A DNA stretch of 52,430 bases, taken from positions 1 through 52,430 of the forward strand of contig CANFLQ010000007.1 in assembly GCA_947447995.1 (NCBI GenBank). The letters are read 5' to 3'. The first letter of the stretch is position 1; the number at the start of each line of letters is the position of its first letter. The position numbers and the translations under genes were made by a program. This document shows, one piece after another, positions 1 to 52,430 of the stretch. Source of the stretch: Bacteroidota bacterium (GTDB taxonomy: Bacteria > Bacteroidota > Bacteroidia > 2-12-FULL-35-15). The notes beneath the pieces were generated by a model, which saw nothing but the letters and a program-made list of their open reading frames with translations, was not told the DNA's origin and did no database searches.

Positions 1-757
1 TATCACCATCCAATTTGGTTAATACAACACCATCAAAATTTAAAACATCATTAAATGTTTTTGCAGTATTTACAGCATCTTGCCCTGTCATGGCATCTAC
101 CACAAACAAAATCTCATTGGGATTTACAGCTTCTTTAACAGCAGCAATCTCTTTCATCATCACTTCATCAACCGCCAAACGACCAGCAGTATCAATAATA
201 ACAACACTATTGCCATTATCTTTTGCAAACTGAATACCTTTTTTTGCAATTGAAACAGCGTCTTTATTTTCCGGGTCAGAATAAACATCAACTCCAATTT
301 GTTTACCCAATACGTGTAATTGCTCAATAGCGGCAGGACGGTAAATATCACATGCAACCAATAATGGCTTTTTACCTCTTTTTATTTTTAGATGATTTGC
401 TAATTTTCCCGAAAAAGTAGTTTTACCGGAACCTTGTAAACCACTCATTAAAATAACAGAGGGGTTTCCTCCCAACTTAATATCGGCTGTTTCGCCTCCC
501 ATCAACTCTGTTAATTCCTGTTGAGTGATTTTTACCATTAACTGTCCGGGAGAAATGCTTGTTAATACATTTTGTCCCAAGGCTTTTTCCTTAACCGTAT
601 CAGTAAATTGTTTGGCTACTTTATAGTTAACATCGGCATCCAAAAGTGCTTTACGAATTTCCTTTATGGTTTCCGAAACATTTATTTCTGTAATTTTCCC
701 TTGCCCTTTTAATAGTTTAAAGGCGCGATCGAGTTTGTCACTTAAATTATCAAACAT
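1..757 (-). CDS. ffh: Signal recognition particle protein Ffh (5' part, runs off the window)
   Basis: This is the GTPase that binds signal sequences of nascent membrane proteins with SRP RNA and delivers ribosomes to FtsY. About 252 codons are present. The start ATG is at 757 and the reading frame leaves the window at base 1, so the end of the G domain and the methionine-rich M domain are missing. The helical N domain begins [13 protein letters not shown]. The P-loop GLQGSGKTT lies near residues 106-114. The IDTAGR motif and, close to the edge, TKLDGD of the G domain are visible. The gene is transcribed away from its right-hand neighbours. A TAnnTTTG promoter element lies 28 bases upstream. 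Confidence 0.97.
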
Positions 758-784
758 TACTGTATTTTTTTAATTAATAGACTG

Positions 785-792
785 CAAATTTA
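785..792 (-). promoter_or_regulatory. Bacteroidota -7 promoter element for ffh
   Basis: On the minus strand this reads TAAATTTG, an exact match to the Bacteroidota sigma-A -7 consensus TAnnTTTG. It lies 28 bases upstream of the ffh start. No convincing -33 TTG was seen, so the call rests on the -7 box and its position. Confidence 0.45.
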
Positions 793-986
793 GCATTTTT
801 TTTGGAAAGAAATAAGGATAGAAACGGATTAAATGAGAGTATTTTCTCAGAGCTCTTTACATTTAATTTTTGAAAAAAAATTATTGACTATAAGCATGGG
901 CGTATCCTATTTTGCCAGATAGAAAATGAGAAATGACTAAAATCGCTACAAGTTTAACAGATTTTCAACTGTTGTGCCGTTAATTT

Positions 987-1007
987 AAACAGATTAAAAA
1001 TCTGTTT
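987..1007 (-). terminator. Likely intrinsic terminator after bshB1
   Basis: A perfect 9-base inverted repeat (AAACAGATT / AATCTGTTT) with a 3-base loop begins 7 bases beyond the bshB1 stop on the minus strand. The stem is AT-rich and the following T-run is short, so termination may be weak. Confidence 0.5.
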
Positions 1008-1013
1008 TACTTG

Positions 1014-1730
1014 TTACTTGAGGTCAAACAAATTTTCAACACCAATAGTGCGCTCCACAGTAAATCCTTCGGCATAATCAACGCCTAAATCACGACCAAA
1101 AACGGCCATTTTACTTTTGACAACTTCCAAGAAATTTTTCACAGAAATAGGAGAAATTGGTTCTATAGAATTGGGATCATAAAATTGCGATTTAAACGCT
1201 TGAATAGCTTCCATTTTTTTTTCAACAAAATCGGTAACATCAACTGCAAAATCAGGCTTTAGCTGACGATCCTGTAAATAATGATAAACAGCTTTGGGAC
1301 GCCAAATTTGTTGAGGTTTACCATCGAGTTCGGTTTCTATCCTACGCAATCCACTATAAAAGCAAGCTTCGGAAACCAATTGAGCAGCCCTTCCGTGGTC
1401 AGGATGGCGGTCGTTAATGGCATTTGCTAGAACTATCTCAGGTTGATATTTGCGTAATATTTTTATTATTTCTAATTGATGTTCTTTGTCGTTCTTAAAA
1501 AAGCCATCCGCCATTTTTAAATTTTCACGAACGCTGAGTCCTAATATTTTAGATGAGTTGGCAGCTTCTATCATTCGTAATTCAGCATTACCTCGAGTTC
1601 CTAATTCGCCTTGGGTAAGATCTAAAACACCACACTTTTTACCTAAATAAATATGTTTTAATAACGTTCCACAACAAGATAATTCAACATCATCGGGGTG
1701 TGCAGCTATTGCAAGTATATCTAATTTCAT
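1014..1730 (-). CDS. bshB1: Bacillithiol biosynthesis deacetylase BshB1
   Basis: LmbE/PIG-L family zinc deacetylase of 238 residues. It should remove the acetyl group from GlcNAc-malate to give GlcN-malate, the second step of bacillithiol synthesis, in the cytoplasm. The zinc site is visible as AHPDD (residues 10-14) and HPDH (109-112), with His11, Asp14 and His112 as expected ligands. Length and the C-terminal YAEGFTVER stretch fit BshB1 rather than other LmbE proteins. The ATG follows directly on the TAA of the upstream peroxidase gene (TAAATG), so the two are probably translationally coupled, a sensible pairing for thiol redox defence. Confidence 0.93.
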   Translation of the reverse strand: MKLDILAIAAHPDDVELSCCGTLLKHIYLGKKCGVLDLTQGELGTRGNAELRMIEAANSSKILGLSVRENLKMADGFFKNDKEHQLEIIKILRKYQPEIVLANAINDRHPDHGRAAQLVSEACFYSGLRRIETELDGKPQQIWRPKAVYHYLQDRQLKPDFAVDVTDFVEKKMEAIQAFKSQFYDPNSIEPISPISVKNFLEVVKSKMAVFGRDLGVDYAEGFTVERTIGVENLFDLK

Positions 1731-2279
1731 TTACTTTTTTGTTATCCAATTAACAATTTTTGCATCTAAAGGACTCACTTTGGGTTGAACCACATCAATA
1801 AGATTACCTGTTTCATCAATCATATATTTTTGAAAATTCCATTTAACAAACGTGTCCATTTTCCCGTTTTTTGTTTGTTTGGTTAGCCATAAATAAACAG
1901 GGGCCATGTCGTCTCCTTTAACAGAGATTTTTTCCATCATCTGAAAAGTTACGCCATAATTTTTGGTGCAAAATTCATGAATATCCTTATTTCCAGCAGG
2001 CTCTTGCTTAAAGAAGTTATTGGCGGGAAAACCAATAATAGCAAAATTGCTGTCTTTATAGGTTTTATATAATTTTTCAAGCTCCTCGTACTGCTTTGTA
2101 TACATACACTTAGATGCAGTATTTACCACCAATACTTTTTTTCCTTTTAAAGATGCGAAATCAAAAGCCTGACCATCGATAGTTTTGGCTTTTAAATCAT
2201 AAAATGAGGTTTGTGATTTTACATAAGTGGTTAACCCTATAACTAATAGTGCCAACAGAACTATACTTTTTATTTTCAT
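1731..2279 (-). CDS. Glutathione peroxidase-like thiol peroxidase, exported
   Basis: 182-residue thioredoxin-fold peroxidase of the GPx family, expected to reduce hydroperoxides with a thiol donor. An N-terminal hydrophobic segment ending around KSQ (residue 23) looks like a signal peptide, so it is probably periplasmic. The peroxidatic cysteine is Cys58 in NTASKCMYT, and the WNF tryptophan/asparagine pair occurs as KWNFQKY. The usual FPCNQF block is FPANNF here, so both the Cys and the Gln of that block are absent. The reductant is unknown; coupling to bshB1 suggests thiol metabolism but does not prove bacillithiol use. Confidence 0.88.
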   Translation of the reverse strand: MKIKSIVLLALLVIGLTTYVKSQTSFYDLKAKTIDGQAFDFASLKGKKVLVVNTASKCMYTKQYEELEKLYKTYKDSNFAIIGFPANNFFKQEPAGNKDIHEFCTKNYGVTFQMMEKISVKGDDMAPVYLWLTKQTKNGKMDTFVKWNFQKYMIDETGNLIDVVQPKVSPLDAKIVNWITKK

Positions 2280-2307
2280 CGTTTTAGTAAATTGCAGTTA
2301 ATGCGAA

Positions 2308-2336
2308 CAAATGTACAAAAAACTAACATTCCAAAA
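2308..2336 (-). promoter_or_regulatory. Promoter for the gpx-bshB1 pair
   Basis: The minus strand reads TACATTTG at 2315-2308, matching TAnnTTTG. A TTTTGG block lies about 17 bases further upstream, in the range expected for the -33 TTG. The start codon is 29 bases downstream. Confidence 0.55.
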
Positions 2337-2384
2337 GTTAAGCAATTTAAAAGCTTAGACATTAGCATTATCACGAATTGAGTT

Positions 2385-2392
2385 TATATTTG
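2385..2392 (+). promoter_or_regulatory. -7 promoter element for the ccm operon
   Basis: TATATTTG matches TAnnTTTG and lies 32 bases before the ccmB start, in the divergent region shared with the gpx promoter. The -33 region is not convincing. Confidence 0.45.
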
Positions 2393-2424
2393 TATTCTTA
2401 AAATTTGACCATTAATAACAATCC

Positions 2425-3081
2425 ATGTTGTTACAACAAGTAAAATATCTGATAGCAAAAGAAGTAAAGCTGGAAATGCGCAACAAGTACGCATTGGGAG
2501 GTATTTTATTATATGTTGTTTCTACTGTATTTGTGAGTTATTTATCCTTCAAACAAATTATAAATCCGGCTACCTGGAATGCATTGTTTTGGATTATTTT
2601 ACTTTTTGCATCCATTAACGGAGTGGCTAAGAGTTTTATCAATGAAACAAAAGGAAGGTTACTTTACCTGTACACTTTAGTTAGTCCTCAGGCTGTTATT
2701 CTTTCAAAAATAGCTTATAATTTAGTTTTGCTTTCAGTTATTTCAGCACTTTGTTTGTTTGTGTATACGCTTTTTGTAGGAAATATTATTCAGGATTTAC
2801 CTTTGTTTTTAACAACCCTTTTATTGGGGAGTTTCGGATTTTCCTCTTTACTGACAATGGTTTCAGCAATAGCTTCTAAAACAAGTAACAATTTTACATT
2901 GATGGCTATTCTGAGCTTCCCTATCATGATGCCTTTATTAATGGTATTAATTAAACTTTCAAAAAATGCTATTGACGGTTTGGACTTATGGGATACTAAC
3001 TCATTGCTCATTTTAGTTTTTTTAAACGTGATAATTATCACATTATCTTATTTATTATTTCGTTATCTTTGGCGGGATTAG
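2425..3081 (+). CDS. ccmB: Heme exporter subunit CcmB
   Basis: 218-residue integral membrane protein, the permease-like partner of the CcmA ATPase and CcmC in system I cytochrome c maturation. About six hydrophobic segments are visible and the N terminus (LIAKEVKLEMRNKYALGG) has the family's typical cytoplasmic E-R-K-rich start. It opens a same-strand run of ccm genes. No ccmA lies in this window; if present it must be encoded elsewhere. Confidence 0.93.
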   Translation: MLLQQVKYLIAKEVKLEMRNKYALGGILLYVVSTVFVSYLSFKQIINPATWNALFWIILLFASINGVAKSFINETKGRLLYLYTLVSPQAVILSKIAYNLVLLSVISALCLFVYTLFVGNIIQDLPLFLTTLLLGSFGFSSLLTMVSAIASKTSNNFTLMAILSFPIMMPLLMVLIKLSKNAIDGLDLWDTNSLLILVFLNVIIITLSYLLFRYLWRD

Positions 3082-3084
3082 ATA

Positions 3085-3125
3085 GAAGCTCCACCCGGCT
3101 TCTCCTAAAGGGGAGGAGTGAGTAG
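3085..3125. repeat. REP-like palindromic repeat, copy A
   Basis: A C/G-rich stretch immediately after the ccmB stop contains the core CTCCTAAAGGGGAGGAG. Its reverse complement resembles the element at 38194-38231 (CTCC..TTTAGGAGA..GC.GGG.G). The base composition contrasts strongly with the AT-rich surroundings. It lies in the short ccmB-ccmC spacer and could act as an mRNA hairpin. Confidence 0.6.
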
Positions 3126-3139
3126 CACATATAATATTT

Positions 3140-3868
3140 ATGGAATCAGGTACACAAAATAAAACTAATAAAATCCAAAATGTCTCCCCTTCAGGGGCGG
3201 GGGCTTCAAAATACTGGTGGAAAATTTTAGCCGTAATTCTATTGCTATATACCATCATCAAAGGGTTTTTAGGACCGGTGCCTGCTCAACCAATCCTTCA
3301 CGAAAGTATCAGAAATCTATATTTTCATGTACCTATGTGGTTTTCTATGATGGTTATACTTTTCGTATCTGTTTGGCACAGTATCAAATATTTAAGCAAA
3401 TCAACTATTGAAAGCGATATTGTTGCAACTCAGGCTGCACATACAGGAATGTTATTAGGTGCTTTAGGATTAATTACAGGTTCAATCTGGGCTAAGTATA
3501 CTTGGGGAGCATGGTGGGTTGCCGATACAAAACTAAATGGAGCGGCCATTACTATGTTGATTTACCTAGCTTATTTTGTTTTGCGAGGCTCTATTGATGA
3601 GGAACAAAAACGTGCTCGTATTGCAGCAGTATATAATATTTTTGCCTATGTGATGTTGATTGTTTTTTTAATGATATTACCTCGTATGAGCGATTCGCTG
3701 CATCCCGGTAACGGCGGCAACCCTGGATTTAATAAATATGATTTGGATTCAAATATGCGAACTGTATTTTATCCTGCAGTACTTGGTTGGATATTACTTG
3801 CTACTTGGATATTTACCTTGAGAGTTAGATTAGAAAAACTAAAACGTAAAACGTTGCTTAACGATTAA
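3140..3868 (+). CDS. ccmC: Heme handling protein CcmC
   Basis: 242-residue membrane protein of the CcmC/CcsA heme-handling family, which moves heme to the chaperone CcmE. The WWD-type signature appears as WGAWWVADTKLN, preceded by the conserved NLYFHVPMWFSMM segment carrying a histidine ligand. About six membrane helices are present. The first 27 or so residues are odd: the family normally starts just before KYWWKIL, but here the ATG lies upstream and residues 15-24 (VSPSGAGASK) are encoded by a dispersed G/C-rich repeat. No better ATG exists between the repeat and the first helix. Confidence 0.94.
   Translation: MESGTQNKTNKIQNVSPSGAGASKYWWKILAVILLLYTIIKGFLGPVPAQPILHESIRNLYFHVPMWFSMMVILFVSVWHSIKYLSKSTIESDIVATQAAHTGMLLGALGLITGSIWAKYTWGAWWVADTKLNGAAITMLIYLAYFVLRGSIDEEQKRARIAAVYNIFAYVMLIVFLMILPRMSDSLHPGNGGNPGFNKYDLDSNMRTVFYPAVLGWILLATWIFTLRVRLEKLKRKTLLND
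3183..3207 (+). repeat. REP-like repeat, copy B, inside the ccmC reading frame
   Basis: TCTCCCCTTCAGGGGCGGGG followed by GCTTC is a C-rich/G-rich inverted repeat of the same family as 3085-3125 and 38194-38231. It is in frame within the 5' end of ccmC and is translated into residues near 15-24. Confidence 0.6.
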
Positions 3869-3898
3869 ATACTTTGTAAAGAATTAAAATAATAAACA

Positions 3899-4117
3899 AT
3901 GAAAAATATACTTACATTTTTAATACTCATTTTATTACCAAAGCTGATTTTTGCTCAGGAAAGTCAACACGTTGAAATGGCTGAAGGCTTGTTTCAATCT
4001 GGAAAAATTTATGTGGTTGTTACTGTGCTAGCTGTAATATTTACTGGTATTGTAGGCTATTTGATTGTTATCGACAGAAAAATTAGCAAGTTGGAAAAAG
4101 AGATAAATAAAAAATAG
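3899..4117 (+). CDS. ccmD: CcmD-like small membrane protein
   Basis: 72-residue protein lying between ccmC and ccmE, the usual place of ccmD. It begins with a hydrophobic signal-like segment ending FAQ (about residue 19). A transmembrane helix follows (about 37-59), then a charged tail, IDRKISKLEKEINKK. CcmD normally stabilises the CcmC-CcmE complex and helps release holo-CcmE. Sequence similarity in such small proteins is weak, so the call depends mainly on layout and operon position. Confidence 0.75.
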   Translation: MKNILTFLILILLPKLIFAQESQHVEMAEGLFQSGKIYVVVTVLAVIFTGIVGYLIVIDRKISKLEKEINKK

Positions 4118-4177
4118 TTTTACCATTGAGGTACGGAGAACACAAAGTTTTACAGAGAAAAAAGTAATCGGATTATC

Positions 4178-4573
4178 ATGAAAAAGACCCACATTATACT
4201 AATAGTAATCATTGCCGTTGCTATAGGTGCTATACTTACAACATTAAATAATACCAGTACTTATGCAAGTTTTCAAGAGGCTAAAGATTCGCCTGATAAT
4301 GAATTTCATATTGTAGGTAAGCTGGATAAGGAAAAAGAGACTATTTATGACCCTAAAGTAAATGCAAATCTGTTTACATTTTACATGAGAGATAATAAAG
4401 GTACTGAATCAAAAGTGGTATTGCATAAAAATAAACCTCAAGACTTTGAACGTTCTGAACAAATTGTTTTAATTGGTAAAATGCAAATGAATGGAAATGA
4501 ATTTCATGCTTCAGAAATATTGATGAAATGTCCATCGAAATACAACGATGGAAAACCTCAAGAAGATAAATAA
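4178..4573 (+). CDS. ccmE: Periplasmic heme chaperone CcmE, CxxxY type
   Basis: 131-residue membrane-anchored OB-fold protein that carries heme from CcmC to CcmF. An N-terminal anchor (about residues 5-23) is followed by the beta-barrel domain with FHIVGKL and VVLIGKMQ. The covalent heme-binding site of classical CcmE is HxxxY. Here the matching place reads CPSKY, with Cys118 and Tyr122. This CxxxY form is a known natural variant. A cysteine in place of histidine implies a different heme linkage. The gene sits between ccmD and ccmF. Confidence 0.93.
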   Translation: MKKTHIILIVIIAVAIGAILTTLNNTSTYASFQEAKDSPDNEFHIVGKLDKEKETIYDPKVNANLFTFYMRDNKGTESKVVLHKNKPQDFERSEQIVLIGKMQMNGNEFHASEILMKCPSKYNDGKPQEDK

Positions 4574-4611
4574 ATTACCGAAGTACGAATAAAAGATGTT
4601 AGTTGAAAAAT

Positions 4612-7050
4612 ATGGAATATGTAGGTGAGCATTTAGGTGTTGGTAAAGTTGGGAATCTATTTGTTATTTTTTCCTTTGTTTTTGCATTATTAGCTAGTAT
4701 CAGTTATTTTTTTGCTGCGAAAGAAAATGATGAATCAGCATCTTGGAAAAAAATAGCACGTATTACTTTTCGTTTACATGGAATATCGGTAATTGGCATC
4801 GTTGTTAGCTTATTCATCATGCTTCAAAATCATTATTTTGAATATGAATATGTGTGGCATCATAGCAATAAAGCAATGCCTATGCGGTATATTCTGTCTT
4901 GCTTTTGGGAAGGACAAGAAGGAAGTTTTTTACTTTGGACCTTTTGGCATGTAATACTAGGGCTGATTTTACAACGTACTTCTAAAAACTGGGAAGCTCC
5001 TGTAATGGCTACTATATCATTGGTTCAGGCATTTTTAGCATCTATGTTATTAGGTGTGTTTGTTTTTGAACACCGCATTGGCAGCAATCCATTTACCGTT
5101 TTACTTCGTGAACATCCAGATTTTTCAAATATTCCTCTTTTCGGCAAACCTGATTATTTAGAAAAATTAGATGGTAGAGGATTAAATCCTTTGCTTCAAA
5201 ATTACTGGATGACCATCCACCCTCCTACTCTTTTCTTGGGATTTGCATCAACAGTTGTTCCTTTTGCTTATGCTATAGCCGGGTTATGGAAAAAGAGATA
5301 TTCGGAATGGGTACGCCCTGCTTTACCCTGGGCATTTTTTGGTGTAATGATATTGGGTACAGGAGTTTTAATGGGTGGAGCTTGGGCTTATGAAGCATTA
5401 AGCTTTGGAGGTTTTTGGGCTTGGGATCCTGTAGAAAATGCCTCTTTGGTTCCATGGTTAACATTTGTTGGAGCCGCTCACGTTATGCTTATTAATCGTA
5501 ATAGTCCACAATCGTTATTTATTACTTTTTTATTACCTATACTTACCTTTTTACTGATTTTATATGCTACTTTTTTAACACGTAGCGGTATATTAGGAGA
5601 ATCATCCGTTCATGCATTTACTGATCTTGGAATGTCCGGGCAGTTATTAATCTATCTTTTGTTTTTTGTTTTTTTAGCCATAGTCCTTATTGCTATTAAT
5701 ATGAAAAATTTCCCTAGAAATAAAGAAGAGGAAGGATTATGGTCGCGCGAATTTTGGATGTTTGTTGGTTCTATTGTTTTATTAGTTTCTTCTTTTCAGA
5801 TTACCTTTTATACTTCCATGCCTGTATGGAATAAATTATTTGATTTACACCGAGCACCTGCAAAAGATGTAGTTGCCTTTTACAACACATGGCAATTGCC
5901 TTTTGCTGTAATAACGCTGTTGTTGATTGCTGTCGGGCAATTTTTCAAATATAAACATACCGATTTGAATGTGTTTATAAAAAAGATGTCCTATTCCTTC
6001 ATTGCTTCATTAATATTTACAGCTTTTATAAGCTATTCATTAAATTATTTCAACAAACCATTTTATGCTCTTTTATTATTTGCCGCTGTATTTGCAACTA
6101 TTGCCAATGCCGATTATATATTACGTGTATTAAAAGGCAACGTAAAAAAAGCGGGAGCATCCATATCTCATATTGGATTTGCATTGATGATGCTCGGTGT
6201 GTTAATATCGACTTCTAAAAAAGATTTTATTTCTCAAAACACTTCGGGTAAAAGCGTTGAAAGTCTGGGAAAAGAATTCTCCAATAACGATAATATTTTA
6301 TTAACCGTGGGTGATACGCTAACAATGGGTAAATACCTTGTAACGTACACAGGAAAAAGGTATGAAGGAATTAATATATATTTTGATGTAGATTATTTTA
6401 CAAAAAATAATGATGGAACATTAAAGAAAGAATTTTCTTTATCACCATTGGTACAAACCAACCCACGTATGGGAAATATTGCTGAGCCGGATACCAGACA
6501 TTATTTAACATTTGATGTTTACACTCACGTTACTTATGCTGATTTGGAAAGCTTACAAGCAAAAAAGAAAGAATCATTAGATGAATATGATAAGGCAAAG
6601 AATTTTCCTATGAAAACCGGAGATACCATTTTTTCGTCCAACGCCATTATTATTTTAGATTCACTTAGCACTAAATTTAACAAAACAAATTATCATTTTT
6701 CAAAGGATGATATAGCTGTAATGGCTTATTTAAGAGTATTAGACATAACAAAAAAATATACAGCAACACCAATATTTGTAATTCACAACAATAATATTCA
6801 ACCTCTTTCATCTAAAGTTGATCCATTAGGATTACAATTCTCCTTCTGGAAAATAGATCCTCAAAATGGTAAAATTGAAATATCCTTACAGGAAAAGAAA
6901 GAAAATACCCGTGATTTTATTGTAATGCAAGCAATGATATTCCCATACATCAATGTGTTATGGATAGGGTGTATTATTATGATTATTGGTACTATACTGG
7001 CAATTATGGAGCGATTAAGAACAATGAAAATTAACGAAAAGAACAAATAA
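4612..7050 (+). CDS. ccmF: Cytochrome c heme lyase subunit CcmF
   Basis: Large polytopic membrane protein of 812 residues that receives heme from CcmE and attaches it to apocytochrome c. The WWD domain is seen as GGFWAWDPVENASL in the first third, with the conserved MTIHPPTLFLGF and FLTRSGILGESSVHAF blocks around it. A periplasmic domain occupies roughly the last 280 residues before a final helix. The ATG at 4612 is preferred; an in-frame TTG nine bases upstream would add three residues. No ccmG or ccmH follows, unlike in proteobacterial ccm operons. Confidence 0.95.
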   Translation: MEYVGEHLGVGKVGNLFVIFSFVFALLASISYFFAAKENDESASWKKIARITFRLHGISVIGIVVSLFIMLQNHYFEYEYVWHHSNKAMPMRYILSCFWEGQEGSFLLWTFWHVILGLILQRTSKNWEAPVMATISLVQAFLASMLLGVFVFEHRIGSNPFTVLLREHPDFSNIPLFGKPDYLEKLDGRGLNPLLQNYWMTIHPPTLFLGFASTVVPFAYAIAGLWKKRYSEWVRPALPWAFFGVMILGTGVLMGGAWAYEALSFGGFWAWDPVENASLVPWLTFVGAAHVMLINRNSPQSLFITFLLPILTFLLILYATFLTRSGILGESSVHAFTDLGMSGQLLIYLLFFVFLAIVLIAINMKNFPRNKEEEGLWSREFWMFVGSIVLLVSSFQITFYTSMPVWNKLFDLHRAPAKDVVAFYNTWQLPFAVITLLLIAVGQFFKYKHTDLNVFIKKMSYSFIASLIFTAFISYSLNYFNKPFYALLLFAAVFATIANADYILRVLKGNVKKAGASISHIGFALMMLGVLISTSKKDFISQNTSGKSVESLGKEFSNNDNILLTVGDTLTMGKYLVTYTGKRYEGINIYFDVDYFTKNNDGTLKKEFSLSPLVQTNPRMGNIAEPDTRHYLTFDVYTHVTYADLESLQAKKKESLDEYDKAKNFPMKTGDTIFSSNAIIILDSLSTKFNKTNYHFSKDDIAVMAYLRVLDITKKYTATPIFVIHNNNIQPLSSKVDPLGLQFSFWKIDPQNGKIEISLQEKKENTRDFIVMQAMIFPYINVLWIGCIIMIIGTILAIMERLRTMKINEKNK

Positions 7051-7083
7051 CGGAACGTTGAATTCGAGTTCCATTTTATCATA

Positions 7084-7878
7084 TTGTTTTTGAAAACTAC
7101 AAACTATACTATTGTATTGATTGGTGCGGGGAACGTTGCTACACAACTTGGGCTGGCATTAAAAAAGGCTGGCTTAAACATAATACAGGTGTATAGTAAA
7201 CACAGGTCGTCGTCCCAAAAGCTTGCTAAGCTACTAAAGTGTGAACACACCAACTCTTCCGAAAAAATAAATAAAACTGCAGATATTTACATCGTAGCAG
7301 TAAATGACGACGTTATAGCCGAAGTTGCCAAACAAATATATCTTTCCAATAAAATTGTGGTGCATACTTCCGGTAGTGAGGAAATGAATGTTTTAAAACC
7401 TGCATCAAACAATATTGGTGTTTTTTATCCGCTTCAAACATTTTCAAAAACAAAGAATATAAATTTTGAAAACATTCCTATTTGTTTAGAAGCAAACAAT
7501 ACCAAAACATACAAAACATTAGAACTACTCGCTAAGTTAATCAGCAATAATGTTAAAAAAATAAATTCGGAGCAACGTATTAACATTCATATTGCGGCAG
7601 TATTTGCCTGCAATTTCACCAACCACTTCTACTCTATTGCTGATGATATTTTAAAGTCGAATAAGTTAAGTTTGGATATTATTAAACCGTTAATAGCTGA
7701 AACTGCTGAAAAGATAAAGATTAACCATCCTTCCAAAATGCAAACTGGTCCAGCAATACGAGGTGATAAAAAAACAATGGATAAACATTTAAAAATGCTA
7801 GCCAATAAAGACCATAAAAAGCTTTACCAATTAATTAGTAAAAGTATAATTGGTAAATTTCAGCAAAAGCAAGACTAA
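7084..7878 (+). CDS. Rossmann-like and DUF2520 domain protein
   Basis: 264 residues. The N-terminal Rossmann fold has the dinucleotide motif IGAGNVATQLG (about 13-23). The second half, FYPLQTFSK through HPSKMQTGPAIRGD, is the all-helical DUF2520 domain, which resembles the dimerisation domain of ProC/F420-dependent oxidoreductases. An NAD(P)-dependent dehydrogenase is likely but the substrate is unknown. There is no in-frame ATG after the ccmF stop; the first usable codons are TTG at 7084 or 7090, so a TTG start is inferred. It lies 33 bases after ccmF and probably belongs to that transcript without an evident role in heme. Confidence 0.85.
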   Translation: MFLKTTNYTIVLIGAGNVATQLGLALKKAGLNIIQVYSKHRSSSQKLAKLLKCEHTNSSEKINKTADIYIVAVNDDVIAEVAKQIYLSNKIVVHTSGSEEMNVLKPASNNIGVFYPLQTFSKTKNINFENIPICLEANNTKTYKTLELLAKLISNNVKKINSEQRINIHIAAVFACNFTNHFYSIADDILKSNKLSLDIIKPLIAETAEKIKINHPSKMQTGPAIRGDKKTMDKHLKMLANKDHKKLYQLISKSIIGKFQQKQD

Positions 7879-7946
7879 CCTTTAATAGTTCAACAATAAC
7901 TTTAGTCCGAAAAGATGTTACCCTATTTTTTTTAAGGGATGACTAA

Positions 7947-8819
7947 TTAGCCTAATGTATTTAGCAGTTTATCGAGTTCTTTACTTTTATCAGGGTATCC
8001 TAATTTTTCGTACGAAGAAATAAGATTTCTAAGCAAACGTTTAATAATTTCAAGATTAGAACATGGTTCGTAAAAAATTGGAAGCGGGTTCAATTTTAAT
8101 TGTTTTAAAAATGCTTCAATCTCTTTTTGTCCAAATACAGCTCCTTTGCTAAATGGATTTATATAAAACAACACATTACTTCCTTTATTACCTTCTGTTG
8201 ATGGTACTCCCATGTGTTCTTTATCTACATAACACAATATAAAATGTTCTGGCAGATTAACTCCATATACAGGAATATCTAAACTTTGAGCAATAATTGT
8301 ATAAATAATAGACAGCAAAAGCGGATTACCTTTTTTACTTTCTAACACATTATTGATATAGGAATTTTGAGGAGCGTGATAATTACTGGTATTACCACTA
8401 AAATTATGTACATCAAATAAAATATGATTGATAATTTTCACCTTTTCAAGTGCCGTTAAATTATCATTCAACTCCAACCAAACATCTTGTTTTATCTGGT
8501 CAATTTGTTTTTTTATTTTAACAATATCAACATCGGGATATTGATATCTGGCAATTAATAATGTCCCTTCCAATAAATTTTGGTTATCGGGGTTAACCCA
8601 TTTTCTCAAAAAATCTTTGATTAAATCAAACTGAATTTGATGAATAATATTTTCTATCCTATTTTGGATAAGTGTATCAAAAGCCTGCTCCCAAGCGTCT
8701 TCTAATACAGAAATTATCTCTTCCCCAAGCGATAAAAACTTCATACTTACTTGGTCGAAAACGGTTTCGTCTGGATCGTCTAATAAACTTATAAGTGCTT
8801 TTATTTCTTTTTTATTCAT
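7947..8819 (-). CDS. SirB1-like transglutaminase-fold protein
   Basis: 290 residues matching the SirB1 N-terminal (Transglut_core2) family. The signature KKGNPLLLSIIY plus SLDIPVYGVNLPEHF is clear at about residues 160-195. The N-terminal third is helical with a LLDDPDETVFDQV repeat-like start. Members are distant relatives of transglutaminases that often lack activity; the conserved Cys expected before the helix is replaced by Asn-Pro here (GNP), so a non-catalytic role is likely. It converges on the ccm operon and is not connected with the amidoligase-type loci further right. Confidence 0.8.
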   Translation of the reverse strand: MNKKEIKALISLLDDPDETVFDQVSMKFLSLGEEIISVLEDAWEQAFDTLIQNRIENIIHQIQFDLIKDFLRKWVNPDNQNLLEGTLLIARYQYPDVDIVKIKKQIDQIKQDVWLELNDNLTALEKVKIINHILFDVHNFSGNTSNYHAPQNSYINNVLESKKGNPLLLSIIYTIIAQSLDIPVYGVNLPEHFILCYVDKEHMGVPSTEGNKGSNVLFYINPFSKGAVFGQKEIEAFLKQLKLNPLPIFYEPCSNLEIIKRLLRNLISSYEKLGYPDKSKELDKLLNTLG

Positions 8820-9022
8820 ATCCTGAACGTTTATAACGTAAAAGTAGAATGAATATAAACTGCTTTATTTGAAATCTTAAATAGATTTCAACCCTATATT
8901 GTTAATCAATCATATTTTTTTAATCAAATTAACTAAACACCCCTTAATTTAAAACTAAAGGATTAAAGCTAAAATAAAAAAAATATTTTAAATAATTTTA
9001 TATTCTTATTGTAAGTAATTAG

Positions 9023-9030
9023 TAAGTTTG
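9023..9030 (+). promoter_or_regulatory. -7 promoter element for the universal stress protein gene
   Basis: TAAGTTTG matches TAnnTTTG, 43 bases before the chosen ATG in a very AT-rich spacer. No clear -33 box at the right distance. Confidence 0.4.
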
Positions 9031-9073
9031 TTCAATATTGTTTATATTTAAAAAACACTTAAATCAAATACAC

Positions 9074-9949
9074 ATGAGATTATTTAAAATTGAAAAAATT
9101 TTAGTTCCGATTGATTTTTCGGAAACATCGATGCTTGCAATTGAACACGCTGCATTTACAGCGCAATTATTCAAAGCTGAGTTAGTTTTATTACATGTTA
9201 TAGAAAAACATTTTGAAAAATTCAATATTGTTGTTCCTGAATTAAGAGTTGAATCACCTAGTGGGATGACGAATGCTGTTGAAAAACGTTTAGAAGATAT
9301 TGCCCAAAATATACGTTCAAAATATGGTGTAAAATCAACTTGTACTACTACTGATGGCAATATTTTTACAGAAGTTATTTCAATTTCTAAAGAACACAAA
9401 ACTGATTTGGTGATAATGGGTACCCATGGTACATCTGGTTTTGTAGAATTTTTTGTAGGAAGCAACACCTTTAAAGTTGCTTCCCAGTCAGAATGTCCTG
9501 TTATTTCAATTCAGTCACATGCCCAAAAACTGGGATTTAAAGAAATTGTATTACCTATCGATCTTTCTGCTCATTCTCGTCAAAAGGTTCATCATGCAAT
9601 TGTTATGGCAAAACATTTTGCATCTATCATTCATTTGGTTGGGCTTGAAGATTCTAATGATGAATTAGAGTTAAAAAAACTACATCAACAAATGGATCAG
9701 ATAGAAGCTATTATTGCAAAAAATAATTTAACATCTATTAAAAAATTTCTGCCAGCAAACGATCAAGCTAAAATGACAATGGAGTATGCTACCGAAGTAA
9801 ATGCCGATCTTATAATTATTATGACTGATCAGGATGAAAATTTGAGCGGACGTTTATTGGGAAGTTATGCACAGCAAATTGTAAATCATTCTAAAATTCC
9901 GGTAATGAGTATTCAACCCAATTTTGGCAATGCCGATTGGGGACACTAA
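9074..9949 (+). CDS. Tandem universal stress protein (UspA family)
   Basis: 291 residues made of two Usp domains (about 1-150 and 155-291). The first keeps the ATP-binding pattern G-x2-G-x8-10-G-S as GTHGTSGFVEFFVGS, with the start ILVPIDFSE. The second begins IVLPIDLSAHS and has a degenerate loop, GRLLGSYAQ. Cytoplasmic stress and energy-status proteins of this layout are common in Bacteroidota. The ATG at 9074 is preferred over an in-frame upstream TTG at 9038, because homologous Usp proteins start about eight residues before ILVPIDF. A strong terminator follows. Confidence 0.92.
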   Translation: MRLFKIEKILVPIDFSETSMLAIEHAAFTAQLFKAELVLLHVIEKHFEKFNIVVPELRVESPSGMTNAVEKRLEDIAQNIRSKYGVKSTCTTTDGNIFTEVISISKEHKTDLVIMGTHGTSGFVEFFVGSNTFKVASQSECPVISIQSHAQKLGFKEIVLPIDLSAHSRQKVHHAIVMAKHFASIIHLVGLEDSNDELELKKLHQQMDQIEAIIAKNNLTSIKKFLPANDQAKMTMEYATEVNADLIIIMTDQDENLSGRLLGSYAQQIVNHSKIPVMSIQPNFGNADWGH

Positions 9950-9967
9950 AACCTATCAATTAAAAAT

Positions 9968-10002
9968 AAAAAATCCGTTTTGCTTTGCAAAACGGATTTT
10001 TT
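9968..10002. terminator. Bidirectional intrinsic terminator
   Basis: Perfect 16-base inverted repeat (AAAAAATCCGTTTTGC / GCAAAACGGATTTTTT) around a TTT loop. It has a GC-containing core and runs of A and T on either side. It sits between the converging usp gene and the DUF4197 gene and can serve both. Confidence 0.9.
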
Positions 10003-10027
10003 ATTGGATCAAATTTTTAAAAATTTA

Positions 10028-10774
10028 CTATTGAGTTACGCTACCAAATACTTTTTTTAAAATATCATTAACACGAGCAGCGGGGTTTTTACGAATTTTT
10101 AATTCTTCGTCAGCAATTAATTTAAACAAACCTATTGTTGCCCTTTCGGTAACATATGCTGTTAAATCAGGATTTTGTTTTTCAATAAATGGAATTTTAT
10201 TATATTGGCTAATAATTGGATTCCAATATTTTGTGAGTTCTACCTTATCAATAGCAGATTGAACAATCGGTGTAAACTTTTGCTTTAATTCAGCCGATGT
10301 TTTATCTGTTAAATATTGAGTAGCTGCATTATCTTTCCCCTTTAAAATTGCAAAGCCATCCCCTATACTCATTCCTTGTATTGCGTTAATAAAAACAGGT
10401 GCTGCATTTTTAGCTGCTTCTTCCGCAGCACGATTTAATGTAAGTACAAATTTATCGGTTTGATCCTTAAAACCTATGGCATCCATTTTATCTTTCACTT
10501 TTTGAGCTTGTGGAGGAAAAGGAATAAACAATGCTGGATTTTTATAAAAACCATCCAATTTTGAAGCAAAAGAAGTGGAATTATTGGTTCCTAAGGTTAA
10601 AGCATTTTTTAATCCACTAATTACATCGGCATTAGTTAATGGGCTTGTTCCATTTGTTGTAGCGCTATTAAGCACTTTAGTTGCAACTTGAGCTGTTTTT
10701 TGTAATTCCTGAGAAGTACAAGCGCTTATTGATAAGACAGCAAACGCAAATGATGGCATTATGATTTTTTTCAT
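10028..10774 (-). CDS. DUF4197 family lipoprotein
   Basis: 248 residues. The N terminus has a basic start, a hydrophobic stretch and the lipobox-like SISAC with Cys19, indicating a lipoprotein. The remainder fits DUF4197: DVISGLKNAL near the start, IPFPPQAQKV, and the C-terminal ATIGLFKLIADEE region. Function of the family is not established. It stands alone, transcribed toward the shared terminator. Confidence 0.85.
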   Translation of the reverse strand: MKKIIMPSFAFAVLSISACTSQELQKTAQVATKVLNSATTNGTSPLTNADVISGLKNALTLGTNNSTSFASKLDGFYKNPALFIPFPPQAQKVKDKMDAIGFKDQTDKFVLTLNRAAEEAAKNAAPVFINAIQGMSIGDGFAILKGKDNAATQYLTDKTSAELKQKFTPIVQSAIDKVELTKYWNPIISQYNKIPFIEKQNPDLTAYVTERATIGLFKLIADEELKIRKNPAARVNDILKKVFGSVTQ

Positions 10775-10796
10775 TTTAGGTTAATTTAGGTTTCTG

Positions 10797-10808
10797 CTCC
10801 TAAAGGAG
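10797..10808 (-). repeat. CTCCTTTAGGAG hairpin core in the DUF4197 leader
   Basis: The minus strand reads CTCCTTTAGGAG, identical to the centre of the REP-like element at 38201-38212 and close to copy A at 3085-3125. It lies 22 bases upstream of the DUF4197 start and could form a small leader hairpin. This may be a minimal relic of the same repeat family or coincidence. Confidence 0.35.
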
Positions 10809-10911
10809 TCAATATTATGTTATTTTTATTATGATATTTATTTTAATTGTTATACCCGTTTTTCCATTATTGCTATTTACGTTGGAAAAATATGATATGA
10901 TATAATTTACT

Positions 10912-11535
10912 TTACTTTATTTCAAAATCTAACATTTTTTGATTTTCAATAAATGCTTCTAATCTATCCGAAATTTTTACTGGTCCAACGCCTTCAGGAG
11001 TTCCTGTATAAATCAAATCTCCGGTTTTAAGTGTAAAAAATTGAGAAACGTATGATATTATTTCGTCAAAAGATGTTAATATGCTTTTTGTATTCCCTTT
11101 TTGAACAATATTTCCGTTAATGTTCAAATGGAAATTCACATTATTTATATCGGTAAACTGTTTTTTATTTACAAATTCCCCCACAACTGCTGCACCATCA
11201 AAAGCTTTTGATTTTTCCCAAGGCAATCCTTTTTCTTTTAATTTAGCTTGTAAATCTCTGGCGGTGAAATCAATTCCTATGCCAATTTCATCGTAATACT
11301 TATTTGCAAATTGAACTTGAATATTTTTACCTGGTTTATTTATCTTCAAAACCAATTCCACTTCATGATGAATATTTTTTGAAAACGAGGGGTAATAAAA
11401 GGGCTGATTATCTTTAATCAAAGCTGTATCTGGCTTCATAAATATAACAGGCTCTTCAGGTTTTACAAAGCCCAAATCTTTATTCATTTCCTTAATGTGA
11501 GCACTATAATTAAGGCCTATACATATAATTTTCAT
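10912..11535 (-). CDS. Fumarylacetoacetate hydrolase (FAH) family protein
   Basis: 207 residues, the size of single-domain FAH proteins such as YcgM. The divalent-metal site is visible as HHEVELVLKI (about residues 56-65, giving the two Glu ligands) and the following D-T-RD pattern in GIDFTARDLQ. The C-terminal GDLIYTGTPEGVGPV block is characteristic. Members hydrolyse or decarboxylate beta-diketo acids such as acylpyruvates and oxaloacetate. The exact substrate cannot be told. No pathway neighbours are adjacent. Confidence 0.9.
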   Translation of the reverse strand: MKIICIGLNYSAHIKEMNKDLGFVKPEEPVIFMKPDTALIKDNQPFYYPSFSKNIHHEVELVLKINKPGKNIQVQFANKYYDEIGIGIDFTARDLQAKLKEKGLPWEKSKAFDGAAVVGEFVNKKQFTDINNVNFHLNINGNIVQKGNTKSILTSFDEIISYVSQFFTLKTGDLIYTGTPEGVGPVKISDRLEAFIENQKMLDFEIK

Positions 11536-11594
11536 AGACTATTTTTTAAAAATTTATTACATCCAATCTAGTTCTCTATTCCAAAAATTCCTTT

Positions 11595-11602
11595 CAAAAG
11601 TA
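11595..11602 (-). promoter_or_regulatory. -7 promoter element for the FAH gene
   Basis: The minus strand reads TACTTTTG (TAnnTTTG), about 60 bases upstream of the start codon. Confidence 0.4.
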
Positions 11603-11633
11603 AACTTTTTATTAGAATCTAAAATAGAATATT

Positions 11634-11675
11634 AATAGAAAGCCAATGAAAATTAATTTCCATTGGCTTTCTATT
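11634..11675 (-). terminator. Intrinsic terminator downstream of a relic gene
   Basis: Perfect 15-base arms (AATAGAAAGCCAATG / CATTGGCTTTCTATT) flank a 12-base AT-rich loop. On the minus strand the hairpin is followed by a T-rich stretch. It lies just beyond the stop codon of the T9SS relic at 11788-11990, so it is probably that former gene's own terminator. Confidence 0.65.
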
Positions 11676-11787
11676 GATATTTACACTAAATTTTATGCTA
11701 CTGCCTTATATACTACCATATCTAAATTTTAAAACTTTGGATATGGTAAAATAATAATTAAGTCCAATTTGCAAAACATCACGTTTA

Positions 11788-11990
11788 TTATATTATAATA
11801 ATTTTATCTCGTTTTACTTCAACGCCATCAATAGTAACTCTGTAACAGTATGTTCCATTGTTCAGCAGGTCATTATTTATTTGTAACTGAGTAGCTTTAT
11901 TATCTAATAAATATGATCCCAACAACCTATCTTCAGACAGTTATTGTTTGAACCTAGTAGAGGTATTTCATAGTATATTGTTTTAAAAGT
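11788..11990 (-). pseudogene. Frameshifted C-terminal relic of a T9SS-sorted surface protein
   Basis: Read on the minus strand, one frame gives KTIYYEIPLLGSNNNCLKI. After a one-base shift a second frame continues with DRLLGSYLLDNKATQLQI, then NNGTYCYRVTIDGVEV, KRDKIIII and a stop at 11788. Together this is the shape of the type A sorting domain (por secretion system C-terminal domain), about 65 residues, ending in the usual K-hydrophobic tail. An in-frame stop lies directly upstream and no body of the protein remains. The intact terminator just downstream suggests a decayed full-length gene. Confidence 0.75.
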
Positions 11991-12530
11991 TTAGTTTATA
12001 TTGTACTTACCTCTTTCCATTTGATTTAGGTTGCTTGTATGCTCATTCCTTTTGTTTATCAAATAACTCCTGTGGTTTATTTTTTCTTTCCTGCTATTTA
12101 TAACAAAAAAAGTTATTTAATTACTGCTTTGTAACTGTTTAAAAAGTTGAGTTATTAAGATATTGTAAAAAAGTCAACAATTTTGCTTCGCTTAATTAAT
12201 TTTGGAGATGCAGAGTATCTTATTATCCTGATTCAAAAAATGCAACCTTTTTAGGCTTTTTAGCGTCTTAAGCAGTCAAAGCCGTTAAATAAGTTAATAT
12301 GGTATAAGATTTCATTTTTTTATGCAAAGGCTTCATTCAATACGTACATTGCGATACTTTTTCAGTAGATGCAATCTCAAACAATGATTGATGTGAGATC
12401 GAGTGTCTGCTTCAACACAGAATGTACCTTGCAATGACGCTCTAAATTGGCTTTCTATTATTTAATAAATTAACTTATATAAAATCTAATAATAATAATA
12501 ATACGGAAAATAAAATAAAATAAAAAAACA
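11991..12530. other. Non-coding stretch before the large surface-protein gene
   Basis: About 540 AT-rich bases without a supportable gene. It holds an imperfect inverted repeat at 12342-12440, an AAT-type microsatellite near 12488-12502 and an A-rich leader with repeated AAAAT units directly before the ATG at 12531. I could not place a convincing TAnnTTTG box. Confidence 0.5.
12342..12440. repeat. Imperfect inverted repeat, MITE/REP-like
   Basis: The left part (CGTACATTGCGATAC ... GCAATCTCA) and the right part (TGAGATCGAG ... GTACCTTGCAATGACG) are imperfect reverse complements around a short centre. The ends CATTGC/GCAATG and inner GCAATCTCA/TGAGATC are the best-matching blocks. It resembles a non-autonomous palindromic element, degenerate. 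Confidence 0.4.
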
Positions 12531-15500
12531 ATGAAATTAGCAATTAGCATACTACTTTCATTTATACTTAGTGCGGTATTAAGCTGTACTGTTTTTTCAC
12601 AAACTAGCAACTGTTCAACTTGCACAAATGCAGGATTTGAATCTGGAACAAGTTCTTGGGATTATTATACTGGTACAGCGTGTCAAAGCCCTACCAGTGA
12701 ACCATGCGACATGGTTTCAGGATTTAATGCTACACAACATTCAATACAAAGCATTGGTGCTTATGACCCTGTTATTGGAGGCACTATTTTACCCGTTGTT
12801 CCGCCAGGTGGTGGATCAAAAGCACTTAGAATTGGGGATGGAAATATTTCTGGGGCCAAGGCTTCTAGAGCTACAATTTATTACAATGTAACACAAGCCA
12901 CGGCTAATTTTGCCTACCAATATGCAGTTGTATTGCAAGAACCTCAGGGAGGTGGAAACCCTCATACAGATGCGCAACGTCCATACTTTACTATAAGAGT
13001 ATACGATGAAAATGGCAATTCAATAGCATGTGGCGACCTATTTGTATTAGCTAGCCCACCCATCACCAATTTTATAGAAGCTAAACCAAATAGTAAAATA
13101 TGGTATCGCCCATGGACAAAAGCGCTAATTAATTTATCTAGCCAAATTGGCAAATGCGTAAAAATAGAATTTACAGCTGCGGATTGTGCACTAAACGAAC
13201 ACTACGGTTATGCTTATGTGGATGCTAATTGCATTTCACTTGACACAATTATAACATCTTCTAACCAATGTGGAGGTTATACCTTAACTGGACCTGTAAA
13301 CGCAAGGGATTATACCTGGACAAATACCACCGTTGGGGGCACAACAGGAATTGATGGTCCTAACAATACACGCACCATAAATATTAATAGATCGGGTACT
13401 TATCAGTTGCTAATGTCATCGGCATTGGGGCCCAATTGTTCAACAAAACTTAATATTACTGTTGATACCGTTTTTTCTAACCCTACTGATTTTACACCAA
13501 ATACTGGTTGTAGTAGTATTACTACTCAATTTAAAGACATTTCAACTCCTGGTGGTACTATTTCAAGTTGGGCTTGGGATTTTAATAACGATGGCGTTAC
13601 CGATAAAACAATAAAAAACCCCAGTTATAACTTCCCCACAGCGGGTATTTATCCTGTAACTTTAAGTATAAAAGTAGGTTCGTGTACTGCTTCTATTACA
13701 AAAAATGTTTCTGTAAATCTTCCATCATTACCAACTATACAACCTGCCGGACCATTCTGTTTGGCTTCTTCTCCCATTACTTTAGTTACAGATATTTCTG
13801 GTGGAACTTGGACAGGTAATGGTATAACCAACGCTTCCACTGGAAATTTTGACCCTTCCCTAGCAAAACCAGGGGATAACCAAATTATTTATTCTACCCC
13901 AGCAAGCTGCCCTGGCAGGGATACAATAACCATACATATCAATGCTCCAATTTCTGTATCTGGTAGCAATCTTAATTTATGTTCGGGGAATACAGGTAAA
14001 CTTGGAGGATCACCTACTTTAGGGTACTCTTATAACTGGACACCTGCAACAGGTTTAAGTGCTACCAATATATCTAACCCTACGGTAACTTTAATAAATA
14101 ATGGTACAACACCTCAATCCTTAGTATATTTTGTAACAACAACTGTGGACTCCACAGGATGTTATTCTTCCGATTCGGTAAAAGTAACCGTAAATTCAAA
14201 ACCATTAGTAAATGCTGGTAACAATCAATCTATTTGCAGTGGATCAACTGTTGCCTTGGCTGGATCTGTTGCTGGTTCGGCAAGCAGCTATACTTGGTTA
14301 GGAGGCACTGGAACTTATAACCCCAATAACACAACTTTAACAAATATATACACGCCAAGTGCAACTGAAATTGCCTCTGGAAGCGCAACTTTAACCTTAA
14401 CTGCAAATGCCCCTCTGGGAACTTGTTCTCAGGTAATAGATGCTATTACCATTTATATTAGCAAAACACCAACAGTTAGTGTTGGATCCGACCAAACTGT
14501 TTGTGCTGGCAATACTATTAATTTGAGTGCCACCCTTGGAGGATCGGCAAACAGTGGTTCATGGTTGGGCGGAGCAGGTACTTTTAACCCTAACAATAGC
14601 AGCACAAACGTTGCATATACATCGGATCCAACCGAAGAATCTAATGGCTATGTTACCCTCACATTTACTAGCAATGATCCTCCTGGAGCGTGCAGTTCTG
14701 CATCTGATCAAGTTAAAATTTTTATGCTCCCTAAAGCAATAGCAAATGCTGGGGCAGATAAGGCGCTGTGTTATGGATCACCTGTTTTGCTTGCGGGTTC
14801 GGTTACCGGAAACGGTACTACTGCTACTTGGAGCGGAGGAGCAGGAACCTTTAGTCCTGACAATAAAAACATTATGGCTTCTTACACACCATCGGCAGCG
14901 GAATTAACTGCTGGTAGTTTTATTTTAACTTTAACAACCGATGCTTCCGCTCCATGTCCCTCTTACAGTGATCAGGTTAAAATTACTGTTAACCAAACGG
15001 CTACAGTAAATGCAGGTATGGACCAATTAATTTGTATTGATAGCACTGTGTCAACGGCAAACACCATAACTCTAGCGGCTAGTTATGGTGGAGCTGCTTC
15101 TTCAGGATTATGGACTGGAGGAGCTGGAACCTTTAGTCCCAACAATACTGTTGCAAATGCTACATACTCCTTAAATAAATCAGAAATAAATAAAGCAAAC
15201 CTTAACTTAATATTTACAACGAATGATCCGGCCGGACCTTGCCCTTCGGTAAATGATCAAATGAGCATTATCATCAATCAAATACCAAGAGTAAATGCAG
15301 GAGCTGACCAAACCGTTTGCGAGGGATCTACAATTGTATTATCTGGAGCTGTAAGCGGAACCGCTACTGATGTAAATTGGACAGGCGGTTCTGGAACTTT
15401 TAATCCAAATAACAAAAGTATAAACAGTATATACACTCCAACTGCTATAGAGGCTGTATCTGGCAATGTATTTTTAACAGTAACTACCAACGACCCTATT

Positions 15501-16919
15501 GGGCCTTGCCCTGCCGCTTCCGATCAAATGCAATTAAATATCAATTCTACGGCAACTGTAAATGCTGGGGTAGACCAAATTATTTGTATTGGTAATATTG
15601 TTAGTTTGGCTGCTACTTTAAGTGGATCAGCTAGTAGCGGCGTTTGGACTGGAGGTACTGGTACTTTTAATCCAAACAATACAAATCCAAATGCAATATA
15701 TACACCATCGATATCGGAAAAAACAGCAGGAAATGTACTACTCACTTACACATCAAACGACCCTAGCGGACCATGTAATGCAACAAGCGACCAACTAACA
15801 ATTACCATTAATCAACTACCTAGCGTAAATCCAGGTACTACTCAACCTGTATGCTCTGGATTAGCAGTTCCTTTAGCAGGTTCAATTGGAGGTTCCGCAA
15901 AAAATGGAATATGGTCTGGAGGAAATGGTAAATACGCACCCAACAATATCACATTAAATGCTATATACACTCCAACTAAAGCAGAATATGATGCAGGAAC
16001 TACTACATTAACATTAACATCAAACGACCCTACAGGACCTTGTATGTCAACTTCAGGAAAGGTAAAACTTACTTTTTACCAACCGCCAATTGTTAACTTC
16101 AATGTAAACTCAAGTTCGGGCTGCACTATACATTGTAGCGATTTTACTGAGCAAGCTACGGTGATTGGAGGAGGAAACATTATTAACTGGAATTGGGATT
16201 TTGGTGATGGTGGCTTCAGCAATATTAAAGCACCCAAACATTGTTACTACCAAAGCGGTAATTTTGGTGTTACTTTAAGAGTTACCGATGACAAAGGGTG
16301 TACAGCTTCTGTTATTAAAGATAGCGCAATATTGGTTTTTGAAAAACCAAATGCAGCTTTTTTCGCAACACCTAATCCTGTTTCTCAAATAGATCCTACA
16401 GTAAATTTTCAGAATCAATCATCAAAAGATGTTAATTATTGGTTTTGGGATTTTGGTGATGGAGAAACATTTTCACCAGACCAACCTAATCCATCTCACA
16501 TATACCCTAGCCTAGTTGATAGAAATTATCAACCAGTGTTAATAGTTAGAAATGCAAACTTGTGTTATGATACTGTAAGTTTAGGAAATTTGATACACAT
16601 AGACCCTCAATATTCATTTTACATACCAACTGCTTTTACCCCCGATAATAAAGATGGTGTTAATGATTATTTTTATGGACAAGGTACTGGTATTGATATT
16701 TATGACCTTTGGATTTATGACCGATGGGGAAATATTGTTTTTCATAGTAAAGATTTGAATGAAAAATGGGACGGCAAAGCTTTGGAAATGACTGCATTTT
16801 TTGGATCTAATACAGGAAAAGAACAAGCACAGCGCGATGTTTTTGTTTGGAGGGTTATTTTAACAGATGTTTTTGGCAATTTACATAATTACAATGGCAC
16901 TGTTACCTTGGTTAGATAA
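12531..16919 (+). CDS. Large T9SS type B secreted surface protein with PKD and tandem repeat domains
   Basis: 1462 residues. A signal peptide (MKLAISILLS to about SQTSN) is followed by a lectin-like N-terminal region of about 220 residues. A PKD domain lies near 340-390 (SSWAWDFNNDG). Seven tandem domains of about 90 residues follow (556-1183), each with NAG.(D/N)Q..C, a W.GG.GTF.P(N/D)N centre and a ..C...D end. Two more PKD domains have WNWDFGDGG and WFWDFGDGE. The last 100 residues (from about 1361, YIPTAFTPDNKDGVND, IYDRWGN) are the gliding motility-associated type B sorting domain, which directs export by the type IX system. Probably an adhesin or surface filament protein; no enzymatic domain was recognised. 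Confidence 0.93.
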   Translation: MKLAISILLSFILSAVLSCTVFSQTSNCSTCTNAGFESGTSSWDYYTGTACQSPTSEPCDMVSGFNATQHSIQSIGAYDPVIGGTILPVVPPGGGSKALRIGDGNISGAKASRATIYYNVTQATANFAYQYAVVLQEPQGGGNPHTDAQRPYFTIRVYDENGNSIACGDLFVLASPPITNFIEAKPNSKIWYRPWTKALINLSSQIGKCVKIEFTAADCALNEHYGYAYVDANCISLDTIITSSNQCGGYTLTGPVNARDYTWTNTTVGGTTGIDGPNNTRTININRSGTYQLLMSSALGPNCSTKLNITVDTVFSNPTDFTPNTGCSSITTQFKDISTPGGTISSWAWDFNNDGVTDKTIKNPSYNFPTAGIYPVTLSIKVGSCTASITKNVSVNLPSLPTIQPAGPFCLASSPITLVTDISGGTWTGNGITNASTGNFDPSLAKPGDNQIIYSTPASCPGRDTITIHINAPISVSGSNLNLCSGNTGKLGGSPTLGYSYNWTPATGLSATNISNPTVTLINNGTTPQSLVYFVTTTVDSTGCYSSDSVKVTVNSKPLVNAGNNQSICSGSTVALAGSVAGSASSYTWLGGTGTYNPNNTTLTNIYTPSATEIASGSATLTLTANAPLGTCSQVIDAITIYISKTPTVSVGSDQTVCAGNTINLSATLGGSANSGSWLGGAGTFNPNNSSTNVAYTSDPTEESNGYVTLTFTSNDPPGACSSASDQVKIFMLPKAIANAGADKALCYGSPVLLAGSVTGNGTTATWSGGAGTFSPDNKNIMASYTPSAAELTAGSFILTLTTDASAPCPSYSDQVKITVNQTATVNAGMDQLICIDSTVSTANTITLAASYGGAASSGLWTGGAGTFSPNNTVANATYSLNKSEINKANLNLIFTTNDPAGPCPSVNDQMSIIINQIPRVNAGADQTVCEGSTIVLSGAVSGTATDVNWTGGSGTFNPNNKSINSIYTPTAIEAVSGNVFLTVTTNDPIGPCPAASDQMQLNINSTATVNAGVDQIICIGNIVSLAATLSGSASSGVWTGGTGTFNPNNTNPNAIYTPSISEKTAGNVLLTYTSNDPSGPCNATSDQLTITINQLPSVNPGTTQPVCSGLAVPLAGSIGGSAKNGIWSGGNGKYAPNNITLNAIYTPTKAEYDAGTTTLTLTSNDPTGPCMSTSGKVKLTFYQPPIVNFNVNSSSGCTIHCSDFTEQATVIGGGNIINWNWDFGDGGFSNIKAPKHCYYQSGNFGVTLRVTDDKGCTASVIKDSAILVFEKPNAAFFATPNPVSQIDPTVNFQNQSSKDVNYWFWDFGDGETFSPDQPNPSHIYPSLVDRNYQPVLIVRNANLCYDTVSLGNLIHIDPQYSFYIPTAFTPDNKDGVNDYFYGQGTGIDIYDLWIYDRWGNIVFHSKDLNEKWDGKALEMTAFFGSNTGKEQAQRDVFVWRVILTDVFGNLHNYNGTVTLVR
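14197..16080 (+). repeat. Seven tandem domain repeats within the surface protein gene
   Basis: Seven consecutive units of roughly 260-280 bases encode about 88-95 residues each. Conserved positions across units are NAG..Q..C near the start, (L/T/S)GG.GTF.PNN in the middle and SNDP.GPC near the end. Units are clearly diverged at both DNA and protein level, so the array is old rather than recently expanded. Confidence 0.9.
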
Positions 16920-16932
16920 AAATTGATAACCC

Positions 16933-16962
16933 AATCCCTATTTGCACAAGCAAAGAGGGATT
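16933..16962 (+). terminator. Hairpin downstream of the surface-protein gene
   Basis: AATCCCT-A-TTTGC and GCAAA-G-AGGGATT pair with one mismatch around an ACAA loop, 13 bases after the stop. No pure T-run follows, so it is a probable but not ideal terminator. Confidence 0.55.
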
Positions 16963-17158
16963 GTAAATAAAGCATTTATTAAAAACAACTGTAACTCCAC
17001 CGTTTTATTTGCTCAGAAGTTGTAACTGACTTTTTGAGGTTTTGCTAGGTAAAATATATATTTTATGATAAAATTAAACAACTAAAGTAACATATCCAAT
17101 TAGTCTGTTTTTCAAAAACACCTAATTACTGACTTATTGTTTCTAAAGGTCAGATTCA

Positions 17159-19768
17159 TTATTCATTAGCTCCATTAGATATTTTAATTTCATCGATACT
17201 CCCTAAAAAGAAATTCGACATGTTTTGTATACTTCCCACACAAATAGATTGTTGGCTATTTTCTATTGCCTCTGTAACAATTGCTTTAGATTGCAACACA
17301 TCATTTACATAACATGAAATATTTACGCCATCTACCATAAAAGTCATTTTTGTTCGTTTGTTTAATTCAACATTACAGATAATTCCCCTTCCTTTAAATC
17401 CAAAAATGTATTGACTTGAATTATCTTTTTGTTGTTGTAGTAAAAAACCTTTATTTCCGTCTACGTTAGATAATATTGTCCCGCCTGTATTGATGTTTGT
17501 GATAATGTGTGATGGCGGAGTAAAAATCACATCAATTGTAAATGAGTTATTTAATTGTATCGATTTTACTGTAGCTTCATATAATTTCAAATTCTCATCC
17601 CCATTTGCATTGGTATTAATATAAAAAACAACGTTAGCATCATTTATTAGTTTAGGTTGATATTTACCAAACTCTCTTTTCTTATAATAATATAATGTTG
17701 GCATATTTTCAATTGCCTTGAGTTCGTAATAGGCTCCAATTAAGTTTAATAATTTTGTATCCTTTGGGCGGTAAAATTGAGGTTCTAAAAACAGTTTTTG
17801 ATTTTCCTTTTTTAGTTTTTCAATAATATGTTCGTATTGTTTTTTAGTATATAAATCTCCCAAACCAGGATTAGCAACTGAAGCCGTTTTAGATAAAGTG
17901 TGATATAAACCCTGATAATAATCGGCAGATAAGATATATGTTTTTTCTCCATCTTCACATAACTTATCAATTGCCGAGGCCGTAGTATATATATGATTTT
18001 GTTCTAATTGATTTGCTGCTTTATCTTTTTTAGTAAACACCAGTTCCTGCAGCTTGGTCCAACTTCCTAATAATTGAAAAGGAGCAAATGCAATTACAAA
18101 AATTGATACCGAAAAAACAGGAATAAACAACTTATTTTCTCTTGCAGTTACCAAGAGTTTGTCTGCGTAAACAGGCAATAAAATAAATGCAGATAGATTA
18201 CAAACCATTAATTGCCAATTATGACTTCTGCCTTGGTAATAGGATAATCCAATAGTTCCTAAAAAGGTTAAAACAAAAATAGCTACTGCAAATTGCGTTT
18301 TACGATTATTTAAAAAATTAATAATGGATATAACCCAACCTATGCCATAAATTAAAGCGATCAACATCCATGGATGCATTGTTGTTGGCATTGGTAGCAT
18401 ACCAAAACCAATTACTGAATAAGTACTAATTGTTTCGTATAATAGAGAAAAATTGGGGGCTTGATGAAATGCGAATTTTATATAAACATAATACAAAACA
18501 AATACTATTACTAATAAAACAAAAGCTTGTATTACATTAAACAATAGTCGAATCAATGATTTTTTAATTTCATTTGTATCAAACTCATAAAAAACATAAA
18601 AAGCGATTAAACTTAAAAAAGAAAAAAATCCAAAATCTGGATTCCATAATATGCCAAACGCAAAAACAAAAAAAGTTATTACTTTAATAGGAATAATTTC
18701 TATAAATTTTAAAAAACGCAACTGCTTAAACATAAAATTAGTCTTCATTTGATTTGACATATAATAGATTATGTATGCAAATAGTAATAATGGCATTATC
18801 CAACGCACAGGATGGCAAGAGAAAGATGCATCATAATTTAATGTAGTTGTTTGAAATGAATAGCCCATAAAATATACTAAACAAAAACCAAACAATAAGA
18901 TGAGTTTATTATTAATAATTTTATTCATAAAATAGTACAGAAAACAAAAACAAAAAAACAATAAAATACTCATTGTCATTGAAAAACTTAACACACTTAA
19001 TCCCGTTAGTTTTAAAATTGGAAACACGAAATGTGGGTACAATCCGTATGTATTTGTAAAACCATCTACTAATAATGGAAAGCCATTATATACCTGAACT
19101 ACGGAATAATAAACAGCATTAAAATCGTATTTGTTTTCATATGTATAAGGAAATTTAAAAATTGATATGGCTAAGGATAATAAGCTTAAACAAAGGCTTA
19201 AAACAAATACAATTTTTTTCGATAATAAATTAAGCGATTCTGAAAGTTTAATATTTTTAATTAAAAGAAAGGTTAATAATGGAAATAAAATAATAGTGTA
19301 TACTATTAATCGCTTATGTAAAAAAGTTTGATAAAAATAAAAATCAAAATTGGTTTTTGCGAGCGCGTCATGGGAATTTTGAGGTGCTGTAAAATAAGGG
19401 TTAGCGGTTATAAAACAATTATAAAGGAAATAACAACTAATTATAACATTAACACTAGTAATGATATTAAATAACGAATCTTTTACCTCCTTGTCATTTT
19501 TTTTAAAAAATCGATCTAGGATAAAATAAAATAAAAACAAAGACGATACTGTTATAATTATACCACCAAAAAAAACGGCTTTCTCCTTGGGTTCCGGCTG
19601 AGCCATTGCAGGATTTATCAAAATATTTTGGGCTATTTTATTTGCTTCTTCAATATTAGGCGCATAAACTGATGAAATAATCTTGGTTGATATTAAGGCA
19701 ATTAATATTCCGAACCATATCATTATGGAATATCTTAAATATTCTATTTTTATATTAAATGCGCGCAT
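17159..19768 (-). CDS. Polytopic membrane protein with a C-terminal LamG-like domain
   Basis: 869 residues not assigned to a named family. Roughly 14 hydrophobic segments fill the first 560 residues, a pattern like GT-C glycosyltransferases or O-antigen ligase-type proteins. A soluble, presumably periplasmic part follows. The last 130 residues or so (from about 735, SFTIDVIFTPP, GGTILSNVDGNKGF, FLGSIDEIKISNG) have the strand pattern of a LamG/concanavalin A-like domain, ending with the typical G.IDEI.I motif. It lies at the edge of a glycan locus, 46 bases downstream of a methyltransferase gene on the same strand. A role in surface glycan assembly is inferred from context only. Confidence 0.7.
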   Translation of the reverse strand: MRAFNIKIEYLRYSIMIWFGILIALISTKIISSVYAPNIEEANKIAQNILINPAMAQPEPKEKAVFFGGIIITVSSLFLFYFILDRFFKKNDKEVKDSLFNIITSVNVIISCYFLYNCFITANPYFTAPQNSHDALAKTNFDFYFYQTFLHKRLIVYTIILFPLLTFLLIKNIKLSESLNLLSKKIVFVLSLCLSLLSLAISIFKFPYTYENKYDFNAVYYSVVQVYNGFPLLVDGFTNTYGLYPHFVFPILKLTGLSVLSFSMTMSILLFFCFCFLYYFMNKIINNKLILLFGFCLVYFMGYSFQTTTLNYDASFSCHPVRWIMPLLLFAYIIYYMSNQMKTNFMFKQLRFLKFIEIIPIKVITFFVFAFGILWNPDFGFFSFLSLIAFYVFYEFDTNEIKKSLIRLLFNVIQAFVLLVIVFVLYYVYIKFAFHQAPNFSLLYETISTYSVIGFGMLPMPTTMHPWMLIALIYGIGWVISIINFLNNRKTQFAVAIFVLTFLGTIGLSYYQGRSHNWQLMVCNLSAFILLPVYADKLLVTARENKLFIPVFSVSIFVIAFAPFQLLGSWTKLQELVFTKKDKAANQLEQNHIYTTASAIDKLCEDGEKTYILSADYYQGLYHTLSKTASVANPGLGDLYTKKQYEHIIEKLKKENQKLFLEPQFYRPKDTKLLNLIGAYYELKAIENMPTLYYYKKREFGKYQPKLINDANVVFYINTNANGDENLKLYEATVKSIQLNNSFTIDVIFTPPSHIITNINTGGTILSNVDGNKGFLLQQQKDNSSQYIFGFKGRGIICNVELNKRTKMTFMVDGVNISCYVNDVLQSKAIVTEAIENSQQSICVGSIQNMSNFFLGSIDEIKISNGANE

Positions 19769-19814
19769 CGTTGCTTTAAATAATTTGAAAGATGAATAAA
19801 TTATATTTTTCTAA

Positions 19815-20510
19815 TTATAGTTTTTGGGATTTCCTTACAACATAAATATTAGTTAAATAAAGCGAATCATTATTAGGCAATAATCTATTCATTGTTTTTC
19901 CAAATAAGTTAACCATAAAAATTACACTCTTTTTAAATATACCTATTTTATCACTTTTAAATTTGGTGTCTTTTTTCGAGAAATATAAAAAGAAAATTTG
20001 TGTATACGTCTCAATAAAAGTCCCCCCTTTATTGTATGATACAACTTCAAAACCTTTCTTTTTAAATTTATCGTTTAATGCAAACGAAGTATATCGGGCA
20101 TAGTCATAAGGTATTTCATGTTCGTTCCATACAAAAGGACAAGTTACAAACATCAACCCATTATCCTTTAGAACCCTGTTAAATTCAACAAGTTTGTCGT
20201 CTAAATCGAACAAATGCTCAAATACTTCTGTACATAAAACGTAATCAAATTCAGCATCTTTAAAAGGTAATTTACCACCATCATAAAAAACATCTATTTG
20301 TTCCTCGTCATGAGGATGCCCTTCATTTTCATAATCTATTCCAATATATTTATCTACTTTAAATAAAAATTTATATGGCTTTGAACCACAGCCAAAATCC
20401 AATAAACGTCCACCTTTAACAGATTCTGAAAAAATAATTGCCGCTTTATATAACCCTTTTCTTGTAAAATAAAAAGGGGAGCTTAGTTTTGGATTAATAA
20501 ATTCAGACAT
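19815..20510 (-). CDS. Class I SAM-dependent methyltransferase
   Basis: 231 residues, Methyltransf_11/25-like. The SAM-binding motif I is LLDFGCGSKPY (about 36-46), the acidic end of strand 2 is YIGIDYE, motif post-I includes FDYVLCTEVFEHL, and motif III is GLMFVTCPF. It shares the GCG..PY and EV.EH layout with the methyltransferase at 26126-26878, so the two are related. The substrate is unknown; placement among glycosyltransferases points to a sugar or polyprenyl-linked glycan. It probably forms a two-gene unit with the downstream membrane protein. Confidence 0.85.
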   Translation of the reverse strand: MSEFINPKLSSPFYFTRKGLYKAAIIFSESVKGGRLLDFGCGSKPYKFLFKVDKYIGIDYENEGHPHDEEQIDVFYDGGKLPFKDAEFDYVLCTEVFEHLFDLDDKLVEFNRVLKDNGLMFVTCPFVWNEHEIPYDYARYTSFALNDKFKKKGFEVVSYNKGGTFIETYTQIFFLYFSKKDTKFKSDKIGIFKKSVIFMVNLFGKTMNRLLPNNDSLYLTNIYVVRKSQKL

Positions 20511-20563
20511 ATAGTTTGCGGTTGATTAATAAAACGAAAATAACTATAATTTAAGTAGCTTAA

Positions 20564-20571
20564 CAAAACTA
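20564..20571 (-). promoter_or_regulatory. -7 promoter element for the minus-strand methyltransferase
   Basis: The minus strand reads TAGTTTTG (TAnnTTTG), 53 bases upstream of the start at 20510, in the divergent region of the glycan locus. Confidence 0.45.
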
Positions 20572-20616
20572 ATTGATTGTTTTTTACTATCACAGTTACA
20601 ACTAAGATATATTTTA

Positions 20617-20624
20617 TAACTTTG
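20617..20624 (+). promoter_or_regulatory. -7 promoter element for the plus-strand glycan operon
   Basis: TAACTTTG (TAnnTTTG) lies 23 bases before the ATG at 20648. It is back to back with the minus-strand element at 20564-20571, so the two operons probably start from this 137-base divergent region. Confidence 0.5.
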
Positions 20625-20647
20625 TTTATGTTTATGTTTCTGTTCAA

Positions 20648-21562
20648 ATGTTTAATTATCTTTATAAAATGATAGAAAACACCTTAATAAAAAACGGTAC
20701 AGTAAAAGAAATTGAAGTTTTAAATGTTGGGAAAATTATAAAAAAATATATTAAAAATTATAATTTAGATGTATCATATCTGTTTAAAAATGTGGATGAG
20801 GTAAAAATCATGCAATGTACCAAAACGGGGTTTCGTTTTTATTATCCATTATCCATAGAGGGCGATAATACGTTTTACATTGATTTATATGAAAATAATA
20901 AAAAAAGATTATACCAAGAAACGAAGTGGGAGTTTAAAGAAGCTGCAAGCATAATTAAGGATAAATCATCCGTGTTAGATGTTGGCTGTGGTTCGGGAAG
21001 TTTTTTTGATGCATTAAAAGGGAAAAATTGTAATTGTTATGGACTCGATAAAAGTGATTTTGCCGTTGATTTATTAAAGAGCAAAGGAATTGAATTTAGT
21101 AATGAACCTATTGAAAGTTTTGCTGAAAAAAATATAGGAAAATTTGATTACGTTACAGGATTCCAAATTTTGGAACACGTTAAACATCCTGGCAAATTTA
21201 TAAATTGCATGGTAAAAATGTTAAAAAAAGATGGTGTATTAATAATTGCAGTGCCTAATAACGAACCTTACTTTTTGAAATACGATAAGTACCATACATT
21301 AAACTTACCTCCCCATCACATGGGATTGTGGAACAAAGATAGTTTAATAAAAATGGCGGCCGTTTTTGAGTTACAGGTGCATGATTTTAAATACGAAGGT
21401 TTTGACTATCTCATTCAATATTTTAAGCAAAAAACAGGAATAAGCAGTAATTTTACCACCTCAATTTTAAAATTTTTTTTTAATTTTTTGAATGATATTC
21501 TTGGAAAAAGAACTGCATTAGTCATTTATAAAAAAGATAGATTTAATGACTACAAGATATAA
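20648..21562 (+). CDS. Class I SAM-dependent methyltransferase with N-terminal extension
   Basis: 304 residues. After a 90-residue N-terminal part comes a Methyltransf_23-like core: motif I VLDVGCGSGSFF (about 109-120), the acidic CYGLDKSD, FDYVTGFQILEHV and a hydrophobic strand LIIAVPNN. The N-terminal segment includes MQCTKTGFRFYYP, like the C-x-x-x-G-x-x-F/Y region seen ahead of glycan methyltransferases that act on sugar intermediates. First gene of the plus-strand glycan operon; its last 17 bases overlap the GT8 gene. Confidence 0.85.
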   Translation: MFNYLYKMIENTLIKNGTVKEIEVLNVGKIIKKYIKNYNLDVSYLFKNVDEVKIMQCTKTGFRFYYPLSIEGDNTFYIDLYENNKKRLYQETKWEFKEAASIIKDKSSVLDVGCGSGSFFDALKGKNCNCYGLDKSDFAVDLLKSKGIEFSNEPIESFAEKNIGKFDYVTGFQILEHVKHPGKFINCMVKMLKKDGVLIIAVPNNEPYFLKYDKYHTLNLPPHHMGLWNKDSLIKMAAVFELQVHDFKYEGFDYLIQYFKQKTGISSNFTTSILKFFFNFLNDILGKRTALVIYKKDRFNDYKI

Positions 21563-22478
21563 TATTGGTTGTGCAACTGATAAAAACTACGCCCAACACT
21601 TAGGAATAATGCTTTATTCCTTAATGACAAATACAAAATATTCGGAATTATTTGATATTTATATAGTTGATGGAGGAATACTTCCGGAAGATATAAATCG
21701 ATTTAAACGCGTTGCAACCAAATTTGGTTGTAAATTACATTTCTTAAAACCTGATAGGACTTATTTTGAAAAATTAAAAATTTTTGAAATATACAGCGAA
21801 GCCACTTATTATAGATACTTTTTATTAGATACTTTATCGATTGATAAAATGTTGTATTTAGATTGCGACATGATTATTGAAGGGGATGTAACCGAGTTGT
21901 ACAATATTAATCAGGAAGGGAATATTATATCAGCATCATACGAGGTTTTGTGCCCGGTAAAGCATTTAGAAAAAATTAATCTTACAAAATCATTTAATGC
22001 AGGGATGATGTTAATCAATTGCAAAAAATGGCAAGAAGATAAAATTTCTCAAAAGGCCTATCAATATCAAATAGATAACGAGTATTTATTAGAATATCCC
22101 GATCAAGATTCCTTAAATATTATATTACAAGATACATGGCAAATAGTTCCTTATAGATGGAATGTCATTGCAAGGTTAGGATTAGTAAAATACGGAATAG
22201 GAAATGCTGATTTTAGATTTTACTCGAAAGAAGAAATTTTAAAGGAATATAATAATCCTCAAATAATTCATTATGCCAATAGGCTTTTTAAACCTTGGTT
22301 TTGGCTCGACCCATCGCCATTCAAAAAAAACTATTTACATTATAAAAAACTTTCACCTTGGAGCGATGTACCTTTTAGCGATCAATCATTTATGGGTGTT
22401 CTAAAAAGAATTCAATATTACTTTTCGTTTGTTTTTAAATATTTAAAAAGAAATAATTTCAACTCTAGTGTCAACTAA
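21546..22478 (+). CDS. Glycosyltransferase family 8
   Basis: 310 residues. The GT8 retaining transferase signature is clear. The N terminus NIGCATDKNYAQHLGIMLYSL comes first, then RYFLLDTL, then the metal-binding DxD as Asp106-Cys-Asp108 in MLYLDCDMII. FNAGMMLINCKKW and the IIHYANR region follow. Bacterial members transfer glucose or galactose from UDP-sugars to lipopolysaccharide core or glycan acceptors. The start overlaps the previous gene by 17 bases in a different frame, which supports translational coupling. Confidence 0.92.
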   Translation: MTTRYNIGCATDKNYAQHLGIMLYSLMTNTKYSELFDIYIVDGGILPEDINRFKRVATKFGCKLHFLKPDRTYFEKLKIFEIYSEATYYRYFLLDTLSIDKMLYLDCDMIIEGDVTELYNINQEGNIISASYEVLCPVKHLEKINLTKSFNAGMMLINCKKWQEDKISQKAYQYQIDNEYLLEYPDQDSLNIILQDTWQIVPYRWNVIARLGLVKYGIGNADFRFYSKEEILKEYNNPQIIHYANRLFKPWFWLDPSPFKKNYLHYKKLSPWSDVPFSDQSFMGVLKRIQYYFSFVFKYLKRNNFNSSVN

Positions 22479-22564
22479 TTTTAATAAACTAAGATAGAGA
22501 TATCGATAAATCAATAATTTAGAGCCTAAGTAGTATCACCAAAAAGATTAAACTTGAAAAATTA

Positions 22565-23491
22565 ATGAAAAAAAAGATTTCAATACTGGTACCTATATAC
22601 AATTCGGCTGCATTTATGAATTTGCTGATGGAAGCTATTGACGCCCAAAGACTGGAATCTGACTGGAATTTGGAAGTTGTTTTAGTAGATGACGGTAGTC
22701 GTGATAAAAGCTACGAAAAAATTGAAGAACTAAGTAAACAATACGGCTATATAAAAGGAATAAGATTATCGAAAAACTTCGGTCATCAAATAGCCGTAAA
22801 AACGGCATTAAGCCACTGTACAGGCGATTATATTGCTATAATAGATGATGATTTACAAGATCCCCCTTCTCAACTCCCGCATTTTTTTACATTTTTAGAT
22901 AATGGCTATGATGTTGCTTATGGAGTTAGAAAAAAACGTAAAGAATCTTTTATAAAACGGTTAGCATATAGTAGTTTTTATAATATATTAAGAGGTATGA
23001 GCGATATTCACATACCCATTGATAGCGGTGATTTTTGCGTAATGAAAAAGCATGTGGTGGATAATATGCTTAAACTGCAGGAGCAAAATCCATTTTTAAG
23101 AGGCATTAGAGCATGGGTTGGTTTTAAGCAAATTGGCGTTGAATATGAACGCGCTGCAAGAATTGACGGACAATCTGGTTATACCCTAAAAAAATTATTA
23201 AAAATTGCTTTAGATGGTATATTTTCATTTTCAAGTGCTCCAATTCGATTAATTACAATTTTAGGGCTAATAGGTTTTAGTTTCGCGTGTCTGTATAGTT
23301 TAAATACAATTTATGGATATTTTATACACAAAATTGAAGCTAAAGGTTTTGCTACTTTGGCAATTTTAATTTCTTTTTTTAGCTCACTAATACTTATCTG
23401 TTTGGGAATTATTGGTGAATATATCGTTCGTATTTACGATGAAGTAAGAGGCAGACCATATGTGGTCATTGAAAAAACTATTAATATATGA
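22565..23491 (+). CDS. GT2 glycosyltransferase, polyprenyl-phosphate sugar transferase type
   Basis: 308 residues. GT-A domain with ILVPIYNSA, VDDGS (41-45), the DDDLQDPP metal-binding block (94-101) and the SGDFCVM region. It ends in two transmembrane helices and EVRGRPYVV. This is the GtrB/DPM1-like layout, which makes undecaprenyl-phosphate-linked sugars on the inner face of the membrane. It is clearly paralogous to the C-terminal half of the fusion protein at 26887-28854; both have FLRGIRAWVGFKQ. It overlaps the following SDR gene by four bases (ATGA). Confidence 0.92.
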   Translation: MKKKISILVPIYNSAAFMNLLMEAIDAQRLESDWNLEVVLVDDGSRDKSYEKIEELSKQYGYIKGIRLSKNFGHQIAVKTALSHCTGDYIAIIDDDLQDPPSQLPHFFTFLDNGYDVAYGVRKKRKESFIKRLAYSSFYNILRGMSDIHIPIDSGDFCVMKKHVVDNMLKLQEQNPFLRGIRAWVGFKQIGVEYERAARIDGQSGYTLKKLLKIALDGIFSFSSAPIRLITILGLIGFSFACLYSLNTIYGYFIHKIEAKGFATLAILISFFSSLILICLGIIGEYIVRIYDEVRGRPYVVIEKTINI

Positions 23492-24414
23492 GCGTCAAAA
23501 ATATCGCCATAATTGGCTCCAATGGATTTATTGGAAAGCATTTAACCGAAACCTTAATACAAAAGCCTGCGCTCAATCTTTTTTTATTTGGGAAAAGCCA
23601 ATTGAGTGTTTTTGGAAATGCCCTTCCTTATTCAAAAATTAATTTAACAAATTCCATTGAAATAAATCGCGATTTTTCAACTATTGATATTATATATTAT
23701 TTAGCATCGGAATCCATTCCTGCTTCCAGTTGGGAAAACCCCGTTTTAGAAATAGAAAAAAATTTAATACCTTTTATTCATTTCCTTGAATGTATCTCAA
23801 AACTTTCTGTAAAAAAAATTGTTTTTCTTTCAAGCGCTGGAACAATTTACGGTCCATCAAGTTACAAGGTAAGTGAAGATTCAAACAAAAATCCATTTTC
23901 TCCTCATGGTATCATTAAATTAACGATGGAGCATTTTTTGAATTATTTCGAATTGAAATATAATCTTAAATTTGACATCTATCGTTTGTCTAATATTTAC
24001 GGTGAGAATCAGGAGACATCAAAAGGGCTGGGGATAATTAATACATTTATTGAAAAAATAATTTCCGAAAAGAAAATTAACATATTCGGTAACGGCAAAA
24101 ATGTTCGGAACTATGTTTATGTTAAGGATGTGGTGAATTTATTGAGTTCTGCTGTCACTGCTGATATTGAAAAATCGAACATCTATAATCTTTCTTCAAA
24201 CGACACATTGAGCATCAATGAATTGGTTGCAATAATAAAAAAAACAATTCCCGACGACTTTACTGTTACTTATAAAAATCAAAGACAGAGCGACAATCCT
24301 GCTATATACCTAGATAATTCCAAGTTACTTAACAATCACCCCAATTTTAACTTCACATCTATTGAAGAGGGAATTTTAAAGACATATTTATTTATTAAAG
24401 AGAATAAAAAATAA
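23488..24414 (+). CDS. NAD-dependent epimerase/dehydratase family protein (extended SDR)
   Basis: 308 residues. Rossmann motif GSNGFIGKH (10-18), the NLASES-like YLASES and the LSSAGTIYG strand are typical of extended SDR sugar enzymes. The active-site YxxxK is altered: the block reads SPHGIIKL, so the tyrosine is His140 and Lys144 remains. Either chemistry differs or the protein is not a classical epimerase. Start codon overlaps the GT2 stop, so the GT2 and SDR are coupled. This pairing mirrors the SDR-GT2 fusion on the opposite strand. Confidence 0.88.
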   Translation: MSVKNIAIIGSNGFIGKHLTETLIQKPALNLFLFGKSQLSVFGNALPYSKINLTNSIEINRDFSTIDIIYYLASESIPASSWENPVLEIEKNLIPFIHFLECISKLSVKKIVFLSSAGTIYGPSSYKVSEDSNKNPFSPHGIIKLTMEHFLNYFELKYNLKFDIYRLSNIYGENQETSKGLGIINTFIEKIISEKKINIFGNGKNVRNYVYVKDVVNLLSSAVTADIEKSNIYNLSSNDTLSINELVAIIKKTIPDDFTVTYKNQRQSDNPAIYLDNSKLLNNHPNFNFTSIEEGILKTYLFIKENKK

Positions 24415-24432
24415 TAATTTCCAGATTTTTTT

Positions 24433-26124
24433 ATGGCAAAATCAAAAAAGGTCAATCAACATAATAAGCAAGCAGTTGTTGACAGTATTCCACTGGCACC
24501 GTTAAATAAAAAAAATAATTTTTCCATTGAAGAAATTATCTGTACTGGCTTATTGCTATTTCTCATTATTTTAATTTACAATATCCGTTCAAAGTTTTTA
24601 AACATTCCTTTTGAAAGGGATGAAGGCATTTATTGTTATATGGGTGAACTTTTACGCGAAGGTAAAGTTCCTTATAAAGATTTTTATGAAATGAAATTTC
24701 CGGGTATTTTTTATTTATACTCAATCGTAATTAATTTTTTCGGAGAAACAGTAAAGGGAGTTCATACTGGTTTTATGTGGATTAATATTTTATCCATAAT
24801 GTTCGTGTATTTCGCTTCTAAAAAAATGTTTAGTCCTATTGCAGGAATTATTTCTGCAACAACAATGGCTTTCGTTTCATTAACGCCAAATTTAAGTGGT
24901 TTCACAGTTCAATCAGAACATGGTGTAGCATTATTTATAGGCCTAGGTTTATTGTTTTACGCGTATGCTCGAAGCAAAAAACATTTTCTGCTTTATTTAT
25001 TTACAGGTATGAGTATGGCAATGGCTGTTATGATTAAAACAACAGGTGTTTTTATGGCAGTATGGGGTGGAGTTATAATCGCATTAGAGTTTTTATTTGA
25101 GAAAGATAAGAAGTACAAAGAGTTTTTAAAAAATATTTTTGCTTATTCGCTCGGGGGAATTGCAATAGTTTGTATTTTCTTTTTAATCATAAAAATGAAA
25201 GGTAGTTTTGATGAAATGTTATACTGGACATTCGAATATTCAAAACAATATTCACAATTGATGACTTTTGATGAAGGGATTAAGTATTTTGGATATACAC
25301 GCGATGCTATATTACAAAACCATAAATTGTTTTGGTATCATTCAATATTAGCTATACCCCTATGTTTATTCCCCTCCATCCCATACAAATTAAAAGCTTT
25401 TGGAATTACTTTATTGGCGTGTTCATTTTTAACAATAGTGCCGGGATATTTTTTTTACGGACATTATTGGATTCAAATTGTACCTGGTTTAGCTGTTGTT
25501 GCCGGATTAACCTACCATTGTATAATTACTATTTTTGAGAATAAATTTAAACTTAGCAAATTTGGAATCAAATATATTTACCTATCTATTTTCGCATTTT
25601 TTGTTTTTTATCATATAAAAACGCTAAAATCATATTATTTTCATCCTAATTATGAATTAATTTTACGACAAGTATATGGGAATAATCCATTTCCTGAAGC
25701 AATGAAAATCGGTGATTTTATTAATGCCAATTCAAAACCTGAAGACAATATTGTTCTAATTGGATCTGAACCTCAAATTTATTTTTATACGAAGAAGAAA
25801 TCCCCTTCCAGGCATGCTTATTTTACCGCATTAGTAACAAATGTACCCATGCATAAAGATTGGCAAAGAGAATTTGTTAGAGATACTGAAAAAGCAAAAC
25901 CTAAGTATTTAATTTATTTTGATCATCCGATTTCTCTGATGGTTCAGCCGAATGTTGATCATTTTGTATTTGAATGGGCAAATAAATATGTAAATGAACA
26001 CTACAAGCTTATAGGTATGATTGATATGATTGATGGGCAATATAGCAAATATGTGTGGCGAGATGAGTTGGTTAATTATAAACCAGAACCCAACTATAAT
26101 ATTTATATCTACGAATGGAAGTGA
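24433..26124 (+). CDS. GT39/ArnT-like membrane glycosyltransferase
   Basis: 563 residues with a lysine-rich cytoplasmic N terminus and about ten to twelve membrane helices. The first periplasmic loop carries FERDEGIYCYMGELLREGKVPYKDFY, with the acidic DE pair expected for the catalytic base of GT-C fold PMT/ArnT enzymes. A soluble C-terminal domain of about 170 residues follows. Such enzymes transfer a sugar from a polyprenyl-phosphate carrier on the outer face of the membrane, which fits the GtrB-like gene upstream in the same operon. It ends one base short of the convergent methyltransferase gene. Confidence 0.85.
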   Translation: MAKSKKVNQHNKQAVVDSIPLAPLNKKNNFSIEEIICTGLLLFLIILIYNIRSKFLNIPFERDEGIYCYMGELLREGKVPYKDFYEMKFPGIFYLYSIVINFFGETVKGVHTGFMWINILSIMFVYFASKKMFSPIAGIISATTMAFVSLTPNLSGFTVQSEHGVALFIGLGLLFYAYARSKKHFLLYLFTGMSMAMAVMIKTTGVFMAVWGGVIIALEFLFEKDKKYKEFLKNIFAYSLGGIAIVCIFFLIIKMKGSFDEMLYWTFEYSKQYSQLMTFDEGIKYFGYTRDAILQNHKLFWYHSILAIPLCLFPSIPYKLKAFGITLLACSFLTIVPGYFFYGHYWIQIVPGLAVVAGLTYHCIITIFENKFKLSKFGIKYIYLSIFAFFVFYHIKTLKSYYFHPNYELILRQVYGNNPFPEAMKIGDFINANSKPEDNIVLIGSEPQIYFYTKKKSPSRHAYFTALVTNVPMHKDWQREFVRDTEKAKPKYLIYFDHPISLMVQPNVDHFVFEWANKYVNEHYKLIGMIDMIDGQYSKYVWRDELVNYKPEPNYNIYIYEWK

Positions 26125-26125
26125 T

Positions 26126-26878
26126 TTATTTCACAATTTTTATAGTGTATCCCAAAGGATCTAAATTGCTCCCTAAATTAAATTTTACACTTAAATGAGC
26201 AATAAAAACAGTTATTCCTAAAACAGGTAACATAGCTATCCAAAATGGTAAACATATTACTTTTAATACACTATTGGGTATTATATTTCTGAAAAATAAA
26301 ACAATGATCTTTGCGCATATGGAAACTACATCCGTGCCTCTTGGGGTTATTTCAACTTTTGAAAATTTAGAGAATATTTTTTCCAAGGCACTTGGTGTAT
26401 ATCTGAAAAAGTCATAGGGTATGTAATGATATCTTGCAGAAAATGGAATGGTAATAATTGCTTTTGCATTTGGTTTGCAAACTCTATGTATTTCAGTAAC
26501 TAATTTTTGGTAATTATATACATGTTCTAATACTTCTGTGCAAATTATGGCATCAAAGGTTGCATCTTCAAAGGGAATGTTTTCGCCGTCAAAAAGAGTA
26601 ATATTACTATTGATATAATCAAAGCTGGAAGCCTCTACCACATCAATTCCTTTATATTCAGTTTCCGATTTATTTAGTAAATACCGATAAGGGCTTTGAC
26701 CGCATCCGATATCTAAAACTTTTCCCCTGAATTTAGGGAGTTCGTTTTTGATATCATTATAAATGGTTAGAATCTGTATATCCAATAACATTCTCCCATA
26801 AAATTTAATTTTTCTGATCAGAGTAGTAGGAGGTTCGTGTTTGATCGGTTTAAAACCTTCTTCAATATATTTTGACAT
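26126..26878 (-). CDS. Class I SAM-dependent methyltransferase with C-terminal hydrophobic segments
   Basis: 250 residues. Motif I is VLDIGCGQSPYRYL (about 54-67), followed by YKGIDVVEA, FDAIICTEVLEHV and AKAIITIPF. The last 70 residues contain one or two hydrophobic stretches that may associate with the membrane. Related to the protein at 19815-20510. It is the last gene of the minus-strand operon, eight bases after the SDR-GT2 fusion, and its stop nearly touches the stop of the opposite GT39 gene. Confidence 0.85.
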   Translation of the reverse strand: MSKYIEEGFKPIKHEPPTTLIRKIKFYGRMLLDIQILTIYNDIKNELPKFRGKVLDIGCGQSPYRYLLNKSETEYKGIDVVEASSFDYINSNITLFDGENIPFEDATFDAIICTEVLEHVYNYQKLVTEIHRVCKPNAKAIITIPFSARYHYIPYDFFRYTPSALEKIFSKFSKVEITPRGTDVVSICAKIIVLFFRNIIPNSVLKVICLPFWIAMLPVLGITVFIAHLSVKFNLGSNLDPLGYTIKIVK

Positions 26879-26886
26879 ACTAATTT

Positions 26887-28854
26887 CTATTTCAAAAGGT
26901 TTTTTAATTCGCTATTTGTTTCTATACTTCTTCCTTTAATAATTACCTTATCTCTGATAAATTTCGGTCGTGATTTTGTTTCATCAACTACTTTGGATAA
27001 GTATTCTCCAATTATTGAAATTGAAAGTAATTGAACTCCGCCAAAAAATAATACAAGTACAATTAAAGTGGGTATTCCATGTGGTAAGTCGGGATACATT
27101 ATTTTTCCGACTACCTGAAATGCAATTGCTAAAAAGGATGCGGCGGTTAATATAAATCCCAAATAACTCATAATTTCTAACGGCAAATAACTAAAGGATA
27201 GAATACCTTTTTTTGCCCACCAAATATTTTTACGCAAGTTATTGGTACTGACGCCGAACATTCGTTCAGGTCGTACATAATCTACTCCTGTTTGTTTAAA
27301 ACCGACCCAGGCTCTTAGACCTCTCAGAAATTGTTCTTTTTCCGGCAAATCCACAATATGTTCCACCACTTTTTTATCTATCAGAGAAAAATCGCCGGCA
27401 TCTTGTGGTATTGTTATGTCTGACATTTTACTGAATATTTTGTAAAAAGTTTTATATGCAAAATTCATGAACATGGAAGCTTCCCTTTTAATGCGTCTTC
27501 CATAAACTACTTGGTATCCATTTTGCCATTGGTCGAAAAACTGTTGGATCATTTCTGGGGGATCCTGAAGGTCGCCATCCATAAGTACAACCGCATCGCC
27601 GGTCGCTATTTCCATACCACTTACAAAAGCCGCTTGTGAACCAAAATTTCGGGAATGTTTGATCGCAATTACATTCAGATCTTTTTCGCAAATTTCCTGT
27701 AATACTTTTTCTGTATCATCTGGCGAATTATCATTCACAAATATGATCTCGTAATTGCAACCTATTTTATGGAATGTTTCAATCAAACGTTGATACATAT
27801 ATGGTATCGCTTGTGCGTCTTTATAACACGCTATAATTGGGCTTATCTTCGCAAGTTTTTTGGGAGAATTAAAGGCTGGCAATATTTTGTTGGTATAATC
27901 AATTGTCTTTTGCCAATCAGCAAATTTCTCTAAACCTTCTTTTAGATTGATCTTCGGTTGCCAATTAATTAACTTTTTAGCTTTATTATAGTTCCCATAC
28001 CATTCCGCTGTATCCCACCCCCTGTTTGCCATAGTTCCCCAAACCAGCTCTTTATCTATATTGAATAATGTTTTGCATGTACCCACTAATTGCTCTAGTG
28101 TAGTTTTATGTCCAGATCCTATGTTTAGCGAATGTCCTGAATTTTTATTATTTACATTATTGGCTGCATCTATAAATGCCTCTACACAATCATCAATATA
28201 AATAAAATCTCTGGTTGTGCTGGGATTTACCAATGGCGGATAACTATTTACTAAAGCACATTCTATTACTTTAGGGATAAGCCTATCAGGTTCTTCCCAG
28301 GGACCGTAAATGGAATATAATCTTAAATTAAGACAGGGAAGGTTATGAAATTTAGCATAATAGGATAATAAGTAACTAGTTGATATTTTTGAAACAGCAT
28401 AATGGCTATTTGGTATCAATTCGTCATCTTCTTTTGGATTTGCGCTGTTTAATCCATATTCGGAACTGCTTCCTGCATGTATATAAGCTTTGATGTTTTT
28501 ACATGCTTCAAGGATATTTACAACGCCGATTATGTTCGTTTCGTAAATTAAACTTGTATTGTTTTGTTTAGAGTAGGCGCCGTAAGCTGAGAGATTAAAA
28601 ATAGTTTTTGGAGCATATTCCTTAAATATAGATTCAATCGATTTTTTATAATTGATGTCGCAATGTAAGATATTTTCCGAAGGTATTTTTAGCAGTCTTA
28701 AACGCCATGCAGAACGGGGGTTATGGGTTATGGCAAAACAATCTTTGCGGTATTTTAAGATCGAATTTAATACGTTAGCACCAATAAATCCACTTGCACC
28801 AAAAATAAAAATGGGGCCATGTAAGCGTTGTATTTTTTCTTTGATCCCTTCCAT
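26887..28854 (-). CDS. Fusion of an extended SDR (epimerase/dehydratase) with a GtrB-like GT2
   Basis: 655 residues with two enzymes in one chain. Residues about 14-330 form an extended SDR with GASGFIG (19-25), the SSSEYG strand and an intact active-site block SHYAVSK. Residues about 340-655 form a GT2 of the polyprenyl-phosphate type with FVNDNSPDD, MDGDLQDPPE, DAGDFSLID and two C-terminal helices ending IIGEYLSKVVDE. The SDR probably makes the nucleotide sugar that the GT2 half loads onto a lipid carrier. The ATG directly follows the stop of the transketolase C-subunit gene (TAAATG). Confidence 0.92.
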   Translation of the reverse strand: MEGIKEKIQRLHGPIFIFGASGFIGANVLNSILKYRKDCFAITHNPRSAWRLRLLKIPSENILHCDINYKKSIESIFKEYAPKTIFNLSAYGAYSKQNNTSLIYETNIIGVVNILEACKNIKAYIHAGSSSEYGLNSANPKEDDELIPNSHYAVSKISTSYLLSYYAKFHNLPCLNLRLYSIYGPWEEPDRLIPKVIECALVNSYPPLVNPSTTRDFIYIDDCVEAFIDAANNVNNKNSGHSLNIGSGHKTTLEQLVGTCKTLFNIDKELVWGTMANRGWDTAEWYGNYNKAKKLINWQPKINLKEGLEKFADWQKTIDYTNKILPAFNSPKKLAKISPIIACYKDAQAIPYMYQRLIETFHKIGCNYEIIFVNDNSPDDTEKVLQEICEKDLNVIAIKHSRNFGSQAAFVSGMEIATGDAVVLMDGDLQDPPEMIQQFFDQWQNGYQVVYGRRIKREASMFMNFAYKTFYKIFSKMSDITIPQDAGDFSLIDKKVVEHIVDLPEKEQFLRGLRAWVGFKQTGVDYVRPERMFGVSTNNLRKNIWWAKKGILSFSYLPLEIMSYLGFILTAASFLAIAFQVVGKIMYPDLPHGIPTLIVLVLFFGGVQLLSISIIGEYLSKVVDETKSRPKFIRDKVIIKGRSIETNSELKNLLK

Positions 28855-29760
28855 TTACAATGCAAAAAGTTTATTTAGTTCTTTTTTTATATTCTCAACA
28901 TCCAGTCCACTTTCCTTTTGATGGAAGTTTTGACTCCCATACAATTTACTTGGATACCCTTTTGCATGTAAACTTACAAATTCTAATTTAGTAATTGTTT
29001 TTTTTGCAAGGAATGATAAAATATGTTCTCCAAGTCCACCGCGCTCTACATGCTCTTCCACAACCATGATTTTCTTTGTTTCAGAAATACTTTTTTCAAG
29101 TGCTTCACTAAATTTTATCATTGGTATTCTCAACACCGTAAACAGATTCACATTATCGTTTTCTGTGATTGCCTCCAATACATTATGCACAACAGGACCC
29201 AATGCAATGATTGTAATTTTAGGGATTTTGGCTTTTATTATTTGATTTATGGGGGATATTTCTATTTGCTCAGGGTATGCTTTTCCCAAGCCTAATCGTA
29301 GATATGCAGGTTTTTTTTCTGCTGTTATTTGTATTAAACAATATGCTACATCCTCTTTAAAGGCTGGCACCCAGCAAGTAATATTGGGCAGTGTGCTTAA
29401 ACATCCAATATCCTCAATTGCATGATGTGTTGCGCCCATTATTCCGTAGCCATACCCTCCACCATTCCCTACTATATATACAGGTAAATTATGAATACAA
29501 ACATCTATTTTTATTTGTTCAAAACAACGGTATACAGCAAAAGGTGCAATGCTATATACAAATGTTTCATAGCCTTTATATGCCAGTCCGGCTGCAACAC
29601 CCACCATATTTTGCTCGGCAACGCCAGCATTTATAAAGCGTTCTTTCGCAATAGTCTGAATGCTTTCTAATGCGTTATAACCAAGATCTCCAGTAATAAA
29701 AACGGATTTTGTATTTGAAGAAATAATCTCTTCTGCCTTTTTTGAAAATTCGTTACGCAT
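28855..29760 (-). CDS. Transketolase, C-terminal subunit (split form)
   Basis: 301 residues covering the pyrimidine-binding and C-terminal domains of transketolase. The catalytic glutamate lies in NAGVAEQNMVGVAAGLA, followed by FAVYRCFEQIKIDV. The C-terminal regulatory-type domain contains MVVEEHVERGGLG. It is about half the size of a one-chain transketolase and needs the adjacent N subunit. It overlaps that gene by eight bases. In this operon the enzyme more likely builds a sugar precursor than serves the pentose phosphate pathway. Confidence 0.92.
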   Translation of the reverse strand: MRNEFSKKAEEIISSNTKSVFITGDLGYNALESIQTIAKERFINAGVAEQNMVGVAAGLAYKGYETFVYSIAPFAVYRCFEQIKIDVCIHNLPVYIVGNGGGYGYGIMGATHHAIEDIGCLSTLPNITCWVPAFKEDVAYCLIQITAEKKPAYLRLGLGKAYPEQIEISPINQIIKAKIPKITIIALGPVVHNVLEAITENDNVNLFTVLRIPMIKFSEALEKSISETKKIMVVEEHVERGGLGEHILSFLAKKTITKLEFVSLHAKGYPSKLYGSQNFHQKESGLDVENIKKELNKLFAL

Positions 29761-30541
29761 TATAATTTTCGTCTAATGAGATTAAGGCCTTTTTATACAT
29801 TTCTTCATTCATAGGCAAGTAATGCCATTCCAATTTATTTTCCATATAATTTACACCTTTACCTTTAATAGTATTGGCAATAATTAATTTTGGCATACCA
29901 TTTTTTTTACTCTTTAGTTCATTTATTCCAAAAATCAAATTCGCTATATTATGTCCTTCAACTTCTATTACTTCAAACCCTATGCTTTCCCATTTAGCTT
30001 TTGCAGCAGTTTCGCCCAGTACATCTTTTGTATTTCCAAAGCCTTGTAAATTATTTTTATCGATTAATACCATTAGGTTATCCAGTTTTTTTGCAACGGC
30101 AAAATGAGCTGCTTCCCAAGTTGTTCCTTCGTTTGTTTCACCGTCGGACATTAAAATAAAAACATTTTCATTGTTTTTTTGCAATTTATTGGCATAAGCA
30201 ATTCCACATCCGATAGGAAAACCGTGTCCTAATGAACCCAAAGCGAAAGGGATATTTTCAAAGGAATTAGCGGAAGGATGTGCGGATAACTTCGTTCCAT
30301 TTTTATAGAATGTAGACAAGGTTGAATCATTTATTTCACCAGTAGAATTTAAAATAGTGTACATAGCAGCAGCTGCATGTCCTTTAGATAAGATAACCCG
30401 TTCATTTTTTGTTTTAATTTCGAACAAGGCTATCAACAAATCAATACAACTTAGGGAACAAGCTATATGTCCTGCATTTGCTTCAAAGTAAAGTGAAAGC
30501 AACTTTTTTCTTAATGCCTTCTGTGTTTGAATATGATGCAT
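29753..30541 (-). CDS. Transketolase, N-terminal subunit (split form)
   Basis: 262 residues forming the thiamine-diphosphate (pyrophosphate-binding) domain. The ThDP motif is SDGETNEGTTWEAA followed by NLMVLIDKNNLQ, with Asp133 and Asn163 or Asn164 as metal ligands; the usual GDG begins SDG here. The substrate loop LSKGHAAAAMY and LGSLGHGFPIGCGIA are conserved. First gene of the four-gene minus-strand operon transketolase N, transketolase C, SDR-GT2, methyltransferase. No promoter box could be placed with confidence. Confidence 0.92.
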   Translation of the reverse strand: MHHIQTQKALRKKLLSLYFEANAGHIACSLSCIDLLIALFEIKTKNERVILSKGHAAAAMYTILNSTGEINDSTLSTFYKNGTKLSAHPSANSFENIPFALGSLGHGFPIGCGIAYANKLQKNNENVFILMSDGETNEGTTWEAAHFAVAKKLDNLMVLIDKNNLQGFGNTKDVLGETAAKAKWESIGFEVIEVEGHNIANLIFGINELKSKKNGMPKLIIANTIKGKGVNYMENKLEWHYLPMNEEMYKKALISLDENYNA

Positions 30542-30563
30542 TTAAAATTCTATTTACATTAAT

Positions 30564-30680
30564 CTATTGTTTGTTTTCATCAATTACTTTGGTATCCATC
30601 ACATTACATAAACCATTGTCCAATAGTACAAAGGCAAAATATGGAGCATCGCCAACAATATACCCTAAATTATGCCTTGA
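30564..30680 (-). pseudogene. Short relic of an unrecognised gene
   Basis: The minus strand has an open frame ending with a TAG at 30564. It reads HNLGYIVGDAPYFAFVLLDN, then GLCNVMDTKVIDENKQ, with natural-looking codon use but no start codon. A stop precedes it, and the neighbouring frame upstream (YYHNKQRFRVTSNQG) looks like a frameshifted continuation. The segment lies between the doxX stop and the transketolase start. I do not recognise the family. Confidence 0.35.
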
Positions 30681-30737
30681 TTACTTGTTACTCTAAACCG
30701 TTGCTTATTGTGATAATACCCTGTACCTAAGCTGAAC

Positions 30738-31121
30738 TTATTTTTTAGTAAACGAAGATAACATTTCAGGATTACGAAGCCAATTAGCAATCCAAAGAAG
30801 TACCAAAATAATAGCTTGAAAACTATAAGGTTCTCCTTGCCCCATGTGTACCACAATGGCTCCACCCATGTGGGAGCTTAACAATAAAACCCCAAGTGAC
30901 GAAGTTCTTGGAATAATAAATAAAAGCGCAGCAAGCAGTTCACCACCTCCAATAAGCATTTCCTTTCCGGTTAAGCCCAATTTAGCAAAAGAGGCAACAA
31001 CTTGTTCTCCTCCCATTAATTTCATGGAAGCACTAAAAAGAAACAACGCACCTAATAAGCCTACCAATACCCAGGTTGCAATTTTTCTACCTTTCGAAAT
31101 TTCAGTTTGTTCGTTTGTCAC
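30738..31121 (-). CDS. DoxX family membrane protein
   Basis: 127 residues with four predicted membrane helices and the DoxX-like pattern GLLGALFLFSASMKLMGGE, GGGELLAALLFIIPRT and SSHMGGAIVVHMGQGE. DoxX relatives are small inner-membrane proteins of mostly unknown function, sometimes tied to redox processes. The next gene upstream on the same strand encodes a VOC protein. Confidence 0.88.
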   Translation of the reverse strand: MTNEQTEISKGRKIATWVLVGLLGALFLFSASMKLMGGEQVVASFAKLGLTGKEMLIGGGELLAALLFIIPRTSSLGVLLLSSHMGGAIVVHMGQGEPYSFQAIILVLLWIANWLRNPEMLSSFTKK

Positions 31122-31164
31122 GATATGTAATTTTTAAATTTATAATTTAGTTTTATTAGCACAT

Positions 31165-31172
31165 CAAATGTA
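31165..31172 (-). promoter_or_regulatory. -7 promoter element for doxX
   Basis: The minus strand reads TACATTTG (TAnnTTTG), 43 bases upstream of the doxX start and just after the stop of the VOC gene at 31194. Confidence 0.45.
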
Positions 31173-31193
31173 GAAAAATATTGAGGGTAAAAT

Positions 31194-31628
31194 TTATTTT
31201 TTTACCCTTTTGGAATCAAAGTCCACCATCCATTCAATACCGTATTTATCTCTAAACATACCAAAATAAGTACCCCAAGGACTTTCTCCAATAGGCATTT
31301 CAATTTGTCCTCCTGCTGATAGCCCTATAAATAAATGGTCTGCTTCTTCTTTGCTTTCTGCATTAATTACAATTTTGCTTCTGTTCTCATTTTCGTTTGT
31401 TCGTCCCATTATTTCAGGCACATCATTAGCCATTAAAATACTTTTACCGATTGGTAAAGCAATGTGCATTATTTTATTTGCTTCATTTTCTGCTACTGAA
31501 AATTCAGCACTTGCTAAATCTTTGAAACGCATTATTTTTGCAAACTCTCCGCCAAATACTGATTTGTAAAAATTGAATGCTTCTTCGGCATTTCCGTTGA
31601 AGTTGATGTGAGGATTTATTTGTGCCAT
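31194..31628 (-). CDS. VOC family protein, PhnB/3-demethylubiquinone-like
   Basis: 144 residues from the chosen ATG at 31628 (MAQINPHINFNGNAEEAF). This matches the usual start of the PhnB-like glyoxalase-fold family; a longer frame to 31721 would add 31 residues unlike the family. Typical blocks are FYKSVFGGEF, HIALPIGKSILMAND, and PWGTYFGMFRDKYGIEWMVDF at the end. The fold is that of metal-dependent glyoxalase/dioxygenase proteins, but the substrate is unknown. It lies 35 bases downstream of a second VOC gene on the same strand. Confidence 0.88.
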   Translation of the reverse strand: MAQINPHINFNGNAEEAFNFYKSVFGGEFAKIMRFKDLASAEFSVAENEANKIMHIALPIGKSILMANDVPEIMGRTNENENRSKIVINAESKEEADHLFIGLSAGGQIEMPIGESPWGTYFGMFRDKYGIEWMVDFDSKRVKK

Positions 31629-31663
31629 AATTTTATTTATAAAATTATTAGAATTAATTGAGT

Positions 31664-32083
31664 TTAAGCGTTTGCTTGCTCTTTTGGAAACTTGGTAATG
31701 TCCATATAAAAAACTTCCCAAGTATGTCCATCAAAATCTTCAATAGTTCGCTGCTGCATAAATCCATAATCTTTCATTTCGCTTGGTTCTGTACCACCTG
31801 CATTTAGTCCATTTGCAATAATGGTATTTACTTGGTCAATACTGTCAACAGATAACGAAAAAAGTGCCGCCAAATTTGATTTTGTGTCAGCAATTGGTTT
31901 GGTTGCAAAGCCTGCAAACTTTTCGTGTGTCATTATCATCACAAAAATGTTTTCACCCCAAACCATACACTTTCCTGTGTTGTCCGAAAATTGAGGATTG
32001 TTTGTAAATCCTAATGCAGTATAAAAATCCATTGATTTTTGAAGATCCTTCACTGCTAAATTGATAAAAATTTGTTTTGCCAT
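31664..32083 (-). CDS. VOC family protein, glyoxalase/bleomycin-resistance-like
   Basis: 139 residues from the ATG at 32083 (MAKQIFINLAVKDLQKSMDFY), the standard start for this group; upstream in-frame sequence to 32176 is unlike the family. Features are KSMDFYTALGF, FVMIMTHEKF and the C-terminal DFDGHTWEVFYMD with the glutamate expected as a metal ligand. Function is not defined. It pairs with the VOC gene at 31194. Confidence 0.88.
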   Translation of the reverse strand: MAKQIFINLAVKDLQKSMDFYTALGFTNNPQFSDNTGKCMVWGENIFVMIMTHEKFAGFATKPIADTKSNLAALFSLSVDSIDQVNTIIANGLNAGGTEPSEMKDYGFMQQRTIEDFDGHTWEVFYMDITKFPKEQANA

Positions 32084-32100
32084 TTTAGTATTTTTTTTGT

Positions 32101-32108
32101 CAAAGTTA
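32101..32108 (-). promoter_or_regulatory. -7 promoter element for the VOC pair
   Basis: The minus strand reads TAACTTTG (TAnnTTTG), 17 bases upstream of the start at 32083. Confidence 0.45.
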
Positions 32109-32215
32109 AAAAAGATTTTTGCTTTATGTGTGTGTTGGTGTATTTTGCTCAACAACGTGGTTAAAAAGCATTGCAAAATATGTTAAAAAACAGAAAATAA
32201 AAGTAAAACACGCTC

Positions 32216-32223
32216 TATCTTTG
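32216..32223 (+). promoter_or_regulatory. -7 promoter element for the plus-strand ATP-grasp/alpha-E/transglutaminase genes
   Basis: TATCTTTG (TAnnTTTG) about 117 bases before the ATG at 32341, implying a leader of roughly 110 bases. No clear -33 box. Confidence 0.4.
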
Positions 32224-32340
32224 TTGCAGAAAAACAACAGTACAATTTTGATATAAAAATTTAGAATGGAATCTCATAATAAACTTTACTTAAAACCAAT
32301 ATTACATCGACAGAGTGATTAAAATTAACTAAACAAAAAA

Positions 32341-33828
32341 ATGATTATGGAAGCAAGTGTACTTAAATTACCGGAATCGGAATTATTTACCGATTATTAT
32401 TTCAAAGAAAACACATTTGATGAAGTTTTTAAAAAAAACTCCCCAGCCAATGCTTACTATAATCGTTTGTTATCGCTTATATCCTCCTACTCTACCAATG
32501 AGTTTAAAATTTTAAACGAGTCCACAAAAAAAAGTTTTATTAGTCGTGGTGTTACGTTCGCTACTTATTCGGACAACCCTAAAGGCAACGAACGTATTTT
32601 CCCTTTTGATCTTTTTCCTAGAATAATTCCTCAATCGGAATGGCGCGTGCTTGAAAAAGGTTTAAAACAGAGAAACAGAGCCATCAACTTATTTATAGAC
32701 GATTTGTATCACGACAGTAAAATACTACGAGATAAAATTGTTCCGGTAGATTTGATTTTATCCTGCTCCAACTACAACCGTTATATGAAGGACTTTAAAC
32801 CTACTGGCGGAGTGTACAATCATATTTCGGGAACGGACATTATCAAACACAACGATGGAAAATATTATGTATTGGAAGATAACGTGCGTTGCCCATCAGG
32901 TGTAAGTTATGTGCTAGCTAACCGCGATGCCATGAAAAAAACGATACCAAGTGTTTTCTCTAACTTTAATATTTCGCCTGTTTCGGATTATCCCGAAGCA
33001 TTGCAAGAGATGATGCACAGCGTAAAATCCGATAAAGTAGATAATCCTAACTGTGTAGTGTTAACTCCTGGAGCTTACAACTCGGCGTATTACGAACACT
33101 CGTTCCTTGCGCAAAGCATGGGCATTGAACTGGTGGAAGGTAGAGATATGTTTACCGACAACGATTTTGTATACATGCACACCGTATATGGCGCTAAACG
33201 TGTAGATGTGATATACCGTCGTATTGATGATGATTTTATTGATCCATTGGTGTTTCGTCCCGACTCAGCATTGGGTGTACCCGGATTAATGTCGGCTTAC
33301 CGCAAAGGCAATGTTACTATCTTAAATGCACCCGGCACAGGCATTGCCGATGACAAAGCGGTGTATGCCTATATGCCGGAAATAATAAAATATTATTTGG
33401 ATGAGGAACCTATTTTAAATAACGTACCAACTTACCGTTGTGATGTAAAACAGGAAATGGATTATGTGCTGGAACATATTGCCGAACTGGTGGTAAAACC
33501 CGTGGATCAATCGGGTGGATACGGCATCTTCATCGGCAACCAAGCAACTCAAGCGCAAATAGAGGAACAAAAAAACATTATCAAAGCGCATCCGCGTGGG
33601 TACATTGCGCAACCTACCATGAGCCTGTCGGTACATTCAACTTTTATTGAAGATGAAAATAAATTTGAACCCCGTCACATCGACCTTAGAACATATACCT
33701 TGTTAAGTCCTGATAAGGAGTTTGTATTAAAAGGTGGCTTATCGAGGGTTGCACTCAAAAAAGGAAACCTGATTGTAAATTCTTCGCAAGGTGGCGGAAG
33801 TAAAGATACTTGGGTGATGGAAGAGTAA
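32341..33828 (+). CDS. Circularly permuted ATP-grasp protein (DUF404/DUF407)
   Basis: 495 residues of the circularly permuted ATP-grasp family. Characteristic blocks are FPFDLFPRIIP-SEW near 95, the DNVRCPSGVSYVLANR motif near 180, VDVIYRRIDDDFIDP near 290, and VVKPVDQSGGYGIFIG near 385, a glycine-rich nucleotide loop. The C-terminal SSQGGGSKDTWVMEE is conserved. ATP-grasp enzymes join carboxylates to amines or thiols, so a peptide-like ligase is expected; the substrate is unknown. First of three same-strand genes, followed by alpha-E and transglutaminase genes, the standard partners. Confidence 0.93.
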   Translation: MIMEASVLKLPESELFTDYYFKENTFDEVFKKNSPANAYYNRLLSLISSYSTNEFKILNESTKKSFISRGVTFATYSDNPKGNERIFPFDLFPRIIPQSEWRVLEKGLKQRNRAINLFIDDLYHDSKILRDKIVPVDLILSCSNYNRYMKDFKPTGGVYNHISGTDIIKHNDGKYYVLEDNVRCPSGVSYVLANRDAMKKTIPSVFSNFNISPVSDYPEALQEMMHSVKSDKVDNPNCVVLTPGAYNSAYYEHSFLAQSMGIELVEGRDMFTDNDFVYMHTVYGAKRVDVIYRRIDDDFIDPLVFRPDSALGVPGLMSAYRKGNVTILNAPGTGIADDKAVYAYMPEIIKYYLDEEPILNNVPTYRCDVKQEMDYVLEHIAELVVKPVDQSGGYGIFIGNQATQAQIEEQKNIIKAHPRGYIAQPTMSLSVHSTFIEDENKFEPRHIDLRTYTLLSPDKEFVLKGGLSRVALKKGNLIVNSSQGGGSKDTWVMEE

Positions 33829-33851
33829 ATAGATTAGCCGATTGTCAATGT

Positions 33852-33880
33852 GCTAATTGTCAATTAAAAAAACAATTAGC
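33852..33880 (+). terminator. AT-rich hairpin after the ATP-grasp gene
   Basis: GCTAATTG and CAATTAGC form an 8-base perfect stem 24 bases after the stop codon, followed by TTATTCTG and an A-run. Low stability; possibly an attenuating hairpin rather than a true terminator. Confidence 0.3.
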
Positions 33881-33970
33881 TTATTCTGAAAAAAAAATAG
33901 TATATAAATTATAATTAGATAACCTTTACATCAGACTGTGACCTAACAATTTTTTACCATAAATAATCAA

Positions 33971-33996
33971 TCGATAATCAGCACATTGATTATCGA
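33971..33996 (+). promoter_or_regulatory. Perfect hairpin in the leader of the alpha-E gene
   Basis: TCGATAATCA and TGATTATCGA are exact reverse complements around a GCACAT loop, ending 15 bases before the ATG at 34012. It could regulate translation or be a dispersed repeat; it could also be an operator. Confidence 0.4.
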
Positions 33997-34011
33997 ATAA
34001 TCAATAAAAAT

Positions 34012-34947
34012 ATGCTATCACGTGTTGCCGACAACCTGTTTTGGATGGGTAGGTATTTAGAACGAAGCGAACATTTGGCTCGTTTTTTAAATGTACAATA
34101 TTTTTCGTCAATAGAACTGCCCTATCCGCAAATGCGGGAACAGGCATTGCTATCAGTATTAAATATGGCAGGAACAGAATTAGAAAATGATAAACCTACC
34201 GAGGAAGAAATACTTTTTTCGGTTGGGCTGGATGGCGATAACCCTGCTTCTATTTTATCTGCCGTTTATAGTGGTCGAGAAAACGCCCGAAGCGTGCGTG
34301 ATTCTTTATCTACGGAAGTATGGGAAGCTTTTAATAAGTATTACCTCTTTGTTTCGGATTACCCTGTAAGTGTTTATAAAACAAAAGGGTTGGATAATTT
34401 TACAACCGGCAGTATTAACCATTGCGCCATTGTAAAAGGTAAAATCCATCAAACATTGCTGCGCAACGAAACGTTTCACTTTTTACAAATTGGGAAACAT
34501 ATTGAGCGTGCCATACAAATCATTCGTATTATGCTTAGTAAAATGGCAGACATCAACGAAGTAAACAAACTAAAAGTGGGCAGTACCCTAGAACTACAAC
34601 AATGGAACATTATTTTAGATTGCCTTGAGGCGAAGGATATGTGTCGTAAACATTACCATTCCTTACCCAACAAACACAATACAATTGACTTTTTGCTGTT
34701 TACTCCCAACTTTCCGTTTTCGGTAGCTTATAACTTAGGCTTTGTGTATAAACATTTGCAACTGATCAACAAAGCAAAAGATGAAAAACCGGGATCTCTG
34801 GAGTTTAAAGTAGGTAAGGTAATTAATGATTTTCGTTATCGTGAAATGGAGGATTTTAAAGATGATATTCCTAGTTTTTTACAGGAAACACTTGATAAAA
34901 TTTACTTGATTTGTAACGAAATTCACAACGAATATTTTAAGTATTAA
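34012..34947 (+). CDS. Alpha-E domain protein (DUF403)
   Basis: 311 residues, nearly all helical. The family start MLSRVADNLFWMGRYLERSEH with the paired E/R motif is clear, as are SILSAVYSGRENARSVRDSLS near 80 and GKHIERAIQIIRIML near 160. Alpha-E proteins always occur with circularly permuted ATP-grasp and transglutaminase-like proteins and are suspected partners in peptide synthesis or modification. The same domain is fused to the ATP-grasp in the protein at 40388-42955. Its stop overlaps the next start by one base (TAATG). Confidence 0.93.
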   Translation: MLSRVADNLFWMGRYLERSEHLARFLNVQYFSSIELPYPQMREQALLSVLNMAGTELENDKPTEEEILFSVGLDGDNPASILSAVYSGRENARSVRDSLSTEVWEAFNKYYLFVSDYPVSVYKTKGLDNFTTGSINHCAIVKGKIHQTLLRNETFHFLQIGKHIERAIQIIRIMLSKMADINEVNKLKVGSTLELQQWNIILDCLEAKDMCRKHYHSLPNKHNTIDFLLFTPNFPFSVAYNLGFVYKHLQLINKAKDEKPGSLEFKVGKVINDFRYREMEDFKDDIPSFLQETLDKIYLICNEIHNEYFKY

Positions 34948-35801
34948 TGGCTCTTTATAACATTCGTTACGAAACTGTAAATAATTATAACAGTCCGGTT
35001 AACGAAGCATACCTTAACTTTTTGATCATCCCACAAGAAACGGAAGATCAACACTGCTTTAACCTAAGCATAGAGAGCAATCACAAAGCTGAAGCTCAGT
35101 TCAGCGAAACGTTGTACGGAGCAAAAGCTGCATTATTCAGGCTTAAAGGTCCGTTCATATTATTTGAACTCACCATGACCGTTCAGGTAGAAAAACAGTT
35201 ATGGAACTTCCCATCATTTAAAAACATTTCAATTGCAGATGAAAGAGCAATTTTGGAAGATCATATTTTTAAGGTGAAAAATAAAGATTTTATTATTCCT
35301 ACAACGCTTACCGAAATTAATGCTAACCAACTTCCTCCGGAAACTTTTATATTACCTAGTGAAACGGTGTTTCAGTATGTGCAACGCATCAATACTTTTT
35401 TACACTATTTTTTAAGTTACGAAGCAAATGTTACCACTCCTATAACCACTTTGCCGGAAATTATTCAACTCAGAAAAGGTGTTTGTCAGGATTACTCCCA
35501 TTTATTTATTGGCATTATGCGCCATAATGGGATTCCGGTACGTTATGTTTCGGGATATTTGAATCAGGGAAAACAATACATTGGTGCTGCCGCAATGCAT
35601 GCCTGGGTAGAAGTATTTGTGCCTTCAATTGGATGGCTAGGCATTGACCCTACCAACAATATTTTTGTAAACGAACATTATATAAAAGTTGCGCATGGCT
35701 GCGATTACATTGATTGCACTACTGTAAAAGGTGTGTATCTGTCTGATAGCGGTGGCACTACTTCGTATAGCGTACAGATAACAGAACAACAAAGTCAGTA
35801 G
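34947..35801 (+). CDS. Transglutaminase-like cysteine protease family protein
   Basis: 284 residues. An N-terminal beta-rich Bact_transglu_N-like domain (about 1-120) precedes the transglutaminase core. The catalytic triad is complete: Cys180 in KGVCQDYSHL, His218 in AAMHAWVEVF and Asp234 in WLGIDPTNN. Bacterial members are likely peptidases or amidases rather than cross-linkers. Translation is coupled to the alpha-E gene by a one-base overlap, completing the three-gene unit. Confidence 0.93.
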   Translation: MALYNIRYETVNNYNSPVNEAYLNFLIIPQETEDQHCFNLSIESNHKAEAQFSETLYGAKAALFRLKGPFILFELTMTVQVEKQLWNFPSFKNISIADERAILEDHIFKVKNKDFIIPTTLTEINANQLPPETFILPSETVFQYVQRINTFLHYFLSYEANVTTPITTLPEIIQLRKGVCQDYSHLFIGIMRHNGIPVRYVSGYLNQGKQYIGAAAMHAWVEVFVPSIGWLGIDPTNNIFVNEHYIKVAHGCDYIDCTTVKGVYLSDSGGTTSYSVQITEQQSQ

Positions 35802-35879
35802 CCTTAGTATTAAGTCATTGATAAAAGAGTATGTAAATACCGAAGAATTCTGCATGTTTATTTATTGAAAATTATAGCT

Positions 35880-35887
35880 TACTTTTG
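35880..35887 (+). promoter_or_regulatory. -7 promoter element for bioB
   Basis: TACTTTTG (TAnnTTTG), 71 bases before the bioB start and just before a dispersed repeat. A TTG lies upstream but at shorter spacing than the usual -33. Confidence 0.45.
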
Positions 35888-35917
35888 TTTAAAATAAGAT
35901 TTAAAATCACAAAACGT

Positions 35918-35950
35918 AACTTTAAACTTTCAAACTTTAAACTTTGAACT
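35918..35950 (+). repeat. CTTTAAACTTT-type dispersed repeat before bioB
   Basis: Alternating AAACTTT/CAAACTTT/GAACT units end 8 bases before the bioB ATG. A near copy is at 37003-37036, and a palindromic version occurs at 49551-49615. Confidence 0.6.
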
Positions 35951-35958
35951 AAATTAAA

Positions 35959-36957
35959 ATGACAGAGATCAGACATAACTGGAGCAACGAAGAAATTTTA
36001 GACATATACAACATGCCTTTGCTTGACCTTATTTATAAGGCGCAAACCGTTCATCGTGAATTTAACGATGCTAGTGAAGTGCAGGTGAGTTCATTATTAT
36101 CTATAAAAACAGGAGGTTGCGCCGAAGATTGCGGCTACTGCCCGCAAGCTGCACGTTACAATACAGGCATTGAAGTTCATAAATTAATGACCGTTAACGA
36201 AGTAATGGATGCTGCCGACCAAGCCAAAGAAGGGGGAGCATCCCGCTTATGTATGGGTGCCGCTTGGCGCGAAGTACGCGACAATCGCGATTTTGACCGT
36301 GTGCTGGAAATGGTAAAAGGCGTTAACCAAAAAGGTATGGAAGTATGCTGCACGCTTGGTATGCTTACCGAATCGCAAGCTCAAAAATTAGCTGATGCTG
36401 GTTTATATGCTTACAACCATAATTTAGATACATCCGAGGAAAGTTATAAAAAGATCATCACCACCCGTAGCTATGACGACCGTTTGGATACTATCTCCAA
36501 CGTTAGAAAAGCGAAAGTAAGTGTTTGTTCAGGCGGTATCATCGGCTTAGGCGAAACGGTTGAAGATCGCGTGAGTATGTTAAAAACATTATCATCCATG
36601 GCAGTGCATCCCGAATCAGTTCCAATAAACGCATTGGTTCCTGTTGCAGGTACTCCATTGGAAAATCAACCATTGGTTCCTATCTGGGACATGGTACGTA
36701 TGATCGCTACCACACGTATTGTTATTCCTAAAACAGTAGTTCGCCTTTCGGCAGGACGAACACAAATGAGTTTGGAAGGACAAGCACTGTGTTTTCTTGC
36801 TGGTGCTAACTCTATTTTTGCAGGTAACAAATTGTTAACCACTCCAAACCCTGAATTTAATGAGGACATGGAGATGTTCAAATTATTTGGATTAACTCCG
36901 CGTAAAGCGTTTAAGGGAACAAAGCAACCAAGAAAAGAGGCAATAGCGAATAGTTAA
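35959..36957 (+). CDS. bioB: Biotin synthase BioB
   Basis: 332-residue radical SAM enzyme that inserts sulfur into dethiobiotin. The radical cluster motif CxxxCxxC is Cys54, Cys58 and Cys61 in [12 protein letters not shown]. Conserved YNHNLDTS and the RLSAGR block with the arginine that contacts the second cluster are present. First of three biotin genes (bioB, bioF, bioA); bioD is not in the window. Confidence 0.97.
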
Positions 36958-37002
36958 TAGATAATAAATAGTGGACAAAGTTATGATTTACAATTTAGAT
37001 TA

Positions 37003-37036
37003 AAACTTTGAACTTTCAAACTTTAAACTTTGAACT
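37003..37036 (+). repeat. CTTTAAACTTT-type dispersed repeat overlapping the bioF start
   Basis: Near-identical to the repeat before bioB (units AACTTTCAAACTTTAAACTT). The repeat runs into the bioF coding region; the only plausible start, TTG at 37030, lies inside it. Confidence 0.6.
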
Positions 37037-38178
37037 CTTCCGACTTCCCAGCAGACAAATTCCTTACGCAATCACTCCTTAAACGCCAGGAACAAAATGC
37101 TTTTCGCAAATTGTTACCCGACAATTCCTTAGTTGATTTTTGCAGCAACGATTATTTAGGCTTTGCAAAATCTGCTGAATTAAAAAATAATATAAATACC
37201 GAATACGCTTCTTTAACTAATCAAACAAATGGCGCTACCGGCTCTAGACTATTGGCTGGCAACTCTGATTACGCAGAAGAGTTAGAAAAAAAAACTGCCA
37301 TCTTCCACAATACAGAAGCGGGCTTGATATACAATTCGGGGTACGATGCCAATGTGGGTTTGTTCTCTGCATTAGGTCGTAAAGGCGATACCATTATTTA
37401 TGATGAATTGATACATGCTTCGGTACATGACGGCATGCGCATGTCAAAAGCTACAACATTTGCTTTCAAACACAACAATGTGAACGATCTGGAAGAACAA
37501 CTAAAAACTGCTCAGGGAACAATATATATATCTGTTGAAAGTATTTATTCCATGGATGGAGATTGCGCCCCTCTTCTAGAAATAGTTGCACTATGCAAAA
37601 AGTACACGGCCAATTTAATTGTGGACGAAGCCCATGCAACAGGAGTTACGCCAAACGCTGGCAAAGGTAAAGTGCAGGAATTAAATTTAGAAAATGAAAT
37701 ATTTGCCCGTGTGCATACCTTCAGCAAAGCTTTGGGATGCCACGGAGCAATTGTATTAGGAAGTAATTTACTACGTGATTTCCTCATAAACTATTCCCGT
37801 GCATTTATTTACACTACGGCTCTTCCAATTAAAAGTCTGGTTACCATTAACCAAGCGTATCTGCTATTAAAACAAAATAGTGATGCCATTACAAGGCTCA
37901 ATAAAAATGTAAGTATTTTTAAAAACAACATTGCAAAAAACAAGAACATACATTTAGTTAAAAATGATAGTCCGATACAAAGTATTATTGTAAGTGGAAA
38001 CGATGAAGTAAAACAATTGGCAGAAAAAATAAAAAAGGAAGGCTATGATGTTCGTGCAATTGTAAGTCCGACAGTAGCTAAAGGCTCTGAGCGCTTGCGT
38101 ATTTGTATTCATGCCTTTAATACAACAGATGAAATACAAAAACTTTGCAAAATAATTAATACTTTACTAAACAACTAA
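37030..38178 (+). CDS. bioF: 8-amino-7-oxononanoate synthase BioF
   Basis: 382-residue PLP enzyme of the alpha-oxoamine synthase family, condensing pimeloyl thioester with alanine. Seen are VDFCSNDYLGFA, GATGSRLLAGN, the DEAHATG block and the PLP lysine in HTFSKALGCHG. There is no ATG: an in-frame TAA lies at 37024 and the first start-like codon is TTG at 37030, giving LNSSDFPADKF, a normal family N terminus. The start therefore appears to be TTG, within a dispersed repeat. Same-strand neighbours bioB and bioA support the pathway. Confidence 0.95.
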   Translation: MNSSDFPADKFLTQSLLKRQEQNAFRKLLPDNSLVDFCSNDYLGFAKSAELKNNINTEYASLTNQTNGATGSRLLAGNSDYAEELEKKTAIFHNTEAGLIYNSGYDANVGLFSALGRKGDTIIYDELIHASVHDGMRMSKATTFAFKHNNVNDLEEQLKTAQGTIYISVESIYSMDGDCAPLLEIVALCKKYTANLIVDEAHATGVTPNAGKGKVQELNLENEIFARVHTFSKALGCHGAIVLGSNLLRDFLINYSRAFIYTTALPIKSLVTINQAYLLLKQNSDAITRLNKNVSIFKNNIAKNKNIHLVKNDSPIQSIIVSGNDEVKQLAEKIKKEGYDVRAIVSPTVAKGSERLRICIHAFNTTDEIQKLCKIINTLLNN

Positions 38179-38193
38179 CATAAACATACCTAA

Positions 38194-38231
38194 CTCCCCT
38201 CTCCTTTAGGAGAGGGGCTGGGGGTGAGGCT
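38194..38231 (+). repeat. REP-like palindromic repeat, copy C, before bioA
   Basis: Perfect 10-base arms CCCCTCTCCT / AGGAGAGGGG with a TT centre, followed by CTGGGGGTGAGGCT. This is the best-conserved copy of the family also seen at 3085-3125 and 3183-3207. The tail ends one base before the bioA ATG and contains an in-frame GTG. Confidence 0.75.
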
Positions 38232-38232
38232 C

Positions 38233-39510
38233 ATGAATTTAGCAAACAGAGACAAAAATGCCGTATGGCATCCTTTCACACAACTAAAAGCTGCGCCTTT
38301 ACCTATTGCTATTGTAAAAGGAGAAGGCGCCTATTTTTATGATGAAAATGGCAAACGCTATATTGATGGCATTGCATCCTGGTGGGTAAACATACACGGA
38401 CATTGTCATCCTTACTTAACTAAAAAAATAACCGAACAATTACAAACACTTGAACACGCTATCTTTTCGGGGTTTACCCATGAACCTGCTGTTCAACTAG
38501 CCGAGCGTTTATTAAAACGATTACCGCAAAATCAATCAAAAATATTTTATTCAGATAACGGCTCTACCGCTGTGGAAGTTGCCTTGAAAATGGCATTTCA
38601 ATACTGGAGTAATTTATCCATTCCTAAAACAAAAGTAATAGCATTTGAGAATGGGTATCATGGAGATACGTTTGGAGGAATGTCTGTTGGCGCACGTAAT
38701 GCTTTTAACAATCCATTTTCAAAGTTATTGTTTGATGTAATTCATATTCCGGTTCCTATTAAGGGAAAAGAGAATGAAACTATTTCAGCTTTAAAAACCG
38801 CTTTACAGCAAAATGATATAGCATCCTTTATTTTTGAACCATTAATACAAGGTGCGGGCGGAATGGTAATGTATTCCCAAAAAATTCTTGATGAGATAAT
38901 AGCACTTTGTCGTGCTAAAAATGTAATTACCATTGCCGATGAAGTAATGACAGGCTTTGGAAGAACGGGGAAATTCTTTGCAAGCGACCATTTACAACAC
39001 AATCCAGACATACTTTGTATGAGTAAAGGAATAACAGGAGGTGTAATGCCTTTAGGTGCAACATCCTGCGCTCAATTTATTTACGATGCTTTTTTGAGTG
39101 ATGATAAAATGAAGACTTTTTTTCACGGACATTCGTATACTGCAAATCCTACCGCCTGTTCAGCTGCCTTGGCAAGCATGGATATGTTTGATGCACCGGA
39201 AGCCTTTGAAAACATAATGCGAATTGAACAACAACATGCCACATTTTTACAAAAAATAAAATCGCATAAAGCATTAATAGAAGTTCGCCAATTGGGAACC
39301 ATCATTGCTTTTGAAATAAAAACAAAAGAGCATACACATTACTTAAATTCATTGTCGGAATACATCTCAGAGTTTTTTATTCAACGTGGAATTATACTTC
39401 GTCCATTAGGAAATATTGTTTACATACTCCCACCCTATTGTATTAGTAATAACGATTTGGAATATATATATAGTGCTGTTGAGGAATTTCTGGAAACCCA
39501 ATTAATTTAA
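38233..39510 (+). CDS. bioA: Adenosylmethionine-8-amino-7-oxononanoate aminotransferase BioA
   Basis: 425-residue class III aminotransferase that converts 8-amino-7-oxononanoate to 7,8-diaminononanoate. Diagnostic blocks are VWHPFTQL at the start, GIASWWVNIHGH, the aspartate in TIADEVMTGFGRTGKFF and the PLP lysine in MSKGITGG. The ATG at 38233 gives the family start MNLANRDKNAVWHPF; the GTG nine bases upstream belongs to the REP-like repeat. Its stop converges on the transglutaminase gene with an 18-base gap. Confidence 0.96.
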   Translation: MNLANRDKNAVWHPFTQLKAAPLPIAIVKGEGAYFYDENGKRYIDGIASWWVNIHGHCHPYLTKKITEQLQTLEHAIFSGFTHEPAVQLAERLLKRLPQNQSKIFYSDNGSTAVEVALKMAFQYWSNLSIPKTKVIAFENGYHGDTFGGMSVGARNAFNNPFSKLLFDVIHIPVPIKGKENETISALKTALQQNDIASFIFEPLIQGAGGMVMYSQKILDEIIALCRAKNVITIADEVMTGFGRTGKFFASDHLQHNPDILCMSKGITGGVMPLGATSCAQFIYDAFLSDDKMKTFFHGHSYTANPTACSAALASMDMFDAPEAFENIMRIEQQHATFLQKIKSHKALIEVRQLGTIIAFEIKTKEHTHYLNSLSEYISEFFIQRGIILRPLGNIVYILPPYCISNNDLEYIYSAVEEFLETQLI

Positions 39511-39528
39511 AGCAATTTATCTTTTAAA

Positions 39529-40398
39529 TCAATCCTTAGGAATCACATCCACCTCCACTTTAACTTCATGATTTCCTGAACTAAAAATAATACCTTTTAG
39601 TGGTACCACATCCGCATAATCTCTGCCATAAGCAACGATGATATGTTTGTTGGAAGGTATTAAATTGTTGGTAGGATCAAATTCGCACCAGCCCATATAA
39701 GGTATAAATACAGAGATCCAGGCGTGTGACGCATCGCTCCCCTGAAGTTTAGGTTTTCCAATTGGCGGTAATGTTTCAATATATCCGCTTACATACCGAG
39801 CAGGGAAACCCATACTACGTATGCAGGCAATTGCCAAATGAGAGAAATCCTGACAAACGCCTTTTTTCTCTTTTAGAATTGTTTTTAAGGGGGTATTGAG
39901 GGACGAAAATCCTTCCTCAAATTCAAATTCAGTATATATCTTTTCTGTTAGTTTTTGCATGCTTTCATACAATGGGGTATGTGGCGAAAAACATTTTTCG
40001 GCAAATTTAATAATCTCATTATCCCATTTAATATATTGGGAAGGAAGCTGATATTGTAAAAGCTTAATTTTTAATTCAAGTTCGTAGTTTATTTTTTTTA
40101 ATGCTTCCTCACAGGTAATAAAATTTATGTTGATGGGTTGATTCTGTAGTATTTCCACATCACACGTGGTTACTACTTTTAAAGTTTTATGTGGTTCATG
40201 AATGGAAAAGAAATGCTGAATATTTCCAAAATAATCATTTCTGAAATTGATAAACGACGGTGTAGGCTCAATTACTATTTTGAAATTAGTACACCTTTGT
40301 GTTTGTAAATTTAATGGTTGTAAACAAACAATACTATGGTAATTATCTACTATATTTTCATATTCATATAGTGTTTGATGTTTCAGACTATATTTCAT
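39529..40398 (-). CDS. Transglutaminase-like cysteine protease family protein
   Basis: 289 residues from the ATG at 40398 (MKYSLKHQTLYEYE), the family's normal start; an in-frame ATG at 40416 would add six residues. A Bact_transglu_N-like region precedes the core with a complete triad: Cys182 in KGVCQDFSHL, His225 in DASHAWISVF and Asp241 in WCEFDPTNN. It overlaps the end of the ATP-grasp/alpha-E fusion gene by 11 bases. Related in layout to the protein at 34947-35801 but not a close copy. Confidence 0.93.
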   Translation of the reverse strand: MKYSLKHQTLYEYENIVDNYHSIVCLQPLNLQTQRCTNFKIVIEPTPSFINFRNDYFGNIQHFFSIHEPHKTLKVVTTCDVEILQNQPININFITCEEALKKINYELELKIKLLQYQLPSQYIKWDNEIIKFAEKCFSPHTPLYESMQKLTEKIYTEFEFEEGFSSLNTPLKTILKEKKGVCQDFSHLAIACIRSMGFPARYVSGYIETLPPIGKPKLQGSDASHAWISVFIPYMGWCEFDPTNNLIPSNKHIIVAYGRDYADVVPLKGIIFSSGNHEVKVEVDVIPKD

Positions 40399-42955
40399 CA
40401 GGCTTAATTTTTTCAATAGTTTCTAAAAACGAATGTTGTAAAATGGAGTGATGAAAATACATACTGGTAAGATTGCTGCTCACCATTGAAATCAAATCAA
40501 AAATCTCTACCATTGTCTCATCCAGATTTTTACGATGCAATGATTTTTTTTCTGTTTTTACCAAAAGTTCCGCATCCACTAATTTAACAATAGCTATGGT
40601 TCTCAGTACCGTTTTCTCTGCCAGATTCATTCTATTATTTTCGGAACTTCTTGGTAATTTGCTTAAACATTTTGATAAATCATCCAATAAAAATGAAAGC
40701 GTATAGGGGAGATTTTCATCTAAAAAAATCATATTCAATACCGCAACCAAATCAACATTCGATTTATTGATATATCTGTATTGTTGTAATAAATGATGGT
40801 TTTCTAAAACAGCTTCAATGATTATATTTTCTGTTTCTATTGTATTTTCAAAACTAAAGGAGGAGCGCATTACGGATATTAACGACAGTATCCGTTCTAT
40901 GTTTTTGCCGGCCTCCAACAAATAAAAGCCTGTATCCCTTGGCAATGTTTCCAGTAATATTCCATTAAACCCAAACAAGCGAGTATGCAATTTATTGAGT
41001 TCATCGTTTATTTGGTTGAAAGAGTTTTTTTCTGATTTTTTTAGCACAGTCAAACTTTCTCCCATTAAATTAATGATTCGTCTTGTTCCCAAATTCCACG
41101 TTTCACTAACTTGATTTATAGTATAAATTAATGCGTTTATATTGTTGGTAAGTGAGCCTGGTTTTTCAGAATTACATATTAATTCAAAAATCTCTTTGTC
41201 GGGATTTTTAAACACAGCGTCGTTTTCTTCATCAACAAAACCAGGATATGTAAGGGTGAGGTGGGTAAGCGATTTTAATAAAATGATAAAAAAATCAGGG
41301 TGTTTTTTGTTTTTATGACTTACATTTTCATTAAATCGATCGATGATAATTTTTAAAAAATTAGTTGTTGATAATGTCCGTTCGCATAAACGTCCTACCC
41401 AAAATAAATTTTCAGCATTTCTACTTGTAATTGAAAAAGACGAGGTATTATTTGAATTTTTAGTGATAACAAGTTGTTCATTAAATTCATCCGGCGAATC
41501 GGTAACAATCCACGTGTCTTTTGCAATACCTCCTAATCTGTTAGATATAACAAATTTATCTTTTACCGCCGAACTTCTTGTAAGTCCACCTTGCATCACT
41601 TTATAATTTGCTCCGTCCGACACTAAAAAGGCTCTTAAAGAAGCCAGACGGGGCTCAATTTTTCCATCAACGTACGAAGGGGTAGTAGATAAACTGACTT
41701 CTTCCTGAGCAATAAATTCTTTTGGACTTTTTAAAATAGTGTTCTTTAGTTCATGTAATTCAGACTCATTTAATTGTCGTCCATAAACAGTTTTAAAGCC
41801 TTGTTTACGATTTGATTTTTTTATAATTAATTTGTGTAAATTTTGAATTACAAAATCAAGTTCTTTTTGTTGACCGCACCACCAGGTAGCAACTGAATTT
41901 AAAATTAATTTTTCATTTAAAAAAAAGTCGCAAATGTTTTGCATAAAAGCCATTAAACCATAGCTTTCAAGAACACTTGTGCCTGGAGGATTTATAACAG
42001 ATACATTTCTTAAACGAATGGCGTTTAATAAACCGGGAACGCCTAATAATGAATTTTGATTTAATTCTAGTGGGTCCATCCATTCGTCATCCACTCTTCT
42101 AATAATAACATCTACACGTTCCAGTTTGTCTATTGATTTTAGCCAAACGAAACCATCCCTAACTAACAGATCACTGCCTTGTACCAATATATAACCTAAA
42201 TAAGTTGCCAAATAAACATGTTCAAAATAGGTTTCACTGCCCGGCCCCGGAGTTAGAAAAACCACAGTCGGTTCTTCATTTGATACAGCTCCTAAATTAG
42301 CTACCGTTTTTTGAAGGTTGTAGAAATAAGGTGACAACCTTCTCCTGTAAGTATTTTTATTTAACTCAGGAAAAACTTTAGCGATCACCGTACGGTTTTC
42401 AAGTGCATAACCCGAACCTGACGGAGATTGTGTACGGTTATCCAATATCCACATATTGCCATCAGGGCCGCGTGCCATATCACAAGCGTATAATAATAAT
42501 TGTGTATGGAGTTTTTGTTTAATGTCGAAACAAGGCAACAAAAAACCGGAATTATCAAAAACCAATTCAGGAGGAATAATTGATTTTTTAATCAACAATT
42601 GCGGTCCCGAAAGATCTTTTAAAATTAAGTCCAGTAAATGTGCTCGTTGTACAAGACCGTTTTCTATTTGTCTCCATTCATTTTGATGTATGATAAAGGG
42701 TATTGGATCCAGTTTCCAAGGGCGATTGGAGCCAACGTTAGATTCATAAACATTATACGTTACACCGTTTTCTTTCAGTTTATTTATGATGTCCTGATTT
42801 TTTAATTCCAGAACATCCATTCCAATGTTTTCAATGGTATTAAATAAATTTCCCCAATGTGGTTTTACTTGTCCATTTTGGTCAAGTATTTCATCATACG
42901 TATTTATTTTATTTTTATATGACTCGAGAAGACTCAATGCAATTTCTTTATTCAT
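40388..42955 (-). CDS. Fusion of circularly permuted ATP-grasp (DUF404/407) and alpha-E (DUF403)
   Basis: 855 residues. The ATP-grasp part (about 1-485) has PIPFIIHQNEWRQIE, DNRTQSPSGSGYALENR and VDVIIRRVDDEWMDPLEL, then GGIAKDTWIVTDS. The alpha-E part follows, starting SRNAENLFWVGRLCERT near 500. The loop that reads VVKPVDQSGGYGI in the stand-alone protein at 32341 is IIKKSNRKQGFKTVYG here, without the glycine run, as in the distinct fused subfamily. The fusion shows that the two domains work together. Starts 303 bases from the DUF2126 gene and overlaps the transglutaminase gene. Confidence 0.92.
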   Translation of the reverse strand: MNKEIALSLLESYKNKINTYDEILDQNGQVKPHWGNLFNTIENIGMDVLELKNQDIINKLKENGVTYNVYESNVGSNRPWKLDPIPFIIHQNEWRQIENGLVQRAHLLDLILKDLSGPQLLIKKSIIPPELVFDNSGFLLPCFDIKQKLHTQLLLYACDMARGPDGNMWILDNRTQSPSGSGYALENRTVIAKVFPELNKNTYRRRLSPYFYNLQKTVANLGAVSNEEPTVVFLTPGPGSETYFEHVYLATYLGYILVQGSDLLVRDGFVWLKSIDKLERVDVIIRRVDDEWMDPLELNQNSLLGVPGLLNAIRLRNVSVINPPGTSVLESYGLMAFMQNICDFFLNEKLILNSVATWWCGQQKELDFVIQNLHKLIIKKSNRKQGFKTVYGRQLNESELHELKNTILKSPKEFIAQEEVSLSTTPSYVDGKIEPRLASLRAFLVSDGANYKVMQGGLTRSSAVKDKFVISNRLGGIAKDTWIVTDSPDEFNEQLVITKNSNNTSSFSITSRNAENLFWVGRLCERTLSTTNFLKIIIDRFNENVSHKNKKHPDFFIILLKSLTHLTLTYPGFVDEENDAVFKNPDKEIFELICNSEKPGSLTNNINALIYTINQVSETWNLGTRRIINLMGESLTVLKKSEKNSFNQINDELNKLHTRLFGFNGILLETLPRDTGFYLLEAGKNIERILSLISVMRSSFSFENTIETENIIIEAVLENHHLLQQYRYINKSNVDLVAVLNMIFLDENLPYTLSFLLDDLSKCLSKLPRSSENNRMNLAEKTVLRTIAIVKLVDAELLVKTEKKSLHRKNLDETMVEIFDLISMVSSNLTSMYFHHSILQHSFLETIEKIKPDEI

Positions 42956-42988
42956 CTTAAAATTTTATAATAGGCATACTGAATAAAG

Positions 42989-42996
42989 CAAAAATA
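42989..42996 (-). promoter_or_regulatory. -7 promoter element for the ATP-grasp/alpha-E fusion gene
   Basis: The minus strand reads TATTTTTG (TAnnTTTG), 33 bases upstream of the start. The base composition makes chance matches likely. Confidence 0.35.
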
Positions 42997-43038
42997 ATAG
43001 ATTTATAGAGAGCTTGTTTAAATTTTACTGAAACAATT

Positions 43039-43191
43039 AACAGGTCGCTCCTACGGAGCTTATATAAACTGTTCATAATTCAAAAGCTACAAACATTACA
43101 CCCCTATGGGGTTTTATAAGAGCTCCAGAGGAGCGTTCTGTTTGTAGAAAATCATCCCATAAGTTAGTTTAGCTCCGCAGGAGCGACCTGT
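43039..43191. repeat. Composite of GC-rich palindromic repeats (three 21-base units)
   Basis: The 303 bases between two genes contain three copies of AGCTCCgnAGGAGCGacCTGT. One inverted copy is at 43039-43060 (read as AACAGGTCGCTCCTACGGAGCT). One variant is at 43121-43141 (AGCTCCAGAGGAGCGTTCTGT). One is at 43171-43191 (AGCTCCGCAGGAGCGACCTGT). Between them lies ACACCCCTATGGGG at 43098-43111. The outer copies face each other and could pair into a large hairpin. Flanking sequence is plain AT-rich DNA. Confidence 0.75.
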
Positions 43192-43258
43192 ATTTAAATA
43201 CAATATAAAACTAATAGTATTTTCTATATTGACTTTAATTTCACCCAACTTCTATAAA

Positions 43259-46200
43259 TTATTTTGCTACCCAATATTTTCTCAAATCTAAAATGCTTGG
43301 GTATTCCTGATTAATTATTTCTATTGGTGTATCGGGTTTAAGGTTTGATTTGTTCTCAGCTACAAACCGTGTAACATAAGGTGTATCAATTACAGGTGCC
43401 AATTTTTTCTGGGTCGATGAAGGAGTATGTCCAAAATCCCAAAACCTGCTTATTTTTCTTGACTCAGCTTCAAAACTATTTACTGGATACGTGTCAAAGC
43501 TTCTACCACCCGGATGTGTAACAAAATAGGTACATCCGCCAATAATTTTATTGTTCCAGGTATCTACAATATCAAATACCAATGGCGTATCAATGCCAAT
43601 GTTTGGATGCAAGGCAGAAGGGGGATTCCATGCTTTATATCGGATACCTGCCACGTACTCCCCTTTGGTACCTGTACTTCTTAATGGAGTTCGGCAACCG
43701 TTGCATAGTAAAATGTGTCGTTCTGGAATCATGCCGGACATTTTTACCTGAATTCGTTCAACCGAAGAATCAACAAAACGTGCGGTACCGGAGTTGGATA
43801 ATTCTTCACCCAACACATGCCAAGGTTCAATGGCTAAACGTATTTCAAGTTGAATATTATCTATGGTTACACCTCCATGATGCGGAAATCTGAATTCAAA
43901 AAATGGGTCGAACCAAGATATGTCAAAATCATATCCTGCATCTTTCAAATCGTTTACCACATCAATCATATCAAGATAAGCAAAGTGAGGAAGCAAAAAT
44001 TTGTCGTGCAATTCGGTACCCCAACGAATCAGTTTTTTTTTGTAAGGTTGTTTCCAAAATTTAGCAACCAAGGCGCGAACAAGCAATGTTTGAACCAAGT
44101 TCATGTGTTTATGCGGAGGCATATCAAACGCTCTAAGCTCTAGTATTCCTAACCTGCCTGTAGCAGAATCAGGGGAGTATAATTTGTCGATACAAAATTC
44201 GGTACGGTGTGTATTGCCTGTTATATCCACAAGGAGGTTCCTGAATATTCTATCCACCAACCAAAAAGGAACATCTTTGTCTTCTGATACCTGATCAAAT
44301 GCTATCTCTACCTCGTACAATCGTTCATCGCGTCCTTCATCAATGCGAGGAGCCTGACTTGTAGGGCCTACAAAAGGGCCAGAAAATAAATAACTTAATA
44401 CAGGATGATGTTGCCAATAGGTAATTAAACTTCTTAATAAATCAGGTCTGCGCAACAATGGACTGTCTTCCGGTTTTGAAGCACCAAGGGTTACGTGGTT
44501 ACCTCCACCTGTACCGGTATGGCGACCATCCACCATAAATTTTTCCGTACCCAATCTAGATAAAAAAGCTTCTTCATACAAAGCGGTTGTATTATCTACA
44601 ATCTCTTGCCATGATTTTGCCGGATGCACATTTACTTCTATTACTCCTGGGTCTGGAGTAACCATCATTTTTTCAACACGATAGTCTGTTTTAGGCTGAT
44701 AACCTTCAATACGAACAGGCATTTTTAATTTTTCGGCAGTAGTTTCAACCGAAGCAATTAAATCGAGATACGTTTCTAAGTAATCTGTTGGTGGTAAAAA
44801 CACATAAATTATTCCTTCACGTTCTTCCACACACAACGCTGTAGGAAATGTATCAACATTTATATTACGAGCAGTCGATTTAGAGGATTCGGAAACCTTA
44901 CCATAGCGTTGTTCCAATGATTCGTAAAAATTGCCCAATGGTGGTAAATCTTCAAACAAGCTACGTTCAATAAATTCTTCTCGATGGTCGGGAGATGTTT
45001 TAGGAAGCGATTCTAAAGGTAAACGCATACCTATGGGAGAATTACCGGGAATTAAAAAGCAATGTTTACGTCTAAAATCCCAGGCACAACTCATCCATTT
45101 GTTGCTCTCAAATTGATGTTTTACAGGTAACACAAAGCCAGTTGGGTTATTCAAACCTTTTTCTAACAGCTTAGCAAGCGTGTGGCGCTGAACAGAATCT
45201 TTTAAATTTACAGCAAGCGGATCAATGTTAACAGGTAATTTACCTTCCTCCAAAGCCCAATAGATGGGGTCTTCATAAGCTGGATTTATATTTTTCGGAT
45301 CAATACCCAAGTATTTAGTAAGCTCAATGGCGAATTTTTCTGCATCGTGAAACGTGTATTTTAAATCACCTTCTTTAGCAACAAGTTCATCATTTTTCCA
45401 AATTGGTAAACCGTCTTTTCTCCAATACAATGCGTATTGCCAGCGAGGGAATAATTCACCGGGATACCATTTACCTTGCCCAAAATGAATCAACCCACCA
45501 TGCGCAAAACGGTTTTTCAATCGCAATGCTAGTTCGTATGCCAGTTTTCGTTTTAAAGGACCATCAGCACTTGAATTCCATTCAGGAGATTCGTAATCAT
45601 CTATCGATACAAAGGTTGGTTCACCCCCCATTGTTAATCGTACATCACCATCAATCAAATCTTTTTCTACAATGTTTCCCACTTCTAACACCTTATTCCA
45701 TTGTTCATCGGTATAAGGTTTTGTTACACGAGGATCTTCATGTATTCGTGTAACAGTATTTTCAAATTCAAAAGATACATTACAAATATCGGTAGCACCT
45801 GTTATGGGTGCAGCGCTTTCGTAGTGAGGAGTACAGCAAAGTGGAATATGTCCTTCACCGGTAAATAATCCTGATGTAGGATCCAATCCAATCCACCCTG
45901 CACCAGGTATGTATGCCTCTACCCATGCGTGGAGGTCGGTAAAATCTTTTTCTGTACCAGATGGTCCATCAAGTGATTTTACATCAGACGATAATTGAAC
46001 CAAGTAGCCCGAAACAAAACGGGATGCTAAACCAAATTTACGGAGAACCTGTACGAGTAACCATGCAAAGTCTCGACAAGAGCCCTTTTTGCTAGTCAAT
46101 GTTTCTTCGCATGTTTGTACTCCAGGCTCCATACGGATATTATAATTCAAGGCTTGAAAAACAGCTTGATTTATAAAGACTAAAAAATCTACCGTTTTTA

Positions 46201-46618
46201 TATTTTTTTCAACCTCAATTCCTTCAATAAATTTTATTGTTTCAACCCCTGCAGTCTCAATTTCAAGATAGGGTGTTAATTCTTTTAAAAGATTTTTGTC
46301 GTAAGCAAATGGAAACTTTTCAGCTGATTCTTCGATAAAAAAATCAAATGGATTAATTACTTGCAATTTAGCAATCACTTCCACTTCCACACGCAATTCT
46401 GAAGTCATATCGGGAAATACAACTCTAGCCTGATAATTACCAAATGAGTCTTGCTGCCAGTTTATAAAATGATTCTTAGGTAGTATCTTAAAACTATAAC
46501 TTTCGATACTTGTACGAGAGTGGGCAGCTGGTCTTAATCGAAAGATGTGAGGAGAAAGTTTTACGCTGCGGTCAAATTTGTAAACTGTTTTGTGGGTAAT
46601 GGCTACTTTTATAGACAT
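43259..46618 (-). CDS. Giant transglutaminase-like protein with DUF2126 domain
   Basis: 1119 residues from the ATG at 46618 (MSIKVAITHKTVYKFD); the frame extends to 46660 but that start is less likely. A Bact_transglu_N domain is followed by the core with Cys181 (KGSCRDFAWL), His230 (DLHAWVEAYI) and Asp246 (GWIGLDPTSG). From about residue 325 (DVRLTMGGEPTFVSIDDYE) to the end is DUF2126, found only fused to such transglutaminases. It includes HFGQGKWYPGE, GRHTGTGGGNHVTLGA and an FRFPHHGG stretch. The DUF2126 part may be an amidoligase-like enzyme, but its reaction is unknown. Head of the minus-strand set. Confidence 0.94.
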   Translation of the reverse strand: MSIKVAITHKTVYKFDRSVKLSPHIFRLRPAAHSRTSIESYSFKILPKNHFINWQQDSFGNYQARVVFPDMTSELRVEVEVIAKLQVINPFDFFIEESAEKFPFAYDKNLLKELTPYLEIETAGVETIKFIEGIEVEKNIKTVDFLVFINQAVFQALNYNIRMEPGVQTCEETLTSKKGSCRDFAWLLVQVLRKFGLASRFVSGYLVQLSSDVKSLDGPSGTEKDFTDLHAWVEAYIPGAGWIGLDPTSGLFTGEGHIPLCCTPHYESAAPITGATDICNVSFEFENTVTRIHEDPRVTKPYTDEQWNKVLEVGNIVEKDLIDGDVRLTMGGEPTFVSIDDYESPEWNSSADGPLKRKLAYELALRLKNRFAHGGLIHFGQGKWYPGELFPRWQYALYWRKDGLPIWKNDELVAKEGDLKYTFHDAEKFAIELTKYLGIDPKNINPAYEDPIYWALEEGKLPVNIDPLAVNLKDSVQRHTLAKLLEKGLNNPTGFVLPVKHQFESNKWMSCAWDFRRKHCFLIPGNSPIGMRLPLESLPKTSPDHREEFIERSLFEDLPPLGNFYESLEQRYGKVSESSKSTARNINVDTFPTALCVEEREGIIYVFLPPTDYLETYLDLIASVETTAEKLKMPVRIEGYQPKTDYRVEKMMVTPDPGVIEVNVHPAKSWQEIVDNTTALYEEAFLSRLGTEKFMVDGRHTGTGGGNHVTLGASKPEDSPLLRRPDLLRSLITYWQHHPVLSYLFSGPFVGPTSQAPRIDEGRDERLYEVEIAFDQVSEDKDVPFWLVDRIFRNLLVDITGNTHRTEFCIDKLYSPDSATGRLGILELRAFDMPPHKHMNLVQTLLVRALVAKFWKQPYKKKLIRWGTELHDKFLLPHFAYLDMIDVVNDLKDAGYDFDISWFDPFFEFRFPHHGGVTIDNIQLEIRLAIEPWHVLGEELSNSGTARFVDSSVERIQVKMSGMIPERHILLCNGCRTPLRSTGTKGEYVAGIRYKAWNPPSALHPNIGIDTPLVFDIVDTWNNKIIGGCTYFVTHPGGRSFDTYPVNSFEAESRKISRFWDFGHTPSSTQKKLAPVIDTPYVTRFVAENKSNLKPDTPIEIINQEYPSILDLRKYWVAK

Positions 46619-46657
46619 AATACGACATTTGCTTTCATTAGAAAAAGTAATGTATTG

Positions 46658-46665
46658 CAAAATTA
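46658..46665 (-). promoter_or_regulatory. -7 promoter element for the DUF2126 gene
   Basis: The minus strand reads TAATTTTG (TAnnTTTG), 39 bases upstream of the chosen start at 46618. Its position just upstream of the longer frame's first codon also favours the shorter start. Confidence 0.45.
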
Positions 46666-46720
46666 CAATTTTTGAGTTGAGAAATCAGTAAATTCGCAAT
46701 AAGAAATAATCTATAAATAA

Positions 46721-47428
46721 ATGTTTTCATCCAAACGCAATATTGTATTCATAATCCTTGCAGGTATTTTCATCACCAATGCAATTGTTGCTGAACTTAT
46801 TGGCAGTAAACTTATTCAGATTGGTCCTTTTATAATGAGCATAGGCATTGTTCCTTGGCCAATTGTATTTTTAACTACCGATTTGATCAATGAATATTAT
46901 GGAAGAGATGGCGTGAGGAGATTAACCTTAATTACCGCTTCTTTAATTGCCTACGCTTTTGTTATTTTATTTATCGCCATTAAAATACCTGCTGCTATTG
47001 GAATTTCAACGGTTACCGATGAACAATTTTATGCTATATTCGGACAAAGCCTTTGGATAATTGCAGGAAGTATTGTCGCTTTTTTACTTTCTCAATTTAT
47101 TGATGTGTCTATCTTTTGGCTGCTACGCGATAAAACAGGAGGTAAAATGATATGGCTCAGGAGTACAGGTTCTACTGTTATTTCACAACTCATCGATACC
47201 TTTGTAGTATTAGGAATTGCATTTTGGTTGCCCGGAAAAATGACTACCGCAGTTTTTATCAATGCAGCTTTAACTGGTTATACCTTTAAATTAATTATCG
47301 CAATTGTATTAACGCCTTTAATTTATTTTGGTCATTCCGCCATTGATAAATACCTTGGTGATGAAAATGCGCACAAGATTATCCAACATTCAGCTGAAGA
47401 ATCACTGCATCATAAAGTGAAGGAATAA
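46721..47428 (+). CDS. yhhQ: Queuosine precursor transporter, YhhQ/VUT family
   Basis: 235 residues with six or seven membrane helices. The family signature is clear: NAIVAELIGSKLI near the start, the VPWPIVFLTTDLINEYYGR block, then SQFIDVSIFWLLRDKTGGK and STVISQLIDTFVV. Members import queuosine precursors (preQ0/preQ1) used for tRNA modification. Starts divergently from the DUF2126 gene. No preQ1 riboswitch was seen in the 60-base leader. Ends three bases short of the convergent M23 peptidase gene. Confidence 0.9.
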   Translation: MFSSKRNIVFIILAGIFITNAIVAELIGSKLIQIGPFIMSIGIVPWPIVFLTTDLINEYYGRDGVRRLTLITASLIAYAFVILFIAIKIPAAIGISTVTDEQFYAIFGQSLWIIAGSIVAFLLSQFIDVSIFWLLRDKTGGKMIWLRSTGSTVISQLIDTFVVLGIAFWLPGKMTTAVFINAALTGYTFKLIIAIVLTPLIYFGHSAIDKYLGDENAHKIIQHSAEESLHHKVKE

Positions 47429-47431
47429 TTA

Positions 47432-49153
47432 CTATCGTAAAAATTCACAACTCCAAATTGCTGTATTATTTTTCTCATCCGACACTTCTATTTTAAAAAC
47501 ATGTTTACCTGACTTAACGGACTTATCAAATTCGTAAAACAATAAATTCTTCTTCATTTCATATTCGCACAACACCCATTTATTATCAATAGTTGCTCTG
47601 TACTTTTTTATTCCAGATAAATTATCGGATACCGTTACCCCAATTATTTTCGCTTTTCTCAAATCTACATTTAATTTATTAGCAACTTTAAAACTTGGTT
47701 TTACAATTGGCGCTGTATTATCAATGGCAATTGCAAAATTCCCAAAAATTTTAGTGAGGGTACTTACCCAACCATTTGCATACGAACCACCTTCATAATT
47801 ATGTTTGCCTTTGCCATTTATTGAAACTAACACCGCCTTATTTTGAAGTAATGGTGGTATACCCTCCGCTTTAATACTAAGGATATAGGCTTTTTGCAAA
47901 GCCGTATTTTCATCCTGAATTTTATATAACATAGAATACGTACCTTTTACTTTTGCAGATTTAGTTACTGTAAATTTTACATCCTCATAGCAAGAATATC
48001 CAGGAATAGTGATTTGAACATCCTCTGTTTTATAAGTATACTCTTTAAGACAATCAAAATAAACTTCCTTATCCTCCGGCTCCGCTCTTTTACCCTTAGT
48101 GGAACTTTTTACTTTTAAAACCAGTTCGCTCGTATTTCCAAAAAAATCCTTCACAATAAATTTAAGCCAATGAGTTGCATCGTCATTAAAACTAATAACA
48201 CCCGAATTAAATGCATCCTTACAAATTCCCAATTGATTGTTCTTTACCAAAAAGCATTTTTGAATTTTATAATTGTGCTTTTGTTTTGCCGCATAATCTA
48301 TTTGAGCATTTACATATCTGGAATTTTCAAAGGAAAATTTTTCCAGCTCGCTATAATAAATCCTTTTACCTCCGGTTTGTAATTCGATAGAAAAAACCGA
48401 ATTATTATTGGATGAACCTGTTTCGGTATCAAAACACTCTATTCCAAATCCAATATCACCATAAACAGCAATTGTATCCGAGGCATTAAAAGAATAACCT
48501 ACTTTATTTAAGATTGGAGTCAGTATTTTTGGCAGCTTTTTCCCGTTCACCGTAGATATTCTTCCAAGCGGATAAACAGCAATTTTTGTAATCCGGGGTT
48601 TTACATCATCCTTAACCGCATATCCAAAAAAATAAGGATTAATAGGCGCCTCTGTTTTTGTGTCCCTAATCTCAAAATGCAGATGAGGGCCTTGAGAACC
48701 ACCCGTATTTCCGGACAAAGCTATTTGCTCTCCTTTTTTTACAGGCAAAGCATTGGCTTTAAGAACAGTATCAATTTCAAACGATTCCAAACCGTATTGA
48801 ATACCTTTAGCGGTTGTTCCTATAATTCCGTTAAAGCTTTGTAAATGAGCGCATACTGAAGTATATCCATTTGGGTGATTTATATATAATACCTTACCAT
48901 ACCCTTTCGGACTTATCTTAATACGAGCAATATAACCATCTGCCACAGCATAAATTGGCAAACCTTCCCTTCCACCCGTTTTAATATCAAAACCCGCATG
49001 CAAATGGTTAGGACGAATTTCACCGAAATTACCCACCAAAGTAATTGGAGCTTGCGTTGGAGAACCAAAATAATTGGGTTGATATGGCGATTGTGCAATA
49101 ATAAAATGGCTGAACAATTGAATAGGCAGCGTAAAAAGGAGGCGTTTTAGCAT
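47432..49153 (-). CDS. Secreted M23 family metallopeptidase
   Basis: 573 residues. A signal peptide ends near FIIAQ (residue 21). The LytM/M23 domain occupies about residues 35-185: HLHAGFDIK gives the first zinc His and Asp, and QGPHLHFEIRD gives the HxH motif. The last 390 residues are beta-rich and of unknown role; one part resembles Ig-like modules (SDNLSGIKKYRATID). Probably a periplasmic peptidoglycan endopeptidase. All expected metal ligands are present, so it should be active. Confidence 0.92.
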   Translation of the reverse strand: MLKRLLFTLPIQLFSHFIIAQSPYQPNYFGSPTQAPITLVGNFGEIRPNHLHAGFDIKTGGREGLPIYAVADGYIARIKISPKGYGKVLYINHPNGYTSVCAHLQSFNGIIGTTAKGIQYGLESFEIDTVLKANALPVKKGEQIALSGNTGGSQGPHLHFEIRDTKTEAPINPYFFGYAVKDDVKPRITKIAVYPLGRISTVNGKKLPKILTPILNKVGYSFNASDTIAVYGDIGFGIECFDTETGSSNNNSVFSIELQTGGKRIYYSELEKFSFENSRYVNAQIDYAAKQKHNYKIQKCFLVKNNQLGICKDAFNSGVISFNDDATHWLKFIVKDFFGNTSELVLKVKSSTKGKRAEPEDKEVYFDCLKEYTYKTEDVQITIPGYSCYEDVKFTVTKSAKVKGTYSMLYKIQDENTALQKAYILSIKAEGIPPLLQNKAVLVSINGKGKHNYEGGSYANGWVSTLTKIFGNFAIAIDNTAPIVKPSFKVANKLNVDLRKAKIIGVTVSDNLSGIKKYRATIDNKWVLCEYEMKKNLLFYEFDKSVKSGKHVFKIEVSDEKNNTAIWSCEFLR

Positions 49154-49157
49154 GTGG

Positions 49158-49165
49158 CAAAGGTA
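49158..49165 (-). promoter_or_regulatory. Possible -7 element directly before the M23 peptidase start
   Basis: The minus strand reads TACCTTTG, ending only four bases before the ATG. If used, transcription would begin at or inside the start codon, giving a leaderless mRNA. No -33 box was found. Confidence 0.3.
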
Positions 49166-49252
49166 AAAAAATCAAATCATTAAATATTTTGAAATTCCAC
49201 TTTTCAAGCTTACATTTGCACAATATTTAAAAAAGTATTTTAACAATTGATT

Positions 49253-49537
49253 ATGAACGAATTAACATTACCTATAACCGATTTAAAAACGAAAGTTGAA
49301 AAACTGGTAACTTCTCACCAACAACTTAAAAAAGATAACGAACAACTTGTTTCCGAAAAACAAGAATTAGAAAAAACAATTGAAGAACAAAAAGAAACAA
49401 TTACCGGATTATTAAACAAAAATCAAGAATTAGTTCAAAATAAAGAAGAAGAACAAAATCAAATAGTTTCGGATACGAAACTGAAAATTAATGAGCTTGT
49501 GCAGGAAATTGACAATTGCATTGCTCTTTTGAAGTAA
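49253..49537 (+). CDS. Small coiled-coil protein upstream of zapA
   Basis: 94 residues, strongly predicted coiled coil: a K/E/Q-rich heptad pattern from DLKTKVEKL to about residue 75, ending INELVQEIDNCIALLK. The ATG at 49253 is preferred over a TTG two codons upstream. Its place immediately before zapA suggests a division-associated partner, comparable in type to ZapB or to coiled-coil proteins found beside zapA in other Bacteroidota. This is inferred from position and composition only. Confidence 0.8.
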   Translation: MNELTLPITDLKTKVEKLVTSHQQLKKDNEQLVSEKQELEKTIEEQKETITGLLNKNQELVQNKEEEQNQIVSDTKLKINELVQEIDNCIALLK

Positions 49538-49550
49538 TAAATCAGTTCAA

Positions 49551-49615
49551 AGTTTGAAAGTTTAAGGTTATAAAGTTTTGCAACTTTAAACTTTATAACC
49601 TTAAACTTTCAAACT
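49551..49615. repeat. Large perfect palindrome between the coiled-coil gene and zapA
   Basis: Perfect 28-base arms (from AGTTTGAAAGTTTAAGG to TATAAAGTTT and their reverse complement) around a 9-base loop TGCAACTTT. The units AAACTTT and CAAACT match the dispersed repeats before bioB and bioF. It begins 13 bases after one stop codon and ends 10 bases before the zapA ATG. It can form a long AT-rich hairpin in DNA or RNA. Confidence 0.9.
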
Positions 49616-49625
49616 AAATAAATAA

Positions 49626-49922
49626 ATGACAGAAGTATCGTTAAAAATTTTGATTGCTGGACGTACCTATCCTCTTACGGTTAAAAAAGAAGATGAACAA
49701 AACGTGTTGCAGGTAGCCAAAATGATTAACGAAAAAGTGAAGGAATTTGAGATAAATTATTCGGTACGTGATAAGCAGGATTTACTTGCTATGACTGCAT
49801 TAAATTTATTATCAAATCAACAAAACACTACTCAAAAAGCCCCTGATGAGGAAGCAAACCTTATCAACCAGCTTGATTTATTTGTTACCGATTATCTTCA
49901 AAAAGACAGCAATCCCTTGTAG
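49626..49922 (+). CDS. zapA: Cell division protein ZapA
   Basis: 98 residues. The N-terminal SLKILIAGRTYPLTV strand pair and the following EEDEQNVLQVAKMINEKVKEF-like helix, with the DKQDLLAMTALNLL dimer helix, match ZapA. It binds FtsZ and promotes bundling of the Z-ring. Slightly shorter than the enterobacterial protein, as is normal outside Proteobacteria. rny follows after 142 bases. Confidence 0.88.
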   Translation: MTEVSLKILIAGRTYPLTVKKEDEQNVLQVAKMINEKVKEFEINYSVRDKQDLLAMTALNLLSNQQNTTQKAPDEEANLINQLDLFVTDYLQKDSNPL

Positions 49923-49948
49923 TTTATCCTTAGGAACTTCCAAAGGAA

Positions 49949-49966
49949 CAGTTGTTTAGACAACTG
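49949..49966 (+). terminator. Hairpin downstream of zapA
   Basis: CAGTTGT and ACAACTG form a 7-base perfect stem with a TTAG loop, 26 bases after the zapA stop. An A-run, not a T-run, follows, so termination on the plus strand is doubtful. Confidence 0.3.
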
Positions 49967-50004
49967 AAAAAAAACAAATTAACCCACACAAGTTTAGTTT
50001 ACCT

Positions 50005-50028
50005 TCTATTGTTTATTAAAACAATAGA
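50005..50028 (+). promoter_or_regulatory. Perfect hairpin in the rny leader
   Basis: TCTATTGTTT and AAACAATAGA are exact reverse complements around ATTA, 37 bases before the rny ATG. AT-rich; it may stabilise or regulate the rny mRNA or mark the end of the zapA transcript. Confidence 0.45.
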
Positions 50029-50064
50029 TAATTTAATTATTAACCATTTAATTTAAACTAAACC

Positions 50065-51603
50065 ATGAGCATACCAATTATAGCGGCAATTCTAGCAGGA
50101 CTCGGACTTGGAGCAATAGCTACTTATTTGTATTTTACAAAATCCACCGAAACTCAATCTAAAACCATTTTGAAAGAGGCGGAAGCTGAAGCTGAAATCA
50201 TAAAAAAAGATAAAATTTTACAAGCAAAAGAAAAATTTTTACAGCTAAAAGCCGAACACGAAAAAGTTATTAATGAAAAAAACAACGCTGTTTTTCAGGC
50301 GGAGAATAAGATCAAACAAAAAGAACAATCCCTTTCACAAAAACAAGAGCAAATTCAACGTAAAGATGCCGAACTAGATGCCGTTCGTAAAAACCTTACG
50401 CATCAATTAGAATTAGTAACAGCAAAACAAACGGAAGTAGATAAATTTCACCGCCGTCAGGTGGAACAATTAGAGATTCTTAGCGGGATGAAAGCCGAAG
50501 AAGCGAAAGCTCAACTGGTTGAATCTTTAAAAGCCGAAGCTAAAACTGCTGCTATGGCACACATCAAAGATATTGTAGAAGAGGCTAAAATCTCAGCCAA
50601 TCAGGAAGCTAAAAAAGTGGTTATCCAAACCATTCAACGTGTTGCTACGGAACATGCTATTGACAATTCTGTTTCTGTTTTTAACATCGAAAATGACGAA
50701 ATCAAAGGACGTATCATTGGTCGTGAAGGACGTAATATCCGCGCCCTTGAAGCTGCTACCGGAATTGAGATTATTGTGGATGATACCCCCGGAGCAATTA
50801 TCCTTTCGGGCTTTGATCCCGTACGTCGCGAAATAGCTCGTTTATCATTACACCAATTAGTAACCGACGGACGTATTCACCCTGCACGTATTGAAGAAGT
50901 TGTTGAAAAAGTAAAAAAACAAATTGAAGATGAAATCATCGAAATAGGTAAGCGTACTACCATTGATTTAGGTATTCATGGATTACATCCTGAATTGATT
51001 CGTATGGTGGGGCGTATGAAATACCGTTCGTCGTACGGACAAAATTTATTACAACACTCCCGTGAAGTTGCTAACCTGTGTGCTACCATGGCGGCTGAAT
51101 TGGGCTTAAATGTGAAGCTAGCAAAACGTGCCGGTTTATTACACGATATTGGTAAAGTGCCGGATGATTCTCCTGAGATTCCTCATGCTATTTTAGGTAT
51201 GCAATTGGCCGAAAAATATAAAGAAAAACAGGAAGTATGTAACGCTATCGGTGCTCACCACGATGAAATTGAAATGACCACTTTAATATCTCCAATAGTT
51301 CAGGTATGTGATGCCATTTCTGGTGCCCGCCCAGGTGCTAGAAGAGAAGTTGTTGAACAATACATCAAACGTTTAAAAGATTTAGAAGCATTAGCATTAT
51401 CTTACCCCGGTGTTGAAAAAACGTATGCTATTCAGGCTGGTAGAGAATTGCGCGTATTGGTATCATGCGATAAAGTTACCGATAAAGATGCGGAGGTACT
51501 TTCATTTGATATTTCACAACGTATTCAAACCGAAATGACTTACCCAGGTCAGGTAAAAGTTACCGTTATTCGTGAAACTAGAGCAGTAAGTATTGCTAAA
51601 TAA
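50065..51603 (+). CDS. rny: Ribonuclease Y
   Basis: 512-residue membrane-anchored endoribonuclease that starts mRNA decay. Order of parts: N-terminal transmembrane helix (about 4-24), long charged coiled coil (30-180), KH RNA-binding domain with the GxxG loop in [13 protein letters not shown], and HD domain with HSREVANLC and [12 protein letters not shown]. Full length for the family. Has its own leader hairpin; the operon relation to zapA is uncertain. Confidence 0.96.
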
Positions 51604-51639
51604 AAGGATTAACCAATTTTGATTGACGATTGACGAGGA

Positions 51640-52158
51640 ATGAACGACAGATTCAAACGGTTATCCATTTACATCGGAAAAATTATTTCGGGAGTATTGT
51701 TTAGTTTTGCCGTAGCCCAACTCTTTCCAGTTTTTGATTTCGGATGGATTGTAATTTCCACTTTTCTAGTGCTTTCGCCAGAAGGTAAAGATGCTGTTGA
51801 TGTAGCCCTTGTTAGAATTAAAGCAAACTTTGTTGGAGCCTCCACCGGATTATTATTATTGGCTTTTCATTTACCAATTATATGGGGAATGTGTATTGGA
51901 GCCGCTGTAGCTTTAATAGCCTGTGACCTTCTTAAATTATCATTGGGTGCAAAATCAACATTGGCTGCAGTAGCCATTGTTTTGATGAATAGCGATAAAA
52001 ATAACTTCTGGAGTTCTCCTTTTCACAGAGTTAGTTCTGTTATTATTGGATGTATACTTGCCTTAATAATAACCTATATCTTCCACTCCATTTTAAGGGT
52101 TGAAACACCTTCGGAAGAAAACGGAAATGCATCTATTAAATTAGAAAGAGAAGGATAA
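51640..52158 (+). CDS. FUSC/aromatic acid exporter-like membrane protein
   Basis: 172 residues with about five hydrophobic segments. The pattern GKIISGVLFSFAVAQ, WIVISTFLVLSPEGKDAVDVALVRIKANFVGASTG, and HRVSSVIIGCILALIITY resembles the membrane half of FUSC or ArAE (DUF939) transporters. The cytoplasmic C-terminal domain of full-length members is missing, so it is a short form. It starts 36 bases after rny. Substrate unknown. Confidence 0.7.
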   Translation: MNDRFKRLSIYIGKIISGVLFSFAVAQLFPVFDFGWIVISTFLVLSPEGKDAVDVALVRIKANFVGASTGLLLLAFHLPIIWGMCIGAAVALIACDLLKLSLGAKSTLAAVAIVLMNSDKNNFWSSPFHRVSSVIIGCILALIITYIFHSILRVETPSEENGNASIKLEREG

Positions 52159-52311
52159 ACAATATCCCTCTTCATTTTAAACACTATGCTGCTGATTTTT
52201 AAAAGTATTCTAACAATCCATATCGTGCTTTAAAACAACTGAAGTAATCCGCAAAAATGAGGGTATAACTGAGTAGATTATTATTTAATTTTACACAATA
52301 CTGGTGTAATA

Positions 52312-52370
52312 GACAAAAAGTAGGCTATTTTTTAGATGTTTAGTTCAAGTGGACAAAAAGTAGGCTATTT
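52312..52370. repeat. Direct repeat with 40-base period near the window edge
   Basis: GACAAAAAGTAGGCTATTT occurs at 52312-52330 and again at 52352-52370, an exact 19-base match spaced 40 bases apart. The second copy overlaps the stop codon of the minus-strand frame entering from the right edge. Terminal repeats of a mobile element are one explanation. Confidence 0.65.
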
Positions 52371-52430
52371 ATTTTTCGAGTTTTACCGCTTTGAGTAATC
52401 TGTAATGTATGTTTGTATCGTCAAGTAAAA
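52369..52430 (-). CDS. C-terminal fragment of an unidentified gene at the window edge
   Basis: The minus strand is open from the right edge to a TAA at 52369 and encodes LDDTNIHYRLLKAVKLEK. Only about 20 codons are visible, so no family can be assigned. The adjoining direct repeats make a transposase possible. Confidence 0.3.
   Translation of the reverse strand, partial: LLDDTNIHYRLLKAVKLEK

Follow-up and report, generated by a model that had tools for sequence, protein, structure and literature searches.

Cysteine-type CcmE and a dispersed CcmA-like ATPase as its putative partner in the cytochrome c maturation of Bacteroidota

Described cysteine-type systems and the ccm cluster of the window

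The cysteine-CcmE Ccm system of Desulfovibrio is known as System I* (Goddard et al. 2010 and Allen et al. 2006, via PMC3601427) and yields holocytochrome c without CcmG and CcmH, according to the available part of PMC3601427. In the same source, CPSKY is the commonest form of variant CcmE, found in 25 of 36 bacterial genomes, mostly from delta-Proteobacteria together with Chloroflexi and Firmicutes, and about one third of the bacteria with a variant CcmE keep CcmH. The cysteine of the CXXXY motif is also required for haem attachment to CcmE of Methanosarcina acetivorans (available part of PMC9084895). Regarding the ABC unit, the accessible portions of two papers disagree, since CcmB is described as the haem translocase and always the second gene of ccmABCD in PMC11868835, whereas PMC12077264 assigns the channel to CcmCD and to CcmAB no more than the release of holo-CcmE. 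The CcmC/CcmD alignment in the latter includes Cytophagia and Chitinophagia and, thus, the presence of System I in Bacteroidota is already published. No description of a cysteine CcmE, of CcmH loss or of a dispersed CcmA in Bacteroidota was found in the open-licence PubMed Central literature.

The window, that is, the whole stretch of 52,430 nucleotides that was analysed, corresponds to contig C7 in full, one of the 207 contigs of an assembly of 3.08 Mb; this draft genome is 94% complete and, therefore, absences from it are not absolute. It carries a ccm cluster that starts with ccmB, upstream of which lies a divergent glutathione-peroxidase-like gene, and that comprises, together with its 3' neighbour, the following features:

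2425..3081, + strand: ccmB, ABC-type permease, 218 aa (PF03379, 39.1 bits, cut-off 24.9)
3140..3868, + strand: ccmC, 242 aa (PF01578, 64 bits; alignment with E. coli CcmC)
3899..4117, + strand: ccmD-like small membrane protein, 72 aa (PF20077 CcmD_alt, 75.5 bits; TIGR04391, 32.4 bits, cut-off 24)
4178..4573, + strand: ccmE, cysteine type, 131 aa, ATG start (PF03100, 44.5 bits, Pfam gathering cut-off 24.6; alignment with E. coli CcmE; OB-fold model)
4529..4543, + strand: codons of C118-P-S-K-Y122, predicted haem-attachment motif (direct sequence reading)
4603..7050, + strand: ccmF, 815 aa from TTG or 812 aa from the ATG at 4612 (PF01578, PF16327)
7084..7878, + strand: DUF2520/NADP-oxidoreductase-like gene (PF10728, 126.6 bits)

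The original prediction that CcmE has Cys118-PSK-Tyr122 instead of HxxxY is borne out by the reading of ORF 4178-4573 (+), which contains ...EILMKCPSKYNDG... with K117-C118-P-S-K-Y122, and by the alignment with CcmE of E. coli K-12, in which C118 aligns with H130 and Y122 with Y134. Both NCBIfam CcmE models that match the protein do so far below their own cut-offs. Its AlphaFold2 model (mean pLDDT 83.9) consists of an N-terminal helix (residues 3-23) and an OB-fold beta barrel, and the best Foldseek matches of this model include the solved CcmE structures 1lm0, 1j6q and 2kct, the last of which is the cysteine-type CcmE of D. vulgaris. The top rank goes to another OB-fold, that of replication protein A (4gop), and a search of solved structures with the CcmE sequence retrieves the D. 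vulgaris protein only at E 0.77. Judged from its sequence, this CcmE is of the cysteine type, of the System I* kind. No second CcmE was found in the 94%-complete genome, in which ORF 4178-4573 is the single copy.

CcmC keeps the WWD segment and both histidines matching H60 and H184 of E. coli CcmC in the alignment, and its match to TIGR01191 (ccmC) reaches 84 bits, below the cut-off of 186. In CcmF, H203, H290, H334 and H520 are the aligned counterparts of E. coli H173, H261, H303 and H491, and the four histidines are invariant in 38 of 38 aligned CcmF proteins; the roles of the haem residues in CcmC and CcmF are taken from the available parts of PMC9616876 and PMC3884852. The Ccm machine is probably functional.

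After the last conserved histidine, CcmF has about 240 residues, mainly beta (540-780 in the model), versus roughly 95 in E. coli. The sole significant Foldseek match of the whole CcmF model is CcmF itself, from Thermus (6zmq), and the extra region (6232-6939) matches no Pfam family. CcmF of E. coli has 647 aa, and in 13 loci belonging to other classes the CcmF ORF measures 688-875 aa from stop to stop; the ORFs in the remaining loci have a median of 825 aa (n = 121), some of them being cut at locus ends and some coming from outside the class. It might be guessed that the enlarged periplasmic domain of CcmF takes over the task of CcmH.

On the 3' side, ccmF is followed by the DUF2520 gene, and none of ccmA, ccmG and ccmH adjoins the ccm cluster on the window, both in agreement with the claims that an unrelated gene comes directly after ccmF and that these three genes are not nearby. 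Of 91 Bacteroidia loci that have ccmF, 63 carry the DUF2520 gene no more than 1 kb away from it, which makes it a conserved ccmF neighbour, although one without a known link to haem or to the pathway. A Bacteroidia-type ccmE-ccmF-DUF2520 cluster is also present on L097, a contig assigned to a MAG of Competibacteraceae and probably mis-binned. No CXXCH motif occurs in the protein frames of at least 80 aa on the window.

The cysteine CcmE in the phylum

CcmE is present in 254 of 394 genomes drawn evenly from the phylum and, within the class Bacteroidia, in 205 of 247; the carriers include the named genera Chitinophaga, Pedobacter and Mucilaginibacter. The motif was read in 95 CcmE-bearing genomes, a non-random pick from the 254 that leaves 159 others unread, made up of the own genome, the 30 best-scoring (L015-L044), 20 chosen (L045-L064), 30 low-scoring (L168-L197) and 14 further ones drawn from L198-L217, six of these loci being repeats. 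Cys and Tyr are found in all 95, with CPSKY in 94 and CPSRY in one (L212), and no HxxxY CcmE occurs among them. KCPSKY shows no variation in a set of diverse Bacteroidota CcmE proteins (14 of 14) or in a set from Bacteroidia (35 of 35), which argues that the motif is not due to chance. The rows of the set of 35 other than that of the window come from loci located by the pattern L[MTV]KCPSKY and are thus biased, whereas the set of 14 and the census of 95 are free of this bias; loci L077-L156, located by a pattern containing KCPSKY, were excluded from the census.

On these motif counts, the cysteine form appears fixed and is the normal CcmE of Bacteroidota, not an oddity of one genome. The description of CxxxY as a minority variant stands for bacteria at large (available part of PMC3601427) and fails within Bacteroidota, where each of the 95 genomes whose motif was read has the cysteine. 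Additional CcmE-like frames without the Cys/His motif are located beside a normal cysteine CcmE at L147:9534-9920 and L209:7115-7540, and L133 has two adjacent CcmE matches.

CcmH, CcmG, System II and the CcmA-like ATPase

The own 94%-complete genome has no match to CcmH (PF03918) at E ≤ 0.001, the best one having an E of 5.67. A genome search was the check suggested for the original prediction, and neither ccmH nor a second CcmE of the HxxxY kind was encountered elsewhere in the genome, nor a complete ccmG, since CcmG has no match over its cut-off. Among the 394 genomes of the phylum, 11 have a PF03918 match at E ≤ 0.001, and only 4 have one that reaches the family cut-off. Ten of 12 CcmH-family matches are CXC-rich domains (L065-L072, L074, L076), eight of them with zinc-ribbon-like CXXC pairs N-terminally; these weak matches may be CcmH-like thiol domains that have diverged within a part of Bacteroidota. 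Regarding CcmG/DsbE (TIGR00385), six weak thioredoxin-like matches are found in the own genome (best 46.4 bits, cut-off 123.15), and a protein of this type could do the work of CcmG, so the function of CcmG cannot be called absent.

System II ResB gives no match above its cut-off in the own genome (best 16.7 vs. 24.6 bits), and on this result from a 94%-complete draft System II was rejected as the actual maturation route. The single weak ResB match outside ccmF overlaps an ORF that resembles, by eye, a type II secretion/pilin-assembly membrane protein. Since the genome has five cytochrome c domain matches over the cut-off and yet no ResB over the cut-off, the Ccm pathway is the evident maturation route. 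The idea of a reduced pathway is right in that a cysteine CcmE occurs without detectable CcmH and wrong with respect to ccmA, which is dispersed rather than absent.

Another contig carries the gene of a CcmA-like ATPase, at G000:C97:6112-6756, contrary to the idea of a missing ccmA. Not one of 55 Bacteroidia loci with ccmB has an ABC ATPase within 3 kb of it, and in several other Bacteroidota families an ATPase gene directly precedes ccmB (L064, L198, L202, L210, L214). That ccmB comes first in Bacteroidia without an adjacent ATPase contradicts its placement as always the second gene (available part of PMC11868835). A profile built from the five ccmB-adjacent ATPases (A2) was searched in 49 chosen genomes. 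In the own genome, the C97 protein stands out with 170.2 bits (next best 125.9), and the scores are 139-172 bits in other CcmE-positive Bacteroidia (n = 14) versus 124-138 in CcmE-negative ones (n = 6). The gene stood out only with a profile made from ccmB-adjacent ATPases of Bacteroidota. Against TIGR01189 (CcmA, cut-off 131.6 bits), the C97 ATPase scores 83 and the ccmB-adjacent one of L064 scores 92.9, both below the cut-off, and the protein is therefore called CcmA-like and not CcmA. This identity is supported by genome G188, in which the CcmA-like gene adjoins ccmB, apart from ccmC-E-F. The TIGR01189 match on C58 was ruled out as CcmA, being ModC-like and encoded beside a ModB-like gene, as were the other top matches, which are LptB, GldA and MlaF-like proteins. 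Genome G085 (locus L207, outside Bacteroidia) has ccmB-C-E with a best A2 match of only E 1.5e-28 and may truly lack CcmA.

In the own genome, the CcmA-like gene begins directly after lpxA, behind lpxC/fabZ, the gene names being judged from translations. The same lpxC/fabZ-lpxA neighbourhood is found in 14 of 15 Bacteroidia of a first set. In a second set of 20 genomes, hand-picked to span families among the matches listed for a Bacteroidia profile (A3), the ATPase gene follows lpxA in 13, within 100 bases in 12 of them and at 876 bases in the other. In a maximum-likelihood tree, 41 CcmA-like rows, all from within the phylum and including the ccmB-adjacent ones, are split with support 100/100 from the outgroup of nine other ABC ATPases of the own genome; duplicate loci of one ORF (L243-L245, L247, L263-L267) had been removed beforehand, both for the tree and for the count of switch residues. 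Profile A3, with a threshold of E ≤ 1e-44 fixed before the results were seen, was applied to the 247 class genomes and gives one match each in 192. CcmE and the ATPase occur together in 190 genomes, CcmE only in 15, the ATPase only in 2 and neither in 40, these counts and the Fisher test on them being uncorrected for kinship.

One column of the ATPase alignment corresponds to the catalytic switch-loop histidine of ABC transporters. This position is occupied by asparagine in all CcmA-like proteins, 41 of 41 in one set and 20 of 20 in the other, the 61 being the own ATPase and 60 other CcmA-like proteins, and by histidine in the nine other own ABC ATPases and in E. coli CcmA. The active site of the CcmA-like ATPase thus looks unusual. 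The protein would pair with CcmB, and this dispersed ATPase with an asparagine switch, the less expected part of the system, is put forward as a hypothesis.

Proposed mechanism and alternative readings

The cluster most likely encodes, at a probability of roughly 0.85, a machine for cytochrome c maturation of the System I* type, in its Bacteroidota form, with a dispersed CcmA-like ATPase. It shares with System I* the Cys and the Tyr at +4 of CcmE, the CPSKY sequence, and the lack of CcmH and of a recognisable CcmG. However, CcmH is nearly absent from the Bacteroidota sample, whereas about a third of the bacteria in PMC3601427 keep it, ccmA is dispersed in Bacteroidia, and the variant spans Bacteroidota, which is not among the groups named in the available part of that paper. 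The CcmABCEF system of M. acetivorans is similar in its CXXXY CcmE, its lack of CcmH/I and its dispersed ccm genes, but it has no CcmD and a CcmF split in two (available part of PMC9084895), in contrast to the CcmD-like gene and the single enlarged CcmF found here. CcmABCDEFGH of E. coli has in common with the cluster the order ccmB-C-D-E-F, the residues by which CcmC and CcmF ligate haem, and the fold and the Tyr of CcmE; it differs in that here Cys118 replaces His130, CcmH is absent, CcmG is unrecognisable, the CcmA-like gene is elsewhere and has asparagine for the switch histidine, and the periplasmic domain of CcmF has about twice the length.

In the proposed mechanism, which follows the sequence of steps described for E. 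coli (available parts of PMC12077264 and PMC9616876), CcmC and CcmD would present haem to CcmE, where Cys118 would bind it through a single vinyl group (presumably forming a thioether) and Tyr122 would become a ligand of the iron. The ABC unit of CcmB and the CcmA-like ATPase, the latter encoded beside lpxA, would then spend ATP to free holo-CcmE from CcmC, and CcmF alone, without CcmH, would transfer the haem to apocytochromes c. We infer the haem chemistry at Cys118 and the division of labour among the Ccm proteins from steps that are shown at the genomic level.

The bond at Cys118 is uncertain, because haem binding is reported as non-covalent for CcmE of D. vulgaris and as covalent for that of D. 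desulfuricans (available part of PMC3884852). Cys118 could act solely as an axial thiolate ligand, with CcmE as a haem buffer instead of a covalent chaperone, as suggested by D. vulgaris CcmE, which binds ferric haem non-covalently through C127 (PMC3884852, in the part available). Nevertheless, the covalent cysteine holo-CcmE shown for D. desulfuricans (available part of PMC3601427) and the dependence of haem-stainable CcmE on the cysteine in M. acetivorans (available part of PMC9084895) make this improbable. Further points against the main reading are the score of the ATPase below the NCBIfam CcmA cut-off, the 15 of 205 CcmE-bearing Bacteroidia without an ATPase match at E 1e-44 and the lpxA neighbourhood, which could instead indicate a role in envelope lipids. 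The Ccm set might also work without any CcmA, CcmB and CcmC acting ATPase-free and the lpxA-linked ATPase serving lipid A or another envelope process. The lack of an ATPase gene near ccmB in the 55 Bacteroidia loci and the lpxA-linked position in 14 of 15 and 13 of 20 genomes would fit such an arrangement, as would the formation of holo-CcmE in E. coli without CcmAB (available part of PMC12077264). This alternative is nonetheless considered quite unlikely, since the ATPase shares its clade and its asparagine switch with the ccmB-adjacent ATPases and is present in 190 of 205 CcmE-positive versus 2 of 42 CcmE-negative Bacteroidia, a distribution that a role in lipid A would not predict; moreover, ATP hydrolysis by CcmA has been reported as necessary to release holo-CcmE (PMC9616876, in the part available).

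It is very improbable that CcmE is degenerate or has been replaced by another maturation system. The moderate Pfam score of 44.5 bits and the low NCBIfam scores would speak for degeneration, but KCPSKY is invariant, the haem residues of CcmC and CcmF are intact, no ResB passes its cut-off, and 205 of 247 Bacteroidia retain CcmE. A System I* machine with a dispersed CcmA-like ATPase remains the preferred reading, and a bolder extension of it, possible but doubtful, is that Bacteroidota have their own variant of System I*, in which the cysteine CcmE is fixed, CcmH has been dispensed with, the asparagine-switch ATPase resides in the lipid A operon (in Bacteroidia) and the enlarged periplasmic domain of CcmF handles the apocytochrome, elsewhere a task of CcmH. 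If so, the move of the ATPase into this operon would tie haem export to envelope synthesis. The asparagine-switch CcmA-like ATPase also bears on the dispute over the roles of CcmA and CcmB (PMC11868835 vs. PMC12077264, in their available parts). Moreover, the breaking of the thioether-like bond to the CcmE cysteine and the need for CcmH are open points raised in the available part of PMC3601427, and Bacteroidota would offer a whole phylum in which to address them, with the cysteine form apparently fixed and CcmH nearly absent.

Elsewhere on the window, several genes were recognised by eye: a secreted protein of 1462 aa with PKD-like repeats, whose C-terminus is gliding/T9SS-like (12531-16919), two clusters resembling circularly permuted ATP-grasp, alpha-E and transglutaminase-like genes (32341-35801 and 39529-46660) and three consecutive genes resembling bioB, bioF and bioA (35959-39510).
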